From Alphaproteobacteria bacterium (GTDB taxonomy: Bacteria > Pseudomonadota > Alphaproteobacteria > Sphingomonadales > Kordiimonadaceae), in assembly GCA_006226495.1 (NCBI GenBank), contig SBGU01000027.1:1-58628 (forward strand): a DNA stretch of 58,628 nt. Reading direction: 5' to 3'. Below are positions 1-58,628 of the stretch, piece by piece. Both the position numbers and the translations under genes were made by a program. The notes below the pieces were generated by a model. The model saw nothing but the letters and a program-made list of their open reading frames with translations. It made no database searches and was not told the DNA's origin. Within the stretch, counting starts at the first letter, position 1; every line of letters begins with the position of its first letter.

Positions 1-271
1 ATAAGGAATTTAATAAATTCTTTGGCGGTTGTTGGGTGTTTTTTGCGATGTGCGAAGGAAATTTTGTCAATTGTCGATAGTTGGGTTTGGTTGAGCATCT
101 GCAGGCGCCTAGGAACAAGCCACGACGTTAGCGCTGGTTCGTGTCGAGGAGCACTAGCAGACTGGTACCCGTACAATGTGAATGACACCTAGGTAGGCGT
201 GGTTTGTCTTAAATGGTGAGCACCGATGGGGCGGGCTGGAGATTATGAGGTTTTTTTGGCACAGTGTGCAC

Positions 272-1219
272 TTAACGTTTTCCTAGCAAGACCTCCAAGC
301 GCCTGGTCACCTCCAACTCTGACTTGCCAAAATCCATGGCAAGATCGCTGACGGCTTCGCCTTTGGTCGCGAGGCTGAGCAGGCGCGCATCTTCTGCTTC
401 GGTCCACTCCAAGTCGTCGCGATTTGACGGTGTCGATCGTATTGGACTGAGCGTGCGTTTTGGCACGCGATGTTTACTTTCGACTTCGTCAAGAGACGAC
501 CTTCGGCGTTTCCTGCTGGAGCGTTGGGTCTTCTTCTCTGGCGCAAAGAGATGCCAGCGCGGTCCGCCAATATTGTTGTCTTTGCCCTTGAACGGCGTGT
601 CCCAATCCATTGCCCAGCCCGAGATCTCTGAACTGGCGGCCTGTGAGACGCTGCGATAGTGAGCTCTGGAGGGCCCGGAAAGTGCTTCACCCCATAGCCG
701 GTTTTGATTGAGCATCCGAGCGATGAGAGTGTCAGCAAGAAGTTTCCTGTAGTTGTGCGTCTCCAGGGATTCCTGGTAGATCTCACCGGCGATCGAGGGA
801 TCAATAGAATGAGGCTTGCCTGGTTGAGCATCAATAAACCGGCCGATCTCGCGGGGCGAGAATGAAAAGTAGCGGCATACCTCCGGTATTTTGGCTTTAG
901 CTGCCGCATCTGCCGCGTTGCAATCGCCACATATGAGCGTGCGCCTAAATCGTTCGAAGAAAGGCACGAGCCAACGCGTGAGGAACCGGTTTTCGTCTTC
1001 GTCCAATACCGTGTTTAATCGCAATTGGCACTGCAACTCGGCCGCGCGGTCGAAAACATATCGATGAATATGATCGTGATGGTCTTCGAGACTGGCGAAC
1101 GTACCGTTCGAACGATCTCTCCTGACCAACATCTGCTTGTGGCGCTTGCAGGTTGGGCAATTCCAATTAAGCGGCGTTTCTTCCCATGCTTTATTGGTTC
1201 GGACACTATCGTCGTACAC
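272..1219 (-). CDS. HNH-type endonuclease, probable
   Basis: A 315-residue protein with the layout of a zinc-stabilised HNH nuclease: CPTC at residues 21-24, LEDHHDH at 44-50 supplying the metal-binding His and Asp residues, and ICGDCN at 96-101. CxxC, DHH, CxxCN is the classical ordering of the Cys4 HNH (beta-beta-alpha-metal) fold. The middle is helical. A basic, Arg/Lys-rich stretch near 225-260 is followed by a short C-terminal segment (WTEAEDARLLSLA) that resembles a Myb/SANT-like or sigma-4-like DNA-binding helix. It has no close operon partner in the window and lies at the outer visible part of the island. The likely role is DNA cleavage in defence or in element biology; the exact target cannot be told from sequence. 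Confidence 0.6.
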   Translation of the reverse strand: MYDDSVRTNKAWEETPLNWNCPTCKRHKQMLVRRDRSNGTFASLEDHHDHIHRYVFDRAAELQCQLRLNTVLDEDENRFLTRWLVPFFERFRRTLICGDCNAADAAAKAKIPEVCRYFSFSPREIGRFIDAQPGKPHSIDPSIAGEIYQESLETHNYRKLLADTLIARMLNQNRLWGEALSGPSRAHYRSVSQAASSEISGWAMDWDTPFKGKDNNIGGPRWHLFAPEKKTQRSSRKRRRSSLDEVESKHRVPKRTLSPIRSTPSNRDDLEWTEAEDARLLSLATKGEAVSDLAMDFGKSELEVTRRLEVLLGKR

Positions 1220-1322
1220 GGGTAGGTGCCTTCTTTGCGGAGACGGAATTCTTTTCCTTAAAAAATTAATAGACCACTGATAAGGTTATTCATCAATACT
1301 CAAGATTGCATAGAGGGCTAAA

Positions 1323-1763
1323 ATGCATAGCAGACGACGCATTGCAGTCGGGTTGTTTTCCGTTCTGACACTTGCTGTAAGTTCGAGTGGCGTTCTGGCT
1401 GAGAGGTTTGAGCGGTATGGTGGCGCAGAAACACCCAGCACAATGATGCAGGCAGCCTAGGCAGGGTATAAAATATCTCCAATATCTCTGGAGATAGAAT
1501 TGACCTTGTATGCCGTCGCCGCCCTTGTAGATCGTCGGCGCGAAATCATGCGCGAACAGGCGTTTCTGCGTTAGGAAATCAAGGCTAAGTCCCTGGCCGA
1601 TGTACTCGTGCAGTTTCCTAGAGCTATTCGAATTCTCGAGTTTAAACGGAGAGATAACAAAGACACCAACCACTCCTCCCAAGGGTGGGCAATACCCGGC
1701 ATGGTGACGCTGACGCACCCAACCTCAGGCAACCATTATTCGTGGCATTGGCAGAGACTGTGA
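1323..1763 (+). pseudogene. possible secreted protein broken by two amber codons
   Basis: An ATG at 1323 behind a purine-rich AGAGGG opens a frame starting MHSRRRIAVGLFSVLTLAVS, a convincing Sec signal peptide with a cleavage-like site near VLA-E. The frame stops after 45 codons at a TAG (1458-1460). The same frame then runs on to a second TAG (1572-1574) and a final TGA (1761-1763), with plausible amphipathic sequence between. The tail overlaps the 3' end of the convergent merR gene by about 28 bases, so it may be non-coding. The simplest reading is a decayed exported protein or a 45-residue secreted peptide. No family was recognised. Confidence 0.3.
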
Positions 1764-2158
1764 TCCGCAAGCACCTGGATAATACGGCAATCCGAAATCG
1801 CACCGCCAGAACACTTGTCGATCATGCGTTTGAGCTCTGCTTGCAGGACTTGCAAAGAGGCGATCTTACGCTCCACGGCATTCAGGTGTTGTCTGGCAAT
1901 GGCATCCACCTCTCCGCACGGTCTGTTTGGTTGATCAGCGAGCTCAAGGAGGTTTCTGATGTCATCGAGAGAAAAGCCGAGCTCTCGACTGTGGCGCACG
2001 AAGGTAAGTCGTTCCAGGTGGGTGTCGTTATATAGGCGCCGGTTATTTTCGGCGCGGATCGCCCTGGGCATCACCCCAATGTCTTCATAATAGCGAATCG
2101 TTTGCACCTTGGTATCAGTACGTTTCGCCAATTCACCGATCATAAATTCTTGGGTCAT
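1736..2158 (-). CDS. MerR-family heavy-metal-responsive regulator (CadR/PbrR/ZntR-like)
   Basis: A 140-residue MerR protein. Residues 1-70 form the winged-helix DNA-binding domain (IGELAKRTDTKVQTIRYYED). A long dimerisation helix covers about 82-112, and the metal-binding tail carries Cys81, Cys116, Cys124 and a terminal CQCHE. Cys near 80 plus CxGGxxxxCxII is the pattern of the CadR/PbrR/ZntR branch that senses Cd, Pb or Zn. It is divergently transcribed from a CDF exporter gene at 2237, and the 78-base gap holds a MerR-type promoter with a 19-base spacer. It probably activates the exporter when metal-loaded and represses it otherwise. Which metal is sensed is not decided by sequence alone. 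Confidence 0.9.
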   Translation of the reverse strand: MTQEFMIGELAKRTDTKVQTIRYYEDIGVMPRAIRAENNRRLYNDTHLERLTFVRHSRELGFSLDDIRNLLELADQPNRPCGEVDAIARQHLNAVERKIASLQVLQAELKRMIDKCSGGAISDCRIIQVLADHSLCQCHE

Positions 2159-2169
2159 GTATTTTCTCC

Positions 2170-2200
2170 TTGCTCCTACAGCTACTGTAGCATGTAGGGT
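2170..2200 (+). promoter_or_regulatory. MerR-type metal-inducible promoter and operator
   Basis: A -35-like TTGCTC (2170-2175) and a -10-like TAGGGT (2195-2200) are separated by 19 bases, the stretched spacing typical of MerR-activated promoters. The spacer contains the perfect dyad CTACAG-CTA-CTGTAG (2176-2190), the expected regulator footprint. It faces the exporter gene at 2237. Confidence 0.75.
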
Positions 2201-2236
2201 CGTGGAAGAGAAATTAACAGCGATTCGAGGTAAGAA

Positions 2237-2899
2237 ATGTCTGGCGATTGCGGGTGTAGTGCGAACCAGAACTTTGATGGCTCATCACCTTCTTACAAGC
2301 GAGTGCTGATCGTCATCATTGCCATCAACCTCGGCATGTTCTTCGTCGAGCTTTTTGGCGGCCTTGCGTCTGGTTCTATGGCGCTTCTCGCAGATTCTCT
2401 CGACTTTCTGGGTGACAGCGCAACCTATACCATCTCGCTCATTGTCATCGGCATGCCGCTGGCTGTGCGCGCCAAGGCCGGCTTGTTTAAAGGCCTATCC
2501 CTGTTCATTATTGCCGCCTGGGTGCTTGGCAGCACGTTTTACCGTGTGTTTATTGAAGGTGTGCCGGAAGCCCTCACGATGGGTACGATTGGGGTCGCTG
2601 CCTTTGCTGCTAACGTGATTAGTGCTGTTTTGTTGCTCAAATATAAAGACGGCGACAGCAATGTACGCTCGGTATGGCTCTGTAGCCGCAACGACGCGAT
2701 CGGCAACCTAGCGGTGATCCTTGCGGCTTCCGGGATTGCAGCCACGGATGCGGCGTGGCCGGACCTACTTGTCGCGGGCATCATGGGCAGCCTGTTCATT
2801 CATTCAGCCACCAATATCGTGCGGCAATCCTGGACGGAACTTTCAGACGAGAAACAGCGTGAGGATGGTAGCCGTGACAAATGCAGCAAAAGCCGGTAA
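2237..2899 (+). CDS. cation diffusion facilitator (CDF) heavy-metal exporter
   Basis: A 220-residue membrane protein of the CDF family, which exports Zn, Cd, Co or similar ions from the cytoplasm by proton antiport. About six hydrophobic segments are visible. The transport-site Asp residues appear in LADSLDFLGDS (TM2) and again in SRNDAIGNLAV (TM5), as in the HxxxD/DxxxD signature. A Cys-rich N-terminus (GDCGCSAN) may bind metal. The chain ends soon after the last TM, so the cytoplasmic C-terminal CDF domain is missing; short members of this kind often accompany MerR regulators. It is divergent from merR and lies upstream of the czc operon, so it is part of one metal-resistance module. Confidence 0.88.
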   Translation: MSGDCGCSANQNFDGSSPSYKRVLIVIIAINLGMFFVELFGGLASGSMALLADSLDFLGDSATYTISLIVIGMPLAVRAKAGLFKGLSLFIIAAWVLGSTFYRVFIEGVPEALTMGTIGVAAFAANVISAVLLLKYKDGDSNVRSVWLCSRNDAIGNLAVILAASGIAATDAAWPDLLVAGIMGSLFIHSATNIVRQSWTELSDEKQREDGSRDKCSKSR

Positions 2900-2942
2900 A
2901 AGCGATGAAGATTGAATCCAGATGAAGATGCAGACGTGATCG

Positions 2943-3257
2943 ATGGCTAAATTATTCAGGATATTGCTGTTGTTCGTCTTCGTGACGGCGCCGACGCTGG
3001 ATATTGCGCTTCTGGATTCTCAGGAGCCAGATGATCACTTTACCGAAAGCTTTCATAGTGTGGAAGCTTCGCAGCAGTCGGTGGACAAAGATCTCCATTG
3101 CAATTGCCACATCATTCACCATGGTACTTTTTTCACGAAAGTTAAGCCTTTCTTCCAGCATGTCGGAGCCGTAAAACTGCGTCCAGTGCCGACGCAGCGT
3201 GCTGACGGCCTACATCCGGAACCTGGCCTGCACCCCCCTTCGCGCTCTCTCATTTAA
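2943..3257 (+). CDS. small exported Cys/His-containing protein at head of czc operon
   Basis: A 104-residue protein with an N-terminal hydrophobic signal segment (KLFRILLLFVFVTAPTLD) and a later HCNCHIIHH cluster (about residues 52-60) that could bind a metal. It lies 43 bases after the CDF exporter and 90 bases before the outer-membrane factor gene. Small periplasmic metal-binding proteins of unknown role commonly sit at this place in czc/cus-type operons. No named family could be assigned. Confidence 0.55.
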   Translation: MAKLFRILLLFVFVTAPTLDIALLDSQEPDDHFTESFHSVEASQQSVDKDLHCNCHIIHHGTFFTKVKPFFQHVGAVKLRPVPTQRADGLHPEPGLHPPSRSLI

Positions 3258-3347
3258 CGATGTTCCTGCGCGGCTTCTGGTTGAGGTTTCCTCTCTGAAA
3301 TCTCTACGGGCCCGCAAGCTTCAATCTTTTTTTGAGAGCGAATAAGC

Positions 3348-4589
3348 ATGAAATATAGGCGACATGCCCTTATGGGCGTCGCGGTGATCGGCATTTGTAC
3401 CGGCATGGTACAAATCGGCCCCGCGGTGTGGGCGGACAGCGGGAAGCGTCCCGTCCTCCATGAATTTATTGAACAGGTCTCTGCCGAGCATCCATCCCTA
3501 AAGGCAGCGGAAGCGGCCCTGGCGGCTGCCAGAGCGCGGGCCAAGGGGCAATCCCGCCCCATCTATAACCCTGAAATCGAAGTGGGGTATGAGAATGCGA
3601 CAGAGGTCACCAAGGAAGTAGGTCTGACACAAACGTTCGACTGGTCAGGCAAGCGTAAGGCCCGATCGCGTGTTGGCCTGGCCGAGGTCGATGCCGCGGA
3701 GGCCAGCTACGCGATCGCTAGGAAAGCATTATTGAGCGATATCCTGCAGTCGCTTGCCGATTATCAAACGGCATTGAGGCTACTGAATGTAGCATCGCAA
3801 CGCGAAAGCCTGAGCCAGCAATTCCTGGAACTCGCAATGCGTCGCCATCGGGCGGGCGAGATGCCGCAAGCCGAACTGCTGACTGCGCGCCTTGCATTAG
3901 CCGAAGCGCGAGCAGCAAAGAATGGAACAGCACTCGCACTGTCTTCAGCAGAAGAAAAGCTGGTCGCAATCAGTGGCCAAGATAGGGAGGTTTGGCCTCG
4001 CCTAGATGGTGCACCGCTTCATACAGTTGTAGAACCGGAACAAACGTCCTACGAGCGGCTTCCCGAGCTGCGGCTCGCTCAGGCGCAGTCGGAGATCGCG
4101 CGCGCCCGCATTCGGGTTGCCAAGTCAGAACGCATGCCTGACCCAACGGTTGGCGTGAGGGTTGGCGAGGAAGGCAACAGCAGCCTTGTGGGGCTTTCCG
4201 CTTCCATTCCCATCCCGATCCGCAACAACTACCGTGATCAGGTAGACGCGGCAGGATCTGATTTTCAGGAAACCCAGCAAAACTATTATGCAGAAAACAG
4301 GCGGGTTCGGGCACGCTATGACGCCAGCTTGAAACGCTATCTGGCGGTCTCTCAGGCCTGGAGCCTGTGGCAGGACCAGGGGGCTGAGCCGCTTAAAGAG
4401 CAACGCCTGCTTCTCGGCAAACTACTGGATGCGCGCCAGATAGGCGCCATCGATTATCTAATCCAACTCAATCAAACATTCGCAACCGAGGAAGCTTCTG
4501 TCGAGCTGAATGGTCGGCTCTGGAACGCCTGGTTTGACTGGCAAGACGCTGGTGCAACGGTTGAAGAATGGCTGGAGACAATCCAATGA
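3348..4589 (+). CDS. czcC: TolC-family outer-membrane factor of heavy-metal RND pump (CzcC-like)
   Basis: A 413-residue protein starting with a signal peptide (GVAVIGICTGMVQIGPAVWA). The rest is helix-rich with two related halves (KAAEAALAAARARAKGQ and RLAQAQSEIARARIRVAKSE), the duplicated outer-membrane efflux protein repeat. It would form the periplasm-spanning exit duct for the czcBA pump. Its stop codon overlaps the start of the next gene in ATGA, showing translational coupling. Length and order match CzcC. Substrate specificity (Co/Zn/Cd, or Ni or Cu) is not proven by sequence. Confidence 0.88.
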   Translation: MKYRRHALMGVAVIGICTGMVQIGPAVWADSGKRPVLHEFIEQVSAEHPSLKAAEAALAAARARAKGQSRPIYNPEIEVGYENATEVTKEVGLTQTFDWSGKRKARSRVGLAEVDAAEASYAIARKALLSDILQSLADYQTALRLLNVASQRESLSQQFLELAMRRHRAGEMPQAELLTARLALAEARAAKNGTALALSSAEEKLVAISGQDREVWPRLDGAPLHTVVEPEQTSYERLPELRLAQAQSEIARARIRVAKSERMPDPTVGVRVGEEGNSSLVGLSASIPIPIRNNYRDQVDAAGSDFQETQQNYYAENRRVRARYDASLKRYLAVSQAWSLWQDQGAEPLKEQRLLLGKLLDARQIGAIDYLIQLNQTFATEEASVELNGRLWNAWFDWQDAGATVEEWLETIQ

Positions 4590-5758
4590 AATACTCGCTA
4601 AAATTTGCACTGCTGGCACTGGTTTCACCGCTGGCAATCGATACCGCCGTTGTTGGCATGCTGCCAGAGCAGTTTGCTGCATTCGCTTACGAGCAGGAAG
4701 AACATAGCGATGAGCATGCTGAAGAAGGCGAAGAGCACGGCGAAGAAGAAATCGTCAAAATGTCTGATCAGGCGTTGCGCGCGGCAGGTGTTGTAACCGC
4801 GCGCGTCGCACCGCGGACGTTGGCAGAGACGATTTCGGCTCCGGGGGAGGTTACCGTCAATCAATATGCCACGCTGCAGGTAACGCCGCGTATAGAGGCC
4901 CAGGTCGTGGCCCGTCACGCCCGCATGGGGGATTTGGTCACAAAAGGCCAGGCTTTGGTGACCCTGTCCAGCGTCGATATGGCTGAGGCTCAGGCCAATC
5001 TCATTCTGGCAGAACAGGAATGGCGCCGGGTTCAAAAGCTCGGGCGCGATGTGGTCTCCGAGCAACGCTTTCTGGAAGCGCAGGTGGCGGCACAGCAAGC
5101 AAGAGCAAAAGTGCTCGCCTACGGCATGACGGAAATGCAGGCGCGGAAACTGCTGGAAAGCGACGTAGCGGCTGCGACCGGCGAATATGATCTGCTGGCG
5201 AGCCAGGAAGGCACCGTTATCCGTGACGCCTTCGTCGTGGGCCAGTTCATTGAGCCCGGTGTCCTTCTGTTTGAAGTAAGCGATGAGAAGCGGATCTGGG
5301 TAGAAGCTCAACTATCGCCCGAAAAAGCTGCCCGGATTGAACAGGGCGCCCAGGCTTGGGTCACAAAGAATGGGATATCCATGACGGGGACCGTCGTTCA
5401 GGTTCACCACCGGGTGGATGAAGCAACACGAACACTCGCTGTCAGGATCGAGGTGAACAACCAGGAAGACAGCCTCCATCCGGGCCAGTTCACGGATGTA
5501 GCAATCCAGACCGGCGAAGCCGAACGGGTAATTGCTGTTCCGGATAGCGCGATCATGTTGCTTGGGGGGCAACAGGTAGTGTTCAAACGCGAAGGCGATG
5601 AACTTCGCCCCATGCCACTTGATCTAGGCGCCTCTAAAGGTGGCTGGACTGAAGTGAAAGTAGGCCTGTTTGGTGGAGACGAGATCGTCATTGAGAACGC
5701 CTTCCTGATCAAATCTCTCATCTTGAAGTCCAAGATGGGTGAAGGCCATGGGCACTAG
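4586..5758 (+). CDS. czcB: periplasmic adaptor of heavy-metal RND pump (CzcB-like)
   Basis: The chosen start (ATG 4586) overlaps the czcC stop by four bases; an earlier in-frame ATG at 4568 is inside czcC and less likely. The protein has 390 residues. It begins with a signal peptide, followed by a His/Glu-rich stretch (EQEEHSDEHAEEGEEHGEEE) typical of CzcB N-termini that collect metal. Lipoyl and barrel-sandwich strands follow (APGEVTVNQYATLQVTPRIE), then a helical hairpin around residues 130-190 and a C-terminal membrane-proximal beta region. It bridges the CzcA pump and the CzcC duct in the periplasm. Confidence 0.9.
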   Translation: MKYSLKFALLALVSPLAIDTAVVGMLPEQFAAFAYEQEEHSDEHAEEGEEHGEEEIVKMSDQALRAAGVVTARVAPRTLAETISAPGEVTVNQYATLQVTPRIEAQVVARHARMGDLVTKGQALVTLSSVDMAEAQANLILAEQEWRRVQKLGRDVVSEQRFLEAQVAAQQARAKVLAYGMTEMQARKLLESDVAAATGEYDLLASQEGTVIRDAFVVGQFIEPGVLLFEVSDEKRIWVEAQLSPEKAARIEQGAQAWVTKNGISMTGTVVQVHHRVDEATRTLAVRIEVNNQEDSLHPGQFTDVAIQTGEAERVIAVPDSAIMLLGGQQVVFKREGDELRPMPLDLGASKGGWTEVKVGLFGGDEIVIENAFLIKSLILKSKMGEGHGH

Positions 5759-5767
5759 GAGGCGCAA

Positions 5768-8700
5768 ATGTTAAACAAACTCGTAGAAAGCGCGCTCCAG
5801 TACAAGTTCCTGGTGATTATTGCGTTTCTGGTCGTCGGCTTCATGGGCTGGCGCGCCGTCAACACCGTACCAATCGACGCATTTCCTGATGTGACGCCGG
5901 TACAGGTGAACATCTACACGGAGTCCCCCGGTCTTGCGGCGGAAGATGTTGAACAACTGCTAACCTTCCCGGTGGAATCCGGCATGGCGGGCTTGCCGGG
6001 TGTGCAGGAAATCCGTTCGGTCAGCCTCTTCGGTCTCTCGTATGTGGCAGTCTATTTCGAAGATGACATGGACATCTATTTCGTCCGACGCCTTGTCATG
6101 GAGCGCCTAGCGGAAGTTGGTGACCGCATCCCGGAAGGATACGGCACCCCGGAGATGGGTCCCAATACATCCGGGCTTGGGCAGGTTTTCTGGTATACGG
6201 TCGAACAAGCTGACGAGAAGCTGGCGGGGGTCGACAGCGAGATGGATCTGCGTACTTTGCAGGATTGGACCATCCGTTTGATTCTCCGCACAGCGCCTGG
6301 CGTGGATGATGTCATGTCCTGGGGCGGTCAGGAACGCCAATATCAAGTCCAGATCGATCCGCTCAAGCTTATCAAATATAATCTTGGTTACCGCGATGTG
6401 ATGGAGGTGATCGAGACCAACAATCGGCAGGTAGGTGGCCAATATATCGACCAGGGTCCGGAACAGTATCTGGTGCGGGGTCTTGGCCTCGTGCGGAATG
6501 AAGAAGACCTTGGCAACATTGTTGTCAAGCAAGTCGACGGCACGCCAGTGTACCTCCGGGACGTTGCAATCATCTCTCAAGCAGGGGCTCTTCGTTTCGG
6601 CGCTGTCACACGAGACGGCAAGGAAGTCGTGCTCGGCATGGCCTTGTCCCGCATTGGCGAAAACGCCAAGAATGTGGTCGATGCCGTCAAGGAAAAGGTC
6701 GGAATTGCCGAACAAGCCCTGCCGGACGGAGTTGAGATCAAGCCGATCTATGACCGCACCGAACTGGTGGAAAAAGCCGTTGCGACAGCAGAAAATGCAC
6801 TCGTTGAGGGCTCAATCCTTGTAGCCATAGTCCTGTTTCTGTTCCTTGGGGAATTACGGTCAGCCTTGGTGGTGATTGCAGCCCTGCCACTGGCTATGCT
6901 GATTGCCTTCATCTTTATGGAAAATGCCGGGTTATCGGCAAACCTCATGTCGCTCGCAGGCCTTGCCATCGGTATCGGCATGATGGTGGATGGAGCTGTT
7001 GTGATGGTGGAAAACTCCTTCAGGGTGATGGCGGAACGTCGGGAAGCGGGGGAAAGCGTCAACCGTACAGCTGCTGTTCTTGAGGCGGCTCGGGAGGTTG
7101 CCAACCCAATTTCATTCGCAATCCTGATCATCATCGTGGTGTTCCTGCCGCTCTTCAGTCTGGAGGGCCTGGAGGGCAAGCTTTTCAAGCCGATGGCCTT
7201 CAACATCAGCTTTGCCATGGCGGGCTCCCTCCTGCTGACGCTGACGATCATCCCTGTTCTGGCCGCGTTGATCCTCAAGCCCAAGGAGGAGAAAGACACC
7301 GTCCTCGTCGCCTGGATCAAGAAACGCTACCTGCCACTCCTTGATTGGGCGCTGGGGCATAGGAAAGCTGTGGTGGGTGGCGCGGTCGCACTCCTGCTGG
7401 GCAGCCTGGCACTCTTCCCGCTTCTTGGCAAAGAGTTCATGCCGCAGTTGCAGGAAGGCTCGATCATGTGGCGGGTAACGTCAATTCCGTCAACGTCACT
7501 CGATCAGTCGATCAGGATTTCGAAGGATATTGAGATAGCGCTCGGCAAATTCCCGGAGGTGGAAACCACGCTTGCCATGATCGGCCGTGCCGAAAAGGGC
7601 GAGACGGCGGATGTCAACTATATGGAGATCTATACAGCCCTCAAACCGCATGATGAATGGACTGGCGACCGCACCATAGCGGAACTGGCCGAAGACATGC
7701 GGGAGGAGTTGGAAAAGGTTGTGCCCACGTCTGTCATCGCCTTCACCCAGCCGATCCAAATGCGCGTTGAAGAACTGATCTCCGGCGTAAGAGCCACGCT
7801 CGCGGTTAAACTCTATGGGGAAGACCTAAGCGAACTGGACAGGCTGAGCGCAGGGATCAAAGAGGCCGTGTCTTCCGTTCCGGGTGTGGCCGACCTCTCT
7901 CTGGAAGCCAATATCGGCAAGCCACAGGTACGAATACAAGTGAACCGGTCAGCGCTTGCTCGGTATGGGATGAATGCGGATGACATCCTTGATATTGTCC
8001 GTACCGGCATCGGCAACGAGCCTGTCAGTACCCTAATTGATGGGGTCAAGCGGTTTGATATCACCGCACGCCTGCAGGATGCCTCCAAAGCCTCTGTTGT
8101 AGCGATCAAGGCTATCCCTGTCAGGACATCATCGGGAGCAATCATATCGCTTTCTGATGTGGCAGATGTGAGTGTCGGGGAGGGCTATAGCTTTGTCCGG
8201 CGCGAGCAGTTGCAGCGCTATGCCGTGATCCAGATGGATGTGCGCGGACGTGATGTGGATGGTTTTGTGCAGGACGCCAACAAGGCAATTGAAGCGCAGG
8301 TCGACTTGCCTCCGGGCTATTGGGTCGAATGGGGCGGTGCCTTTGAGAACCAGCAACGGGCTCTTGCCCGCCTGTCGGTGATCGTGCCGCTGACGATCTT
8401 TTTCATCTTCGTATTGCTCTATACGGCCTTTAACTCGGTACGCTTTGCCACTCTGATTATCGCAAACGTACCGTTCGCCACTGCAGGCGGTTTGGTCGGA
8501 CTGTTTGTCACAGGCCAATATGTGTCCGTGCCATCAGCAATCGGTTTTATCGCTGTCTTTGGTGTGGCGATGCTGAACGGTATTGTACTCGTCAGCTTCA
8601 TCAATGAGCTACGGGCCAAAGGCATGAACGTGCATGATGCCGTGCGGCGCGGCACGGAACTCCGATTAAGGCCCGTCTTGATGACAGCCAGCGTTGCGAT

Positions 8701-8896
8701 CCTTGGCCTTGTTCCCATGCTGCTTTCAAGCGGTGTCGGGGCGGAGACGCAGCGCCCTTTGGCGACCGTTGTGGTCGGTGGCCTGTTTACGTCCACTTTG
8801 CTGACGCTCGTGCTGTTGCCGGTTATTTATGACTGGATGGAAAGTCGGGACGGCAGAACAAAACCTCTCCCTTCAAATGACGAGGTGCAATCATGA
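5768..8896 (+). CDS. czcA: heavy-metal efflux RND transporter, CzcA family
   Basis: 1042 residues, the usual HME-RND length. It has twelve predicted TM helices in two halves separated by two large periplasmic loops. TM1 is followed by VPIDAFPDVTPVQV, the conserved HME-RND opening. The proton-relay region reads GIGMMVDGAVVMVEN (about residues 399-413). Typical C-terminal motifs are present (FGVAMLNGIVLVSF, LRPVLMTASVAILGLVP). It pumps divalent or monovalent metal ions out using proton motive force. It follows czcB by nine bases and overlaps the PII-like gene by four bases (ATGA). The relay motif is intermediate between Czc and Cus types, so the ion is uncertain. Confidence 0.93.
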   Translation: MLNKLVESALQYKFLVIIAFLVVGFMGWRAVNTVPIDAFPDVTPVQVNIYTESPGLAAEDVEQLLTFPVESGMAGLPGVQEIRSVSLFGLSYVAVYFEDDMDIYFVRRLVMERLAEVGDRIPEGYGTPEMGPNTSGLGQVFWYTVEQADEKLAGVDSEMDLRTLQDWTIRLILRTAPGVDDVMSWGGQERQYQVQIDPLKLIKYNLGYRDVMEVIETNNRQVGGQYIDQGPEQYLVRGLGLVRNEEDLGNIVVKQVDGTPVYLRDVAIISQAGALRFGAVTRDGKEVVLGMALSRIGENAKNVVDAVKEKVGIAEQALPDGVEIKPIYDRTELVEKAVATAENALVEGSILVAIVLFLFLGELRSALVVIAALPLAMLIAFIFMENAGLSANLMSLAGLAIGIGMMVDGAVVMVENSFRVMAERREAGESVNRTAAVLEAAREVANPISFAILIIIVVFLPLFSLEGLEGKLFKPMAFNISFAMAGSLLLTLTIIPVLAALILKPKEEKDTVLVAWIKKRYLPLLDWALGHRKAVVGGAVALLLGSLALFPLLGKEFMPQLQEGSIMWRVTSIPSTSLDQSIRISKDIEIALGKFPEVETTLAMIGRAEKGETADVNYMEIYTALKPHDEWTGDRTIAELAEDMREELEKVVPTSVIAFTQPIQMRVEELISGVRATLAVKLYGEDLSELDRLSAGIKEAVSSVPGVADLSLEANIGKPQVRIQVNRSALARYGMNADDILDIVRTGIGNEPVSTLIDGVKRFDITARLQDASKASVVAIKAIPVRTSSGAIISLSDVADVSVGEGYSFVRREQLQRYAVIQMDVRGRDVDGFVQDANKAIEAQVDLPPGYWVEWGGAFENQQRALARLSVIVPLTIFFIFVLLYTAFNSVRFATLIIANVPFATAGGLVGLFVTGQYVSVPSAIGFIAVFGVAMLNGIVLVSFINELRAKGMNVHDAVRRGTELRLRPVLMTASVAILGLVPMLLSSGVGAETQRPLATVVVGGLFTSTLLTLVLLPVIYDWMESRDGRTKPLPSNDEVQS

Positions 8897-9210
8897 AAGA
8901 GATCAAAGCCTTCATCCACCGGAATCGCATATCCGATGTCGTCCATGACCTGAAAAAGGCGGGATACAAATATATCTCTGTCGTTGATGTCCTAGGGCTT
9001 CTTAAAGCGCTCAACGACAAGGAACAGCATTATTCGGTCGAGATCGGTGACAAGGTTGTGTCCGAGGTCAAGCTGGAGCTTGTTTGCGACGATCATCAAT
9101 TGGATGTCGCCGTCGACATCATCAGCCGTCAAGGGCGAACTGGCCAGAAGACGGCTGGCTGGATTTATGTGACCGAAGTGGAGCAGGCCATCAAAATTGA
9201 TGGCGTCTAA
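8893..9210 (+). CDS. PII-like regulator linked to the czc pump
   Basis: A 105-residue protein with a ferredoxin-like beta-alpha-beta pattern. The N-terminal strand MKEIKAFIHRNRISDVVHDL resembles the start of GlnB/GlnK (KxVxAIIKPFKLDDV), and the end GWIYVTEVEQAIKI matches the last PII strand. The T-loop Tyr51 context of true nitrogen PII proteins is absent. A distinct PII subgroup encoded beside CzcA/CusA-type pumps has been described, and this gene overlaps czcA by ATGA. It probably modulates pump activity or expression according to a small ligand or metal. Confidence 0.75.
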   Translation: MKEIKAFIHRNRISDVVHDLKKAGYKYISVVDVLGLLKALNDKEQHYSVEIGDKVVSEVKLELVCDDHQLDVAVDIISRQGRTGQKTAGWIYVTEVEQAIKIDGV

Positions 9211-9437
9211 AGCACTGCTTATGTCTGCTGTCGCACTGCGTACTTAGCGCACAGCGGGCGGCGCGGCGGCGGGGGCGACCTCGCTGTCTCGCTGTCGGGT
9301 TCCAGAGGTATCGGGCGGGTACCGATGCGGTAAAAAGCCTATGGCAGGTTGATAAGAAATTTTGGAGTTCCGACGCCTGCAAGCAGCAGTACGTACCCTG
9401 ACCTGCCCCGGAAACTTAATTAAGCCTCGATAGAGCA

Positions 9438-9463
9438 GTATCAAACTCTGGCTGATTTGATAC
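9438..9463. repeat. inverted repeat downstream of unknown gene
   Basis: GTATCAAA (9438-9445) and TTTGATAC (9456-9463) are perfect 8-base arms around a 10-base loop. It lies 22 bases beyond the stop of the leftward gene at 9485 and could end its transcript, but no clear T-run follows. The rest of 9211-9484 shows no gene. Confidence 0.4.
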
Positions 9464-9484
9464 CGCTCATTGTAGGTCAGATAT

Positions 9485-10186
9485 TTACTCAGGCTGATCC
9501 GGGTTAGTGTCGATGCTGCCCTTCGTTTGATGCCGGTATCTGTTGTAAAGTTTTTTTGCCTCAACGGCCTGCTCGTAGAAGGAGGTCATTCGAAGCTCAG
9601 AAATTTCTCCATCTCGAACGGTTCGTTCCAATTGATGTTTGTGGCCTGACACCAGGTTCCAGCAACACAGACGGAATGCTGCATCCCAGCTACTGTCCGT
9701 GGTCAGACCAAAACGCTGATGCCTGAACTCATACGACAACTCCATCAAGAGCGAGGCGAACTCTTCGCCAAAATTTGAGTGTTTAGGTTCGTCAATGTCT
9801 CGTTGTGGTGGGCTCAATAAGAGGAGCCTGTTCAAGATGGCGACGGCGCGTTTTGTGTCCTCTGGAGTTAATTTTTGCGAGCCTACGAAGTCCATCAAGG
9901 TAGTGAGTTCGGATACCAGGTCCGTAAGTTCAGCTACCAACTTGGTCTTGTTTGCGATCCACAAGTGGATGTTCCGTTGCTCCGCGGCTGCGGTGTCCAG
10001 CTTCAGTTGCTCTGTCGCCAGGTGCGCTTGTATTTGAGCGGAATGGGCTTGCCGCATTGCGGCGTCGGCGCTGACAGCTAGAATTTTAGTACGTTTGTGC
10101 AGCAAATAGACGCCGATCCAAGAGCTGCTGGCCCCGAAAACAGATGCAGTTTCCATGGGGTGGTTCAGAAAAAAGCTCAAATCCAT
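9485..10186 (-). CDS. unknown membrane-anchored helical protein
   Basis: The ATG at 10186 sits seven bases after AAAGG and is preferred over a TTG five codons upstream. The 233-residue protein has one N-terminal hydrophobic segment (about ETASVFGASSSWIGVYLL), then a coiled-coil-like helix rich in Ala, Gln and Glu (about residues 40-75) and further helices. No catalytic motif or named family was seen. It is the last gene of a leftward set that includes two other membrane or small proteins and begins beside an XRE regulator, so a joint function is likely. Confidence 0.55.
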   Translation of the reverse strand: MDLSFFLNHPMETASVFGASSSWIGVYLLHKRTKILAVSADAAMRQAHSAQIQAHLATEQLKLDTAAAEQRNIHLWIANKTKLVAELTDLVSELTTLMDFVGSQKLTPEDTKRAVAILNRLLLLSPPQRDIDEPKHSNFGEEFASLLMELSYEFRHQRFGLTTDSSWDAAFRLCCWNLVSGHKHQLERTVRDGEISELRMTSFYEQAVEAKKLYNRYRHQTKGSIDTNPDQPE

Positions 10187-10290
10187 TCCTAGACCTTTCA
10201 AAAGATGAATGAGGTGGGATTCGAACGCTAGTTCATAGACTCTCGGTTGCGAAGAGGCCGGTCAGAAGCTTGCTGTGGATATCTCGGTCC

Positions 10291-10782
10291 TCACGCAGGA
10301 AAACCGTTCAGTGCACGTATTAGTGGGGATACGGCCGCATCTAGATCGCCATCGATTGTGGTGACGTCAAAGGGACGCCGTCCGACGAGCTCAGGGTGGG
10401 GCAGGAACATATACTCGCAAGCGCCAGCGACGCTGCCGGTGACGATAGTGGCCAACGCTAACGCGTACGCGAGTGACAGTAATTTCATGGAGGCGCCTGC
10501 AGTAAGTCGGTCGCCATGATCACGTCCACAGGCGGTCGGCAGGATGCCCCTTATCTGCGCCGCTGAGTCTGGTGATATGTCGGGGCTTAAGCCCGTGATG
10601 AAGCTATTTAACGCCTGCAGGGAGAACCCGTCTTGGGCCAGAGCCATCAGTTCGTTGCCGGTCGTTACTCGTTGTCCAAGAGTGCTGACCCCGCCTAAGG
10701 CGCTGATAATATATTCGACACATCGAGGGTGTTGGTGTTCCGCCTGGAGAAGGGCCGTCTCAACCTGGTCTTTGATACCCAC
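10291..10782 (-). CDS. unknown protein with C-terminal membrane segment
   Basis: The start is a GTG at 10782 preceded by GAGGG. The 163-residue product has a helical N-terminal part (MGIKDQVETALLQAEHQHPR) and one hydrophobic stretch at about residues 100-117 (LLSLAYALALATIVTGSVAG), followed by a 45-residue tail. An internal ATG just before the hydrophobic stretch could start a separate 66-residue exported protein instead. It lies 41 bases after the small gene ending at 10824. No family recognised. Confidence 0.5.
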   Translation of the reverse strand: MGIKDQVETALLQAEHQHPRCVEYIISALGGVSTLGQRVTTGNELMALAQDGFSLQALNSFITGLSPDISPDSAAQIRGILPTACGRDHGDRLTAGASMKLLSLAYALALATIVTGSVAGACEYMFLPHPELVGRRPFDVTTIDGDLDAAVSPLIRALNGFPA

Positions 10783-10823
10783 TTTCTTCCCTCTTCCCCA
10801 AGCGTCAAGTCGCCTTGGTTGGC

Positions 10824-11066
10824 CTAAGTCTTGGAACTCTTCTCTGGTCCGTCTTGGCCAGTTAGGTCATGAAACAACATGGTTGCGACCGCACGCCGTG
10901 TTTCGGCCGGCATGTTGCTCGCGCGAACAAGATCTATCCCCGCGCTGAAGACGGCGTTGATCGCCATCAGGCCTCTAGAGCTATCTCCTTCAACGAAATC
11001 GAAAGCAGCCCGGACGATTTGAGAACGTAGGGCAAGCCCTGTTGATGCAAGGATGGGAGCCTCAGA
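10824..11066 (-). CDS. small unknown protein (80 aa)
   Basis: The ATG at 11066 overlaps the stop of the upstream gene in an ATGA and gives 80 residues starting MSEAPILASTGLALRSQIVR. A longer frame reaches upstream but lies within the neighbour. The product is helical and hydrophilic with no TM segment; its size and composition fit a small adaptor or effector-associated domain, but no family could be assigned. Translational coupling suggests a complex with the membrane protein encoded upstream. Confidence 0.55.
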   Translation of the reverse strand, partial: SEAPILASTGLALRSQIVRAAFDFVEGDSSRGLMAINAVFSAGIDLVRASNMPAETRRAVATMLFHDLTGQDGPEKSSKT

Positions 11067-11592
11067 CATTCGCGTTATCCTTTGAAGGCGGTTGCGCTGT
11101 AAAAGTCGAGAAGTAGAAGTCTGCCGCGTGTCGCTGAAGTATGTCCACCTCCCTATTGATCGCATGGTGCTGCACACGTCGAACAAGGAACAAAATGATC
11201 AGGAAAGGCAGCGTGAACAGAAACGCGTAGAGTGATATTGCAATTAGGGCTAACACCAGCGTCGCGACGACGAATAAGCCCAATCCGCCGGTACCGAAAA
11301 ACGACCCGGTGATATGTTTCATTACGTCGACAAACCATCGGATGGTTATGACTATGCCGTTAGAAACGACCTGCAGGATGCGGAGGGTTCTGGGCGGTTG
11401 GTATAATGATGTCAGGAACTCAGTCAGGGGCGCAGTGTCAGTCACAATCAGGTTGTCGCCCCGCCGACACTTAAACACAGCGGGTAGCGCCTGCCCACTT
11501 TCCAGGATGAGAGACATTTCTACAACGTCCACATCTGGAACTGCCCTCAACGTCCCGGAAAAACCGAAGATGGAAATTGCTCTGTCATGCAT
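11062..11592 (-). CDS. unknown two-TM membrane protein
   Basis: A 176-residue protein with a beta-rich N-terminal half (residues 1-75: FSGTLRAVPDVDVVEMSLIL, FKCRRGDNLIVTDTAPLTEF). A weaker hydrophobic segment near 77-88 (QVVSNGIVITIR) is followed by two strong TM helices near 101-135 (GLFVVATLVLALIAISLYAF, then LFTLPFLIILFLV). It is the first gene of the leftward operon, facing away from the XRE regulator across a 143-base gap with palindromic sites. No family recognised; a membrane effector is possible. Confidence 0.55.
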   Translation of the reverse strand: MHDRAISIFGFSGTLRAVPDVDVVEMSLILESGQALPAVFKCRRGDNLIVTDTAPLTEFLTSLYQPPRTLRILQVVSNGIVITIRWFVDVMKHITGSFFGTGGLGLFVVATLVLALIAISLYAFLFTLPFLIILFLVRRVQHHAINREVDILQRHAADFYFSTFTAQPPSKDNANV

Positions 11593-11654
11593 GATCGGGT
11601 GGTTCTCAACTCAAAAGGCAGACTCTTCCTCGCCCTGACCATGTCCGGAAGAGT

Positions 11655-11700
11655 GATACTATAGTATCGAATCATGATTTAATTCTGATACTATAATCTC
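11655..11700 (+). promoter_or_regulatory. repeated palindromic operator overlapping a -10 box
   Basis: A perfect 14-base palindrome GATACTATAGTATC (11655-11668) is followed 32 bases later by the related GATACTATAATCTC (11687-11700). The second copy contains a consensus -10 element TATAAT (11692-11697) that would serve the XRE gene at 11736. The layout suggests autorepression by the XRE protein, and possibly control of the divergent membrane operon. Confidence 0.6.
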
Positions 11701-11735
11701 TGGCTCATGTCCACGGCTCCACGCATCTTGCCGGT

Positions 11736-12098
11736 ATGGACGACCTCAAGAAAACTATTGGGCAGCGGATAAAGCTGCTCAGATCCGCGCGCGACCTAAG
11801 TCAGGAACAGCTGGCTGAGGTTGTTGGCCGTGGCATTAGCAGCATCTCCAAGCTGGAGCGTGGTATCATGATGCCAGGGATCGACACCCTGGTGCTGCTT
11901 GCCGGAGCTCTAAATTGCTCACTTGATGATTTTGTCCGCCCGCTCGAGGCCACGGCCAAGAAGGGTAAAGACCGAAGCGAGCGCGGATATCTGGACCAGG
12001 AAGCATGGGCCGTTCTGGCCAATTTGGATGATGCTGAGCTTAAGGTCGTGATCTCCACTGCCAAAGCAATAGCTACACTTCAAAAAGATCGGCGATAA
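11736..12098 (+). CDS. XRE-family helix-turn-helix regulator
   Basis: A 120-residue protein. Residues 1-65 form a Cro/CI-type HTH (IGQRIKLLRSARDLSQEQLA, then VGRGISSISKLERG), and the C-terminal half is helical, probably for dimerisation. It has two palindromic sites just upstream, one covering its own -10 box. It is divergent from the leftward 9.5-11.6 kb operon, so it probably represses both. Regulators of this form commonly control defence or mobile-element operons. Confidence 0.85.
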   Translation: MDDLKKTIGQRIKLLRSARDLSQEQLAEVVGRGISSISKLERGIMMPGIDTLVLLAGALNCSLDDFVRPLEATAKKGKDRSERGYLDQEAWAVLANLDDAELKVVISTAKAIATLQKDRR

Positions 12099-12133
12099 GG
12101 CGCAGGCCCAAAGTCGCTTTCTATGAGAGCCGC

Positions 12134-12844
12134 TCAAAACAGGCTTGGCTGGTCATTCATGCCAAGCTCTACTGGCCGCACAGTTAGGTCATTTCCTGGG
12201 TAGGGTTTCAGCAGGCTGAGCGCGTGCTCGGGTGCCGTGTTTGTGCTGAGCCAATCTTCATATTCATAGGGCCGCAGGATGGCTGGCATTCTGTCATGTA
12301 TTGGCGCGGCAGCGCTGTTGGGTTCCGTGGTAATCATGGTGCAGGACAATATGCCATCGGGCCATTCAGGCGTTCGAATGTGTTTGTTCCACTCCCAAAG
12401 CCCTGCGACGGAAAACAGGCGAGCACCATTAATCGTGAAAAAGTAGGGTTGCCCGCCTTTGAATTCGTAGTAGCCGTTCATTGGAATCAAACACCGCCGG
12501 CCATCCAATAGCGGCGCCAAGTAGGCGGAGCGGATCATCTGCCTCAGGCGTGGTGTGGAAGCCTTCCATCGATAATAAATATCTATGAGCTTGTCAGACC
12601 GGGCATTGAACATGCTGAATTGAGAGTCCAATTCGCGTGCGTATCGAGGCACCAGCCACCAGCGCGCCATTGTGAGGCGCCGACAGTGGCTTCTGTGCGC
12701 CACTATTGGTACTGGGTCGGTGGGCTTCAAATCGCCAGTTTGCCAGGCCGCGTCCAATCGATCAGCCTCTGCAGTAAAAAGGTTGTAATACTCATAGAGC
12801 TCTCGCCAGGTCGGATATTCCTCCTTGTTCATTCGCCCGCACAT
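12134..12844 (-). CDS. SRAP-domain protein, YedK/HMCES-like abasic-site crosslinker
   Basis: The start is set at 12844 because SRAP proteins need Cys2 exposed after Met removal, and the frame here gives MCGRMNKEEY. Other family signatures are CLIPMNGYYEFK and HDRMPAIL, supplying the conserved Asn, Glu and His of the active site. Members form a thiazolidine bond with abasic sites in single-stranded DNA and so shield them during replication. The 236-residue length is normal. It sits alone between the XRE gene and an IS fragment; island and phage copies of this family are common. Confidence 0.88.
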   Translation of the reverse strand: MCGRMNKEEYPTWRELYEYYNLFTAEADRLDAAWQTGDLKPTDPVPIVAHRSHCRRLTMARWWLVPRYARELDSQFSMFNARSDKLIDIYYRWKASTPRLRQMIRSAYLAPLLDGRRCLIPMNGYYEFKGGQPYFFTINGARLFSVAGLWEWNKHIRTPEWPDGILSCTMITTEPNSAAAPIHDRMPAILRPYEYEDWLSTNTAPEHALSLLKPYPGNDLTVRPVELGMNDQPSLF

Positions 12845-12951
12845 TTCTCGTCTCCACGAATCTGATCGCAAATTGAGAACATATCATGAACAAATATGTT
12901 GGGGTTGGAGAAAAATTTGGAAGGTGACTAGCCAAGCGATCAATGGCAGAC

Positions 12952-13134
12952 ATCGTCAAGGCTCAGGAACCAATGCGCGTTCAGGCATTCAGCTCTGAAC
13001 TTGCCGTTGGAGGATTCAATGAAGGCGTTGTCCGCCGGTTTGCACAGGCGGCTGAAGCCCAGAACTACACCCCTCTGGTAGGCCCGGTCGCGTGCGATGA
13101 ACTCCGAGCCCTTGTCGACCTGGATCATCTTCGG
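12952..13134 (-). pseudogene. IS3-family transposase fragment
   Basis: About 60 residues match the end of an IS3-type integrase core: KMIQVDKGSEFIARD, then FSRLCKPADNAFIESSNGKF and RAECLNAHWFLSLDD. The expected VDNGSEF reads VDKGSEF and the E of the DDE triad is in the FIES motif. The N-terminal two thirds and the last segment are missing, and no terminal inverted repeats are visible, so it is a dead remnant of an earlier insertion. Confidence 0.85.
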
Positions 13135-13146
13135 GTATGTGTTGCT

Positions 13147-14271
13147 TTATCTAGAAGCGTTAGCCAAGTCGCAGTCGACGTCTGGCTCCCAGACACATTT
13201 AGACGTATCGAGGTTATTTGCGGCATAAGCTGGACTAGCATTTAAAAGCCTGTCCCGAACGGATTCATGCACCAATGCGCCATCCGGAATAGCTCGCATG
13301 TGTTTTCCCATCAGGCGCCAGAAAGACTCGAATGATTCATGCGCTTTGCCGAGCTTGTTCGGGGCTACGTATACCCTCTTGCTGCCGGTTCTGGGCTCCC
13401 CCAGAACCAAACGCTTGTATCTACTTTTAGAAATTTTCAGACCAGCCTTTACCGCTTCACTGACCATCCATTTCAGTGGAATTTTTGCCAGTGCACTTTC
13501 ACTCTCAGGATATCCGCCACCGATATCGCTATGTACACCTGCGAACCAGACTTCCTTGACGTCTTGGGGTTCGGGACTAGGGTCGAAAGGGTTCGATTTG
13601 TAAAGTTTTTTATCGCCCCACAAATCAGCCTTAAACGTTTTACGCTTTTCATCGATAGCGACCGCATGACGGACTATTTTGACCGCGTCGTTGTTCACCG
13701 TGTAAGGGTACAGTTTGTTTGTAAGTCCAACAGAGAGAAGTTTACCGTTCGGTCGGAATACTGAGCTTACGGTGTCCCAAACACCAAGGAAGTGAATCCT
13801 GACCATGCGTGAGTTAGTGACTTCAGAAAAGCGCCAAACGCTTGAGAAGTCACCTGTATCTGAGACGTGCTTGTACCACTTCTGGGCATAAGGAAGCAGG
13901 TTTAACTGTGCAGGATGGAGCAGCCCTAAAGCTCGAATAAAACCCGCCAATACCCGTGCCGTATAAGCTCCCCGACTGAAGCCAAAGATGAAGATCTTGT
14001 CACCCTTCACATACTGCTCGGCCAGAAACCTGTATGCATCCAGAACATTTTCATCAATGCCATAGCCCGTAGCTCCCGTTGCTATTTCTCCAACTTTATC
14101 CCGGAGCTTGGTCCAAGTATTCGATTTACCGATGGTGCCGACGCCAGAGTCATAAAATACGACCTGTTCCTCGTCTCGCGTCGAGATCTGGTAAAGCTTC
14201 AATACGTTTGAGAGATCTTCTTCGATCTCGTTACCTGTTCCGTCACAGTAGACAATAATATTCTTCGGCAT
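13147..14271 (-). CDS. DUF2235 alpha/beta-hydrolase-like protein
   Basis: The ATG at 14271 follows GGTGGGG at good spacing. The 374-residue protein opens with NIIVYCDGTGNE, the hallmark start of DUF2235, and carries the nucleophile elbow FGFSRGAYTARVLAG (GxSxG). Later motifs are FLGVWDTVSS and EVWFAGVHSDIGGGY, which supply the Asp and His of the triad. The family includes T6SS phospholipase effectors (Tle1-like) and many uncharacterised hydrolases. No VgrG, PAAR or immunity gene is adjacent, so a T6SS role is not supported here. It is divergent from a secreted nuclease gene. Confidence 0.85.
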   Translation of the reverse strand: MPKNIIVYCDGTGNEIEEDLSNVLKLYQISTRDEEQVVFYDSGVGTIGKSNTWTKLRDKVGEIATGATGYGIDENVLDAYRFLAEQYVKGDKIFIFGFSRGAYTARVLAGFIRALGLLHPAQLNLLPYAQKWYKHVSDTGDFSSVWRFSEVTNSRMVRIHFLGVWDTVSSVFRPNGKLLSVGLTNKLYPYTVNNDAVKIVRHAVAIDEKRKTFKADLWGDKKLYKSNPFDPSPEPQDVKEVWFAGVHSDIGGGYPESESALAKIPLKWMVSEAVKAGLKISKSRYKRLVLGEPRTGSKRVYVAPNKLGKAHESFESFWRLMGKHMRAIPDGALVHESVRDRLLNASPAYAANNLDTSKCVWEPDVDCDLANASR

Positions 14272-14385
14272 TGCATTCCCCACCTAGCACACGCTTTTAA
14301 GGCAAAATGTACTCTTTTGGATTGATATTTTAAAGGTATAACGCTCTACTATAACGGCAAAATTTAGCTTGAGGGGATTGGTTAG

Positions 14386-15219
14386 ATGAAGATGAATGTG
14401 ACAGGTTTGGCCAAAATCTCTTTTTGGCTTTATTTCTGTCTGTCCCAGGCAAGCAATGCCCAGGATTGTCCAGAGTTGAATGCTGCCCAAAAAGAGATTT
14501 TGGCCAAACAACATCTTGGGCAGTTTCATCCTGAAGGCGAATTCATAGTTCATCGAGCCTATGCGTTGAACTTTAACACTCAAATGCTTGTTCCGAATTG
14601 GGTTGCATGGCGCATTGAACCAGCGTTTCGGGACACGCCTAAGAGAACAGGCAAATGGTCGGCATTCAGGCCTGATCCCGAGGTACCCGAAGAGTATAGA
14701 GTTGTAGCTGGTGACTATTCTAACGGTGGTTACCACCGTGGTCATATGGCTCCCTTCTTCATATCGGGAGGCGATAGGGATGGAGATGGGCAGGACGCAG
14801 AATTTGAAGATGAGCCAGACCTGCCTATTGAAGACATTGATGACGCCTGCACCGTCTTCGAGATCAATTATATGTCCAACATGAGCCCCCAACTCCCTCG
14901 TGTTAATAGCCAAGGAGGCGCATGGTACGATCTCGAGACCCAAACCCGTGGAGAGGTTGACCAAGGCGCCTCATACCAAGTGATTGCCGGGAACATTTTT
15001 CTAAGCGAGACACCCAAGCGTATCGGCAAGAATGAAAAGAAGATTGCCGTGCCGGACGCACTCTACAAAATTTTGGACGATGGTAGCCAAAGGAAGGCGT
15101 ACCTATTTTTCCAGGAGAGCATGTTTGGGTACACATTTGGCTGTCTGCCTGAAGCCGATTTAGCACAATGCGTAGTTACCTTGGATGAACTGAGGACATT
15201 GCCCGGGGTCAAATTCTAG
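14386..15219 (+). CDS. secreted DNA/RNA non-specific endonuclease (NUC1 type)
   Basis: 277 residues with an N-terminal signal peptide (ISFWLYFCLSQASNA) and the beta-beta-alpha-metal nuclease core. The active-site motif reads GGYHRGHMAPF, a variant of the usual DRGH with His in place of Asp, and the metal-binding Asn is in NYMSNMSPQ. Such enzymes cut single- and double-stranded nucleic acid outside the cytoplasm. An acidic insertion (about residues 127-150) is unusual. It probably digests incoming or environmental DNA in the periplasm, or kills neighbours; no immunity gene is evident. Confidence 0.85.
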   Translation: MKMNVTGLAKISFWLYFCLSQASNAQDCPELNAAQKEILAKQHLGQFHPEGEFIVHRAYALNFNTQMLVPNWVAWRIEPAFRDTPKRTGKWSAFRPDPEVPEEYRVVAGDYSNGGYHRGHMAPFFISGGDRDGDGQDAEFEDEPDLPIEDIDDACTVFEINYMSNMSPQLPRVNSQGGAWYDLETQTRGEVDQGASYQVIAGNIFLSETPKRIGKNEKKIAVPDALYKILDDGSQRKAYLFFQESMFGYTFGCLPEADLAQCVVTLDELRTLPGVKF

Positions 15220-15277
15220 GGCTTCGCTGGCCGAGCTGATCAACTTTCGCGTCATGTATCGCTGATGAGGTATCACT

Positions 15278-15748
15278 ATGGAGGGGCATAGTTTCGAGCG
15301 ACTGAAGTCACATATCCTGCCGCTATCTGAGTCGAAGAACTTTGATGTCGCCCGAAAAGAGTGGTCGCTCGTTGCCATCGAGATCAGCGAGGAATTTGAC
15401 TCATGTCCGTGTGGTCAAGAGATCAAAGAACATTGTTATATCCGCAATGGATTGAACGGCAATGAGACCTATGTAGGGAACGTATGCATCAATCGCTTCA
15501 TTCAGATCGACACCGGAAATCTCTTTGAGGGCCTGAAAAGAATTACAAAAAATCTGGAGGCTAATGCGAATCGTGACTTGATCGAATACGCCTACAAAAT
15601 GGGCTATCTCTATGGAGAAAAGGAATACATTTTTCTTAGGCAAACGATGCGGAAGCGGAACCTCAGCGCCGCACAGATTGCCTGGAAGGTAAAAATTAAT
15701 CGACGAATTATCAATGAAACTGTGGTCCAGAGACGCACAGTTCGTTGA
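15278..15748 (+). CDS. small Cys-cluster protein, probable zinc-binding
   Basis: A 156-residue protein. A compact metal-binding-like module spans residues 43-72: CPCG, then HCYIRN and VGNVCINRF. CxCG followed by C-x-I-x-N and VGxxCIxxF recurs in small uncharacterised phage and island proteins. The remainder is basic and helical. It starts 58 bases after the secreted nuclease on the same strand. Function unknown. Confidence 0.6.
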   Translation: MEGHSFERLKSHILPLSESKNFDVARKEWSLVAIEISEEFDSCPCGQEIKEHCYIRNGLNGNETYVGNVCINRFIQIDTGNLFEGLKRITKNLEANANRDLIEYAYKMGYLYGEKEYIFLRQTMRKRNLSAAQIAWKVKINRRIINETVVQRRTVR

Positions 15749-15964
15749 TATCGCAGTCAATATGTTTTCTATAGCCGAATATCTTCTCGGGACTTGACCT
15801 TCAAATATGCCAATTACGAGGAACATACCCTAAGACAATGATCTAAGCCTTCATGATGTGCTCCCCTGAAAAGTAACCATTCTCTGTTAGAGTCCGGCTC
15901 AATACGGAGATGGAGCCAATTGAGATAGTCGCCATTGGTTGGACAGTTTCAGGGCTAAATTAAG

Positions 15965-16930
15965 CTACAGCCTCACCTCTTGAATGTTCGGAGTGCCACT
16001 GCTGGTACTTAATTGGACGTATTCAGATGCTATGGCAGTTCCGCCCTCCTCAAGTTCAATTAAATATCCTTCGGCAGGCAGCAGGACTGTCCAGCTTTCT
16101 CCTGGGTCGAATGTATGAACAACGGGGGTTGGCCCTGCCGATTGACCTGTTCTGTATCCAACGGCGAACTTTTTGCCTGCTCGGTTGTCGGAATTTTCTA
16201 CAATGATCTTAAGCGGAAACTTCTTTGATCCTTTTATTATCTCATCCTGAAGTTTCGACGCTTGATCGCGGACGTTGATCTTTTGTCGCACGATCTCCTC
16301 GATGAGGGCATCCATGTTCGCTTTTACATCTTCAGACCAACCGACCGTTTCCGCCTTCACCTCCCGCATGATGTCGACATAGTGTTTGGCTGCCAACGCA
16401 CGTAGGGCGTTAAAGGCACCTTTGGTGCATGGGATTGGGAGTTGCTGAATTTGGACGACAAGTTCAGCTTCGAGTTCCGCACGCAGAACACGCAGGGAAT
16501 ATTCAGCCGCGCGAAATCTGGCCATGCCTTTCGTAATCATAAATTGTTTGTCGATCATCGCAAAGAAACCGGCCGCCAGAAGAAGAGCGACAGAGAAGAA
16601 GGGAATTTCGGTCTTTTCAATGCCAAACCGCCAGAGGAACGGCAGCGCATGGCCATCCTGTAGGGAAGAATAGAAGGTTGCTACTTCAATCAACAGTGTG
16701 CCCGCGAGGGCGAGAAAGAGTGCGAGGATTCTGAGTGCGTAGCTATAGAATTTGAAGCCTAAAAAATGAAATCCGGCATGTTGCTCATACCAATGAATTT
16801 CGGCGTCCACTCTCGCTAGTGCGGCGCGTTTCAACTCTTGGATCGTTTTATCAAGGTTTGAATCGTTGTCCTGCCAGATCACTTTTTCGAACGCTTCGGC
16901 AGTTTGCTTCCGAGATATTTTGTCCGTCAT
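15965..16930 (-). CDS. SLATT-like two-TM membrane protein
   Basis: 321 residues. An amphipathic N-terminal helix (residues 28-50) precedes two TM helices at about 67-88 and 110-126, then a long helix (130-225) and a beta-rich C-terminal domain (about 233-321). N-terminal helix, paired TM helices and a long trailing helix is the SLATT architecture; SLATT proteins are predicted pore-forming effectors in conflict systems, often beside nucleotide-second-messenger synthases. None is seen here. Its ATG overlaps the stop of the upstream secreted nuclease gene (ATGA), which implies joint expression. The SLATT assignment is by architecture only. Confidence 0.6.
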   Translation of the reverse strand: MTDKISRKQTAEAFEKVIWQDNDSNLDKTIQELKRAALARVDAEIHWYEQHAGFHFLGFKFYSYALRILALFLALAGTLLIEVATFYSSLQDGHALPFLWRFGIEKTEIPFFSVALLLAAGFFAMIDKQFMITKGMARFRAAEYSLRVLRAELEAELVVQIQQLPIPCTKGAFNALRALAAKHYVDIMREVKAETVGWSEDVKANMDALIEEIVRQKINVRDQASKLQDEIIKGSKKFPLKIIVENSDNRAGKKFAVGYRTGQSAGPTPVVHTFDPGESWTVLLPAEGYLIELEEGGTAIASEYVQLSTSSGTPNIQEVRL

Positions 16931-17763
16931 TGGGCTGGCCCTTTAGGCAATATGAACGAGATAGGGCAGTGATCGGACAGCGTTGTATGTTCGCTGTATG
17001 GCTCAGTGTAGGTCAACTCGTGGAATGCCTCTTTGTTTACGATAGCGCCGAGGTCGGGCGACAGCACGATATGATCTATAAATTCACCAAACTGGCCACC
17101 GTAACATTTAGGCTTCTGGCCTGCGTTTACTCGTACCAACGAGTAGCTATTGATCATTCGCCACAGATCGTCGCCTTGTTTATCCATGCGCCGATTGAAA
17201 TCTCCGAGAAAAATAAAGGAATGTCCGAGCTGGAGCTGATCTTTAGCCCATGACTGTAACGGGGCGACTTGCTGCGCGAGCTTGATGCAGGAGCTGCTGG
17301 ACGGCTGATCCAGGTCATCGTCAAAACACCCGGATTTAAGATGGACGGCCATCATGGTGATGTCCCGTGCGCCGTCATGTACCAAAATAACCGTTCCGTA
17401 TCGCAGACCGCCGGAGACGTTGAGTGCTTCGTAGTCAGGTTGCCGCTCGTAAGCAACACCTTTGCGAATAGCAAAGCCGGTGCGTTGGGCATTTTCCCGA
17501 TGTGACATCTCAATGACGTAGTCTGACGGTGGGAATACCTTTGCCAGCGCTGTGGAGTTTTCAACCTCTTCAACTGCAATAATATCGGCGTTAAGCTGAT
17601 GTGCATAACCCTGTAGGCGCGTGTATTGGGCGGCTGTGCGGGGAGATTTGTCTGTCCCTACACCATCCCCCAACCAGTAGATGTTCCAGGTAGCAATCTT
17701 GAGGTCAGCGTATGCGGAACTCGTCAGAAAGAAGGAGAGTATGAGAACTGCTAGTGCGCGCAT
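16927..17763 (-). CDS. secreted endonuclease/exonuclease/phosphatase (EEP) family protein
   Basis: The start at 17763 gives a clean signal peptide (MRALAVLILSFFLTSSAYA). The mature part begins LKIATWNIYWLGDG and carries the family motifs: VEEVEN (metal-binding Glu), VHLKSGC (His), GDFNRRM (Asp and Asn) and SDHCPISF (Asp-His). It is a DNase I-like hydrolase probably acting in the periplasm; two Cys pairs could form disulfides. It is translationally coupled to the SLATT-like membrane protein. It could equally cleave nucleic acid or phosphate esters of lipids. Confidence 0.85.
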   Translation of the reverse strand: MRALAVLILSFFLTSSAYADLKIATWNIYWLGDGVGTDKSPRTAAQYTRLQGYAHQLNADIIAVEEVENSTALAKVFPPSDYVIEMSHRENAQRTGFAIRKGVAYERQPDYEALNVSGGLRYGTVILVHDGARDITMMAVHLKSGCFDDDLDQPSSSSCIKLAQQVAPLQSWAKDQLQLGHSFIFLGDFNRRMDKQGDDLWRMINSYSLVRVNAGQKPKCYGGQFGEFIDHIVLSPDLGAIVNKEAFHELTYTEPYSEHTTLSDHCPISFILPKGPAQ

Positions 17764-18194
17764 CGTCGGCTCCTTGATCGAAGGTTCGTCCAACTCGCAA
17801 CACTTGGGCGCAGTCTTGCCGGTTTTGTCGGAATGTCAATGTCGACGGAAGGCGGGATGAAATACCGCACATGAATCAAAAGGCTATGATGGTGAAACTC
17901 ACACACGGGGCTGTGGAATGATTGGGTTAAACACCAATAACAACCACGAGTCGTCGATAGACACGCATTAATATTGGTGAGGCTGTTGGGTGTAACTCTT
18001 TGAATGAGCGCTGCAAAGGTGAGGGCCTTTTGCGATGTCCTGCCTGTTGTCTATATTACGCGCTAAGCGGGGTGCTTCAATTAGGTTGAGAGTACTCTAC
18101 TACTGCGTCCTCGTTGTGTCAGTACACCATTCCCGTGTTCTTGATTTCAAGTCTCGAGTTCAACTGGATGGTTGAACCGGAAAGGATTAATCCG
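17764..18194. other. intergenic stretch with no gene seen
   Basis: About 430 bases between the EEP nuclease start and the next rightward gene. Neither strand carries a convincing frame. It must hold divergent promoters, but none could be picked with confidence. An earlier in-frame ATG at 18114 for the downstream gene lacks a ribosome-binding site. Confidence 0.4.
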
Positions 18195-18863
18195 ATGAAA
18201 CACGTTGAAGTCTATGTGGACGAGCTGATCATTTTCCAAAACGGTGAGGGAAAGGGAGATACTGATCTCGTATTAGCTTTCGAATGGGAGGATAGGGACT
18301 TCGGAGATAGCGATGCCCCCTCAGCATTTGCAGCGAAGAAAATTGAGAAGGGTGTCAAAAAGGATTTCACTGCAAAAGATGATCCCCAAAAGGCAGGTAG
18401 CCTACCGCGAAGAGTCTTTAAAACCAAAGTGGAGGGCAAATCTTTCATCAAAGTCACAGTACTGAAGAAGGAAGAACTCTCGGATTTTGGCAAACTTCTT
18501 GGCAAATTGCTCAATGTTGCGGCTGTTGCCATTGGGGGAACGGTGTCGGGAGTGGTGGGGGCTGCTCTTGCCAAGGCCGCAGCCGGTGAAATCGTTAAAC
18601 TCAAAGAAGAATGGGAATACGTTCTTGGTGAGGGCTATTTTGTGGCAGATGAAGCGACCATTGCTTCTGGCGATTTTGAAGTTGATCTCGCGATCACCGA
18701 GCAGGTGGGAAAAGCACTAAGCAAACTTCACACGACATGGAAACGCGATCCCAACTCCGTACTTCCTCCAGAAAAGGTTGTTTCCCAGAGCATCATTGAT
18801 TTCCTCAAGGACAACAAATCCAATGGAACGCTGAAGCTGACAGTGAAGGTGCTATCATCATGA
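18195..18863 (+). CDS. unknown protein with Gly/Ala-rich hydrophobic segment
   Basis: The ATG at 18195 behind AAAGGA is preferred to 18114. The 222-residue product starts MKHVEVYVDELIIFQNGEGK with beta-strand character and an acidic patch. A Gly/Ala-rich hydrophobic stretch at about residues 106-133 (VAAVAIGGTVSGVVGAALAK) looks like a glycine-zipper membrane segment. The C-terminal part is again soluble. No family was recognised. The combination of a soluble head and a glycine-zipper segment is compatible with a membrane-active effector, but this is only a guess. Confidence 0.55.
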   Translation: MKHVEVYVDELIIFQNGEGKGDTDLVLAFEWEDRDFGDSDAPSAFAAKKIEKGVKKDFTAKDDPQKAGSLPRRVFKTKVEGKSFIKVTVLKKEELSDFGKLLGKLLNVAAVAIGGTVSGVVGAALAKAAAGEIVKLKEEWEYVLGEGYFVADEATIASGDFEVDLAITEQVGKALSKLHTTWKRDPNSVLPPEKVVSQSIIDFLKDNKSNGTLKLTVKVLSS

Positions 18864-19023
18864 CCACGAGGTGGGCTCTAGCCTGAAACTGCCCTAAGTT
18901 CGGTACCGCTTCAAATAAAGGAGAGGACTCTCAATCTGATTGAGATCACATTGGGGAGCTCGTCACAATCAGTATCCCCGATGACAAGTTTGCAATGCGC
19001 TGTTCTCGGAAGTAGTTTCGAGA

Positions 19024-20988
19024 TCATTCGGCATCAAGCCAGTCGAGTGGTACCAATGCGCGGTCGCGCCACTCCTCGGCCAAAATGACGTTGGGGAGGT
19101 CGCCCCACACATCCTCATCGGCGTGGTCGAGCACGATGACCTGCAACCGATCCCGTGCAGCCGCGACCTGCTCACCCAGAAGTGCGAAGACCTTCCGCAC
19201 CGCGACCACATCTTCATCGCGCCATGCTACAGGATCGGCGGTGCTATCCCCGGCAGCCCGCCGCGGGAAATAGACCTGACTGGGTTGGTCGTAAATCAGG
19301 AGACCCGGGACAGGATGATGCGGAAGATCGAGGAAGAAGATCTGGAGGGCGAGCGTTAGTGCAACATGGTAAGCTAGCCAATTGGCGCCACTGCCGATTT
19401 CCCAAAGGTAGTCGTCGCGCGTGCCCCGGATAACCTTGACCGTGAGATCGGAGATCATGAGCCGTATCGGCGCATCTGGCCACTCGGCATCCAGGCGAGG
19501 TATCAGGCGGCCCGTCGTCGCCTCGATGCTGTCGACCGCGTTGTGGAGCTTTCGCCCGATTTCGCTCACGGAGACCTTTCGCTGTAGCTCGGTGATCTGC
19601 GCCTTGAGTGCGTCAATTTCCTGCCGCAGGCCGGCGGATTGGTCGGTGCGGTCGTATAGCTCGAGCGCCTGTTCCAGACGGCCAAGGAAGCGCTCCATAC
19701 GATCAAACCGATCGATCGCCTGCTTGGCTGCCTTCGAATCCCGCTCGAGCATCCCGATTTCGCGACGGATCTCGTTGAGGCGGACGAGCTGCGTTTCTGC
19801 CGCCGCACGGAGACGAAGCACTTCGCGGTCTAGCGTGTCGGATACACTGGGATGGGTCCGAAGCCGAACCTCGATCGATGCGAGTGCATCCCTTAGCTGA
19901 TCGATCTTCTGCTTGCCGCCGTCCGATATGAACGCGACCGGCTCACTCGATTCAGCGTCCGTGGAAAGCTTTTGTAGCCAGTCGGACAGCGCGAGGCGGT
20001 CGCGCTGAATACGGAGCGAGCTGCCGTAGATGTCGCTGCTTTCCAGCAGGCGGCGCAGTTCACTAAGACGCTGACGATGCCGCGTCAGCTCGGCGGCGAC
20101 CGCGGTTTCTTCGGCTCGAAGCGCTTGGAGCCTGTCGAGCGCGGCGTCGACACCGGCAAGTGTGGGATGCGCCGCATCTCCGTTGGCTTCAACGACCCTG
20201 CGGAGCAGATCGACGACCTCCGGCCAGTCGGTCGGAATGATCTGGTCGACCGGCAGTAATCCGAACTCGATCGCCTGCCGGAGCCAGGATTGTGCTTCCA
20301 TCCGCCATGCATTGGCGGCGGTCGCCAGAGCCTTTAGATCGTTCTCCCGCCGGCGCAGAATGCGCGACAGCCGGTCCAACTCATACCGGGCCTGCAGGAT
20401 GTCCGCCGTCACCGCCTGTAGGATGTAGGGGAAGATTGTCTTGAGCTTCTCGCGGTGCTCGGTCGTATCAGCCTTGAAAAACATGACGTCGGGGTTGGCA
20501 ACGATGTTCTGCGGCTGAAAGGTGAAGGCCATGAGGTCGCGGAAGCTCGGGCGCGATTTGAAGTTCGAATCCGCCTCCGGTTCGAAATCGAGGTTTGTCA
20601 GACCTGCGAGCCGGTTAAGCATCGTTTTGACAACCTCGGTGGTTGTCCCCTTAGCCTCGATGCGCGCCGGGATTTCGACCTCGGGCCCCTCGATCATCAC
20701 CATGTCACTGGTGCTTTGCTTGTCCCCGGGTTCGCGCCGCGCCAGCAACTTCTGCCCCTCGACCGTGTCGATCAACACGCCGAACCAGCGACAATTCTCT
20801 CGAATGACACCGACCGGAATGGCGCATTTATCGGATGCCAGGCAGTAATCGATAATGGGGATCACGGCGGACTTGCCAGTCTTCGACGCGCCGCTGATGA
20901 CGTTCACGACACCTGGTTGGAACTCGACAATGCGCGGCTCGCCGTCGTGCCGGGGCCAGAGGATGAGTTTGCGTAGTTGAAAATACAT
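19024..20988 (-). CDS. ABC-3C system ATPase (DUF3732 family)
   Basis: 654 residues with an SMC/RecN-like ABC ATPase plan. Walker A is GASKTGKSA near residues 33-41 (within VVNVISGASKTGKSAVIPII), a long coiled-coil arm fills about 185-470, and the C-terminal half has the signature and Walker B region (LLIYDQPSQVYFPRR) and IVLDHADED. DUF3732 ATPases are the motor of the ABC three-component conflict systems defined by comparative genomics. It starts at the stop of the middle-component gene (TAATG), and the effector gene is upstream, giving the canonical three-gene order. It probably senses invading DNA structures and licenses the effector nuclease. Confidence 0.88.
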   Translation of the reverse strand: MYFQLRKLILWPRHDGEPRIVEFQPGVVNVISGASKTGKSAVIPIIDYCLASDKCAIPVGVIRENCRWFGVLIDTVEGQKLLARREPGDKQSTSDMVMIEGPEVEIPARIEAKGTTTEVVKTMLNRLAGLTNLDFEPEADSNFKSRPSFRDLMAFTFQPQNIVANPDVMFFKADTTEHREKLKTIFPYILQAVTADILQARYELDRLSRILRRRENDLKALATAANAWRMEAQSWLRQAIEFGLLPVDQIIPTDWPEVVDLLRRVVEANGDAAHPTLAGVDAALDRLQALRAEETAVAAELTRHRQRLSELRRLLESSDIYGSSLRIQRDRLALSDWLQKLSTDAESSEPVAFISDGGKQKIDQLRDALASIEVRLRTHPSVSDTLDREVLRLRAAAETQLVRLNEIRREIGMLERDSKAAKQAIDRFDRMERFLGRLEQALELYDRTDQSAGLRQEIDALKAQITELQRKVSVSEIGRKLHNAVDSIEATTGRLIPRLDAEWPDAPIRLMISDLTVKVIRGTRDDYLWEIGSGANWLAYHVALTLALQIFFLDLPHHPVPGLLIYDQPSQVYFPRRAAGDSTADPVAWRDEDVVAVRKVFALLGEQVAAARDRLQVIVLDHADEDVWGDLPNVILAEEWRDRALVPLDWLDAE

Positions 20989-21497
20989 TAGAAATCCACC
21001 CTCAACGTGGAGGCCACCTGCGCCAAGCTGAGCTTGGAGAACCAGTAGCCGAGCTTACCCGCCGCCGCCGCGAAGCCCTTCAGTCGTTCGGGTAATCTCG
21101 GTTTGGCGGCATTGAGAAGATCGAGCGAATATCCGCGGAGTTGGGCGGTGTCGTAATCGACCCGAACGAGCTTCGATGTCGCGGCCACGCCGATCGACTG
21201 AAGGCTGAGCGGCCGCAATTGGGCCGCGCGCCCATGAATGCCCATCAGGATTTCCCGCTCCTTGTCGAACTTCGCCGCGAACAGCGGTAGGCCTGACGCC
21301 TTTCGCGTTGATGCCACTTCATCGAACGTCTGCCGGTGCAGAAGCACCGGCAACACCAGGAACGCCAATGGGATCGGCGCTGCTTCGGACCCTTCTTCCT
21401 GATAGCCCAGCGTGAACTGCCAGATCAAATAGGCGCCGATCGCGGGGTTCTGCACGATATCGAGTTCGGTGAGCCCCAAGGTGGACAAGGCCGTCAT
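20988..21497 (-). CDS. ABC-3C system middle component
   Basis: A 169-residue helical protein located between the effector and the ATPase, overlapping the first by ATGA and touching the second by TAATG. It carries the recognisable middle-component features: an early NPAIGAYLIWQFTLGY, then PIPLAFLVLPVLLHRQTFDE and a late LGYWFSKLSLAQVASTLRV. Middle components are thought to bridge ATPase and effector, perhaps by contacting nucleic acid. It has no catalytic motif of its own. Confidence 0.82.
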   Translation of the reverse strand: MTALSTLGLTELDIVQNPAIGAYLIWQFTLGYQEEGSEAAPIPLAFLVLPVLLHRQTFDEVASTRKASGLPLFAAKFDKEREILMGIHGRAAQLRPLSLQSIGVAATSKLVRVDYDTAQLRGYSLDLLNAAKPRLPERLKGFAAAAGKLGYWFSKLSLAQVASTLRVDF

Positions 21498-22663
21498 TCG
21501 CCATCACCTTCCAGCAGCGTCAGATAATCTCCGTGCCAGCCAAGGCGGCGGCGATCAGCTAGGTCGTTGAAGCTTCCGTGAACGAAATGACTGGGAACTG
21601 CCCGACCTTCGAGAGGGGCGACATGCTGGGCACACTGACGGTAGATCAGCCGGCCTTGGATCGCCGCCGACTTCTCGCCGTGCAGATCGGCGACGTCGCC
21701 TTTAGCCATGCCGTGCTTCTTGATGAGATCCTCGTCCCAACCGTCCAGGCTGCCGGAAAATATCTCGCCACGCTCGGCCCAATCGGCCTTGTCTGCCGAG
21801 GCGCGAAGATAGTCGCTGACGGCGCGAAGCCGGTCCTCTTCGGTCGCCTCGATGAGTTCGAGCTGCCGCACGAACACCGGCCGGGCCGCGGCGATGCCAG
21901 CGATCAGCGTTTCATCGGGCGACTCGCTGAGCGACGCCAGTAGACCAGGCAAGTTGTTTTGGCGTATGAAGGCATGGAAATCACGGCGGAAGGCCTCCAC
22001 ATCGAGGATAGGCTTTTCGCCCCGCCGGATCAGTCGATCCATTGCCTGTTTCGCTTGGCCAATACCTGAGCAAACGATGATGTCGATGTGGGCTTCTGCA
22101 ATCGACGGCCGGAGACGATCCCTGATGCTTTCCAGTGGATCATCCGCATCCGCCTCTAGCTCGAAATTCCCGAAGAGACTATGGCGCTGGTCCTCGGGCG
22201 CATCGAGCAACGCCAACACCTTGGCCGCGCTAGCTGGCGAAGTCTTCTTCTTATCGAGCTTCGCCTTGATGACGGCGAGCGCGGCATCGACCTCTTCGTT
22301 GGACGCGGCCGCGGCGAGCGCCTCTGCGAAGGCGCCTTTCTTCGCGGGCGTTACGTACAGCCGAAAAGTGGTGGATGCCGGCTGGCACTGTCCGGCTTCA
22401 AGCATGACCCGCCAGTTTTCGAAGGCCTTCCAAAGGTCTTCGTCCCAGTCCGAAATAGGATTTTGCTTTAGGGCGCTCTTCGTCTGCTCAAGACAAACAC
22501 TGCCATCGGCGTAATGGACTGAGACATCGTCTTGCAGCTCAAGAGCAACCTTGGCACCTTTAGGCGCGGTGAGAAGGTGATAGAACGCTCGAACGGGCTG
22601 AAGCGCAAAGCCGAGATATGGCCCCGGAGCGCTATGCTTCGTTGGTTTTATTTCGGCGTTCAA
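21494..22663 (-). CDS. ABC-3C system effector with nuclease-like N-terminus
   Basis: 389 residues from a TTG start at 22663, which sits behind a G-rich ribosome-binding site; no ATG fits. The N-terminal region (GPYLGFALQPVRAFYHLL, LELQDDVSVHY, CLEQTKSAL) resembles the restriction-endonuclease-like domain of DUF4297/Cap4-type effectors, with Glu42, Asp45/46 and Glu59-Gln-Thr-Lys62 as the likely catalytic set. The C-terminal part should be the conserved ABC-3C docking domain. It is first in the three-gene operon and probably cleaves DNA once the ATPase is activated. Nuclease activity is inferred from motif placement only. Confidence 0.75.
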   Translation of the reverse strand: MNAEIKPTKHSAPGPYLGFALQPVRAFYHLLTAPKGAKVALELQDDVSVHYADGSVCLEQTKSALKQNPISDWDEDLWKAFENWRVMLEAGQCQPASTTFRLYVTPAKKGAFAEALAAAASNEEVDAALAVIKAKLDKKKTSPASAAKVLALLDAPEDQRHSLFGNFELEADADDPLESIRDRLRPSIAEAHIDIIVCSGIGQAKQAMDRLIRRGEKPILDVEAFRRDFHAFIRQNNLPGLLASLSESPDETLIAGIAAARPVFVRQLELIEATEEDRLRAVSDYLRASADKADWAERGEIFSGSLDGWDEDLIKKHGMAKGDVADLHGEKSAAIQGRLIYRQCAQHVAPLEGRAVPSHFVHGSFNDLADRRRLGWHGDYLTLLEGDGE

Positions 22664-23447
22664 ATGTCGCCCCCCCCGATCTTAACTGCGGCCTCGCTCG
22701 GTCAGATATGTAGATGGTTACACTATAGCGCGTTCCGCACAAGTTAGTTATCAGATTCCCGCGCGCCGATCCCGGGTGGCGCCACAAGCTTCGAATAGGA
22801 TGACGGTCGTATTTTCCCAAGTCATCGCCGTCCTCGCCATCGCGGCAGCCAAGGCAATGGAATTGAACAACAAGGTCCCATGAACCGTCGGCGCTACAAA
22901 GTACCGAAAGACAAGGCTACCGCTGTTTTAACGGACGGCGGATCGGGAAAGCGAAATGGATCCAGATATTGAGAAGTTTAGTAGCCCATCCGCCTTTCTC
23001 ACAACAGTGTTCTCTTCCTGCGCTTGGTCATAAAACCAGTCCGTCGTCACGGTGCGCAGTGTTGGCCTCATCACGCCGATCAATCGGACTTACTGGTAAT
23101 CAACACCGTAGCTCTCTCTTCGAAGCTCAGCTCAACGTCTTCCAGCAGCCGAAAGTTCCGTATTTTTGCATACAAGAGCTTCATCGAGGTTCCTCTTCCG
23201 TCGATCCCGAAAAAAGGTTTTTGGCCGCTGCCAATATTCATCCTCTCAACGGTTGAGGCGCTCTAGGGTTAATGCAGCGCTTGATACTTTCACAATACAG
23301 TGGGGGTCAGCAATGGATTCTATCAGAAGCTTATTAAAGTGCTCGCACAACGCGTCCCATCATGTAATTCTACATGGGTTGCTCGCATAGGTAACAAGGA
23401 ACAACTCACGCACTAAATTGGAACTGTTTCTCGAGAGAGGCACCAAT
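22664..23447. other. 784-base gap with an ATPase relic and gasdermin operon leader
   Basis: No intact gene is visible. The middle holds a truncated ATPase start on the minus strand (23080-23184). The last 200 bases must contain the promoter of the gasdermin operon; a TTGATA lies near 23280, and an imperfect hairpin (CCCATCATGTA...TACATGGG) near 23356-23380 precedes the first gene. A phage-responsive or weak constitutive promoter cannot be told apart by eye. Confidence 0.4.
23080..23184 (-). pseudogene. truncated N-terminus of an SMC/OLD-like ATPase
   Basis: Behind a good AGAGGA site, an ATG at 23184 opens a 34-codon frame starting MKLLYAKIRNFRLLEDVELS and ending at a TGA (23080-23082). KxRNFRLLEDVELSFE followed by TVLI is the usual start of AAA/ABC-class ATPases of the OLD, DndD or RecF type. 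The frame breaks exactly where the Walker A loop should follow. It is a relic of a lost gene, probably from another defence locus. Confidence 0.5.
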
Positions 23448-24248
23448 ATGGTTGGATGCGATAGAACTAGCAAAGACCCACTGCTTCGTATTTTACTGGA
23501 TGACTACGGCGTGCATTTGTTGAATCGGCCTCATCAGGATATTCGGCCTGGTCAACTATTGATGTGGCAAACCGAAAACTTACATTATTTCGCGAAGTTC
23601 GAGGATGTCTTCGGAAGCAATTCCAATATTCCTTTCAAATACACGGATCGAGAATTCTATAAGACCCTAGCAAGCATATATTCGTCAGATGTTTCCACGG
23701 GAATCTCTGGGAAAATGACTACCTTGTTAGCCGCAATGTGCGGGATTCTACCCGCTAGGGTTAGTGCTGCGCTGAAGAGAGCTTCAGCCAAGGATATTCG
23801 AATTGCGCTGAGTGGCCCAAGATGGTTGTACCTTGACATCGCGCCAACTCACATGGCGATCAACGCCCAGAACAACCTAAGTCCTAACGACGCATACGCT
23901 GGCTGGAAAATATACCTGGTGACCTCAGTTTATCTTTCTAGAGGTGTCAGATTCTTGTTTGACAAGAACATCGCAGCTGAAGTGGCCGCGCAGTTGCAAT
24001 GCGAGGCAGAATCCGCCGAAGTAAATCTTGAATTAGAATCAGTTGCAAACCGTGAACTAAAGTGGAGCTTGCCGTCAGATGAAGCGGCAATTTTCGGCGT
24101 TAGTTTTGTTGAACTGTGTAAGGAGGAGGGCAAATGGGTGCTCCATGGAGTTGACCATGTAATGAGAGTACGTGGCAGTTCCGCAAAACTGGACCACGCC
24201 TTTGTCGGGGATGCTGATACCGGTTCCCTCTTTTTAAATCTTAGTTAG
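23448..24248 (+). CDS. bacterial gasdermin-like pore-forming protein
   Basis: The ATG at 23448 follows GAGAGG at seven bases and yields 266 residues, the usual bacterial gasdermin (bGSDM) size. It starts MVGCDRTSKDPLLRILLDDY: the Cys at position 4 matches the N-terminal Cys that is palmitoylated in bGSDMs, and D-P-L..L...YG..L...P..DIRP resembles their first strand region. Further bGSDM-like features are KIYLVTSVYLSRGVRFLF (154-171) and LKWSLPSDEAAIFGVSF (204-220). A short polar tail after about residue 240 would be the autoinhibitory peptide released by proteolysis. A CHAT protease is encoded two genes downstream, as in known gasdermin loci. Cleaved gasdermin would open large membrane pores and kill the infected cell. 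The assignment is by pattern and context, not by search. Confidence 0.72.
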   Translation: MVGCDRTSKDPLLRILLDDYGVHLLNRPHQDIRPGQLLMWQTENLHYFAKFEDVFGSNSNIPFKYTDREFYKTLASIYSSDVSTGISGKMTTLLAAMCGILPARVSAALKRASAKDIRIALSGPRWLYLDIAPTHMAINAQNNLSPNDAYAGWKIYLVTSVYLSRGVRFLFDKNIAAEVAAQLQCEAESAEVNLELESVANRELKWSLPSDEAAIFGVSFVELCKEEGKWVLHGVDHVMRVRGSSAKLDHAFVGDADTGSLFLNLS

Positions 24249-24331
24249 GTCAGCAACACAATCTATTGTGATTGATATGTAAATATTCTACTATATATGC
24301 GATTGGCGGCTGTGTAAAAAAGGGGGGATTC

Positions 24332-25609
24332 GTGGGGACTCAGCTATCACTGCCGATTTATTCTGCAGTCGATACTTATCCTACATCTACATCCAAACTT
24401 TGGCTGTTTTCGCCTGGCGACGAAGATCTGGAGTCCGTGTTCAGGCTGGTATCAAAGTGTAATTCAAATTTTGAATATTCTTTTATTGACGCACTGTCCG
24501 GGGGCGAGGCTGTTGCGCCTACAGATTTCGTTCTCATAAAGTGCTCAAATAGCCCGCTGAAGTTCTCTCTGCTTGCCCCCCAGTCTTTTATGGCTTCAAG
24601 CAACAAGGAACTTATGGTGAAAAAGTTCCTTGAACTTGTGTCCAGGCCGAATGCGCTAAGGCCGCTAACAAGGCGCGCCAAAGATATATTGATGCTGTCA
24701 TTTACGCCAGGTGCACGAAGATCAAGCAGCGCCAGCAACTTTATTTCAGACATAGAGTATCTTCTGCACTTGCTGAGAAGAGTCGATGTTTTTAATGATC
24801 CAGCAGCTACAAGGGCGATTTTCGAGGACGTAATCGGAAGTGTAGGGGCCTATGCAAGTCCCGTCCTCGTTGCATTGTTAAGGCGTTGCTGGGCAGAAAG
24901 TCTGGCATGTTCGACGTCGCAATATCCGCCCATTTATGATCAACAGCATGATATATTACGTGAACTAGATGCCGCAATCATGGAGTTCTGTGCTGCGGGC
25001 CACAGACGTGCCAGTGAAAAAACATTCCGGCACAAATTATTATACTCAAAATATATGTCTGAAAGTCGGCAGCTACAGTTTTCATTTCCTAATGCTCCAG
25101 TTTCCGACGAAGCGCGCCCGTCACTTTACTCAAGTTTTAATTTCAAACGGTTGTACGGCGTTTCCCAACAATTTTCGGCTCCTACCGTGCCGCAATGGGG
25201 CGAAGTTAGCCAAGTATCCTTTGAAAAGGCCTATGTTGAAACAATTGAGCTGAGGCAATCGCAGCTTATTTCAATGGTGGCAGGCATAAAGTCATCAAAC
25301 CTTGAGCTGCAAGGCCAAGTGACTTCTCGATCGGAGAATCAACGAGCCATCCAGTTGAGTACAGTTTTAGATCAAAGGCTTCCTGTGCTTCTAGGGCTAG
25401 GCGGTAAAATTGGTCAACAAGATGGCGAAATATTGATACGCCCCTATGCATCTCACATTAGTTCATACCCAGAGTATCAAGTCGTAAAGATCGGACAAGA
25501 AGCGCGTTTTGAAGTTCGATTGGACGACCCAATGCCACAACTATTGCGAATAGAAGCGATATCTGGGAGTGGAATTAAGCGCAATATTTCTGTAAGAATA
25601 GCTGATTGA
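24332..25609 (+). CDS. unknown 425-residue partner in gasdermin operon
   Basis: A GTG at 24332 lies six bases after AAGGGGGG, far better than an upstream TTG with no ribosome-binding site. The protein has a mixed N-terminal half, a helical middle (about residues 110-225, including FISDIEYLLHLLRRVDVF and VLVALLRRCWAESL) and a beta-rich C-terminus (about 360-425, ending QLLRIEAISGSGIKRNISVR). There is no TM helix, signal peptide or catalytic motif. It lies between the gasdermin and the CHAT protease genes with short gaps on both sides. By position it may be a sensor, scaffold or protease regulator. No family recognised. Confidence 0.6.
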   Translation: MGTQLSLPIYSAVDTYPTSTSKLWLFSPGDEDLESVFRLVSKCNSNFEYSFIDALSGGEAVAPTDFVLIKCSNSPLKFSLLAPQSFMASSNKELMVKKFLELVSRPNALRPLTRRAKDILMLSFTPGARRSSSASNFISDIEYLLHLLRRVDVFNDPAATRAIFEDVIGSVGAYASPVLVALLRRCWAESLACSTSQYPPIYDQQHDILRELDAAIMEFCAAGHRRASEKTFRHKLLYSKYMSESRQLQFSFPNAPVSDEARPSLYSSFNFKRLYGVSQQFSAPTVPQWGEVSQVSFEKAYVETIELRQSQLISMVAGIKSSNLELQGQVTSRSENQRAIQLSTVLDQRLPVLLGLGGKIGQQDGEILIRPYASHISSYPEYQVVKIGQEARFEVRLDDPMPQLLRIEAISGSGIKRNISVRIAD

Positions 25610-25645
25610 GGAGCCGGGTATTGATCTCGGGGTTTGGGGAAATCT

Positions 25646-26767
25646 ATGTTAGCGCTCAAAATCGACAAGGATTTAAGGGCTCATTTCTCATATAATGGGC
25701 AATTAGAAGCTATTCCATTTAACCCAAAATCGGCTCCAGATGAGCTAATTGAAGAGAAACTCAGGTACTCGCTAGCCATAGACCGTGGGGACAGACCCTC
25801 CGCGGAAACCTTGGCATCGGTCGGTTGGAATTACTTTACCTCACTGCTTCCCAATAATCGTGACCGCAAGAGATTTAGAGAGTTCTTGAGCGCAATGAAG
25901 GGGCCGGCCTTCATGGTTGGTGGGTACGGGTTAAGAATACCTTGGGACCTGATTTATTTAGAGGATCCTAACGAAACCCCCTTCCAAGTTCGTAATTTTC
26001 TTGGCTGGAGCAACGTGAGTTGTATGCCTCACGAGGCCACTGAAATTAACCTTCTCGGCCGTTTGCGGAGTTCTCGCGCCGATGTTGGGTTAGTAGAATC
26101 CAACTTGCCCGGCAACTGTGTCTTATCAAAGACAGCGGGAGTCGACCAAACGCAGGCGCAACCGTGTGAGGGATGTACGACTATGTGCGAAGCGTCTGCC
26201 TTACTTACTCTCGCCAGAAACGGGATCATGCGGCAAGCCGCACTTAACAACGGGGCTGGCAGCAGCCGGACAGCAGAGCTGCAGAAAATTATTGACTGGC
26301 GCTTTTTGAAGGACAGCAGGATATTGCATTTAAGTGTCCAGCACGAATCAACGAGCACCGCCAAAGCCAGGACATTCTACAGGCTGAAAATTTGCAACGA
26401 TTTCGAGCTAACTAGGGACGAAGTGCTTAAGTCCTATCACACGTTGCGTCCTGGAACCGTTGTCTTTCTTAATTGCTGCGACGGAGCCTTTGATCGTGTC
26501 GGTGACCAATACTCGTCATTAGCTGCAGACTTCCCGAGTGCGGCGTGCGTGGTTACGTCTACCACTGAGATTGGTTCTCCCTCTGCAATAGCCATGGCAA
26601 AAAGCTTTTACGAGAGTTTCAAGTCCGAGACCGTCGTTGCCTCAGTTCTTCGAGCTAGACAGTCATTATGGGAAAAAAATAAGGACTTAACAGGATTTTT
26701 CTACCGCGTACATGGTCAACACCAAATGCGTTATCTTGATCCTATTGATCAAGCTTTCGCTAATTGA
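25646..26767 (+). CDS. CHAT-domain caspase-like protease
   Basis: The ATG at 25646 follows GGGGA; an earlier TTG is less likely. In the 373-residue product an upstream motif [12 protein letters not shown] (about 95-106) is typical of CHAT proteins. The catalytic His is in [10 protein letters not shown] (His233), replacing the common HxxCHG form, and the catalytic Cys is in [10 protein letters not shown] (Cys277 or Cys278). The last part ([24 protein letters not shown]) fits the end of the fold. An extra CEGCTTMC cluster (Cys174, 177, 181) lies in the loop before the His and could bind metal or a cofactor. In known loci such proteases cut gasdermin. It is followed within 15 bases by the S10-fusion gene. 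Confidence 0.8.
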
Positions 26768-26781
26768 ATTGGAGTATGGTG

Positions 26782-27984
26782 ATGATCTCCGTTCAAGGCT
26801 CCCAATCGTTAAGTCAAAGTGCCTCTTTGCAAGCCCCTTCGGCTGCTCCTGACGTGTCAAAAATCCGCATTAGGCTAAAAGCGTTCGACTATCACGTCCT
26901 CGATTCTGCGGCACAAGATATATGCTCTACGGCGAGACGAACAGGTGCGCTGGTAAAGGGGCCGATACCTCTTCCAACAAGGATTGAAAAATTTACCGTT
27001 CTTCGCGGTCCACACATCGACAAGCGTTCGCGAGAGCAGTTTGAGATGCGTACCCATAAGAGATTGCTGGACATTGTGGACCCGACACCAGCGACAGTTG
27101 ATGCCTTAATGAAGCTCGATCTAAATGCCGGGGTCGATGTTGAGATCAAACTCGGCGAAAATAAAAAAAATAAAAATACCTCCAACGCTAATACAATCAA
27201 CCGCGGTAAAGCGGCAACTATGCTCTCTGATTTTTCTGCATTATTGCAGGAGCCAAGCCGCACGAATTCAGAGGAAGTTGAATGTCTGAAAAATATTAGC
27301 GCTGCGCTCCTAAATCTAAGTGGAAACTGGCAAGAAATTTCCGCAAAATCCGATTTAAGAGATTCGTTCACTCAAGTACTAGCAAGCTGCTATCAGCATG
27401 TTTTGACCCGAAGAGGCCATTCCGCAAAAATGGCTGCCTACATTATTATTTGGCTGCTCGATGACTCTTTTAGGGGTAACAAGGATCTCTTGAAGAACCT
27501 TTCAAATGAGGTGGACCCCGAAGATAGTAGAGTGCTGGGCCGAATGAATGACCTATTGCTTGCCAATGGAGATCTAAAATACACCAGCGTTTCAGGTGTT
27601 GTAGTCAAAACGCTAAATGGATCGCAGTTGGACATACGTTTTTCTGCTTCAGTGCCGGGCGCAGCAAAACATAACTGCGTCGGATATTTTCCTCCTAACT
27701 TCTCCTTACCAGAAAAAGTGTATGGAAAATCGCCATGTCTCAGTTTGGAGGTTTATGCCCCTATTGACGACACAATTCAGCTTCTAGAGTTTCATTCGGA
27801 AAGCGTGATTTGCGACGCACACTTTGTGTGCGAGGCAAACGCGGATAAGTATATCTCTATTACGTTTATCGTAAATAATATTCCGTTTGGTGAGCAACGT
27901 CTATCGATTGCCTCACTTTTGGCTAGGCTCGACATGTTAGATGCTTTCCCTGAAACCAGTTCGACGTTGAGCACAGAAGTATAA
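26782..27984 (+). CDS. ribosomal protein S10 (NusE) domain fused to unknown C-terminal region
   Basis: The ATG at 26782 is seven bases after GGAG and gives 400 residues. Residues about 27-125 are an essentially complete S10: [64 protein letters not shown] and [20 protein letters not shown]. By hand roughly two thirds of positions match E. coli S10 from memory, and the loop wording (IEKFTV, HIDKx[18 protein letters not shown]) is of alphaproteobacterial type. A Lys/Asn-rich linker (about 126-145) leads to a helical region (about 150-240) and a beta-rich end (about 250-385). The usual S10 operon partners (rplC, rplD, rpsS) are absent. It sits last in the gasdermin-CHAT operon, so it is probably a molecular bait or sensor rather than a housekeeping ribosomal protein. 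Confidence 0.88.
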
Positions 27985-28039
27985 AATTGAGTGGCCCTGA
28001 AATCCCGAAGGTCCATTTCATCACCAGTTTTAGCCATAA

Positions 28040-28166
28040 GCTTTGTGGATATGTGGACTGTCCGCTTCGCAGATCCCTTCGCTAAAGTTATTCATAACTA
28101 TGGGGAAAACACTGGTTTACCCCATAGTTATAAACAACCGCTCAGCAGACCACATGCCCACAAAGC
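28040..28166. repeat. nested inverted repeats near the island's right end
   Basis: The outer arms are 21 bases each: 28040-28060 (begins GCTTTGTGGATATGTGG) and the inverse at 28146-28166 (ends GCCCACAAAGC), agreeing at 18 of 21 positions. The inner arms are a perfect 12-base pair, ATAACTATGGGG (28094-28105) and CCCCATAGTTAT (28120-28131). The block lies between the operon stop and the comM junction. It could be a recombinase or transposase end-binding region or a strong terminator. Confidence 0.65.
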
Positions 28167-28254
28167 GCCACCACAGCCCCTTTTCAATAAATATATTTTT
28201 TTAAGAAGGGGGGAGCGAGTTGACAACTATATGCTCATACTGGCTAAAGCGTAA

Positions 28255-28885
28255 AATGCCCGAATATTCCAGGGCTGCGCTCGAAGCGCTGCGCCAGCCG
28301 CTCGAAAGCGGCAAGGCCGTGGTGGCCCGCGCGGCAGCCCATGTAAGCTACCCGGCACGGTTCCAGCTCATCGCTGCCATGAACCCCTGCAAATGTGGTT
28401 ATCTGTCCGACGAAGCCCTGGCCTGCGGGCGCGCGCCGCGCTGTGCGCTCGATTACCAGTCCCGCATTTCGGGGCCGCTGTTTGACCGGATCGATTTGCA
28501 TGTGGATGTGCCGGCGGTTGCGGCCAGCGACCTTGCCCTGCCGCCACCGCGCGAAGGTTCGGCCGCCGTGCGCGCCCGGGTCGCCAAAGCGCGTGATCTG
28601 CAGGCAGAGCGCTACCGCGCCCATGCCGCCGCCGGCATTTTTGTCAATGCCCATGCCGATGGCGAACTTCTGGAGAAAGTGGCCGCGCTTGATGATGCGG
28701 GCCGGGCCTTGCTGATGCGCGCCACCGACGCCATGCGCCTGTCTGCTCGGGGTTATCACCGTGTGCTCAGGGTCGCACGCACCCTGGCCGATCTCGCCGG
28801 CGCGGAAAGGCTTGCCAGCAACCATGTGGCCGAAGCCCTGTCCTACCGCCGCATGGCCCCGCAGGCCTTCAGCCGCACGGGCTGA
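28255..28885 (+). pseudogene. comM: 3' fragment of comM (Mg-chelatase-like AAA+ ATPase)
   Basis: From MPEYSRAALEALRQPLESG on, the frame matches the C-terminal 40 percent of ComM/YifB, including ARFQLIAAMNPCKCGYL, the arginine-finger region GPLFDRIDLHVDVP, and the C-terminal LSARGYHRVLRVARTLADL. The preceding residues expected in an intact gene (LFLDE, Walker B) are replaced by unrelated AT-rich sequence, so the first part of comM has been separated by the island. Intact ComM is a helicase that helps branch migration during natural transformation; this copy cannot work alone. A new start at the ATG is possible, but no good ribosome-binding site is seen. Confidence 0.9.
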
Positions 28886-28896
28886 GGCACAGGGTC

Positions 28897-29568
28897 TCAG
28901 ATCATCACGGTGCCGGCGCGGCGCTGCTGGCTGGGGGTCGCGCGGTTGCCTTCGCCGGGCGGGTCGATCGATACCACGCGCCAGAAGCTCTGGTAACCGT
29001 CCTCCAGCACCACGGATTTCAGCACCATCGAAAGCTCGGGGTCGTAATAGACCGTGTTGGTCTTGCGCTTGACCAGGTTTTCCTTGCGGTATTCGGTGAT
29101 GATATCGACCACATAAACCTTGCGCGCGCCGTTCGGCAGCTCGATCACCTTTTCGCCGATTACGCTCAGGCTGGCCCAGAAATTGGCGGCGCTGCCGCTT
29201 TCCACGTCGCGGCTGGTGCCGGAGAAAGCGACTTCCTTGCCGACCGCCAGCGGGAACAGGGGCTCAAGCTTGCTTTCGTCAAACTCGGCTTCCCAATGGT
29301 AGGTCTTGGACCGGCCGGAGACCGGGAACAGACCACGGTAATAGCCGCGTACCACCGAGTCCCCGCCCTGCCACTGGAATTCGGTCACCACCAGCTTGCC
29401 TTTGACGTCGGTGATTTCCGCCGTCATTTCCTGGTTGTAACCCTTGATCACAGCGCGCGTGCCAATGGCGGCGCCCGGGGCCGGCGCCTGCGCGATCGGG
29501 TCGCAGGCGGCAAGCGCGGCGGTCATCAGGCAAACAGCGATCAGGCGTGTAAACAGACGCACGCGCAC
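28897..29568 (-). CDS. putative lipoprotein of unknown function
   Basis: A 223-residue protein with a lipoprotein signal: a basic N-terminus, a hydrophobic run, and the lipobox LAAC at about residues 18-21, so Cys21 would be lipidated. The mature part is beta-rich (AVIKGYNQEMTAEITDVKGK, VYVVDIITEYRKENLVKRK). It converges with the comM fragment, twelve bases away. No named family recognised; it is a typical core envelope protein. Confidence 0.7.
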   Translation of the reverse strand: MRVRLFTRLIAVCLMTAALAACDPIAQAPAPGAAIGTRAVIKGYNQEMTAEITDVKGKLVVTEFQWQGGDSVVRGYYRGLFPVSGRSKTYHWEAEFDESKLEPLFPLAVGKEVAFSGTSRDVESGSAANFWASLSVIGEKVIELPNGARKVYVVDIITEYRKENLVKRKTNTVYYDPELSMVLKSVVLEDGYQSFWRVVSIDPPGEGNRATPSQQRRAGTVMI

Positions 29569-29669
29569 CTACTCCCCGTGTACGGTTTCATTGGTCATAG
29601 CATCGGGGCGGGGCGGAGGAAAGGGCCCACTTTGACACGGCAGGAACATGGTTGGTCTTGGTCCCGTCG

Positions 29670-30185
29670 TCAGGTCGGTTCTGTGGTTGCCGGGCGGTTA
29701 CCGGTGCCGTTCGCAATCCAGAGCTCGGCGATCTCCATGTTGCGCTTGGGCACATAGGACTGGGGCGACATGCGGATGGCGCGGGCATATTCCGCCTTCG
29801 CACGGTCCAGGTCGCCGGTTTGCAGGAAGATGTTGCCGCGGTTGTTGTAGAAACGCCAGTTGTTGGGCACCAGGTTGATGGCGGCGTTGCACTGTTCCAG
29901 CGCCAGGCCCCACTGTTCATCCATGATGTAACTGACACACAGGCCGTTATGCACCTTGGCACGCTCATTGTCCTCAAGGTCGCGCTGCAGCGCTTCTTCA
30001 TAGATTTTGCGGGCTTCCGGCACATTGCCTTCGACCATCAGTTGCCGGGCCCGGTTCAGCATGCCGGAATTATTGAGGATGATATTCAATTCGTGGGCCG
30101 ACACGGGCGTCGCGGCGGCTATCTGCGGTATCATGGCTGCGGCCAGCAATGCGGGCGACAGAAGGCGACGTTTGATATTCATCAT
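29670..30185 (-). CDS. exported TPR-repeat protein
   Basis: 171 residues with a signal peptide (LLSPALLAAAMIPQIAAA) and about three tetratricopeptide repeats. The clearest are ARQLMVEGNVPEARKIYEEA and FYNNRGNIFLQTGDLDRAKA. TPR proteins of this size act as periplasmic scaffolds for protein complexes. The start could also be the next codon. It is in the same direction as the lipoprotein gene, about 100 bases upstream of it. Confidence 0.75.
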   Translation of the reverse strand: MMNIKRRLLSPALLAAAMIPQIAAATPVSAHELNIILNNSGMLNRARQLMVEGNVPEARKIYEEALQRDLEDNERAKVHNGLCVSYIMDEQWGLALEQCNAAINLVPNNWRFYNNRGNIFLQTGDLDRAKAEYARAIRMSPQSYVPKRNMEIAELWIANGTGNRPATTEPT

Positions 30186-30369
30186 GACCTGCTTCCCTTT
30201 CTCCCTGACCCTGTGCCCCGCGCTCCCCAGCGCTACATACCGGCACTGCCGATATCATACCACAAATCCGGCCCCGATGCGTGTGGCGCACAGACATGTG
30301 ATGGAAGGGCTATAGTATAACGCTGGACGACGGTGCGGCAAGCAAACCTAAGTTCAGTCGTGGCGCCGT

Positions 30370-30885
30370 TCAGGCCAGGTCGGCGGGCCGTTCGAACCGG
30401 GCCAGCCGGCCGGCACCCGGTTTAATGCCGGACAGGGGCACGCCGTCGAATTCGATGGCGATCAGGCTGCCGGTCGGCAGTTTGAAGCGCAGGCGCTGCA
30501 GGTCGTCCCGGTCGCCGTGGCCCGAGAGTGCCAGCGCCGTGTCCTGGAAACCGGGGTTGTGGCCAATGAGCAGCAGACTGTCGAGGTCGTCGCCGCCCGC
30601 GCGGGCAATGTCGGTAATGGTGCCGACCCCGGCGCCATACAGCGCATCGTCGAACTCGGCCGGCACATCGAAGCCTGCGGCGGCGGTGACCAGCGCCAGG
30701 GTTTCGCGGGTGCGCACGGCGGTTGAACAGATGATACGACCGGGGCTGATGCCCAGAGCGTTCATGCGCCGGCCCATCAGTGTGGCGGCGCGTTCGCCGC
30801 GCGGGGCCAGCGGCCGGTCATGGTCCGGCAGGCTCATGTCGTCCCAGTCCGATTTGGCGTGCCGAAGCAGATACAAGGTGACCAT
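30370..30885 (-). CDS. sixA: SixA-type phosphohistidine phosphatase
   Basis: The start at 30885 (MVTLYLLRHAKSDW) is chosen because the histidine phosphatase motif LLRHAKS must be at the N-terminus; the frame extends upstream without homology. 171 residues. The RHG-type catalytic His8, the second conserved Arg/Glu region (STAVRTRETL) and the distal LLIGHNPG with its catalytic His are all present. SixA enzymes dephosphorylate His-phosphorylated proteins such as HPt domains or NPr. Confidence 0.85.
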   Translation of the reverse strand: MVTLYLLRHAKSDWDDMSLPDHDRPLAPRGERAATLMGRRMNALGISPGRIICSTAVRTRETLALVTAAAGFDVPAEFDDALYGAGVGTITDIARAGGDDLDSLLLIGHNPGFQDTALALSGHGDRDDLQRLRFKLPTGSLIAIEFDGVPLSGIKPGAGRLARFERPADLA

Positions 30886-31001
30886 ACACGAACCCCCGTT
30901 CAATAGGCCGGTGCCCGGTTCCGGCGCGTCCAGCATGCCGGGCAACGGGCCTTTGCACAAGGCCCTGATGATGTTAATCCGGGCGACAAAGGGAGACAGA
31001 A

Positions 31002-31625
31002 ATGGCAATCGATACTCTGGTGGACGGCAGCGGCGAGAAAGGCACCTTCATCCTGGCGCATGGTGCCGGTGCGGGCATGGACAGCGACTTCATGGTCGCC
31101 TTCGCCGCCGGGCTGGCCGCACGCGGCATCCGGGTCGTGCGTTTTGAATTTCCCTATATGGCGCGCATCCGCGCCGAAGGAAAACGCCGCCCGCCGGACC
31201 GGGCACCGGTGTTGATGGCACACTGGCGCGACATGATGGCGGACTGGGCGCACGCGGGGCCGCTGGTGATCGGCGGCAAGTCGATGGGCGGGCGCATGGC
31301 CAGCCTGGTCGCTGCTGAAAGGCCGGAAGGGCTGAAGGGGCTCGTTTGCCTGGGGTATCCGTTCCATGCGCCGGGCAAGCCCGAGAAACTGAGGACGGAA
31401 CACCTGCCGGACATTGCGGTGCCGGCCCTGATCGTGCAGGGCGAACGCGACCCCTTTGGGGGCGCCGCGCTTCTGGACAGCCTGTCCCTGCCTGCGGGCT
31501 TCACGGTTGCCCGCATGCCGGACGGCGACCATGACCTGAAGCCCAGGAAAGCTTCAGGTCATACGCTGGAAGGCAACTGGGCCAGGGCGATGGACGCCGT
31601 GGCCGGTTTTATCGCCGGTCTCTAG
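31002..31625 (+). CDS. alpha/beta hydrolase (KANL3/Tex30-like)
   Basis: A 207-residue single-domain hydrolase. It shows the early strand TFILAHGAGAGMDSDFM, the nucleophile elbow GGKSMGGRMAS (GxSxG), the acid region VQGERDPFG and the His in DGDHDLKP. This matches the dienelactone hydrolase-like KANL3/Tex30 group. The substrate is unknown. Its 3' end overlaps the convergent methyltransferase gene by four bases. Confidence 0.82.
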   Translation: MAIDTLVDGSGEKGTFILAHGAGAGMDSDFMVAFAAGLAARGIRVVRFEFPYMARIRAEGKRRPPDRAPVLMAHWRDMMADWAHAGPLVIGGKSMGGRMASLVAAERPEGLKGLVCLGYPFHAPGKPEKLRTEHLPDIAVPALIVQGERDPFGGAALLDSLSLPAGFTVARMPDGDHDLKPRKASGHTLEGNWARAMDAVAGFIAGL

Positions 31626-32443
31626 CCGTCGACCTTCACGAATTTCAGTGTCATGCGGTCCGATTCGCCGATGGCCAGATAATGGTCGCGGTCCTTGTCC
31701 TTGAGCGCAAGCACGGGCGGCAGGGTCCAGACGCCTTCGGGGTAATCCTTGGTATCCTTTGGATTCGCGTTCATTTCGGACGTATCCACCAGCTTGAAGC
31801 CGTGGGCTTCGATGGCGGCAATCAGGTCGCTCTGTTTCCAGCGGCCGGTGCCGGCCAGCTCGTCGCGGCTGCGGCTGTCGTCCTCGTTGGCCCGGTGCTG
31901 CACCACGGCCAGCACACCGCCCGATTTCAGCATGGCGTGGCTTTGCTCAAGCGCGGTGTCGAAGAAACCGCGGCGGTGCCAGTTGTGCATGGCGCGCACG
32001 ACCATGATGGCGTCCAGGCTGCCTGCCGGCATCGGCAGGCCTTCGCTGGCCGGAATCCAGGTGGCGACGGCCTTGTCGCCGAACAGGGCACGCTCGGCCT
32101 CGAATTTTTCAGGATAGGCCTTCAGCCGCGCGGCATAGGACGGGCTGGCGGCATAAACCTCGGGGCTGTGCTCGAGCCCGACATACTGGCCATGGTCCTT
32201 CAGGAGCGGGCCCAGGATACGGCTGTACCAGCCGCCGCCCGGATTGACCTCGGCCACGGCCATGTCGGGTTCGATGCCGGCAAAACGCAGGAATTCCGCC
32301 GGATGGCGGGCGCTGTCGCGGTCGCTTTCGCCGGCAAGGCGCGCCGGGTTGTGGTTGACCGCATCGTCAATGGCGTCTGCCATGCCGGCGCCGCTTAGGG
32401 TGGTGGCCAGCATGAAGGCACCCAGCCAGTTTTTCAGTGTCAT
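31622..32443 (-). CDS. exported class I SAM-dependent methyltransferase-like protein
   Basis: The start at 32443 follows GGGGAG and gives a signal-like N-terminus (WLGAFMLATTLSGAGMADA). The 273-residue product has the methyltransferase motifs MAVAEVNPGGGWYSRIL (motif I), YVGLEHSP and AIMVVRAMHNW. It fits COG4798, a group of predicted methyltransferases with signal peptides that is widespread in Proteobacteria and whose substrate is unknown. A periplasmic location is odd for a SAM enzyme, so its activity is uncertain. Confidence 0.78.
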   Translation of the reverse strand: MTLKNWLGAFMLATTLSGAGMADAIDDAVNHNPARLAGESDRDSARHPAEFLRFAGIEPDMAVAEVNPGGGWYSRILGPLLKDHGQYVGLEHSPEVYAASPSYAARLKAYPEKFEAERALFGDKAVATWIPASEGLPMPAGSLDAIMVVRAMHNWHRRGFFDTALEQSHAMLKSGGVLAVVQHRANEDDSRSRDELAGTGRWKQSDLIAAIEAHGFKLVDTSEMNANPKDTKDYPEGVWTLPPVLALKDKDRDHYLAIGESDRMTLKFVKVDG

Positions 32444-32571
32444 GATAAATCTCCCCGGAAATGTCGCGGGCCCGTCCCACCGGCCCGCATCCTGCCCTTT
32501 ATGCCCGAGTTTGGGGGCAAGGCAATGAAAGCCGGCTAACATTTTCGACAGCGGCGCGTGAGCGGAAAGAA

Positions 32572-32596
32572 AAAGGGCCCCGCGCGGGGGCCCTTT
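32572..32596 (-). terminator. rho-independent terminator after acs
   Basis: AAAGGGCCCC pairs with GGGGGCCCTTT around a short CGC loop, 19 bases past the acs stop on the minus strand, followed by a T-rich tract (complement of GAAAGAAA). Confidence 0.8.
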
Positions 32597-32614
32597 GTCC
32601 GGGTTTCTGCCGCC

Positions 32615-34552
32615 TCAGCGGTTCAGGCGGTGCTCGATCAGGTCGTCCACCACCGACGGGTCGGCAAGGGTGGAGGTGTCGCCCAGGCTGCCGAATTCGT
32701 TTTCGGCAATTTTCCGAAGAATACGGCGCATGATCTTGCCGGAACGGGTCTTGGGCAGGCCGGGCGCGAACTGGATATGGTCGGGGGTTGCCACCGGGCC
32801 GATTTCCTTGCGCACCAGCGCCACCAGTTCCTTCAGAAGCTGCTCGCTGGGTTCCACACCCACGGGCGGCGTGACATAGGCATAGATGCCCTGGCCCTTG
32901 ATATCGTGCGGGTACCCCACAACGGCCGATTCGCACACACCCGGATGTTCATCCAGCACGGCTTCGATTTCCGCCGTGCCGATGCGGTGGCCGGACACGT
33001 TGATCACGTCATCGACCCGGCCGGTGATCCAGTAATAACCGTCCTCGTCGCGTTTGCAGCCGTCGCCGGTGAAATAGAGGCCCTTGTAGGCAGAGAAATA
33101 GGTCTGCTTGAAGCGCTCATGGTCGCCGTAGACCGAGCGCGCCTGCCCGGGCCAACTGTCGGTGATCACCAGGTTGCCGGACGCGGCACCGTCGAGGAAC
33201 TTGCCGTCCTGGTCCACCAGTGCGGGCTTGACGCCAAAGAAGGGTCGGGTGGCAGACCCCGGTTTCAGCATGGTGGCGCCCGGCAGCGGCGTGATCATCA
33301 CCCCGCCGGTTTCGGTCTGCCACCAGGTGTCGACAATCGGGCAGCGACCGTCGCCGATGACATTATGGTACCAGAGCCAGGCTTCCGGGTTGATGGGTTC
33401 ACCAACAGACCCCAGGAGCCTGAGGCTTGATCGGTCGGTGCCCTCGACCGGGCCGTTGCCCAGGCGTTCCAGCGCGCGGATCGCGGTCGGCGCCGTGTAG
33501 AAGATATTCACCTTGTGTTTGTCGATCACCTGCCAGAAGCGGCTGGCGTCCGGGTAGGTGGGCACGCCTTCGAACACCAGGGTGGTGGCGCCGTTCGCCA
33601 GGGGGCCATAGACGATATAACTGTGGCCCGTCACCCAGCCGACATCCGCCGTGCACCAGTAGATCTCGCCGGGGCGATAGTCGAACACATACTGGTGGGT
33701 GATCGAGGTCCAGACCATATAACCGCCCGTGGTGTGCAAGACACCTTTGGGCTTGCCGGTCGAGCCGGAGGTATAAAGGATGAACAGCGGGTCTTCGGCG
33801 TTCATTTCTTCGGGTGCGCACTCGGCGGGCACGGTTTTGGCGGCTTCATGCAGCCACACGTCGCGGCCCGCCGACCAGCCGACACTGGCGCCGGTGCGGC
33901 GCACCACAATCACCTTGGCGACATCCGGGCATTTTTTCAGGGCTTCGTCGACATTGGCCTTCAGGGGCACTTTCTTGGACCCGCGCAGGCCTTCGTCGGC
34001 GGTGATGACCATGGTGGACTGGCAGTCCTCGATCCGGCCGGCCAGGGCATCGGGCGAAAAGCCGCCGAACACCACGGAATGGATGGCGCCGATGCGCGCG
34101 CAGGCCAGCATGGCATAGGTCGCTTCGGGGATCATGGGCATATAAAGGGTGATGCGGTCGCCCTTCCTGGCGCCGTTTGCCTTCAGCACATTGGCGAAGC
34201 GGCAAACCTCCTCATAGAGCTGGCCATAGGTAATGTGCGCGCTGTCCTTCGGGTCGTCGCCTTCCCAGATGATGGCAACATCATCCTTCTTTTCGGGCAG
34301 GTGCCGGTCGATACAGTTGACCGAGGCATTCAAGGTGCCGTCCTCGAACCATTTGATGCAGGCATCACCCTCGAAGCTGGTGTTCTTGACCTTGGTGAAG
34401 GGTTTCATCCAGTCGATGCGGGTGGCCTCCTGGGCCCAGAAACCCTCCGGGTCCTCGACCGACCGCTGATACAGCGCCAGATACTGTTCATTGGTGCAGT
34501 GCGTGCCTTCAAGGGCCGATGCCGGCACCGGAAATGTTGCATGCTCGCTCAT
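32615..34552 (-). CDS. acs: acetyl-CoA synthetase
   Basis: 645 residues, the standard length. ANL-superfamily motifs are clear: [20 protein letters not shown] (phosphate-binding loop), the [10 protein letters not shown] adenylate motif, [18 protein letters not shown], and the C-terminal acetylation-target loop [12 protein letters not shown] with its regulatory Lys. It converts acetate, ATP and CoA to acetyl-CoA, AMP and pyrophosphate. It is transcribed alone, with a terminator downstream and a 675-base repeat-rich region upstream. Activity is probably controlled by acetylation of the conserved Lys, as known for the family. Confidence 0.97.
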
Positions 34553-34707
34553 AAGCTTACGTCCCTCCTCTTGACCAAGGCCCGGATCATGGCGCCTTGG
34601 CGGGCGCGTGGCAACCCCTTCCTTGGTATGATGATAACGATGTCATTTCAGGCGGGCCATCCGTTTGCGCGCTTGGGCCGCCTGTCGGGCCGCGGCGCGC
34701 CATCCCG

Positions 34708-34740
34708 TGCTTCGACAGGCTCAGCACGAACGGTGGAGCG
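34708..34740 (+). repeat. intergenic palindromic repeat, family A
   Basis: TGCTTCGACAGGCTCAGCAC followed by GAACGGTGGAGCG. An identical 33-base copy occurs at 35058-35090, and the CCTTCGACAGGCTCAGGGCG variant recurs at 35158-35192, 42201-42238, 42409-42446 and 42513-42540. The CAGGCTCA core is shared. Confidence 0.85.
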
Positions 34741-34816
34741 GGCTCGTTCGGGCCATGACAGACCCGCCACGAACGGGAGGCGGGTATATGCCGGAGTTTT
34801 GGGTGCATGCCACACT

Positions 34817-34941
34817 CCTGTCATGGCGGGACTTGATCCCGCCATCCATGCGCCGGTTGACGCGGCCCCATTGGTGGCTGTCTGGCTGCCCGTTTGCCAA
34901 CATCGTATGGATTCCGGGGTCAAGCCCCGGAATGACAGTGT
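34817..34941. repeat. intergenic palindromic repeat, family B
   Basis: Two palindromic halves, one around GCGGGACTTGATCCCGC and one around CCGGGGTCAAGCCCCGG, separated by about 50 unique bases and bounded by TCATG...GAATGACA. A second copy of the same design lies at 48634-48735. Confidence 0.8.
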
Positions 34942-35057
34942 GTAAAGTTGCGGGCACCTGCGACCCGGATGTTCCACCGTTCGCCTTGAGCTTGCCTGCG
35001 GGCAGGATGCAGGGCTGGTTCTTTCTTGCTATCGCGGGTGCTGTGCGCTGGCTCCTG

Positions 35058-35090
35058 TGCTTCGACAGGCTCAGCACGAACGGTGGAGCG
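35058..35090 (+). repeat. intergenic palindromic repeat, family A (identical copy)
   Basis: Exactly repeats 34708-34740, including the trailing GGTGGAGCG. Confidence 0.85.
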
Positions 35091-35157
35091 CGACTGTCTC
35101 ACGCAGGGCATGCTTAGCTGCCGGGCTTCCTGCGTCCGGATGCGCTGCCCATACCTC

Positions 35158-35192
35158 ACCGTTCGCCCTGAGCCTGTCGAAGGGCAGGATGC
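35158..35192 (-). repeat. intergenic palindromic repeat, family A (inverted variant)
   Basis: TTCGCCCTGAGCCTGTCGAA followed by GGGCAGGATGC, the reverse orientation of the CCTTCGACAGGCTCAGGGCG form. Confidence 0.8.
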
Positions 35193-35226
35193 CGGGCTCA
35201 GCCGTGGTAAAAAACGGGCCAAAAGA

Positions 35227-35254
35227 AAAGACCCGCCATAAGGGGCGGGTCTTT
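35227..35254 (-). terminator. rho-independent terminator after methyltransferase gene
   Basis: AAAGACCCGCC (35227-35237) pairs with GGCGGGTCTTT (35244-35254). It lies 22 bases past the stop of the leftward gene at 35276 and is followed on that strand by TTTCTTTTGG. Confidence 0.82.
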
Positions 35255-35275
35255 GGATGTGTCTTCCGGCCATTG

Positions 35276-36262
35276 TTACCAGTCGGACATCATGGACGGG
35301 CCACCGGATTTTTTGTTGGCGACGATCCGCCACAGTTTCACATCGCCCGATTCCAGCATCTTCTTGCGCCGGGTCCAGAATTCGGCCTCGCGCATCAGGG
35401 TCTGGATCATCATGGTGCCGTCCTCGCGCTTCGCAAGTTTGGCCGCCACCTCGTCGGCACCGGCCCAGGCCTTGTTGATCATCTCCACATACTGCAGGCT
35501 GATGTCCTCGGACACACGCACCTGCAGGCGGTTTTTTTTCAGGATGTCGGTCATCTCGGACACCAGGATCGGGAAGGGACGCTGGCGTTCGCCGACGATC
35601 CATTCCTTGTAACGGTCCTTGGCGACAACGGAATCGGTGTTGATCACATAATCGGTCATCAGGAACAGGCCGCCGGGTTTCAGCTTGTCCTCGATCTTCT
35701 CGATCATGCTGCCCTTGTCTTCGATGGTATAGATGGACTCCTTCGACAGGACCCGGTCGAACTTGCGGTCGAAACCGTCAAAGGTTTCGGGGTCATACTG
35801 CTGAAGGGTCGCCTTCTTTTCCATGCCCGCCATCTTGGACAGCTTGTTGCCCTTCTCGACCAGCCGGGCGGATTCCTCATAGCCGGTGATCCAGACACCA
35901 AAACGGTCGACCAGAACACGCGCGGGACCACCAAGGCCGGCGCCGATCTGCAGCATGGACATCTCCGGGCTCAGGGCCAGGAGCTTCGAAAGGGAAACGA
36001 TATAGTCCGGGCCCCCGGGGCCACAGAAGCCCTTGCCCCAGATATATTGTGCAATATCGACCGTGGCCTCGTCCCAGGGATCGAGGTTTTCGGCATCGAC
36101 AGGCTTCGGTTTTGCGGCAGCTTTTGGCGCTTCCGCCTCTGGTTTGGGGTTACGATCCTGCAGACGCTTCTTGATATCGTCCGTGTCGTAGCCTTCCCAC
36201 CAGGCTTTCAAGCGCAGCTTCAGCGGTACCGCAGCCTCTGGTTTTTTCTGCTTTCCGGCCAA
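35276..36262 (-). CDS. class I SAM-dependent methyltransferase
   Basis: 328 residues. The first 60 are basic and Ala/Pro/Lys-rich (LQDRNPKPEAEAPKAAAKPK), probably disordered. Motif I reads MSMLQIGAGLGGPARVLVDR, followed by ITGYEESARLVEKG, and the post-motif region KFDRVLSKESIYTIEDK resembles phosphoethanolamine/sarcosine-type methyltransferases. The C-terminal half is helical. The substrate is unknown; lipid or small-molecule methylation is plausible. It is monocistronic with its own terminator. Confidence 0.8.
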   Translation of the reverse strand: MAGKQKKPEAAVPLKLRLKAWWEGYDTDDIKKRLQDRNPKPEAEAPKAAAKPKPVDAENLDPWDEATVDIAQYIWGKGFCGPGGPDYIVSLSKLLALSPEMSMLQIGAGLGGPARVLVDRFGVWITGYEESARLVEKGNKLSKMAGMEKKATLQQYDPETFDGFDRKFDRVLSKESIYTIEDKGSMIEKIEDKLKPGGLFLMTDYVINTDSVVAKDRYKEWIVGERQRPFPILVSEMTDILKKNRLQVRVSEDISLQYVEMINKAWAGADEVAAKLAKREDGTMMIQTLMREAEFWTRRKKMLESGDVKLWRIVANKKSGGPSMMSDW

Positions 36263-36407
36263 GTTTTATACCCGTGCTTCATGCTAGGGCGGGGATTGCC
36301 CCTTCCCCCCCTGAACTTCTCTCACAACTATCAAAACCGATCGGGATTTTTTTTCAAGCCCCGATCGATTCTAATTGTATGACTTAAGCCCCGGCAGCGG
36401 GTCCGGT

Positions 36408-38807
36408 TCAGCCCCGTAAAGTCGCGCCAGCCGCCTTTTCGGCTGCGGCACAGACCTTCGCCGCGATGGCTTCGATGTCCTTGTCCGCGAAGGTGGTTTC
36501 CTTCGGGGTCAGGAGCACGGACAGCGCCACCGATTTCTGGCCTTCGGGCACGCCCTTGCCGTCATAGATGTCGAACACAGCCACATCGGTGATGAAGACC
36601 TTGTCGGCGCCTTTGACGGCTTTCACCAGGTCGGCCACCTTGATGTCCTTGTTCACCAGGAAGGCAAAATCGCGTTCCACCGCCTGCAGGTTCGATACCT
36701 CAAACGCCGGTTTGGTGGCGCCGGATTTCTTGGGCGTCGGAACACGGTCGAGGAAGACCTCGAACGCAGCAACCGGGCCGTCCACATCCATGGCCTTCAG
36801 GACCTTGGGGTGCAATTCACCAAAAGCGGCCAGCACATTCTTCGGGCCAAGCCGCAGGGTGCCGGACCGACCGGGATGGTAATGGGCGGGCGCTTCATCG
36901 AACACCATCAGGTTGGCGACCGGCGCGCCGACGGCCTCAAGCGCCGCCAGCGCATCACGCTTGGCGTCGAACACGTCCACCGCGCGGGCGCCACCGGCCC
37001 AGTGGCGGTCGGCAAAACGGCCGGCCCGCACACCGGCGGCCACCAGAAGCTGGCCTTTTTCGGTGTCGTCCTCATACACCGGGCCAACCTCGAACAGCGG
37101 CACGACGGAGGCACCGCGGTCGCGGTTGCGCTGGGCCGCCTGCATCAGGTTCGGCAGGATCGATGGCCGCATGCAATCCAGTTCCGACGAAATCGGATTG
37201 TCGACCACCAGCCGCTCGTCGCCGCCGCCAAACAGGCTGGCCTGGTCGCGGCGCATGAAGGACCAGGTCATGACCTCATACATGCCGACCGACGCCAGGC
37301 GGCGTTTGGCCGCGCGCGCGCGTTTCTGGCGCGGGCTCAGGGTTGTGCCGGCCTTGTGGTCCACGGCGGGCAGTTGCACCGACGGGATATTGTCGTACCC
37401 ATGGATACGCAGCACTTCTTCGACGATGTCGGCTTCGCCTTCGACATCGCGGCGCCAGCTCGGCACGGTCACGGTGAAGGGGTCGTTGCCTTCCACGGTG
37501 AAACCAAGCCGCGCCAGGATCGCCAGGCTGTCGGCTGCCGGCAGGTCGACCCCACCCAGGGTTTTCACCCGTTCGGAGCGGAAGGGCACCGTGCGGTCCC
37601 ACCGGGGCGCGGCGCCGGCCTTGAACATATGGCTCGGCTTGCCACCACAAAGCGCGAGGATCAGGCGGCCCGCGATGGCGGCGCCGGTTTCCACGAACAG
37701 CGGGTCGACACCGCGCTCGAAACGGTACCGCGCGTCGGTGTTGATATTGTGGTTGCGGCCGGTAATCGCCGTGCGCTCGGGGTCGAAATAGGCGCATTCC
37801 AGCACCACGTCGGTGGTGTCGTCGCTGCAGCCGGTGTCCTCGCCGCCGATGATGCCGCCGAAGCCCAAGACCGCCGCATCGTCCGCGATCACGGTCTCGC
37901 CGCCTTTGGCCGTATAGGTCTTGCCGTCAAGCGCCAGGAAGCTTTCGCCCTCGCTTGCCAGCCGCGCCTGCAGGTTGCCCTGCAGTTTTTTGGCGTCATA
38001 GACATGCAGCGGGCGGCCCAGGTCGTAGGAGACATAGTTGGTGATGTCGACGAGTGCGGAGATGGGCCTGAGGCCGATGGCTTTCAGCCGGTCCTGCAGC
38101 CATTTCGGGCTCGGGCCGTTTTTCACGCCTTCGAATTTCTGGCCGACAAAAATCGCGCAGGCATTTGCGGCCTCTTCCGGCAGGTTGATGGCGACACTGA
38201 CATTGCTGTCGTAGGTGCCTTTGGCACCCGCTGTATCCAGCGGCTTCAGCGTGCCAAGGCCGGCGGCGGCCAAGTCGCGCGCGACCCCATGCACACCCAG
38301 GCAGTCCTGCCGGTTGGGGGTGATGGCAATCTCGATCACCGGATCGTCCAGTTTGGCATACTCGACAAAACTTTGGCCCACGGGCGCGTCGGCCGGCAGT
38401 TCGATGATGCCGTCATGCTCGTCGCCCAGTTCCAGTTCACGCGCCGAACACATCATGCCGTTCGATTCGACACCGCGAATCCTGGCCTGTTTCAAGGTGA
38501 CATCCAGCCCCGGCACATAGGCGCCGGGCTGGCCGAGCACGACCTTGATGCCGGCGCGCGCGTTCGGCGCACCGCAGACGATCTGCAGGGTGCCCGTGCC
38601 GGTCGACACGGTGCAGACCCGCAGCTTGTCGGCGTCCGGGTGGGGCGTTGCTTCCAGCACTTCGGCCACCGTGAAGGGCGCCAGTTTTTCTGCCGGGTTT
38701 TCAACACCCTCGACCTCAAGCCCGATGCTGTTGAGGGTGGCAAGGATGGTCGCCAGGTCCGCATCCGTGTCCAGATGGTCCTTCAGCCAGTTCAGGGTGA
38801 ATTTCAT
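36408..38807 (-). CDS. pheT: phenylalanine-tRNA ligase beta subunit
   Basis: 799 residues. Order of domains: N-terminal EMAP/tRNA-binding fold (residues about 40-150, with [21 protein letters not shown]), the B3/B4 editing region, the B5 domain, a catalytic-like core ([20 protein letters not shown]), and the C-terminal anticodon-binding FDX-ACB domain ending at ATLRG. With PheS it forms the heterotetramer that charges tRNA-Phe. Its ATG overlaps the pheS stop by four bases, so the subunits are made together. Confidence 0.98.
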
Positions 38808-39883
38808 TTGCTCAGGCCTCCGGCAATCGTGGGCAGGTCAAGGGCGGCAAAGCCATAATGTTTCAGCCACCTGAGGTCGCTGTCGAAGAAGGACCGAAGG
38901 TCGTTCATGCCATATTTCAGCATGGCCAGCCGGTCGATGCCGCAGCCGAAAGCGAAGCCCTGATATTCATTGGGGTCCAGGTTGCAGGCGCGCAAAACGT
39001 TCGGGTGCACCATGCCGGAGCCCAGGATTTCAAGCCAGTCGTTGCCGTCGCCGATCTTCACACCGGTGTCGGTGAAGGCGCACTGCACATCCACTTCCAT
39101 CGAGGGTTCGGTGAAGGGGAAATAGCTGGGCCTGAGGCGCAGGGTCACATGGTCGACCTCGAAGAAGGCCTTCAGGAAGGCTTCGAGCGTGCCCTTCAGG
39201 TGGCCCAGGTGTGTGTCGCGGTCGATCACAAGGCCTTCAACCTGGTGGAACATGGGCGTGTGGGTGGCATCCCAGTCCGAGCGGTAGGTGCGGCCGGGCG
39301 CGATGATGCGGATCGGCGGTTCTTTGCTCAGCATGGTGCGGATCTGCACCGGGCTCGTGTGGGTCCTGAGCACCTTGCGTTCGCCATTTTCGTCCGGGCG
39401 CAGGTAGAAAGTATCCTGCATCTGGCGTGCCGGGTGCAGCTCGGGGATATTGAGCGCACTGAAATTGTGGAAATCGCTTTCGAGGTCCGGGCCTTCGGCA
39501 ACGTCAAATCCGAGGCGGGCGAAAATTTCCGCGATCTCGTCCATCACCTGGCTGTTCGGGTGGATGTTGCCCGAAACATGCTCGCGCACCGGCAGGGTTA
39601 CGTCCACACGTTCCGACACGAGGCGGGCTTCCAAGGCGGCGTCTTCCAGGTTTTCCTTGCGCGCGGCCAGGGCGTCGGTCACGTCGTTTTTCAGGCTGTT
39701 GAGCGCGGGGCCCATTTCCTTGCGCTCGTCGGCGCTCATGCCGCCAAGGCCTTTCATGAGCGCGGACACGCTGCCCTTTTTGCCAAGGGCGGCAACCCGG
39801 ATATCCTCAAGCGCCGTCAGGTCGGCGGCGGCATCGATGGCGGCCTTGAGCTCTGACCTGAGGGCTGAAATCTGTTCCTGCAT
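38804..39883 (-). CDS. pheS: phenylalanine-tRNA ligase alpha subunit
   Basis: 359 residues. An N-terminal coiled coil (about residues 1-90) precedes the class II catalytic core. Motif 2 is [20 protein letters not shown], and motif 3 is in [16 protein letters not shown]. It catalyses Phe-AMP formation and transfer to tRNA. It follows rplT by about 140 bases that hold a hairpin, so it may be partly read from the ribosomal-protein promoter. Confidence 0.98.
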
Positions 39884-39956
39884 GGCGTTTCCCAGGGTTT
39901 TAAACGATCAAATCAAAAGTCTGTTGCGGTTTGGCAAGTGGCCGGCGCGCAAATAG

Positions 39957-39990
39957 AAAGGGGACCTAGCCAAAAGGCCAGGCCCCCTTC
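39957..39990 (-). terminator. hairpin between rplT and pheS
   Basis: Arms 39957-39971 and 39976-39990 pair over 15 positions with three G-U-type wobbles around an AAAA/TTTT loop. It lies 31 bases after the rplT stop. It may terminate the L35-L20 transcript or attenuate pheST. Confidence 0.6.
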
Positions 39991-40021
39991 ATGTAACTCG
40001 GTCGCTTGCGCGAAACCAGTC

Positions 40022-40381
40022 TTAGTTGGCGAGGGCGGCCTTGGCCTGATTCACCAGCGCTTCAAAAGCAGACGGTTCGTGGATCGCGAGGTCGCTCAGC
40101 ACTTTGCGGTCAAGCTCGACACCGGCGAGCTTGAGGCCGTGCATGAACTGGCCGTAGGGCAGGCCCAGAGCGCGGGTACCGGCGTTGATCCGCTGAATCC
40201 ACAGAGCGCGGAAGTTGCGCTTGTTGGTGCGGCGGTCGCGGTATGCGTACTGGCCGGCTTTTTCTACAGCCTGGCGAGCAACCTTGATGGTATTCTTGCG
40301 ACGGCCCCGGTAGCCTTTAGCTGCTTCCAGAACCTTCTTGTGACGGGCGTGGGACGTCAGTCCGCGGGTAACACGTGCCAT
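40022..40381 (-). CDS. rplT: 50S ribosomal protein L20
   Basis: 119 residues with the typical basic N-terminus ([20 protein letters not shown]) and the conserved [14 protein letters not shown]. It binds 23S rRNA domain I early in 50S assembly and in many bacteria represses its own operon. It follows rpmI after about 30 bases. infC, the usual upstream gene, is not here. Confidence 0.98.
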
Positions 40382-40412
40382 TGTATGGTCTCCTTAACCT
40401 ATCCGTTACAGC

Positions 40413-40613
40413 TTAGAGGCCGTAAGGGATGAACTTCCGAACGATGTTGGCATCGCATTCGGCCAGAATGGTGGTGCCACGCTGGTTGCGGATCTGCTTG
40501 TTGGTGCGTTTGATCATGCCGTGCTGTTTGCCAGCCTGGCTCGAACGTACCTTGCCGCTTGCGGTCAGGGAGAAGCGTTTTTTCACGCTCGACTTGGTTT
40601 TCATCTTGGGCAT
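40413..40613 (-). CDS. rpmI: 50S ribosomal protein L35
   Basis: 66 residues starting [20 protein letters not shown], the signature L35 N-terminus, and ending in RKFIPYGL. A longer upstream frame in the same region is not homologous and is rejected. First gene of the rpmI-rplT pair; its promoter must lie in the 270-base gap shared with the divergent TraB-type gene. Confidence 0.97.
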
Positions 40614-40882
40614 TTGCGTTCCTCACTTTGCATGAAGGTTTGCTTTTCTGAACGGCCACGGCAGCCCATTAACTCAGCCGGACGGTTCGACGAAGTGGGG
40701 TGTATAGCGCCAGTTCCCCGGCTTTGCAAGCGGATTCAGACGCCAAAACCGGCACAAACCGGCGCTTTTTTGCGCCCATCACGCTTGCGTGCGCTGCCAT
40801 AATTCCGGCGCGGGCTTTGCTTAGCCTGTTGCAAGGGGCCGCCTGGCCTGAAATTATTGCCGACATGAGGACAAACCCAGCC

Positions 40883-41746
40883 ATGAAAAGCCTGCGCCGC
40901 ATCATCCTTCTGTGCCTTGCCTGGTGCATAAGTCTTCCAGCGTTTGCCGCGCCCGCCCTGTGGCGCCTCGCGGACAGCGATACCACTATCTATATCTTCG
41001 GCACCCTGCATGTGATGGAAGCGGACCTGCCCTGGTTTTCGCCCAATGCCGCCAAGGCCTTCGCCGAAAGCAAGGTGCTGATTGTCGAACTGGACGATAC
41101 CGAACTCCAGAAAGCCGGCCCGCTGTTCGCGGCAGCCGCGCGCCTGCCGAACACCACCAACCTGCGCATGGTGGTGGGCAACGGGCTGTATAACGATGTC
41201 GAACGCATCTCCAAACAGCTTGGGGTACCGGTAAACGCCTTCTCGCAGGCCCGGCCCTGGTTCACCGCCATGTCGCTGGGGGTGGGCGCCATGGTGCGCG
41301 CGGGTTATAACCCGGCCAGCGGTGCCGACAAGGCGCTTCTGGCGGCGGCGGAAGAAGCACACAAACCCGTGGTGTCGCTTGAAACGGCCGAGTTCCAGGC
41401 CGGCCTGTTTGAAGGCCTGCCGGCGGACGCCGAAAAAATCCTGCTGATCGAAACCCTGAAGGAAGTCGGGCACATGAAACAAAGTTTCGGCGCCATGCAG
41501 GATGCCTGGATGGCGGGCGACCCCGAAAAGCTGGCGACCCTGATTAACGGCACCCTGGTCAGCAACCCGGCGCTGGCCGAACGCATGCTTTATGCCCGCA
41601 ACCGCGACTGGCAGGACAAGATGATGCAGCTTCTGGACAACCCGGGCAGTTTCTTTGTCGCGGTCGGCGCCGGCCACCTGGGCGGCGAAGGCTCGATGAT
41701 CGCGCTGATCCGGGCCGACGGCATCCCGGTGAACCGGGTCGAATAG
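40883..41746 (+). CDS. TraB/GumN-family protein
   Basis: The ATG at 40883 is placed after GAGGAC and gives a signal peptide (RRIILLCLAWCISLPAFA); earlier in-frame ATGs lack this. The 287-residue protein has the family start LWRLADSDTTIYIFGTLHVM and the end FFVAVGAGHLGGEGSMIALI, supplying the paired GT-LH and GAGHL motifs. TraB/GumN (Tiki-like) proteins are predicted metalloproteases of the periplasm. Ten bases separate it from the DUF3052 gene. Confidence 0.88.
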   Translation: MKSLRRIILLCLAWCISLPAFAAPALWRLADSDTTIYIFGTLHVMEADLPWFSPNAAKAFAESKVLIVELDDTELQKAGPLFAAAARLPNTTNLRMVVGNGLYNDVERISKQLGVPVNAFSQARPWFTAMSLGVGAMVRAGYNPASGADKALLAAAEEAHKPVVSLETAEFQAGLFEGLPADAEKILLIETLKEVGHMKQSFGAMQDAWMAGDPEKLATLINGTLVSNPALAERMLYARNRDWQDKMMQLLDNPGSFFVAVGAGHLGGEGSMIALIRADGIPVNRVE

Positions 41747-41755
41747 GGGGCGCGC

Positions 41756-42154
41756 ATGACGGCAGGATATTCAGGCACGCCGCTCATCAAGAAACTCGGC
41801 ATCAGGGAAGGGTTTGCCGTCACCTTCCTGGACGCCCCGGAAGATTATGGCCTGCTTCTGGGCCCCCTGCCCGTGGGTGTGCACGAGGCCGCCATGGGCC
41901 TCGACTTCGTGCAGGGTTTCTTCACGCGCCGCGCGGTCATGGCCGCCGCGCTTGAAACCTGGCTGCCGCGCATCAAACGGGACGGCATGATCTGGGTGTC
42001 CTGGCCCAAGAAAGCCGCGAAGGTGGAAACCGACATCACCGAAGATGTGGTGCGCGCTGTCGCACTTCCGATGGGTCTTGTCGACGTGAAGGTCTGCGCG
42101 GTCGATACCATCTGGTCCGGCCTCAAGCTCGTCATCCGCAAGGAACTGAGGTAG
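41756..42154 (+). CDS. DUF3052 family protein
   Basis: 132 residues starting MTAGYSGTPLIKKLGIREGF, with GMIWVSWPKKAAK and the end TIWSGLKLVIRKELR, all typical of DUF3052. The function is unknown. It is probably co-transcribed with the TraB-like gene. Its last 84 bases plus the 3' flank are duplicated downstream at 42279-42446. Confidence 0.88.
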   Translation: MTAGYSGTPLIKKLGIREGFAVTFLDAPEDYGLLLGPLPVGVHEAAMGLDFVQGFFTRRAVMAAALETWLPRIKRDGMIWVSWPKKAAKVETDITEDVVRAVALPMGLVDVKVCAVDTIWSGLKLVIRKELR

Positions 42155-42446
42155 GGCCCCGGCCCCTGCGTCCTCAGCCCCCTGTCCCCAGCTCACCTGT
42201 CCTGCCCTTCGACAGGCTCAGGGCGAACGGCGGTGTTCGCGGCGGCAACCGACGGATGTTCAGGGTGGCGCTTTGCTCATGGGCCTTGTCGATGTGAAGG
42301 TCTGTGCGGTCGATACCATCTGGTCCGGCCTCAAGCTCGTCATCCGCAAGGAACTGAGGTAGGGCCCTGGCCCCCGCGTCCTCAGCCCCCTGTCCTCAGC
42401 TCACCTGTCCTGCCCTTCGACAGGCTCAGGGCGAACGGCGGTGTTC
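42071..42446 (+). repeat. 168-base direct duplication of a gene 3' end
   Basis: 42071-42238 (ATGGGTCTTGTCGACGTGAA...) and 42279-42446 (ATGGGCCTTGTCGATGTGAA...) match almost base for base at an offset of 208. The unit contains the last 27 codons and stop of the DUF3052 gene, the intergenic stretch and one family-A repeat. The second copy is not a gene. A further family-A repeat follows at 42513-42540, completing the 400-base gap. Confidence 0.9.
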
Positions 42447-42557
42447 GGATCAGGTTTTGGCAAGTGTTCAGCAGTTTGGCGTAACGCGGCTCTTTGCATG
42501 CCTGGCCTCGCCGCTCGCCCTGAGCCTGTCGAAGGGCAGGATGCAGGGCGTGATACC

Positions 42558-43658
42558 TCAGCTCTTTTTCTCAAGCTCGTCCTTGAGGCGTTTGATTTCG
42601 CGTTTCAGGGCGTCGACGCGGCGTTCCTGGTGTACCCACAGGTCGGCGCCGATATCGAGCGCTTGGGTGACCGTGGGCATCCAGTCGCCGTCGCGGTCTT
42701 CGTACATCGAAAAATCGTCACCGAACAGCGGCGCCGCATAGTCCGGGAAATAGCGCGCGCGCAGCTTTTCGTTGCTGGCGGCATACTGGGCCTGGAAGGC
42801 CATGGCCAGCGCGCGCGGCGGCATCAGGCCGCGGCCCGCATGCAGCCGGTCGAGGGCCAGCATCAGGTGCTTGCGGTAGCGGTCGACATCCTGGCCAAAC
42901 CGTTCGCGCCGCTTGCGGTTGAAGGCCATCAGGAAACGCTGCGCCACCGGGTTCAGGGACTGGTTCTGGGCGTCGGGCCGCACCCAGCCATCGGCGGGCA
43001 GGCCGGCGGCCATCAGGAAATCGGCGATCAGGTCGCCGTCCAGCATGTGTGCCCGGTCGAACAGGCGCACGGTCACGCCGGCAGGCATCAGGCCGGGGCC
43101 CAGGGCATCTTCATACAGCCGGGTCAGGCGCCAGTAATTATAATAGGGCACGGGCGCGTCCGTGGGCATCACCGGTCCCGTGTCCGTGTGTCCCATCTTG
43201 AGCGCGGTGGTATAAAGGCTGGCCGCCGCCAGGTCCTGCCGGCGGATATAGAAGATCACCGTCACATGGTCCGACAGCGTCTGCAGGAAACCGGCCAGCC
43301 GCGCGGCATCGTCCGGCGTGCGGATGCGGCTGTGGCCATGTTCGTTGGTCAGCACCAGGCTGTGGGCATCTGGCCATTTGGCGCATTCGGCGTCAAAGCC
43401 GGTCCGGGTGCGGGCGCGGAAATCCTCGATGCTTTCGTCCGGGCGCACACCGGCCAGCATCATCAGGTTCCTGTCGGCCTTGTCGGCCTGCGCCATGGCA
43501 GCGATGGCCGGCTGGTTGGTTTCACCCAGACTGGCCGGGAACAGGAAACCGGCCTTCAACAGCGCGCCCCGGTTCGCGGCAAGGAACGCCTGTATGCTGG
43601 TGGAACCGGTCTTTTCCGCCCCGATATGCAGGACAATCCGGCGGAAACGCTTGTTCAT
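42558..43658 (-). CDS. sulfotransferase-like P-loop protein
   Basis: The start at 43658 overlaps the pyrF stop (ATGA); the frame extends upstream only through pyrF. 366 residues. Near the N-terminus, IVLHIGAEKTGSTSIQAFLA is the PAPS-binding loop seen in sulfotransferases and related glycan-modifying enzymes. The C-terminus is a charged coiled coil (LKREIKRLKDELEKKS). It may sulfate a surface polysaccharide. Coupling to pyrF is unusual and may reflect compact genome packing only. Confidence 0.75.
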   Translation of the reverse strand: MNKRFRRIVLHIGAEKTGSTSIQAFLAANRGALLKAGFLFPASLGETNQPAIAAMAQADKADRNLMMLAGVRPDESIEDFRARTRTGFDAECAKWPDAHSLVLTNEHGHSRIRTPDDAARLAGFLQTLSDHVTVIFYIRRQDLAAASLYTTALKMGHTDTGPVMPTDAPVPYYNYWRLTRLYEDALGPGLMPAGVTVRLFDRAHMLDGDLIADFLMAAGLPADGWVRPDAQNQSLNPVAQRFLMAFNRKRRERFGQDVDRYRKHLMLALDRLHAGRGLMPPRALAMAFQAQYAASNEKLRARYFPDYAAPLFGDDFSMYEDRDGDWMPTVTQALDIGADLWVHQERRVDALKREIKRLKDELEKKS

Positions 43659-44377
43659 GCCGTGGCCATGTCCAGGCTTTGTGCGATGTCGGCGGCGGCG
43701 GCGGCCGGGTCGGCGGCCTGGGTGATCGGTCGGCCGATCACCAGGATGTCGGCGCCTTCGTCGACGGCTTCCTTGGGGGTCATCACGCGCTTCTGGTCGC
43801 CAACCGCGCTGCCGTCCGGGCGGATGCCCGGCACGATTAGCTTGAAACCGGGGCCGGCTGCGGCACGCGCGCGGGCAATTTCCTTCGGGCTGCATACCAG
43901 GCCATCGAGGCCGGATTTTGCCGCCAGTTCGGCCAGCCGCGCCACCTGGTCCGACACACTGTCCTTGACCCCGATGGCGGCCAGGTCGCTTTTGTCCATG
44001 CTGGTCAGGATACTGACCCCGATGACCCAGGGTTTTTCAAGGCCGTGTTTTTCGGCTGCTTCGCCGGCGGTGTCGGCGGCGCGGCGCATCATGTCCGGGC
44101 CGCCCTGGGTGTGGATGGTGAACAGTTTGGGCCCCAGGGGTGCCACGGCGCGGATGGCGCCGGCCACCGTGTTCGGGATGTCGTGGAACTTCAGGTCCAG
44201 GAAAATGGGCAGGCCGGCGCTTGCCACCCGGCGGAAGCCGTCGGCGCCGTTGGCGCAATAGAATTCCAGTCCCAGCTTGATGCCGCCCACGGTGCCTTTC
44301 AGCCGGGCGGCAAGGGCCGCCGCTTCCCAGGTATCGGTTGTGTCGAGGGCGCAGAAGATACGGTCGCTCGGGCGCAT
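43655..44377 (-). CDS. pyrF: orotidine 5'-phosphate decarboxylase
   Basis: 240 residues, class I OMP decarboxylase. Catalytic Lys/Asp array is in FLDLKFHDIPNTV, with the phosphate-binding end VIGRPIT. Substrate motifs IFCALDTTDT and GIKLGLEFYC are typical. It makes UMP in the last step of pyrimidine synthesis. In many relatives pyrF lies near lapA and trpF; trpF is not here. Confidence 0.97.
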   Translation of the reverse strand: MRPSDRIFCALDTTDTWEAAALAARLKGTVGGIKLGLEFYCANGADGFRRVASAGLPIFLDLKFHDIPNTVAGAIRAVAPLGPKLFTIHTQGGPDMMRRAADTAGEAAEKHGLEKPWVIGVSILTSMDKSDLAAIGVKDSVSDQVARLAELAAKSGLDGLVCSPKEIARARAAAGPGFKLIVPGIRPDGSAVGDQKRVMTPKEAVDEGADILVIGRPITQAADPAAAAADIAQSLDMATA

Positions 44378-44523
44378 CAGTCGGTCCTTTCCGGCATCAA
44401 TGGGGCTGTCTGAGCGTCTTTAAACGCTTTTTGGCAGGTTTTTGCAAGCCTGCGTGCGGCCCAGGACCCCAGCGGGCGCAAGATATCAGGCCATTGGCGG
44501 GTGCCCGACCGGTCTTTCCGGTG

Positions 44524-44877
44524 TCAGCGTGCGGTATCGCCGCTTTTTGCGGCGTCATGGGCGCGGCCCGCGCGGGTGGTGTGGGCATCTTCGGCCAGGC
44601 TTGCCACTTCGCGTTCCAGGGTTTCGGCGCGCCGTTCGGCTTTGCGCCGGCGTGTGAAGCCCTGCAGCCGGAGCCAGCCGGTCACGCCAGCCGCGACAAC
44701 GAGCCCGATGAACATGCCGGCGAACAGCAGCAGGAAAGCGGGCACGGGGAAGCTCAGGCTGAAAGGCTCGAAAACAAGCTGCACCGCCTGGCGGTTGTTG
44801 ACCGAAAAAAAGATCAGCGCCACACCAAGCACAAGCCAGAAGAGGCGCCGAATCAGGGTTACAAACGACTGGAGCAT
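44524..44877 (-). CDS. lapA: LapA-domain membrane protein
   Basis: 117 residues. Two TM helices (about FWLVLGVALIFFSVNN and FLLLFAGMFIGLVVAAGVTG) are followed by a basic helix (LRLQGFTRRRKAERRAETLE). This is the LapA (lipopolysaccharide assembly protein A) plan, and it sits between ihfB and pyrF as in many alphaproteobacteria. In enterobacteria LapA partners LapB and FtsH to set LpxC levels; this is a shorter relative lacking an adjacent lapB. Confidence 0.82.
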   Translation of the reverse strand: MLQSFVTLIRRLFWLVLGVALIFFSVNNRQAVQLVFEPFSLSFPVPAFLLLFAGMFIGLVVAAGVTGWLRLQGFTRRRKAERRAETLEREVASLAEDAHTTRAGRAHDAAKSGDTAR

Positions 44878-44953
44878 GCTTTTTCCCGGGCGGGCCGGAC
44901 CGGCCTTAGGTGCCGTGTGGCCCGCCAGTGGCGGTTGTCTGGGCCTGTGCCGT

Positions 44954-45232
44954 TCAGCCGTTCAGCCGTTCGCGCAGGTCCTTGCCGGTCTTGAAATAGG
45001 GCACGCGCTTTTCGGATACCTCGACCTTGTCGCCGGTGCGCGGGTTGCGGCCCAGGCGTGCCGGCCTTTCTTTCACTGAAAAGGCGCCAAAACCCCGGAG
45101 TTCGACCCGGTCGCCGCGCGAAAGGGCGGCGGTAATTTCGTCAAAAATCTTCGAAACGATGCGTTCCACATCCCGGTAAAACAGATGGGGATTGGCCTCG
45201 GCAATCTTGGCAATCAACTCGGACTTGATCAT
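44954..45232 (-). CDS. ihfB: integration host factor subunit beta
   Basis: 92 residues starting [20 protein letters not shown], with the DNA-binding arm [20 protein letters not shown] of the HU/IHF family and the beta-subunit-type ending [10 protein letters not shown]. It heterodimerises with IhfA to bend DNA. It lies downstream of rpsA, with a terminator and 240 bases between. Confidence 0.95.
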
Positions 45233-45418
45233 CTATGTCCTCCCGTGGGGGCGAGTTCTGTTGTCACTCTGTACCCAAAGTCACCCTGTCTGACCCTCGA
45301 AGCCTGCCACCATAGGGGCCGCGCGTCAATATAAGTCTTTCAAAGGAAAGGGGTTTTGTGCCCCGAATCGGCCATATAGGCCTGGGTGGCGATTCGCTGT
45401 CGGGTTGCAGGCAAAGAA

Positions 45419-45446
45419 AAAGGCCGCCCGGTGAGGGGCGGCCTTT
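45419..45446 (-). terminator. rho-independent terminator after rpsA
   Basis: AAAGGCCGCCC pairs with GGGCGGCCTTT around a short loop, 27 bases beyond the rpsA stop on the minus strand, followed by TTTCTTTGC. Confidence 0.85.
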
Positions 45447-45472
45447 CGAGACGGTCGGACCCGGATGGGGTC

Positions 45473-47167
45473 TTATTTGTCTTCTTTGGCTTTTTCGAAA
45501 GCGGCACCGAGGATGTCGCCGAGGCTTGCGCCCGAGTCCGCCGAACCATACTGCTCGACAGCGGCTTTCTCTTCTGCAACTTCGAGGGCCTTGATCGACA
45601 GGTTCACCTTGCGGCTGCCACGATCAACACCGGTCACCATGGCGTCAACCTTGTCGCCGACAGCGAAGCGCTCGGGGCGCTGGTCGGCACGGTCGCGGGC
45701 CAAGTCGCCGCGGCGGATGAAGGCCACAACGCCGGTTTCGCCAACTTCGACTTCGATACCGTTGTCGTTGACGGCTTTAACCACACAGGTAACCTGCTCG
45801 CCGCGTTTCTTGGCCGAAACGTTGGTGAAGGGATCGCCAGCCAGTTGCTTGATGCCGAGGCTGATGCGTTCCTTGCGGGTGTCGACGTCCAGAACGACGG
45901 CTTTGACAACGTCGCCTTTTTTATAGTCCTGGATGGCTTCTTCGCCCGAACGCTCCCAATCGAGGTCCGAGAGGTGAACCATGCCGTCCACATCGCCGTC
46001 GAGGCCGATGAACAGACCGAATTCGGTGATGTTCTTGACTTCGCCTTCGATTTCGGTGCCCGACGGGTATTTGGCCGAGAAGGCTTCCCACGGGTTTTCG
46101 CCACACTGCTTGAGGCCGAGGCTGATGCGGCGCTTGGCCGGATCAACTTCGAGAACCATGACTTCGACTTCCTGGCTCGTCGAAACGATTTTGCCCGGAT
46201 GGACGTTTTTCTTCACCCAGCTCATTTCGGAAACGTGAACCAGGCCTTCAACGCCCGATTCCAGTTCAACAAACGCGCCGTAATCGGTGATGTTGGTCAC
46301 GGTACCGGTGAACTTGGCACCAACCGGGTATTTGGCTTCGATGCCATCCCACGGGTCGGCGGCCAGTTGCTTCATGCCGAGGCTGATGCGCTGGGTTTCC
46401 GGGTTGATGCGAACAACCTGAACCTTGACGGTTTCGCCGATCGACAGAACTTCCGACGGGTGGTTGACACGGCGCCAGGAGATGTCGGTAACGTGCAGGA
46501 GGCCGTCGATACCGCCCAGGTCAACGAACGCACCATAATCGGTGATGTTCTTGACAACGCCTTCAACGGTGTCGCCTTCGGAGATCTGGTTCATCAGTTC
46601 AGCACGCTGGCCAGCGCGGTCCTCTTCGAGAACGGCACGGCGCGAAACAACGATGTTGCCACGGCGACGGTCCATTTTCAGGATCTGGAACGGCTGTTCG
46701 ATATTCATCAGCGGGGTGATGTCGCGGATCGGACGGATGTCAACCTGGCTGCCCGGCAGGAAGGCCACGGCGCCCGACAGGTCAACGGTGAAGCCGCCTT
46801 TGACGCGACCGAAGATGACGCCGTCAACACGTGCATCGCCTTCGAAGGCTTTCTCAAGCGCTTCCCAGGCTTCTTCACGGCGGGCTTTGTCGCGCGAGAG
46901 GATGGCTTCGCCCAGGGCGTTTTCAACGCGGTCTACATAAACTTCGACCTTGTCGCCAACCTTGATCTCGGCGGCCTTGCCGGCCGGAGCAAATTCTTTG
47001 AGGGGAACACGACCTTCGGCTTTGAGGCCGATGTCGATGATCGCGAAGTCGTTTTCGATGGCAACGACTTTACCGGATACTACGCTGCCTTCGAAGCTTT
47101 GATCTTCGGGCAGGGTTTCATTCAGAAGCGCCTCGAAATCGGAGAGGCTCGGCATTTGTGCCGTCAT
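45473..47167 (-). CDS. rpsA: 30S ribosomal protein S1
   Basis: The start MTAQMPSLSDFEALLNETLP at 47167 is preferred because AAAGGA lies nine bases upstream; two nearby ATGs (47176, 47194) are less well placed. 564 residues with six S1 repeats, each with motifs such as GTVTNITDYGAFVELESGVE and GLVHVSEMSW. It binds mRNA and docks it on the 30S. Its gene follows cmk, the usual arrangement, and it ends at a strong terminator. Confidence 0.97.
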   Translation of the reverse strand: MTAQMPSLSDFEALLNETLPEDQSFEGSVVSGKVVAIENDFAIIDIGLKAEGRVPLKEFAPAGKAAEIKVGDKVEVYVDRVENALGEAILSRDKARREEAWEALEKAFEGDARVDGVIFGRVKGGFTVDLSGAVAFLPGSQVDIRPIRDITPLMNIEQPFQILKMDRRRGNIVVSRRAVLEEDRAGQRAELMNQISEGDTVEGVVKNITDYGAFVDLGGIDGLLHVTDISWRRVNHPSEVLSIGETVKVQVVRINPETQRISLGMKQLAADPWDGIEAKYPVGAKFTGTVTNITDYGAFVELESGVEGLVHVSEMSWVKKNVHPGKIVSTSQEVEVMVLEVDPAKRRISLGLKQCGENPWEAFSAKYPSGTEIEGEVKNITEFGLFIGLDGDVDGMVHLSDLDWERSGEEAIQDYKKGDVVKAVVLDVDTRKERISLGIKQLAGDPFTNVSAKKRGEQVTCVVKAVNDNGIEVEVGETGVVAFIRRGDLARDRADQRPERFAVGDKVDAMVTGVDRGSRKVNLSIKALEVAEEKAAVEQYGSADSGASLGDILGAAFEKAKEDK

Positions 47168-47371
47168 GGAGGTCATCCTTTCAAGTTCATTCATTTTCGT
47201 GCCTGCCGGTTGGCTCCGGCGGTCTTCTCCCGAGGGGGTTATGAGGCACGGGCCAATCCCGTCCTTTCCGGTCCCCCGGAAGCCTAAACAGCAACAACAA
47301 AAGTCCGGTTTGGCCAATACTGAGATCGGCCCCCGGACGGTTCCTTTGAAGCGTCTTCGGCTGTTGGAGCC

Positions 47372-48004
47372 TTAAAGCCAATCTCTGACGATCTTGGCGG
47401 CCCTTAAAAACACGGCGTCTATAGCCAAATTGGTCGTATCAAGCAAGAGGGCATCGTCCGCGGGCTTCAGCGGTGCCTCGGCGCGCTTCATATCGCGCTC
47501 GTCCCGGGCCTTCACGTCACGCAGGATGGCGGCATAATCCGCCGCCTCGCCGCGTGCTTCCATTTCGGCGGTGCGCCGGCGGGCGCGCTCCTCTGCCGAT
47601 GCGGTCACGAAGAACTTCAGGTCGGCATCCGGGCAAACAACCGTGCCGATATCGCGGCCATCCAGCACCGCACCGGGTTTGCCGCCTGGCGGGTTCATGG
47701 CATAATTCCGCTGCAAATCCAACAGGTTGGCCCGCACTTCCGGGATGCCGGCCACCAGGCTTGCCGCACCACCCGTGGCTTCCGCGCGCAAGGCGGGGTC
47801 GGCCAGCAACTCCAGGTCCAGGTCGGCGGAGGCCTCAATCGCGGCGTCGCGGTCGTTCGGGTCGATGCCGGCTTTCAGCAGGCTCAGGCCCACGGCACGG
47901 TACAGGGCGCCGGTGTCCAGATAGGCGAAGCCGAACTCGCGCGCCAGCCGCCTTGCCAATGTGCCCTTGCCGGCCGCCGCCGGGCCGTCGATCGCGATAA
48001 TCAT
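47372..48004 (-). CDS. cmk: cytidylate kinase
   Basis: The start at 48004 puts the P-loop at the N-terminus (MIIAIDGPAAAGKGTLARRL). The 210-residue product also has the DTGALYRAVG CMP-binding region and GRDIGTVVCPDADLKFFVTA. It phosphorylates CMP and dCMP. It is upstream of rpsA with a 200-base gap. The longer upstream frame has no homology. Confidence 0.96.
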   Translation of the reverse strand: MIIAIDGPAAAGKGTLARRLAREFGFAYLDTGALYRAVGLSLLKAGIDPNDRDAAIEASADLDLELLADPALRAEATGGAASLVAGIPEVRANLLDLQRNYAMNPPGGKPGAVLDGRDIGTVVCPDADLKFFVTASAEERARRRTAEMEARGEAADYAAILRDVKARDERDMKRAEAPLKPADDALLLDTTNLAIDAVFLRAAKIVRDWL

Positions 48005-48219
48005 GCGAATCACCCTCTTTATCCTGTTCGCCATATAGGCAGAAAGCCGCCGCGCGCGAAAGCCTGAATTGCCCTTTCCGGCCAAGGCGCTGCCGGTGTG
48101 CCCCAAATGCCGCTTGTGGGGCGGCGGGTGCCGTGATATTGGAACAAAACAGGAACAAATAAAGCGCGGCCCTGATTTCCCGGTCCGGTGTCGCGGCAGC
48201 GAGCAAGAGGAGAGATTTC

Positions 48220-48609
48220 ATGATCCAGTCCCTGACCCCGGTGGTGCCGGTCGAGCGTATCGAGCCGTCCGCGGCCTTTTTTGCCAAGGTGGGCTTCGCC
48301 GTCACCGTTTCGGTGCCCGAAGACGACCATATGGGCTTTGCCATCCTCTCCTCCGGCACCGCCGAGGTGATGTACCAGACCCGCAGTCTGATCGAGGAAG
48401 ACTCGGAAGCCTTCAAGGCTGCGGCCCAGACCACGCCGGTCCTGTTGTTCGTGCAGGTGGACGATATCGAAGCGGTCGAGGCAGCGCTTCAGGGTGAAGA
48501 AATCGTCATGCCCCGGCGCGAAACCTTCTATGGCTCCAAGGAGACCGGCTACCGCGAACCCGGCGGCCATATCGTCACCTTCGCCCAGTTCCCGCCACAG
48601 GAAGGCTGA
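48220..48609 (+). CDS. glyoxalase/VOC-family protein
   Basis: 129 residues built of two beta-alpha-beta-beta-beta modules: LTPVVPVERIEPSAAFFAKV, and the second half VLLFVQVDDIEAVEAAL with YREPGGHIVTFAQF. The family includes glyoxalases, bleomycin-binding proteins and dioxygenases; the metal ligands seem incomplete, so it may only bind a ligand. Monocistronic, preceded by AAGAGGAGAG, with a shared terminator downstream. Confidence 0.82.
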   Translation: MIQSLTPVVPVERIEPSAAFFAKVGFAVTVSVPEDDHMGFAILSSGTAEVMYQTRSLIEEDSEAFKAAAQTTPVLLFVQVDDIEAVEAALQGEEIVMPRRETFYGSKETGYREPGGHIVTFAQFPPQEG

Positions 48610-48633
48610 GGTTGGACTTGGCTTAAAACTCGC

Positions 48634-48735
48634 TGTCATGCCGGGACTTGATCCCGGCATCCATGGTGAGTCTGCCGCGAGCGTCGCTGTTTCAAACAGG
48701 GTTATGGATTCCGGGGTCAAGCCCCGGAATGACAC
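48634..48735. repeat. intergenic palindromic repeat, family B (second copy)
   Basis: Halves around CCGGGACTTGATCCCGG and CCGGGGTCAAGCCCCGG within TCATG...GAATGACA, as at 34817-34941 but with a shorter middle (about 36 unique bases). Confidence 0.8.
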
Positions 48736-48782
48736 TGGTGTGGGCGCAGGCAGGCGCGCTCCAAAGGCGACGCCCCCAATAA

Positions 48783-48820
48783 AAAAGGCCCCGGTCGCCT
48801 TTCGCGCGCCGGGGCCTTTT
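48783..48820. terminator. bidirectional terminator between VOC gene and purH
   Basis: AAAAGGCCCCGG (48783-48794) pairs perfectly with CCGGGGCCTTTT (48809-48820). The A- and T-runs on both sides let it work for the rightward VOC gene and leftward purH. Confidence 0.85.
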
Positions 48821-48839
48821 GTGTTTCTGGTGCCCTATC

Positions 48840-50420
48840 CTAGTGGCGGAAGTGGCGCATGCCGGTGAAGACCATGGCCAGGCCGGCTTCGTCGGCGGCC
48901 TGGATCACTTCATCGTCGCGCATCGAACCACCGGGCTGGATGATGGCGGTCGCGCCCGCTTCGGCGGCGGCCAGCAGGCCGTCGGCGAACGGGAAGAAGG
49001 CGTCGGACGCCACAACCGAGCCCTTGGCCAGGCTTTCGGCCTCGCCTGCGGTTTCAGCCGCTTCACCCGCGCGGATGGCGGCAATGCGGCTGCTGTCGCG
49101 CCGGTTCATCTGGCCCGCGCCAATGCCCACGGTCATGCCGTCGCGCACATAAACGATGGCGTTCGATTTCACATGTTTGGCCACCTGGAAGGCGAACAGC
49201 ATGTCCTTCAGTTCGGCGTCCGACGGCGCGCGTTTGGTTACCACCTTCAGGTCGTCGAGCGTGATACGGCCGGTGTCCCGGTTCTGCACCAGAAAACCGC
49301 CGGCAACCGACTTGACCATTTTGGCCGCCTGCTCGGGGTCGGCCAGGCCACCGGTGGTCAGGAGGCGCAGGTTCTTCTTGGTGGCGACAATGGCCCTGGC
49401 TTCGTCGGTGACCGAAGGTGCAATGATCACCTCGGTGAAGATTTGCACAATCTCGGTCGCGGTGGCCGCGTCCAGTTCGCCGTTCAGCGCCACGATACCG
49501 CCGAAGGCCGAAACCGGGTCGCACTTCAGCGCTTTTTCGTAAGCTTCGGTCAGGCTTGCGCCCGTTGCCACACCACAGGGGTTCGCGTGTTTGATGATGG
49601 CGACGGTGGGCACGGCGGGGTCAAACTCGCTCACCAGTTCAAACGCCGCGTCGGTGTCGTTGAGGTTGTTGTAGGAAAGTTCCTTGCCCTGGTGCTGCAC
49701 GGAGGTCGAGATGCCGGGGCGCACTTCGGCGTTTTTGTAGAAAGCCGCCACCTGGTGCGGGTTTTCGCCGTAGCGGCAGTCCTGTGCCTTCACGCCCGCG
49801 AACGGCAGGCGGTCGGGGAAGGTTTCGCCGGTCTGGGTGGCGAACCACTGGGCGATGGCGGCATCATAGGACCCCGTGCGGCTGTAGGCCTTGGCCGCCA
49901 GCTTGCGGCGGGTCTCGTGGCTGGTGCCGCCCGTCGCCTCGATTTCGGCGATCACGCCGGCATAATCCAGGGGGTCGGTGATGATGGCGACAAACCGGTG
50001 GTTTTTGGCCGCAGAGCGCACCATGGCCGGGCCGCCGATATCGATATTTTCAATGCAGGTGTCGAAATCGGCGCCCGAGGCAACCGTGCTTTCAAACGGA
50101 TACAGGTTGATGGCCACAAGGTCGATGGCGCCGATATCATGCGCCTTCATCGCACCGACATGCTCGTCGTTATCGCGAAGGGCCAGAAGGCCGCCGTGGA
50201 TCTTGGGGTGCAGGGTCTTGACCCGCCCGTCCATCATTTCCGGGAACCCGGTATGGTCCGCGACTTCCTTGACCGGAATGCCGGCCTCGCGGATCACCTT
50301 GGCGGAACCGCCGGTCGATAGAATTTCCACACCCCTTTTGGCGAGCGCGGCGGCGAGATCAAGAAGCCCGGTCTTGTCCGACACCGACAGGAGTGCGCGT
50401 TTGATAGTGACAGTATCCAT
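48840..50420 (-). CDS. purH: bifunctional AICAR formyltransferase / IMP cyclohydrolase
   Basis: The ATG at 50420 ([20 protein letters not shown]) is preferred over a TTG three codons earlier. 526 residues. The N-terminal IMP cyclohydrolase/MGS-like domain (about 1-200) has [16 protein letters not shown] and [13 protein letters not shown]. The C-terminal AICAR transformylase has [13 protein letters not shown] and the end [14 protein letters not shown]. It performs the last two steps of purine synthesis. It is last in the leftward run rsmB, rpe, heparinase, purH. Confidence 0.97.
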
Positions 50421-50480
50421 AATACCCAAAAACCCCGTTTTTGTTGGCTGGGGCGCCTATTGCGGCCGTTGCTTCCGCGC

Positions 50481-52220
50481 TCAGACACCCATTTCTGAAA
50501 ACACCCAGTTGCAAATGGGTGCGTTTGTCCCCTCCCGTTCCACCCGGACCACAATCTGGCGGGTGGGACGCGCATGGTCGGGCCGGCTGAGATAGAGGCT
50601 GTCCTCGATCTCGGCATTGCCGCCATCCACGTCGAAAATCCATGTCTTGCCGCTGCGCGTTTCAAGCGTAATGCGGCCGTCCGGCGCCTTCAGGGCCGAC
50701 ACCGTCGGGTGCAGGTGGAAGCGCACCACCACAGGCCGGTCGCCCAGCTTCCTGAGCTTGGGGCCAAACAGCCGGTCGCTGCCACGCAGGCGCTTGCCGT
50801 CCTTGGCCAGCAGCATGGTGCGTTCATGTTTGACACCAAAACGCTTCAGATAACCGTCGTGCAAAATCCTGAGGCTGGTGCCGGCGTCGGTGATCTCGCG
50901 CACCGCCAGGCATTCTTCGACCCCGGCGCCCAGGTGGCCGTCCTCCAGCACACGGGTGCTGTTGCGGTCGCCGACAATCAGGGTCGAATGCGCCGCCGTG
51001 GTGCGCGCCAGGCGTTCCAGTTCCGGAATGCCGCACTGGGCGTTTGCGGGCCCGACATTGACAATCAGACGGTCCTGCCCCAGCGAAAATTCAAACGCCG
51101 CCGTGCCCGCATGGGCATGGGCCGACAGCGCACTGGCAGGCGGTGTGCCGGCATCGGCAATCAACAGCGTGTCGCCGGCGGCAATACGCTGGAAACCGGT
51201 GTGGGCCGCGTTCTCGATGGCCTTGCCACGCGCGTCGGACGCCGCAAGGATGGCGTCGGTACCGTGGCCACCTTCGGCTGAAACACCGCAGAACTGGGCA
51301 AAACTGCCGTCCCCGTGCCTGAGCGCCCGCACAAAGGGCGCGATACGGTCGAGTGTGATCTGCACCCAGCCGGGCATGGCCTTGTCGGTTTCCCGGTAGG
51401 CGCCGCGCACCAGGATCAGAAGCTGCATGGTGCGGATGGCGTCGGAGGTATTGCGGCTTGCGGGCCCGCCGTCCGGCAGGATGAAGGCCTTGAGCGTGCG
51501 TTCAAGTGCCTTGCTGCCCCGCGCCAGCCAGGCTTCGCCGCCCGGCAGCAGCAGGCCGCATAACATCAGCGCCGCGCCGGTATAGACCCGCGCAAGGCCG
51601 GGCTCGCAGTCCATGTGCGTGCGCATCAGGTGCCGGGCCTGCCGCGCCATGCTGTTCAAAACCTGCGAGCGGTAGACAAGGTCGCGGGACGACAGGATAA
51701 GGGGCGCATGCACCAGCCAGTTGATCAGCCGGCGCGCCAGGGTTTCGGCTTCCCAGACCTCGGCTTCCCAGTTTTCGCCCCAGGGCAGCCACCAGTCGAG
51801 AATGGTTTCCCCGGCGTCGCGCGCCTTCACCTGGTCGCCGACCTGCGCCAGGTCCTGCAGCCAGTGGAAACTGTGGGCATATTTGCGGAAAGCGGGGGAT
51901 GCACCGTGCAGCTTGTCCCAGAATTCGGGGCTCAGGGCATGGCGTTCGCCGTCATGCAGCATGTCGCCGCCAAAGATGGCCGAGCCCATGGTGGCATTGC
52001 CGGGGGCAGGGTCGTCGGGGCTGGCAAGCAGTTTTACCGGGTGCCGGCCCTTCAGTCGCGGGCCATAAAGCGCGGTGCCGTAACCCCATTCGCGGACCGT
52101 GCGGCCAAGGCTGGTCCAGAGGCTGGCAAAAAAGCCCGCACCCCGGTCGCGCCTAAGCACCACCCGTGTCAGCGGTGCCCTGGACGCATATCCGGCAATT
52201 TGATCGAAGGCCGCGTTCAT
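50481..52220 (-). CDS. heparinase II/III family protein
   Basis: The ATG at 52220 follows AGGGAG; an upstream GTG is less likely. 579 residues. The N-terminal half is an alpha/alpha toroid (WLPWGENWEAEVWEAETLAR, GEAWLARGSKALERTLKAFI) and the C-terminal half is the beta-sandwich of heparinase II/III (GDTLLIADAGTPPASALSAH, GPKLRKLGDRPVVVRFHLHP). Alphaproteobacteria carry such a gene next to purH; its natural substrate is unknown. No clear signal peptide is present, so an intracellular role is possible. Confidence 0.88.
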   Translation of the reverse strand: MNAAFDQIAGYASRAPLTRVVLRRDRGAGFFASLWTSLGRTVREWGYGTALYGPRLKGRHPVKLLASPDDPAPGNATMGSAIFGGDMLHDGERHALSPEFWDKLHGASPAFRKYAHSFHWLQDLAQVGDQVKARDAGETILDWWLPWGENWEAEVWEAETLARRLINWLVHAPLILSSRDLVYRSQVLNSMARQARHLMRTHMDCEPGLARVYTGAALMLCGLLLPGGEAWLARGSKALERTLKAFILPDGGPASRNTSDAIRTMQLLILVRGAYRETDKAMPGWVQITLDRIAPFVRALRHGDGSFAQFCGVSAEGGHGTDAILAASDARGKAIENAAHTGFQRIAAGDTLLIADAGTPPASALSAHAHAGTAAFEFSLGQDRLIVNVGPANAQCGIPELERLARTTAAHSTLIVGDRNSTRVLEDGHLGAGVEECLAVREITDAGTSLRILHDGYLKRFGVKHERTMLLAKDGKRLRGSDRLFGPKLRKLGDRPVVVRFHLHPTVSALKAPDGRITLETRSGKTWIFDVDGGNAEIEDSLYLSRPDHARPTRQIVVRVEREGTNAPICNWVFSEMGV

Positions 52221-52262
52221 CGCCGCCTGCTCCCTTGGTTCTTCTGTTTGCACCCGGGGTTT

Positions 52263-52925
52263 TTATTCGCCCCGGATCGCCTTGATATTGGCGGCATACA
52301 TCGACGGACCGCCCTTGAAGGTGGCGCTGCCGGCCACCAGAAGGTCGGCGCCCGCCGAAATCACCTGCCGGGCGGTTTCCACATTCACGCCGCCATCAAC
52401 CTCGAGGTCGATATCCAGGCCCAGCGTGTCGATACGCTTGCGGATCGCCTCGATCTTCTTCAACTGGCTCGTGATAAAGCTCTGGCCGCCAAAACCGGGG
52501 TTGACCGACATCACCAGGATAAGGTCGATGTCTTCATAGAGATAGTCAAGTGTGGTCTCGGGCGTCGACGGGTTCAGGGACAGGCCGGCTTTCACGCCGG
52601 TGGCCTTGATCGCCTGCACGGTGCGGTGGGTGTGGGCCCCCGCTTCCACATGGGCGGTGATGATGTCGGCGCCGGCGTTCGCGAACGCCTCGATATAGGG
52701 ATCGACCGGCTGGATCATCAGATGCACGTCGAAAACCTTTTTGGAATGCGGGCGCAGGGCCTTCACCACATCCGGACCGATGGTGATGTTGGGCACAAAA
52801 TGGCCGTCCATGACATCGATATGGATATAGTCGGCACCGGCTTCATCGACCGCGCGCACTTCCTCGCCCAGGCGGGCGAAGTCTGCGGACAGGATCGAAG
52901 GCGCAATTCTGGTCGGTTTTTGCAT
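52263..52925 (-). CDS. rpe: ribulose-phosphate 3-epimerase
   Basis: 220 residues, TIM barrel. Active-site motifs are [37 protein letters not shown] (metal ligands His and Asp), [14 protein letters not shown] and [13 protein letters not shown]. It interconverts ribulose-5-phosphate and xylulose-5-phosphate. It lies between the rsmB-like gene and the heparinase gene in one leftward operon. Confidence 0.97.
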
Positions 52926-52998
52926 GGGAGTTTCCTAGCAGTTTGACCCCGGTCCCGCAAGCGGACATCAGGGTCTGGTCTTTCCAAAACTCAGTCGT

Positions 52999-54315
52999 TC
53001 AGCGCCTGGTCAGGCGCGCGGCAAAAAAGCCGTCCATGCCGCCCTTGTCGGCCATCACCGACGGCAGGCATAGCATGTCGCCGTCCTTGGTGACGAGGGC
53101 ATCAAGACCGCCCAGCTCGTCAGCGCGGATCGGCAGCCTTTCGGCGGCGCTTTCGCGCGCCAGGAAGGCGGCAATCTGGTCGCGGCCTTCGGCCGGCTCC
53201 AGCGAGCAGACGCAATAAACGAGCGTGCCGCCCTTTGGCAACAGGGAAAAGGCGTGCGCAAGGATGCGCGCCTGCAGGGCCGCCAGCTTTTCCACATCCT
53301 CGGAGCGTTTCTGCCACAGAAGGTCGGGGTTGCGCCTCAGGGTCCCGGTCGCGCTGCAGGGCGCGTCCAGAAGGATATGGTTAACCGGCGTTTTTGGCAC
53401 GAACGTGGCGGCGTCGGCCACAATCACCTTGGCGTCCAAGGTGGTGCGGTCCAGGTTGGCATCCAGCCGCTTCAGGCGTTTGTCCGACCGGTCGACCGCG
53501 GTAACCGTGGCGCCCATGGCGGCCAGTTGCAGGGTCTTGCCGCCCGGTGCCGCGCACAGGTCCAGCACATGCTGGCCTTCGATGTTGCCAAGCAATGTGG
53601 CGGGAATGGCGGCGGCCATGTCCTGCACCCACCAGTCGCCGGTCTCGTAGCCGTCCAGCAGCACCACATCGGCGAAACTGCGCCTCAGGCTGCCCGTGGG
53701 CATAACCTCGGCTTCCAGCCGCTCGGCCCAGTCGGCGCGGCGGGCCGGGTTCTTGACCGTGATATCAAGGGGCGGTGTGGTGCCCAGGCTGCGGGCGATG
53801 GCCTGCATGGTGCCGGTGCCGTAAGCCGCGGCCCAGCTATTCGCCAGCCAGTCGGGCAGGTCGCGTTCGGGCGCGGCATCCAGGATGGCACTCAGGCTGT
53901 CGCGCTCGCGGGTCGCGCGGCGCAGCACCGCGTTCACCAGCCCCGCAAAACCGCGCTCCTTGCCTTCAAGCGCCTTCACCATCGCCACGGTTTCGTTCAC
54001 CGCCGCATGGTCGGCGGTGCGCATCAGCAGAATCTGGGCAAGCCCGGTCACCAGCGCCGCTTCGGTCCAGGTCGCGTTCCGGGGCAGGCCGCGTTCGACC
54101 AGCGTGCCAAGGAGCGCCTTCAGGGAACCAAGGCGCCTGAGGCACAGCATCACCAGATTGAAGACAAACGCCCGGTCGCGCGCATCCAGGTTTGCGGCGC
54201 GGGTGATATCATCCAGCGAACTGTCGAACGGCCGCCCCTTCAGGGTCACGGCCATCAGGGTGCGCACGGCGGCCTCGCGGGCCTTGATACCTGTCTGTTT
54301 CGGGGTCTTTTCCAT
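52999..54315 (-). CDS. rsmB: RsmB-like 16S rRNA m5C methyltransferase
   Basis: The start at 54315 (MEKTPKQTGIKAREAAVRTL) begins the NusB-like RNA-binding domain (about residues 1-140), after which comes the SAM domain. Motif I is VLDLCAAPGGKTLQLAAMGA, the motif IV Cys is in LLDAPCSATGTLRRNPD, and the catalytic Cys in TLVYCVCSLEPAEG. 438 residues is the normal RsmB/Sun length. It methylates a cytosine in 16S rRNA. The frame extends upstream without homology. Confidence 0.92.
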   Translation of the reverse strand: MEKTPKQTGIKAREAAVRTLMAVTLKGRPFDSSLDDITRAANLDARDRAFVFNLVMLCLRRLGSLKALLGTLVERGLPRNATWTEAALVTGLAQILLMRTADHAAVNETVAMVKALEGKERGFAGLVNAVLRRATRERDSLSAILDAAPERDLPDWLANSWAAAYGTGTMQAIARSLGTTPPLDITVKNPARRADWAERLEAEVMPTGSLRRSFADVVLLDGYETGDWWVQDMAAAIPATLLGNIEGQHVLDLCAAPGGKTLQLAAMGATVTAVDRSDKRLKRLDANLDRTTLDAKVIVADAATFVPKTPVNHILLDAPCSATGTLRRNPDLLWQKRSEDVEKLAALQARILAHAFSLLPKGGTLVYCVCSLEPAEGRDQIAAFLARESAAERLPIRADELGGLDALVTKDGDMLCLPSVMADKGGMDGFFAARLTRR

Positions 54316-54409
54316 GCGCGCCTCATGGCACAAAGTGCCCGCCTTTGAAAGGACGAACTTGCGTGCCACCTCGGAAACCCCGTAACTAGACGGCACAGGG
54401 AGGACAAGC

Positions 54410-55210
54410 ATGCAAAAAACCGTCACCATCGGATCGCGTTTCAACGGCCCGCCCAAAAGCGGCAATGGCGGATACTCATCCGGCCTGATCGCCAGCCTGA
54501 TCGATGGCCCGGCGGAAGCCAGCCTGCATGTGCCGCCGCCGCTTGATAAACCACTCAGCCTCAGCCTCGAAGATGGTGTCTCGTACCTGCGCGACGGCGA
54601 CCGGCTCATCGGCCTCGCCAAACCCGTGACCCTGTCATTGGATGTGCCGGCGCTGCCCGCGCCGCTCCGGCTTGGTGGCAGCCCGGTCAGCGAACAGGAA
54701 TTTGAACCGTTCGACAATTGTTTTGTCTGCGGCACCGCCCGCACGCCGGGTGATGGTCTGTGCATCCACAGCCGGATTGTCGAAACTGTTGCATCTGGCG
54801 CCAAATGCAACAGTTTGAAACAACCCGAGGGTGTGGAAAAGGGTGCAGATGTTGCCAATTGCAACAGTTTTGGCAACAGTTTGGTCGGCTCGATCTGGAC
54901 CCCCGACGTCAGCCTTGCGGGCCCGGAAGGGCAGGCCGGTATGGTCGACCCGGTCTATATCTGGGCCGCGCTCGACTGCCCTGGCTATTATGCCACCGTG
55001 CCAGGTCGTGCCGCACTACTTGGCCGGCTGACCGCCGAAATCCTCGCACCTCTGCCGGTGGGCGAAGCCGCCACCGTGCTCGCCTGGTCCCTGGGCGGCC
55101 ATGGCCGCAAGCACCGCTCCGGCACCGCCATCTACGGCGCCGACGGCACCCTGGTCGCCAAAGCCGAGGGCCTCTGGATCACCATCGACCCATCGAAACT
55201 GCCGGGTTAG
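54410..55210 (+). CDS. hotdog-fold thioesterase-like protein with in-frame insertion
   Basis: 266 residues. The N-terminal GSRFNGPPKSGNGGYSSGLI and the central FDNCFVCGTARTPGDGLCIH, together with VDPVYIWAALDCPGYYA, match proteins of the acyl-CoA thioesterase-like hotdog class common in Actinobacteria and Proteobacteria. Between GDGLCIH and GSIWTPDVSLAG about 35 residues rich in Asn, Ser and Cys (KCNSLKQPEG, ANCNSFGNS) look like an insertion made of palindromic DNA. The frame stays open through it. Whether the enzyme tolerates it is not known. Confidence 0.7.
   Translation: MQKTVTIGSRFNGPPKSGNGGYSSGLIASLIDGPAEASLHVPPPLDKPLSLSLEDGVSYLRDGDRLIGLAKPVTLSLDVPALPAPLRLGGSPVSEQEFEPFDNCFVCGTARTPGDGLCIHSRIVETVASGAKCNSLKQPEGVEKGADVANCNSFGNSLVGSIWTPDVSLAGPEGQAGMVDPVYIWAALDCPGYYATVPGRAALLGRLTAEILAPLPVGEAATVLAWSLGGHGRKHRSGTAIYGADGTLVAKAEGLWITIDPSKLPG
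54783..54816. repeat. 34-base palindrome inside a coding sequence
   Basis: AAACTGTTGCAT and ATGCAACAGTTT are perfect 12-base arms around CTGGCGCCAA, itself palindromic except for its two outer bases. A further TTGCCAATTGCAA and CAACAGTTTTGGCAACAG follow at about 54853-54883, so the block is a cluster of related inverted repeats. Confidence 0.85.
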
Positions 55211-55254
55211 ACGGCCTCGCAACCCCTTGAAGCATAACAGACAGGACACAGCGA

Positions 55255-56643
55255 ATGGATGAGCAACCGGTACAGCCAAAAAGCCATGCATGGGGCCCGG
55301 CCATGCTGTGGGCAATCCTGAACTGGCGCCCGGTCCGCTTCATCCGCACCTTCTTCAAAAAGCCGCTGCTGGCGGCGTTTCTACTGGGCATGACCAGCGG
55401 TTTTCCGCTCACGGTCATCCTCGGTATCATGACCGTCTGGCTGTCGACCTACGATATTTCCAAAACCACCATCGGCGCCTTTTCGCTGGCGACCTTGCCC
55501 TATTCGCTGAAGGTCTGCTGGTCGCCGCTCCTGGACCGCGGCCGGCTCGGCCATTTCAGCCGTGCCTTCGGCCAGCGCCGGGCCTGGCTTGTGATCATCA
55601 TGGCCCTTCTGGGGCTGGCGCTCTGGACCCTTGCCGGTCTTCGGCCTGACCGGAATCTGGCGGAAATCGGCCTTTTATGTGTGCTCATCGGCTTCCTGTC
55701 CGCCAGCTTCGATATCGTGTCCGACGCCTACCGCATTGAGGTGACACCAAAGGTCGACCTGGCCCACAGCGCCGGCATGTACCAGTGGGGGTACCGGCTT
55801 GCGAACCTGATCGCCGGGGCCGGTGTGTTCATGGTGGCGGGCTATTATACCTGGGGCCTGGCCATCAGCCTGCTGCCGCTGTTGCTGGTGCCCGGCCTGA
55901 TGGCCATCCTGTGGATTGGTGAACCAAAAGTTGTTGTAGACGACTTTCTGGCAAAAGAACGCACCCGCACCGCCGCGATGGAGGGCTATAAAAAATGGCT
56001 CTATGAAGCGGTGGTCTTGCCCTTCAAGGAATTCCTGTTGCGCCGCAACTGGTTCTGGATTCTGGCCTTCATTGTGCTCGTGAAGTTCGGGGATGTGATG
56101 GCGTCGATCATGACCGGGCCGTTTCTCAACGAACTGGGCTTCAGCCTTGTCGAAATGGCCTTTGCCAACAAGACCGTGGGTGCCATCGCGGCCGGCCTCG
56201 GCGGCTTTGCCGGTGTGGCCATCTGGTGGTGGCTCGATACCTTCAAGGCGCTGCTGGTCAGCGTGCTGTTCATGATGGTGACCAACCTCGGTTTCGTCTG
56301 GCTCGACAGTGTCGGCCATGACACCACCGCGCTTGCGATTGCGGTCGGGCTCGAGAATTTTGCCACGGGTGCCGGCGGCACGGTGATGATCGCCTATTTC
56401 GGCAGCCTCTGTAACCTGTCGTTCACGGCCACCCAATATTCGCTTCTGACCATGCTTTCGAGCGTGGCGCGCGGCTTTTTCGGCGGTTTTTCCGGGATGG
56501 TTGCCGATGCCACCAACTGGACCCAGTTTTTCCTGATTTCGACGGCGATGGCCCTGCCCGGCCTCATTTTCTTGCTAATTCTCTGGAAAAAGGATATCAG
56601 CGCGACCGGTCTTGAAAATGTGAAGACCGGCGGCGACATATGA
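55255..56643 (+). CDS. ampG: AmpG-like muropeptide permease (MFS)
   Basis: 462 residues with about twelve to fourteen TM helices. The early LLGMTSGFPLTVILGIMTVW and the loop SLATLPYSLKVCWSPLLDRG are the AmpG signature, as is SASFDIVSDAYRIE. AmpG imports anhydro-muropeptides from the periplasm for cell-wall recycling. Relatives commonly have the same length and C-terminal extension. It is followed by an acyltransferase gene after 64 bases. Confidence 0.88.
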   Translation: MDEQPVQPKSHAWGPAMLWAILNWRPVRFIRTFFKKPLLAAFLLGMTSGFPLTVILGIMTVWLSTYDISKTTIGAFSLATLPYSLKVCWSPLLDRGRLGHFSRAFGQRRAWLVIIMALLGLALWTLAGLRPDRNLAEIGLLCVLIGFLSASFDIVSDAYRIEVTPKVDLAHSAGMYQWGYRLANLIAGAGVFMVAGYYTWGLAISLLPLLLVPGLMAILWIGEPKVVVDDFLAKERTRTAAMEGYKKWLYEAVVLPFKEFLLRRNWFWILAFIVLVKFGDVMASIMTGPFLNELGFSLVEMAFANKTVGAIAAGLGGFAGVAIWWWLDTFKALLVSVLFMMVTNLGFVWLDSVGHDTTALAIAVGLENFATGAGGTVMIAYFGSLCNLSFTATQYSLLTMLSSVARGFFGGFSGMVADATNWTQFFLISTAMALPGLIFLLILWKKDISATGLENVKTGGDI

Positions 56644-56707
56644 TGTCACAGTTCAGTCAAATAGCTGTAATATGCCTGCCACACCGTGCCTCTATCAGGA
56701 TGGCCTT

Positions 56708-57601
56708 ATGAAAAAATACGCCCCCATTCGCCCCACAGTCGCTGCCGCCCAGGCCATGGCCGGCGCGCCTTCCTATGTCCGGCAGGGCAGCCTCGAGGTC
56801 CGGCTTGCGCGCTCCTTTAAGGAGATCAAGGCGGCCCAGAAGCTCCGCTACAAGATCTTCTACGAGGAAATGCAGGCCAAGCCCGACTGGCGCATGCGCA
56901 TGACCAAGCGCGACATCGACGCCTATGACGTGGTGTGCGACCACCTGCTTGTCATCGACCATGACCGGCCGAAAAAAAAGCAGATCGTGGGCACCTACCG
57001 GCTCTTGCGCCAGGAAGTGGCCGAGGCACACAGCGGTTTCTATTCCGCGCATGAATATGACCTGCGCCCCTTGATGAGCGAAAGCTTCAAGGCCCAGATG
57101 GGCGAAGGCCGCCAGCTCCTCGAGCTCGGCCGGTCGTGTGTGCACAAGGATTACCGCGCCAATTCCACCATCAACATGCTGTGGAAGGGCATCGCCGAAT
57201 ATCTGAAGGACCATAACATCGCCTATATGTTCGGCTGCGCGAGCTTCGAGGGCACCAGGCCCGAGGACTTCAAGGAAGCGCTGGCGTATCTCTATCACAA
57301 CCATCTGGTGGCGGATGACTTCAAGGTCCGCGCGCTGGATGGCCAACTGGTCGAGATGAACACCATGCCGGCCGAGGAACTGGACGTGAAACGCGCCCGC
57401 CGCGCCTTGCCGCCCCTCATCAAGGGGTACCTGCGCATCGGCTGTTTCATTGGCGACGGTGCCGTGATCGATACCCAGTTCGGCACCACGGATGTGTTTA
57501 TCCTGTTGCCGGTCGAGCGGATCGCCAGCCGCTATTCCAAACATTATGATCTGGGCGCCGAAGCCAACGACAGCGACGAAAAGGTCGCCGCCGCGCTTTA
57601 A
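56708..57601 (+). CDS. GNAT acyltransferase, OlsB/hemolysin-like
   Basis: The ATG at 56708 follows AGGATGG and gives 297 residues. Features of the ornithine-acyl-ACP N-acyltransferase (hemolysin) group are LARSFKEIKAAQKLRYKIFY, IVGTYRLLRQ, LLELGRSCVHKDYR and MFGCASFEGT. Such enzymes attach a 3-hydroxy fatty acid to ornithine for membrane ornithine lipids. olsA is not next to it, so another acyl acceptor is possible. It ends in a strong terminator. Confidence 0.85.
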   Translation: MKKYAPIRPTVAAAQAMAGAPSYVRQGSLEVRLARSFKEIKAAQKLRYKIFYEEMQAKPDWRMRMTKRDIDAYDVVCDHLLVIDHDRPKKKQIVGTYRLLRQEVAEAHSGFYSAHEYDLRPLMSESFKAQMGEGRQLLELGRSCVHKDYRANSTINMLWKGIAEYLKDHNIAYMFGCASFEGTRPEDFKEALAYLYHNHLVADDFKVRALDGQLVEMNTMPAEELDVKRARRALPPLIKGYLRIGCFIGDGAVIDTQFGTTDVFILLPVERIASRYSKHYDLGAEANDSDEKVAAAL

Positions 57602-57629
57602 CAAGTCGTTCCAGACAACATACTGAAGA

Positions 57630-57656
57630 CACCCCGGCATTCCCGGGGTGTTTTTG
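57630..57656 (+). terminator. rho-independent terminator after OlsB-like gene
   Basis: CACCCCGG and CCGGGGTG form a hairpin with a short loop, followed by TTTTTG, 28 bases after the stop. Confidence 0.85.
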
Positions 57657-57662
57657 TTTGGG

Positions 57663-58301
57663 CTATTTGCGGAACACCAGCGAAAAATTGTTGGCAGGCA
57701 TGGCCAGGACGGCAGGCGACCGGAAGCCGGCGGTTTCGGCCAGGTCGATCACCTCTTCCATGTCGCGCACACCCCAGTCGATGCTGTGGCGCTTGAGCGA
57801 CAGGTCGAAGGCGGCGTTCGAATCCGCGGTATGCTTGCCGCCGCGCCTGTAGGGGCCATACAGATACAGGATGCCGCCCGCGCCCAGCAGGCGACCGGCA
57901 CCCGCGATCAGCGCTTCGGCCACCGCCCAGGGCGCGATATGGATCAGGTTGATGGCGGCAACGGCCCGCACCGGCGCCGGCAGTTCATGCAGCGGCCAGG
58001 GCGCCAGCACATCCAGTTCGCGGGGCGGCAGCAGGTTTGGCGCCGCGCCCTCGTCGCGCCAGGCGCTGATGCTGGCCAGGTGCGCGGGGTCGATATCGGT
58101 CGGTTGCCAATAAAGGGTCGGGAAACGCGGCGCCAGATAGGCGGCATGTTCGCCGGTGCCGCTCGCGATCTCGAGCAAGGTCCCGTCGGACGGCAGGTGC
58201 GCTTTCAGGACCGAAAGGATGGCGTCGCGGTTGCGTTCTGTCGCGGGCGCATGCAGGCGCGCGTCTGCGCCCACCGCGTCCGGATTGAAGAAACGCGCCA
58301 T
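57663..58301 (-). CDS. DUF938 SAM-dependent methyltransferase-like protein
   Basis: 212 residues. The start MARFFNPDAVGADARLHAPATERN is followed by the SAM-binding LLEIASGTGEHAAYLAPRFP, then WQPTDIDP and the conserved NLIHIAPWAVAEAL with YGPYRRGGKHTADSN. This is the DUF938/METTL26 family, whose substrate is unknown. Its start shares its last base with the upstream DUF6460 gene, showing tight coupling. Confidence 0.88.
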   Translation of the reverse strand: MARFFNPDAVGADARLHAPATERNRDAILSVLKAHLPSDGTLLEIASGTGEHAAYLAPRFPTLYWQPTDIDPAHLASISAWRDEGAAPNLLPPRELDVLAPWPLHELPAPVRAVAAINLIHIAPWAVAEALIAGAGRLLGAGGILYLYGPYRRGGKHTADSNAAFDLSLKRHSIDWGVRDMEEVIDLAETAGFRSPAVLAMPANNFSLVFRK

Positions 58302-58546
58302 CAGCGGCGCATCCGGTCGCGGAAAAAGAACAGCAAATATACGGGTACGACGATGGTGGCGCCCAGAAGCACATATTTGAGGCCGCTGCCCACAAGCCAG
58401 TCCCAGAAGGCCGCCAGCTTGTTGGCGAGCCAGCCGTATACGTCACCCGGGCTCCAGTCGAGCCAGTAGAGGAGCGCGCCGACGATGAAGCTCCAGACCA
58501 GAAGCTGGATGACAGTGCCAATACTGATGGATTTAGAACCGGCCAC
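58301..58546 (-). CDS. DUF6460-type small membrane protein
   Basis: 81 residues with two TM helices (IQLLVWSFIVGALLYWLDWS and GLKYVLLGATIVVPVYLLFF) and a basic tail (RDRMRR). The linker PGDVYGWLANKLAAFWDWL is typical of this alphaproteobacterial family of unknown role. It overlaps the DUF938 gene end to end and follows a partial gene by 15 bases. Confidence 0.75.
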   Translation of the reverse strand: MAGSKSISIGTVIQLLVWSFIVGALLYWLDWSPGDVYGWLANKLAAFWDWLVGSGLKYVLLGATIVVPVYLLFFFRDRMRR

Positions 58547-58560
58547 CGTGTGCCCTTTCC

Positions 58561-58628
58561 CTAGTGTTCATTATGCCAGCGCCCGGACGGCAGTTGCCGC
58601 GCGAGGCAGGTGTCCGCGTCCGCCGCCA
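58561..58628 (-). CDS. 3' end of a gene running off the window
   Basis: The last 68 bases read in one open minus-strand frame ending ...ARQLPSGRWHNEH and a TAG (58561-58563), just 15 bases before the DUF6460 start. It is probably the C-terminus of an upstream core gene. Too short to identify. Confidence 0.4.
   Translation of the reverse strand, partial: AADADTCLARQLPSGRWHNEH

Follow-up and report, generated by a model that had tools for sequence, protein, structure and literature searches.

A bacterial gasdermin beside a CHAT-type protease and a ribosomal-protein fusion: a candidate four-part cell-death module

Gasdermins and their neighbouring proteases

Bacterial gasdermins are released by an adjoining caspase-like protease (PMC9079055), and a fungal gasdermin is activated by a CHAT protease (PMC12881547). 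The pairing of a gasdermin with a caspase-like protease is thus already known; the apparently new element of the locus presented here is a component in which a ribosomal protein is fused to a further domain. The locus was found in a window (the whole stretch of DNA that was analysed) of 58,628 nucleotides, from contig SBGU01000027.1 of an alphaproteobacterium of the family Kordiimonadaceae. Its four genes, P1 to P4, probably include a gasdermin/CHAT death module.

Organization of the locus

The genes are all carried by the + strand, their frames have no internal stops and the gaps between them are of 83, 36 and 14 bases. P1 (23448-24248, +) codes for a bacterial gasdermin of 266 residues, P2 (24332-25609, +, with a GTG start) for a conserved partner of 425 residues without family, P3 (25646-26767, +) for a divergent CHAT-type protease of 373 residues and P4 (26782-27984, +) for a ribosomal-protein fusion of 400 residues, delimited by its open frame and start and proposed as sensor or regulator. 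The initial annotation had described four + strand genes with these gaps, and its coordinates proved exact. It had read the products as a gasdermin-like protein, a 425-residue protein of unknown kind, a CHAT protease with His and Cys in place and a protein led by a whole S10 domain; the first, second and fourth readings agree with the profile searches reported below, and the third was borne out in part.

A Lamassu-type system (19024-22663, - strand) adjoins the cluster, from which it is divergent, and lies outside the four-gene module. Its LmuB (19024-20988, -), LmuC (20988-21497, -) and LmuA (21494-22663, -) were recognized by PADLOC at 3.2e-127, 1.2e-8 and 2.6e-41, respectively. The G+C content around the cluster is low, 0.46-0.53 in 2-kb windows from 22001 to 29000 as against 0.59-0.66 rightward. 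Both the adjoining Lamassu system and the low-G+C stretch fit a defence role. Immediately to the right of the cluster lies half of a gene, the C-terminal one, that is Mg-chelatase-like by Pfam and that we take to be ComM/YifB. No N-terminal ChlI domain belonging to this half gene was found elsewhere in the assembly, which is 96.8% complete; the two ChlI matches of the assembly fall in a RadA-like protein, judged by eye, and in an 813-residue frame that is presumably Lon. No RNA leader matched Rfam at gathering scores in the window. The counts of promoter-like sites (9, against an expectation of 7.6) and of terminator-like sites (5, against 6.1) were rejected as support.

The gasdermin and its relative in Bradyrhizobium tropiciagri

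P1 is classed as a bacterial gasdermin on its matches to the PADLOC bGSDM profile (69.8 bits, E 6e-20), to the NCBIfam prok_gasdermin profile (E 1.8e-11, yet at 44.2 bits below the 100-bit curated cut-off) and, over residues 3-255, to the bacterial gasdermin structure PDB 7n50 (E 9.2e-9). A two-row profile of P1 and 7n50 also matches the structures 8sl0 (E 6e-4) and 7n51 (E 1e-3). The Cys3 residue of the Bradyrhizobium gasdermin is palmitoylated (PMC10989679), and Cys4 of P1 (23457-23459), which is aligned with it, is a putative palmitoylation site. The C-terminal tail of P1, predicted to be inhibitory, is short and without a large helical domain, with 11 residues past the last one aligned with 7n50; Phe252 of P1 is aligned with Phe247 of 7n50.

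A gasdermin-profile scan of the genome-collection contigs, which used two patterns only, returned a single relative, the Bradyrhizobium tropiciagri bGSDM (NZ_LFLZ01000095.1) whose structure is 7n50. Beside it lie genes for a P2 homologue (P6), a CHAT protease (P7) and a fusion of 460 residues that begins with the whole of ribosomal protein L13 (P8), and the P2-CHAT-fusion order is kept. These three genes are convergent with the gasdermin gene, upstream of which, on the same strand as the gasdermin, lies a trypsin-like protease gene. The initial annotation would have failed had its first protein not resembled gasdermins, or had homologues of the four genes never co-occurred in other genomes; P1 does match gasdermins by sequence, and this related set is a case of co-occurrence. 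Two bacteria share a gasdermin, a protein without family, a CHAT-type protease and a fusion that holds a ribosomal protein, a different one in each. The ribosomal protein appears exchangeable, L13 there and S10 here, so that the set is not defined by S10 as such. The four-part set is known from these two loci only.

The partner protein and the protease

P2 gave nothing at E <= 1 in Pfam, PADLOC, NCBIfam or PHROGs, and no hit in the PDB. From their sequences, P6 and P7 are assigned as the homologues of P2 and P3; in pairwise comparison, BLASTP gives P2/P6 a non-significant E of 0.24, and the values from single-sequence hhalign are 0.85% (P2/P6) and 19.6% (P3/P7).

P3 alone scores 15 bits (E 0.017) against Pfam CHAT (PF12770), below the cut-off of 24. 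It is called CHAT-type because its homologue P7 reaches 49.9 bits (E 4.1e-13, cut-off 24) and resembles it both in the LNCC motif and across the wider domain. Cys277-Cys278 of P3 lie in this motif, which corresponds to the conserved strand-end motif of the CHAT family, and provide the candidate catalytic cysteine. The candidate histidine is H228 or H233: H228 is aligned with H248 of P7, and the spacing between the two histidines is one residue longer in P3 than in P7 (H248, H252). The cysteine of the initial annotation is in place, and its histidine is uncertain. Two PDB hits were obtained with the P3 profile, the best at E 0.28, neither trustworthy.

The fused ribosomal proteins

The uS10 domain of P4 (residues 29-123, 26866-27150, +) is complete and exceeds the Pfam and TIGR cut-offs, with 3.6e-35 in Pfam and 3.6e-45 for NCBIfam PRK00596. 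An ordinary uS10 is a single-domain protein encoded among ribosomal genes; P4 departs from it as a 400-residue fusion in a putative defence operon, and it is additional to the rpsJ gene of the host genome, which lies on another contig. The C-terminal part of P4 (residues 126-400, 27157-27984, +), about 275 residues without known relative, had no match in Pfam or NCBIfam and one weak hit in PHROGs (E 0.17). For the C-terminus of P8, three PDB hits were returned, the best at E 0.12, none of them trustworthy. No relation between the C-termini of P4 and P8 was detected, the alignment Z ranging from -0.6 to 0.4 against a pool of 95 proteins from which 8 had been left out for sharing an 8-mer with a tested protein; a common mode of action for the two fusions hence does not follow.

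Fused and host S10 are identical at 86 of 98 residues, and at 58 of the 60 residues in columns 36-95. At the codon level 64 of 98 third positions differ; dN is 0.105 and dS is saturated, without a value. Among the 57 S10 sequences parsed (57 of 58 loci, one being left out), the closest to the fused domain are that of its own host and the identical one of a congener (86/98), the next sharing 85 residues. Ten of the 12 changes of the fused S10 fall in columns 10-35 (hypergeometric 1.7e-5, for a region picked post hoc), a clustering that weakens to a Fisher p of 0.038 when set against the pattern of the 55 other S10s. A tree of 58 rows places the fused S10 beside the S10 of its host and that of the congener (98/88), a placement to be read in view of the few columns, the unsettled bootstrap, a long branch and the atypical letter composition of the fused sequence.

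The L13 domain of P8 presents a similar picture. It is identical to the L13 of its own host at 125 of 150 residues, with dN 0.10 and dS 0.88; by whole-genome search its identity is 79% with its own host and 55-67% with nine other genomes, four of whose L13 loci entered the codon-level comparison. Each fused ribosomal domain is closest to the protein of its own host among those compared and is conserved at the protein level, from which both look old, constrained and host-matched.

Distribution

Extra S10 genes are rare. S10 was matched in 213 of 240 genomes of the class and two matches occurred in only two, the own genome and one other (G273); the longest S10-bearing frame among the matches listed for these 240 genomes is of 210 residues. 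Of 29 relatives, 24 had S10 matches, and these were double in the own genome and in one other (G096), both frames of which have 108 residues.

For the other parts of the cluster only the own copy was recovered: the bGSDM family in 1 of 385 class genomes, the P2 profile in 1 of 357 class genomes, with no other copy either with or without a gasdermin, the C-terminus of P4 in 1 of 196 order genomes and the joined query of the cluster in 1 of 19 genus genomes. Across the phylum the joined query matched at least 2 of 398 genomes, the second (L008, E 0.008) being judged spurious, a mannose-6-phosphate-isomerase-like gene by eye. Among the 341 genomes of its family, the joined Bradyrhizobium query matched at least 3, namely its own and two rejected candidates, a gene of unrelated appearance that was matched over the CHAT region (L082) and a match antisense to a gene that by eye is M16-peptidase-like (L083). 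The phylum and Bradyrhizobium-family counts are lower bounds because at most two candidates per genome were scored and the own gasdermin was unlisted.

On viral contigs, single-protein scans gave no accepted relative, one match (L010) being dismissed by eye as a phage structural-gene region, and two-row profiles gave none. On plasmids, tblastn found no match for P1, P2, P3 or the joined Bradyrhizobium query. With P4, matches came from 64 plasmid records; none spanned 80% of the query, and the 30 listed were all in the S10 part; the 13 phage records that it matched were likewise all within the S10 part.

A model of action and its alternatives

Although it is held tentatively and at somewhat less than even chances, the best explanation of the locus is a four-part gasdermin/CHAT cell-death module of the abortive-infection type with a variable sensor that carries a host-matched ribosomal protein. 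P1 would be held off by its own short C-terminal tail, which the P3 protease would cut off; release of the gasdermin by CHAT would thus proceed as in known systems. P2, the conserved partner of P3, probably acts as adaptor or inhibitor. Somewhat more likely than not, P4 is the sensor or a regulator of the module: P4 and P8 vary most between the loci yet both bear a ribosomal protein like that of the host, which points to them as the components turned towards the cell or the invader. The ribosomal domain would mimic the host protein well enough to pass for it, and P4 would in that case be held by host ribosomes, by rRNA or, S10 being NusE, by Nus antitermination complexes. Infection may disturb this partner, e.g. 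when rRNA synthesis is shut down or antitermination is hijacked, and the freed or altered fusion would then activate P3, with cleavage of P1 and killing of the cell by pores. The cleavage, pores, death, phage trigger and sensor role of P4 are inferred. The initial annotation had proposed that the S10 protein, the 425-residue protein or both perceive infection and activate the CHAT protease, with the gasdermin then killing the cell; the locus supports this reading in part.

That the ribosomal domain reports the state of ribosomes, ribosomal proteins or antitermination is a conjecture, somewhat more doubtful than not. A sensor held by ribosomal or antitermination partners and freed by viral takeover would fit both the S10 and the L13 cases. 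Torres et al. 2001 are said to have assigned L13, too, to the rRNA antitermination complex. The portion of PMC6614801 concerned cites Torres et al. 2001 for 'other r-proteins, in particular S4'. The partners of uS10 include NusB and NusG, and uL13 in excess over 23S rRNA represses its own operon (PMC10931766). More speculatively, and rather unlikely as it stands, the two loci may represent an inflammasome-like class whose sensors, with whole, exchangeable, host-matched ribosomal proteins, gauge either how ribosomal proteins are balanced against their RNA partners or the state of the antitermination complex, of which S10 is a member. Viral shut-off or hijack of the rRNA and ribosome supply of the host would free the sensor and lead through CHAT to gasdermin pores, a counterpart of the ribosomal-stress alarm of animals.

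Copies of the proteins that pathogens target are built into some plant immune receptors. The main, though unlikely, rival to the sensor reading is an integrated decoy of this sort, with the ribosomal domain as bait to a phage protein by which S10 or L13 is attacked or hijacked; P3 would be triggered once the bait is bound or modified, and not by the state of the ribosomes. The match of each ribosomal domain to its host and its conservation, the exchange of ribosomal proteins between unrelated C-termini and the recruitment of uS10 by phage lambda N through NusB and NusG (PMC10931766) all speak for a decoy, although a bait could do without nearly the whole ribosomal protein, which is kept. P4 might also be a second substrate of the CHAT protease instead of a sensor, cleavage freeing a C-terminal fragment or blocking ribosomes via the ribosomal domain. 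Type III-E TPR-CHAT does cleave Csx30 (PMC10952713) and the fusion follows CHAT in the gene order of both loci, but the locus already has another effector in the gasdermin, and this role appears improbable. Hardly less improbable is a coincidence of two systems, the P2-CHAT-ribosomal-fusion cassette being its own unit that merely adjoins gasdermins. The convergent orientation in Bradyrhizobium and the trypsin-like gene beside that gasdermin would agree with such a unit; the single strand and short gaps in the window, the adjoining cassette of the sole gasdermin relative in the collection and the recovery, by the P2 profile, of the own copy alone in 357 class genomes do not.

The module may be a true death module with a non-phage trigger, such as ribosome-supply stress or domesticated elements, e.g. 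gene transfer agents, whose release is controlled in Caulobacter by a CARD-NLR-like system (PMC13236601). The adjoining Lamassu system and the low-G+C stretch fit defence instead and make this quite improbable. Most strongly disfavoured, at a very small probability, is an accidental duplication and fusion of S10 without function in the operon. A single case of fused S10 is known and S10 is generally conserved, so that likeness alone says little; yet the protein has been kept while its third positions became saturated, a second ribosomal fusion occupies the same operon place in another genus, and no S10 frame among those listed for the class approaches the length of P4.

Comparison with known systems

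Should the fused S10 and L13 be sensors, candidate triggers come within direct reach of experiment, namely the state of the ribosomes, ribosomal proteins in free form, Nus antitermination or a phage protein that binds to them, and a bacterial immune receptor would have been made from a host housekeeping protein. No ribosomal-protein fusion in gasdermin systems was found in the accessible portions of the open-access literature (PMC10989679, PMC13236601, PMC12881547, PMC10952713, PMC10907252, PMC9079055, PMC12799240), and Johnson et al. 2022 or Wein et al. 2025 may mention one.

The systems of Runella and others (Johnson et al. 2022) likewise place a gasdermin beside a caspase-like protease, whereas a ribosomal-protein component goes unmentioned in the part of PMC9079055 concerned. 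With the CARD-NLR gasdermin systems, as in Lysobacter (Wein et al. 2025; partial text of PMC13236601), the locus shares a multi-gene operon with gasdermin and protease; it differs in that P2-P4 have no NLR-like ATPase or trypsin-like protease domain in Pfam at E <= 1. In the fungal two-gene gasdermin-CHAT cluster of Podospora, as excerpted from PMC12881547, CHAT activates the neighbouring gasdermin, as it would here, but the fungal protease has its own TPR part whereas sensing here would reside in other genes. The TPR-CHAT of type III-E CRISPR, Craspase, is switched on by a sensor complex in a manner that P3 may share; the present locus has no CRISPR parts, and Craspase, in the excerpts of PMC10952713 and PMC9729208, has no gasdermin. 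The closest likeness is that of the B. tropiciagri locus, which likewise has a bGSDM, a P2 homologue, a CHAT protease and a ribosomal-protein fusion, with the last three in the same order, and differs by L13 in place of S10, an unrelated fusion C-terminus, a cassette convergent with the gasdermin and the upstream trypsin-like gene. The neighbourhood of a gasdermin of solved structure (7n50) is re-read by this comparison.

Genes flanking the gasdermin operon

The four-gene operon lies beside a divergently oriented Lamassu-type system on the minus strand (19024-22663), in which PADLOC recognized LmuB (3.2e-127), LmuC (1.2e-8) and LmuA (2.6e-41) and Pfam named the ABC-3C parts MC3 and CTD7. Further to the left are found an endonuclease/exonuclease/phosphatase family protein (16927-17793, minus strand; PF03372, 6e-12), a DNA/RNA non-specific endonuclease (14386-15219, plus strand; PF01223, 9e-28), a T6SS Tle1-like phospholipase domain (13147-14283, minus strand; PF09994, 5e-82) and a gene for an SRAP (SOS response associated peptidase) protein (12134-12871, minus strand; PF02586, 2.6e-43). 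A cation efflux protein (PF01545) and further frames occupy 2237-8896 on the plus strand; by eye, the frames that follow the efflux protein resemble a heavy-metal CzcCBA-type efflux set.

Where the low-G+C region around the operon ends on the right lies the C-terminal half of a Mg-chelatase-like gene (28220-28885, plus strand; Pfam), which we take to be ComM/YifB-like. No other ComM-like ChlI N-terminal domain was found when the genome assembly was searched. Between the operon and this truncated gene, nested inverted repeats (28040-28210) may constitute an element end or a terminator. The inner repeat (28087-28138) has 24-nt arms, 88% complementary, and a 4-nt loop, and is enclosed by an outer repeat (28040-28060/28146-28166) with 21-nt arms that are 86% complementary.

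Comparison with loci of the Bradyrhizobium family

The CHAT-type protease of the operon (P3, 25646-26767) contains a Cys-rich stretch, CEGCTTMC (residues 174-181), that is perhaps a metal site; it was not seen in the aligned part of the Bradyrhizobium homologue of P3. Upstream of the Bradyrhizobium gasdermin, a 789-aa protein (locus L069, 6443-8812, plus strand) gives a 'trypsin-like' match in PADLOC (3.3e-257) and also a weak S1/P1-nuclease match (E 0.059). In one genome of the Bradyrhizobium family, a frame of 639 aa that gave a match in the CHAT region is followed by a 156-aa frame (locus L082, 1029-3435, minus strand), possibly another CHAT-type conflict system; the shorter frame displays, by eye, a hydrophobic stretch.
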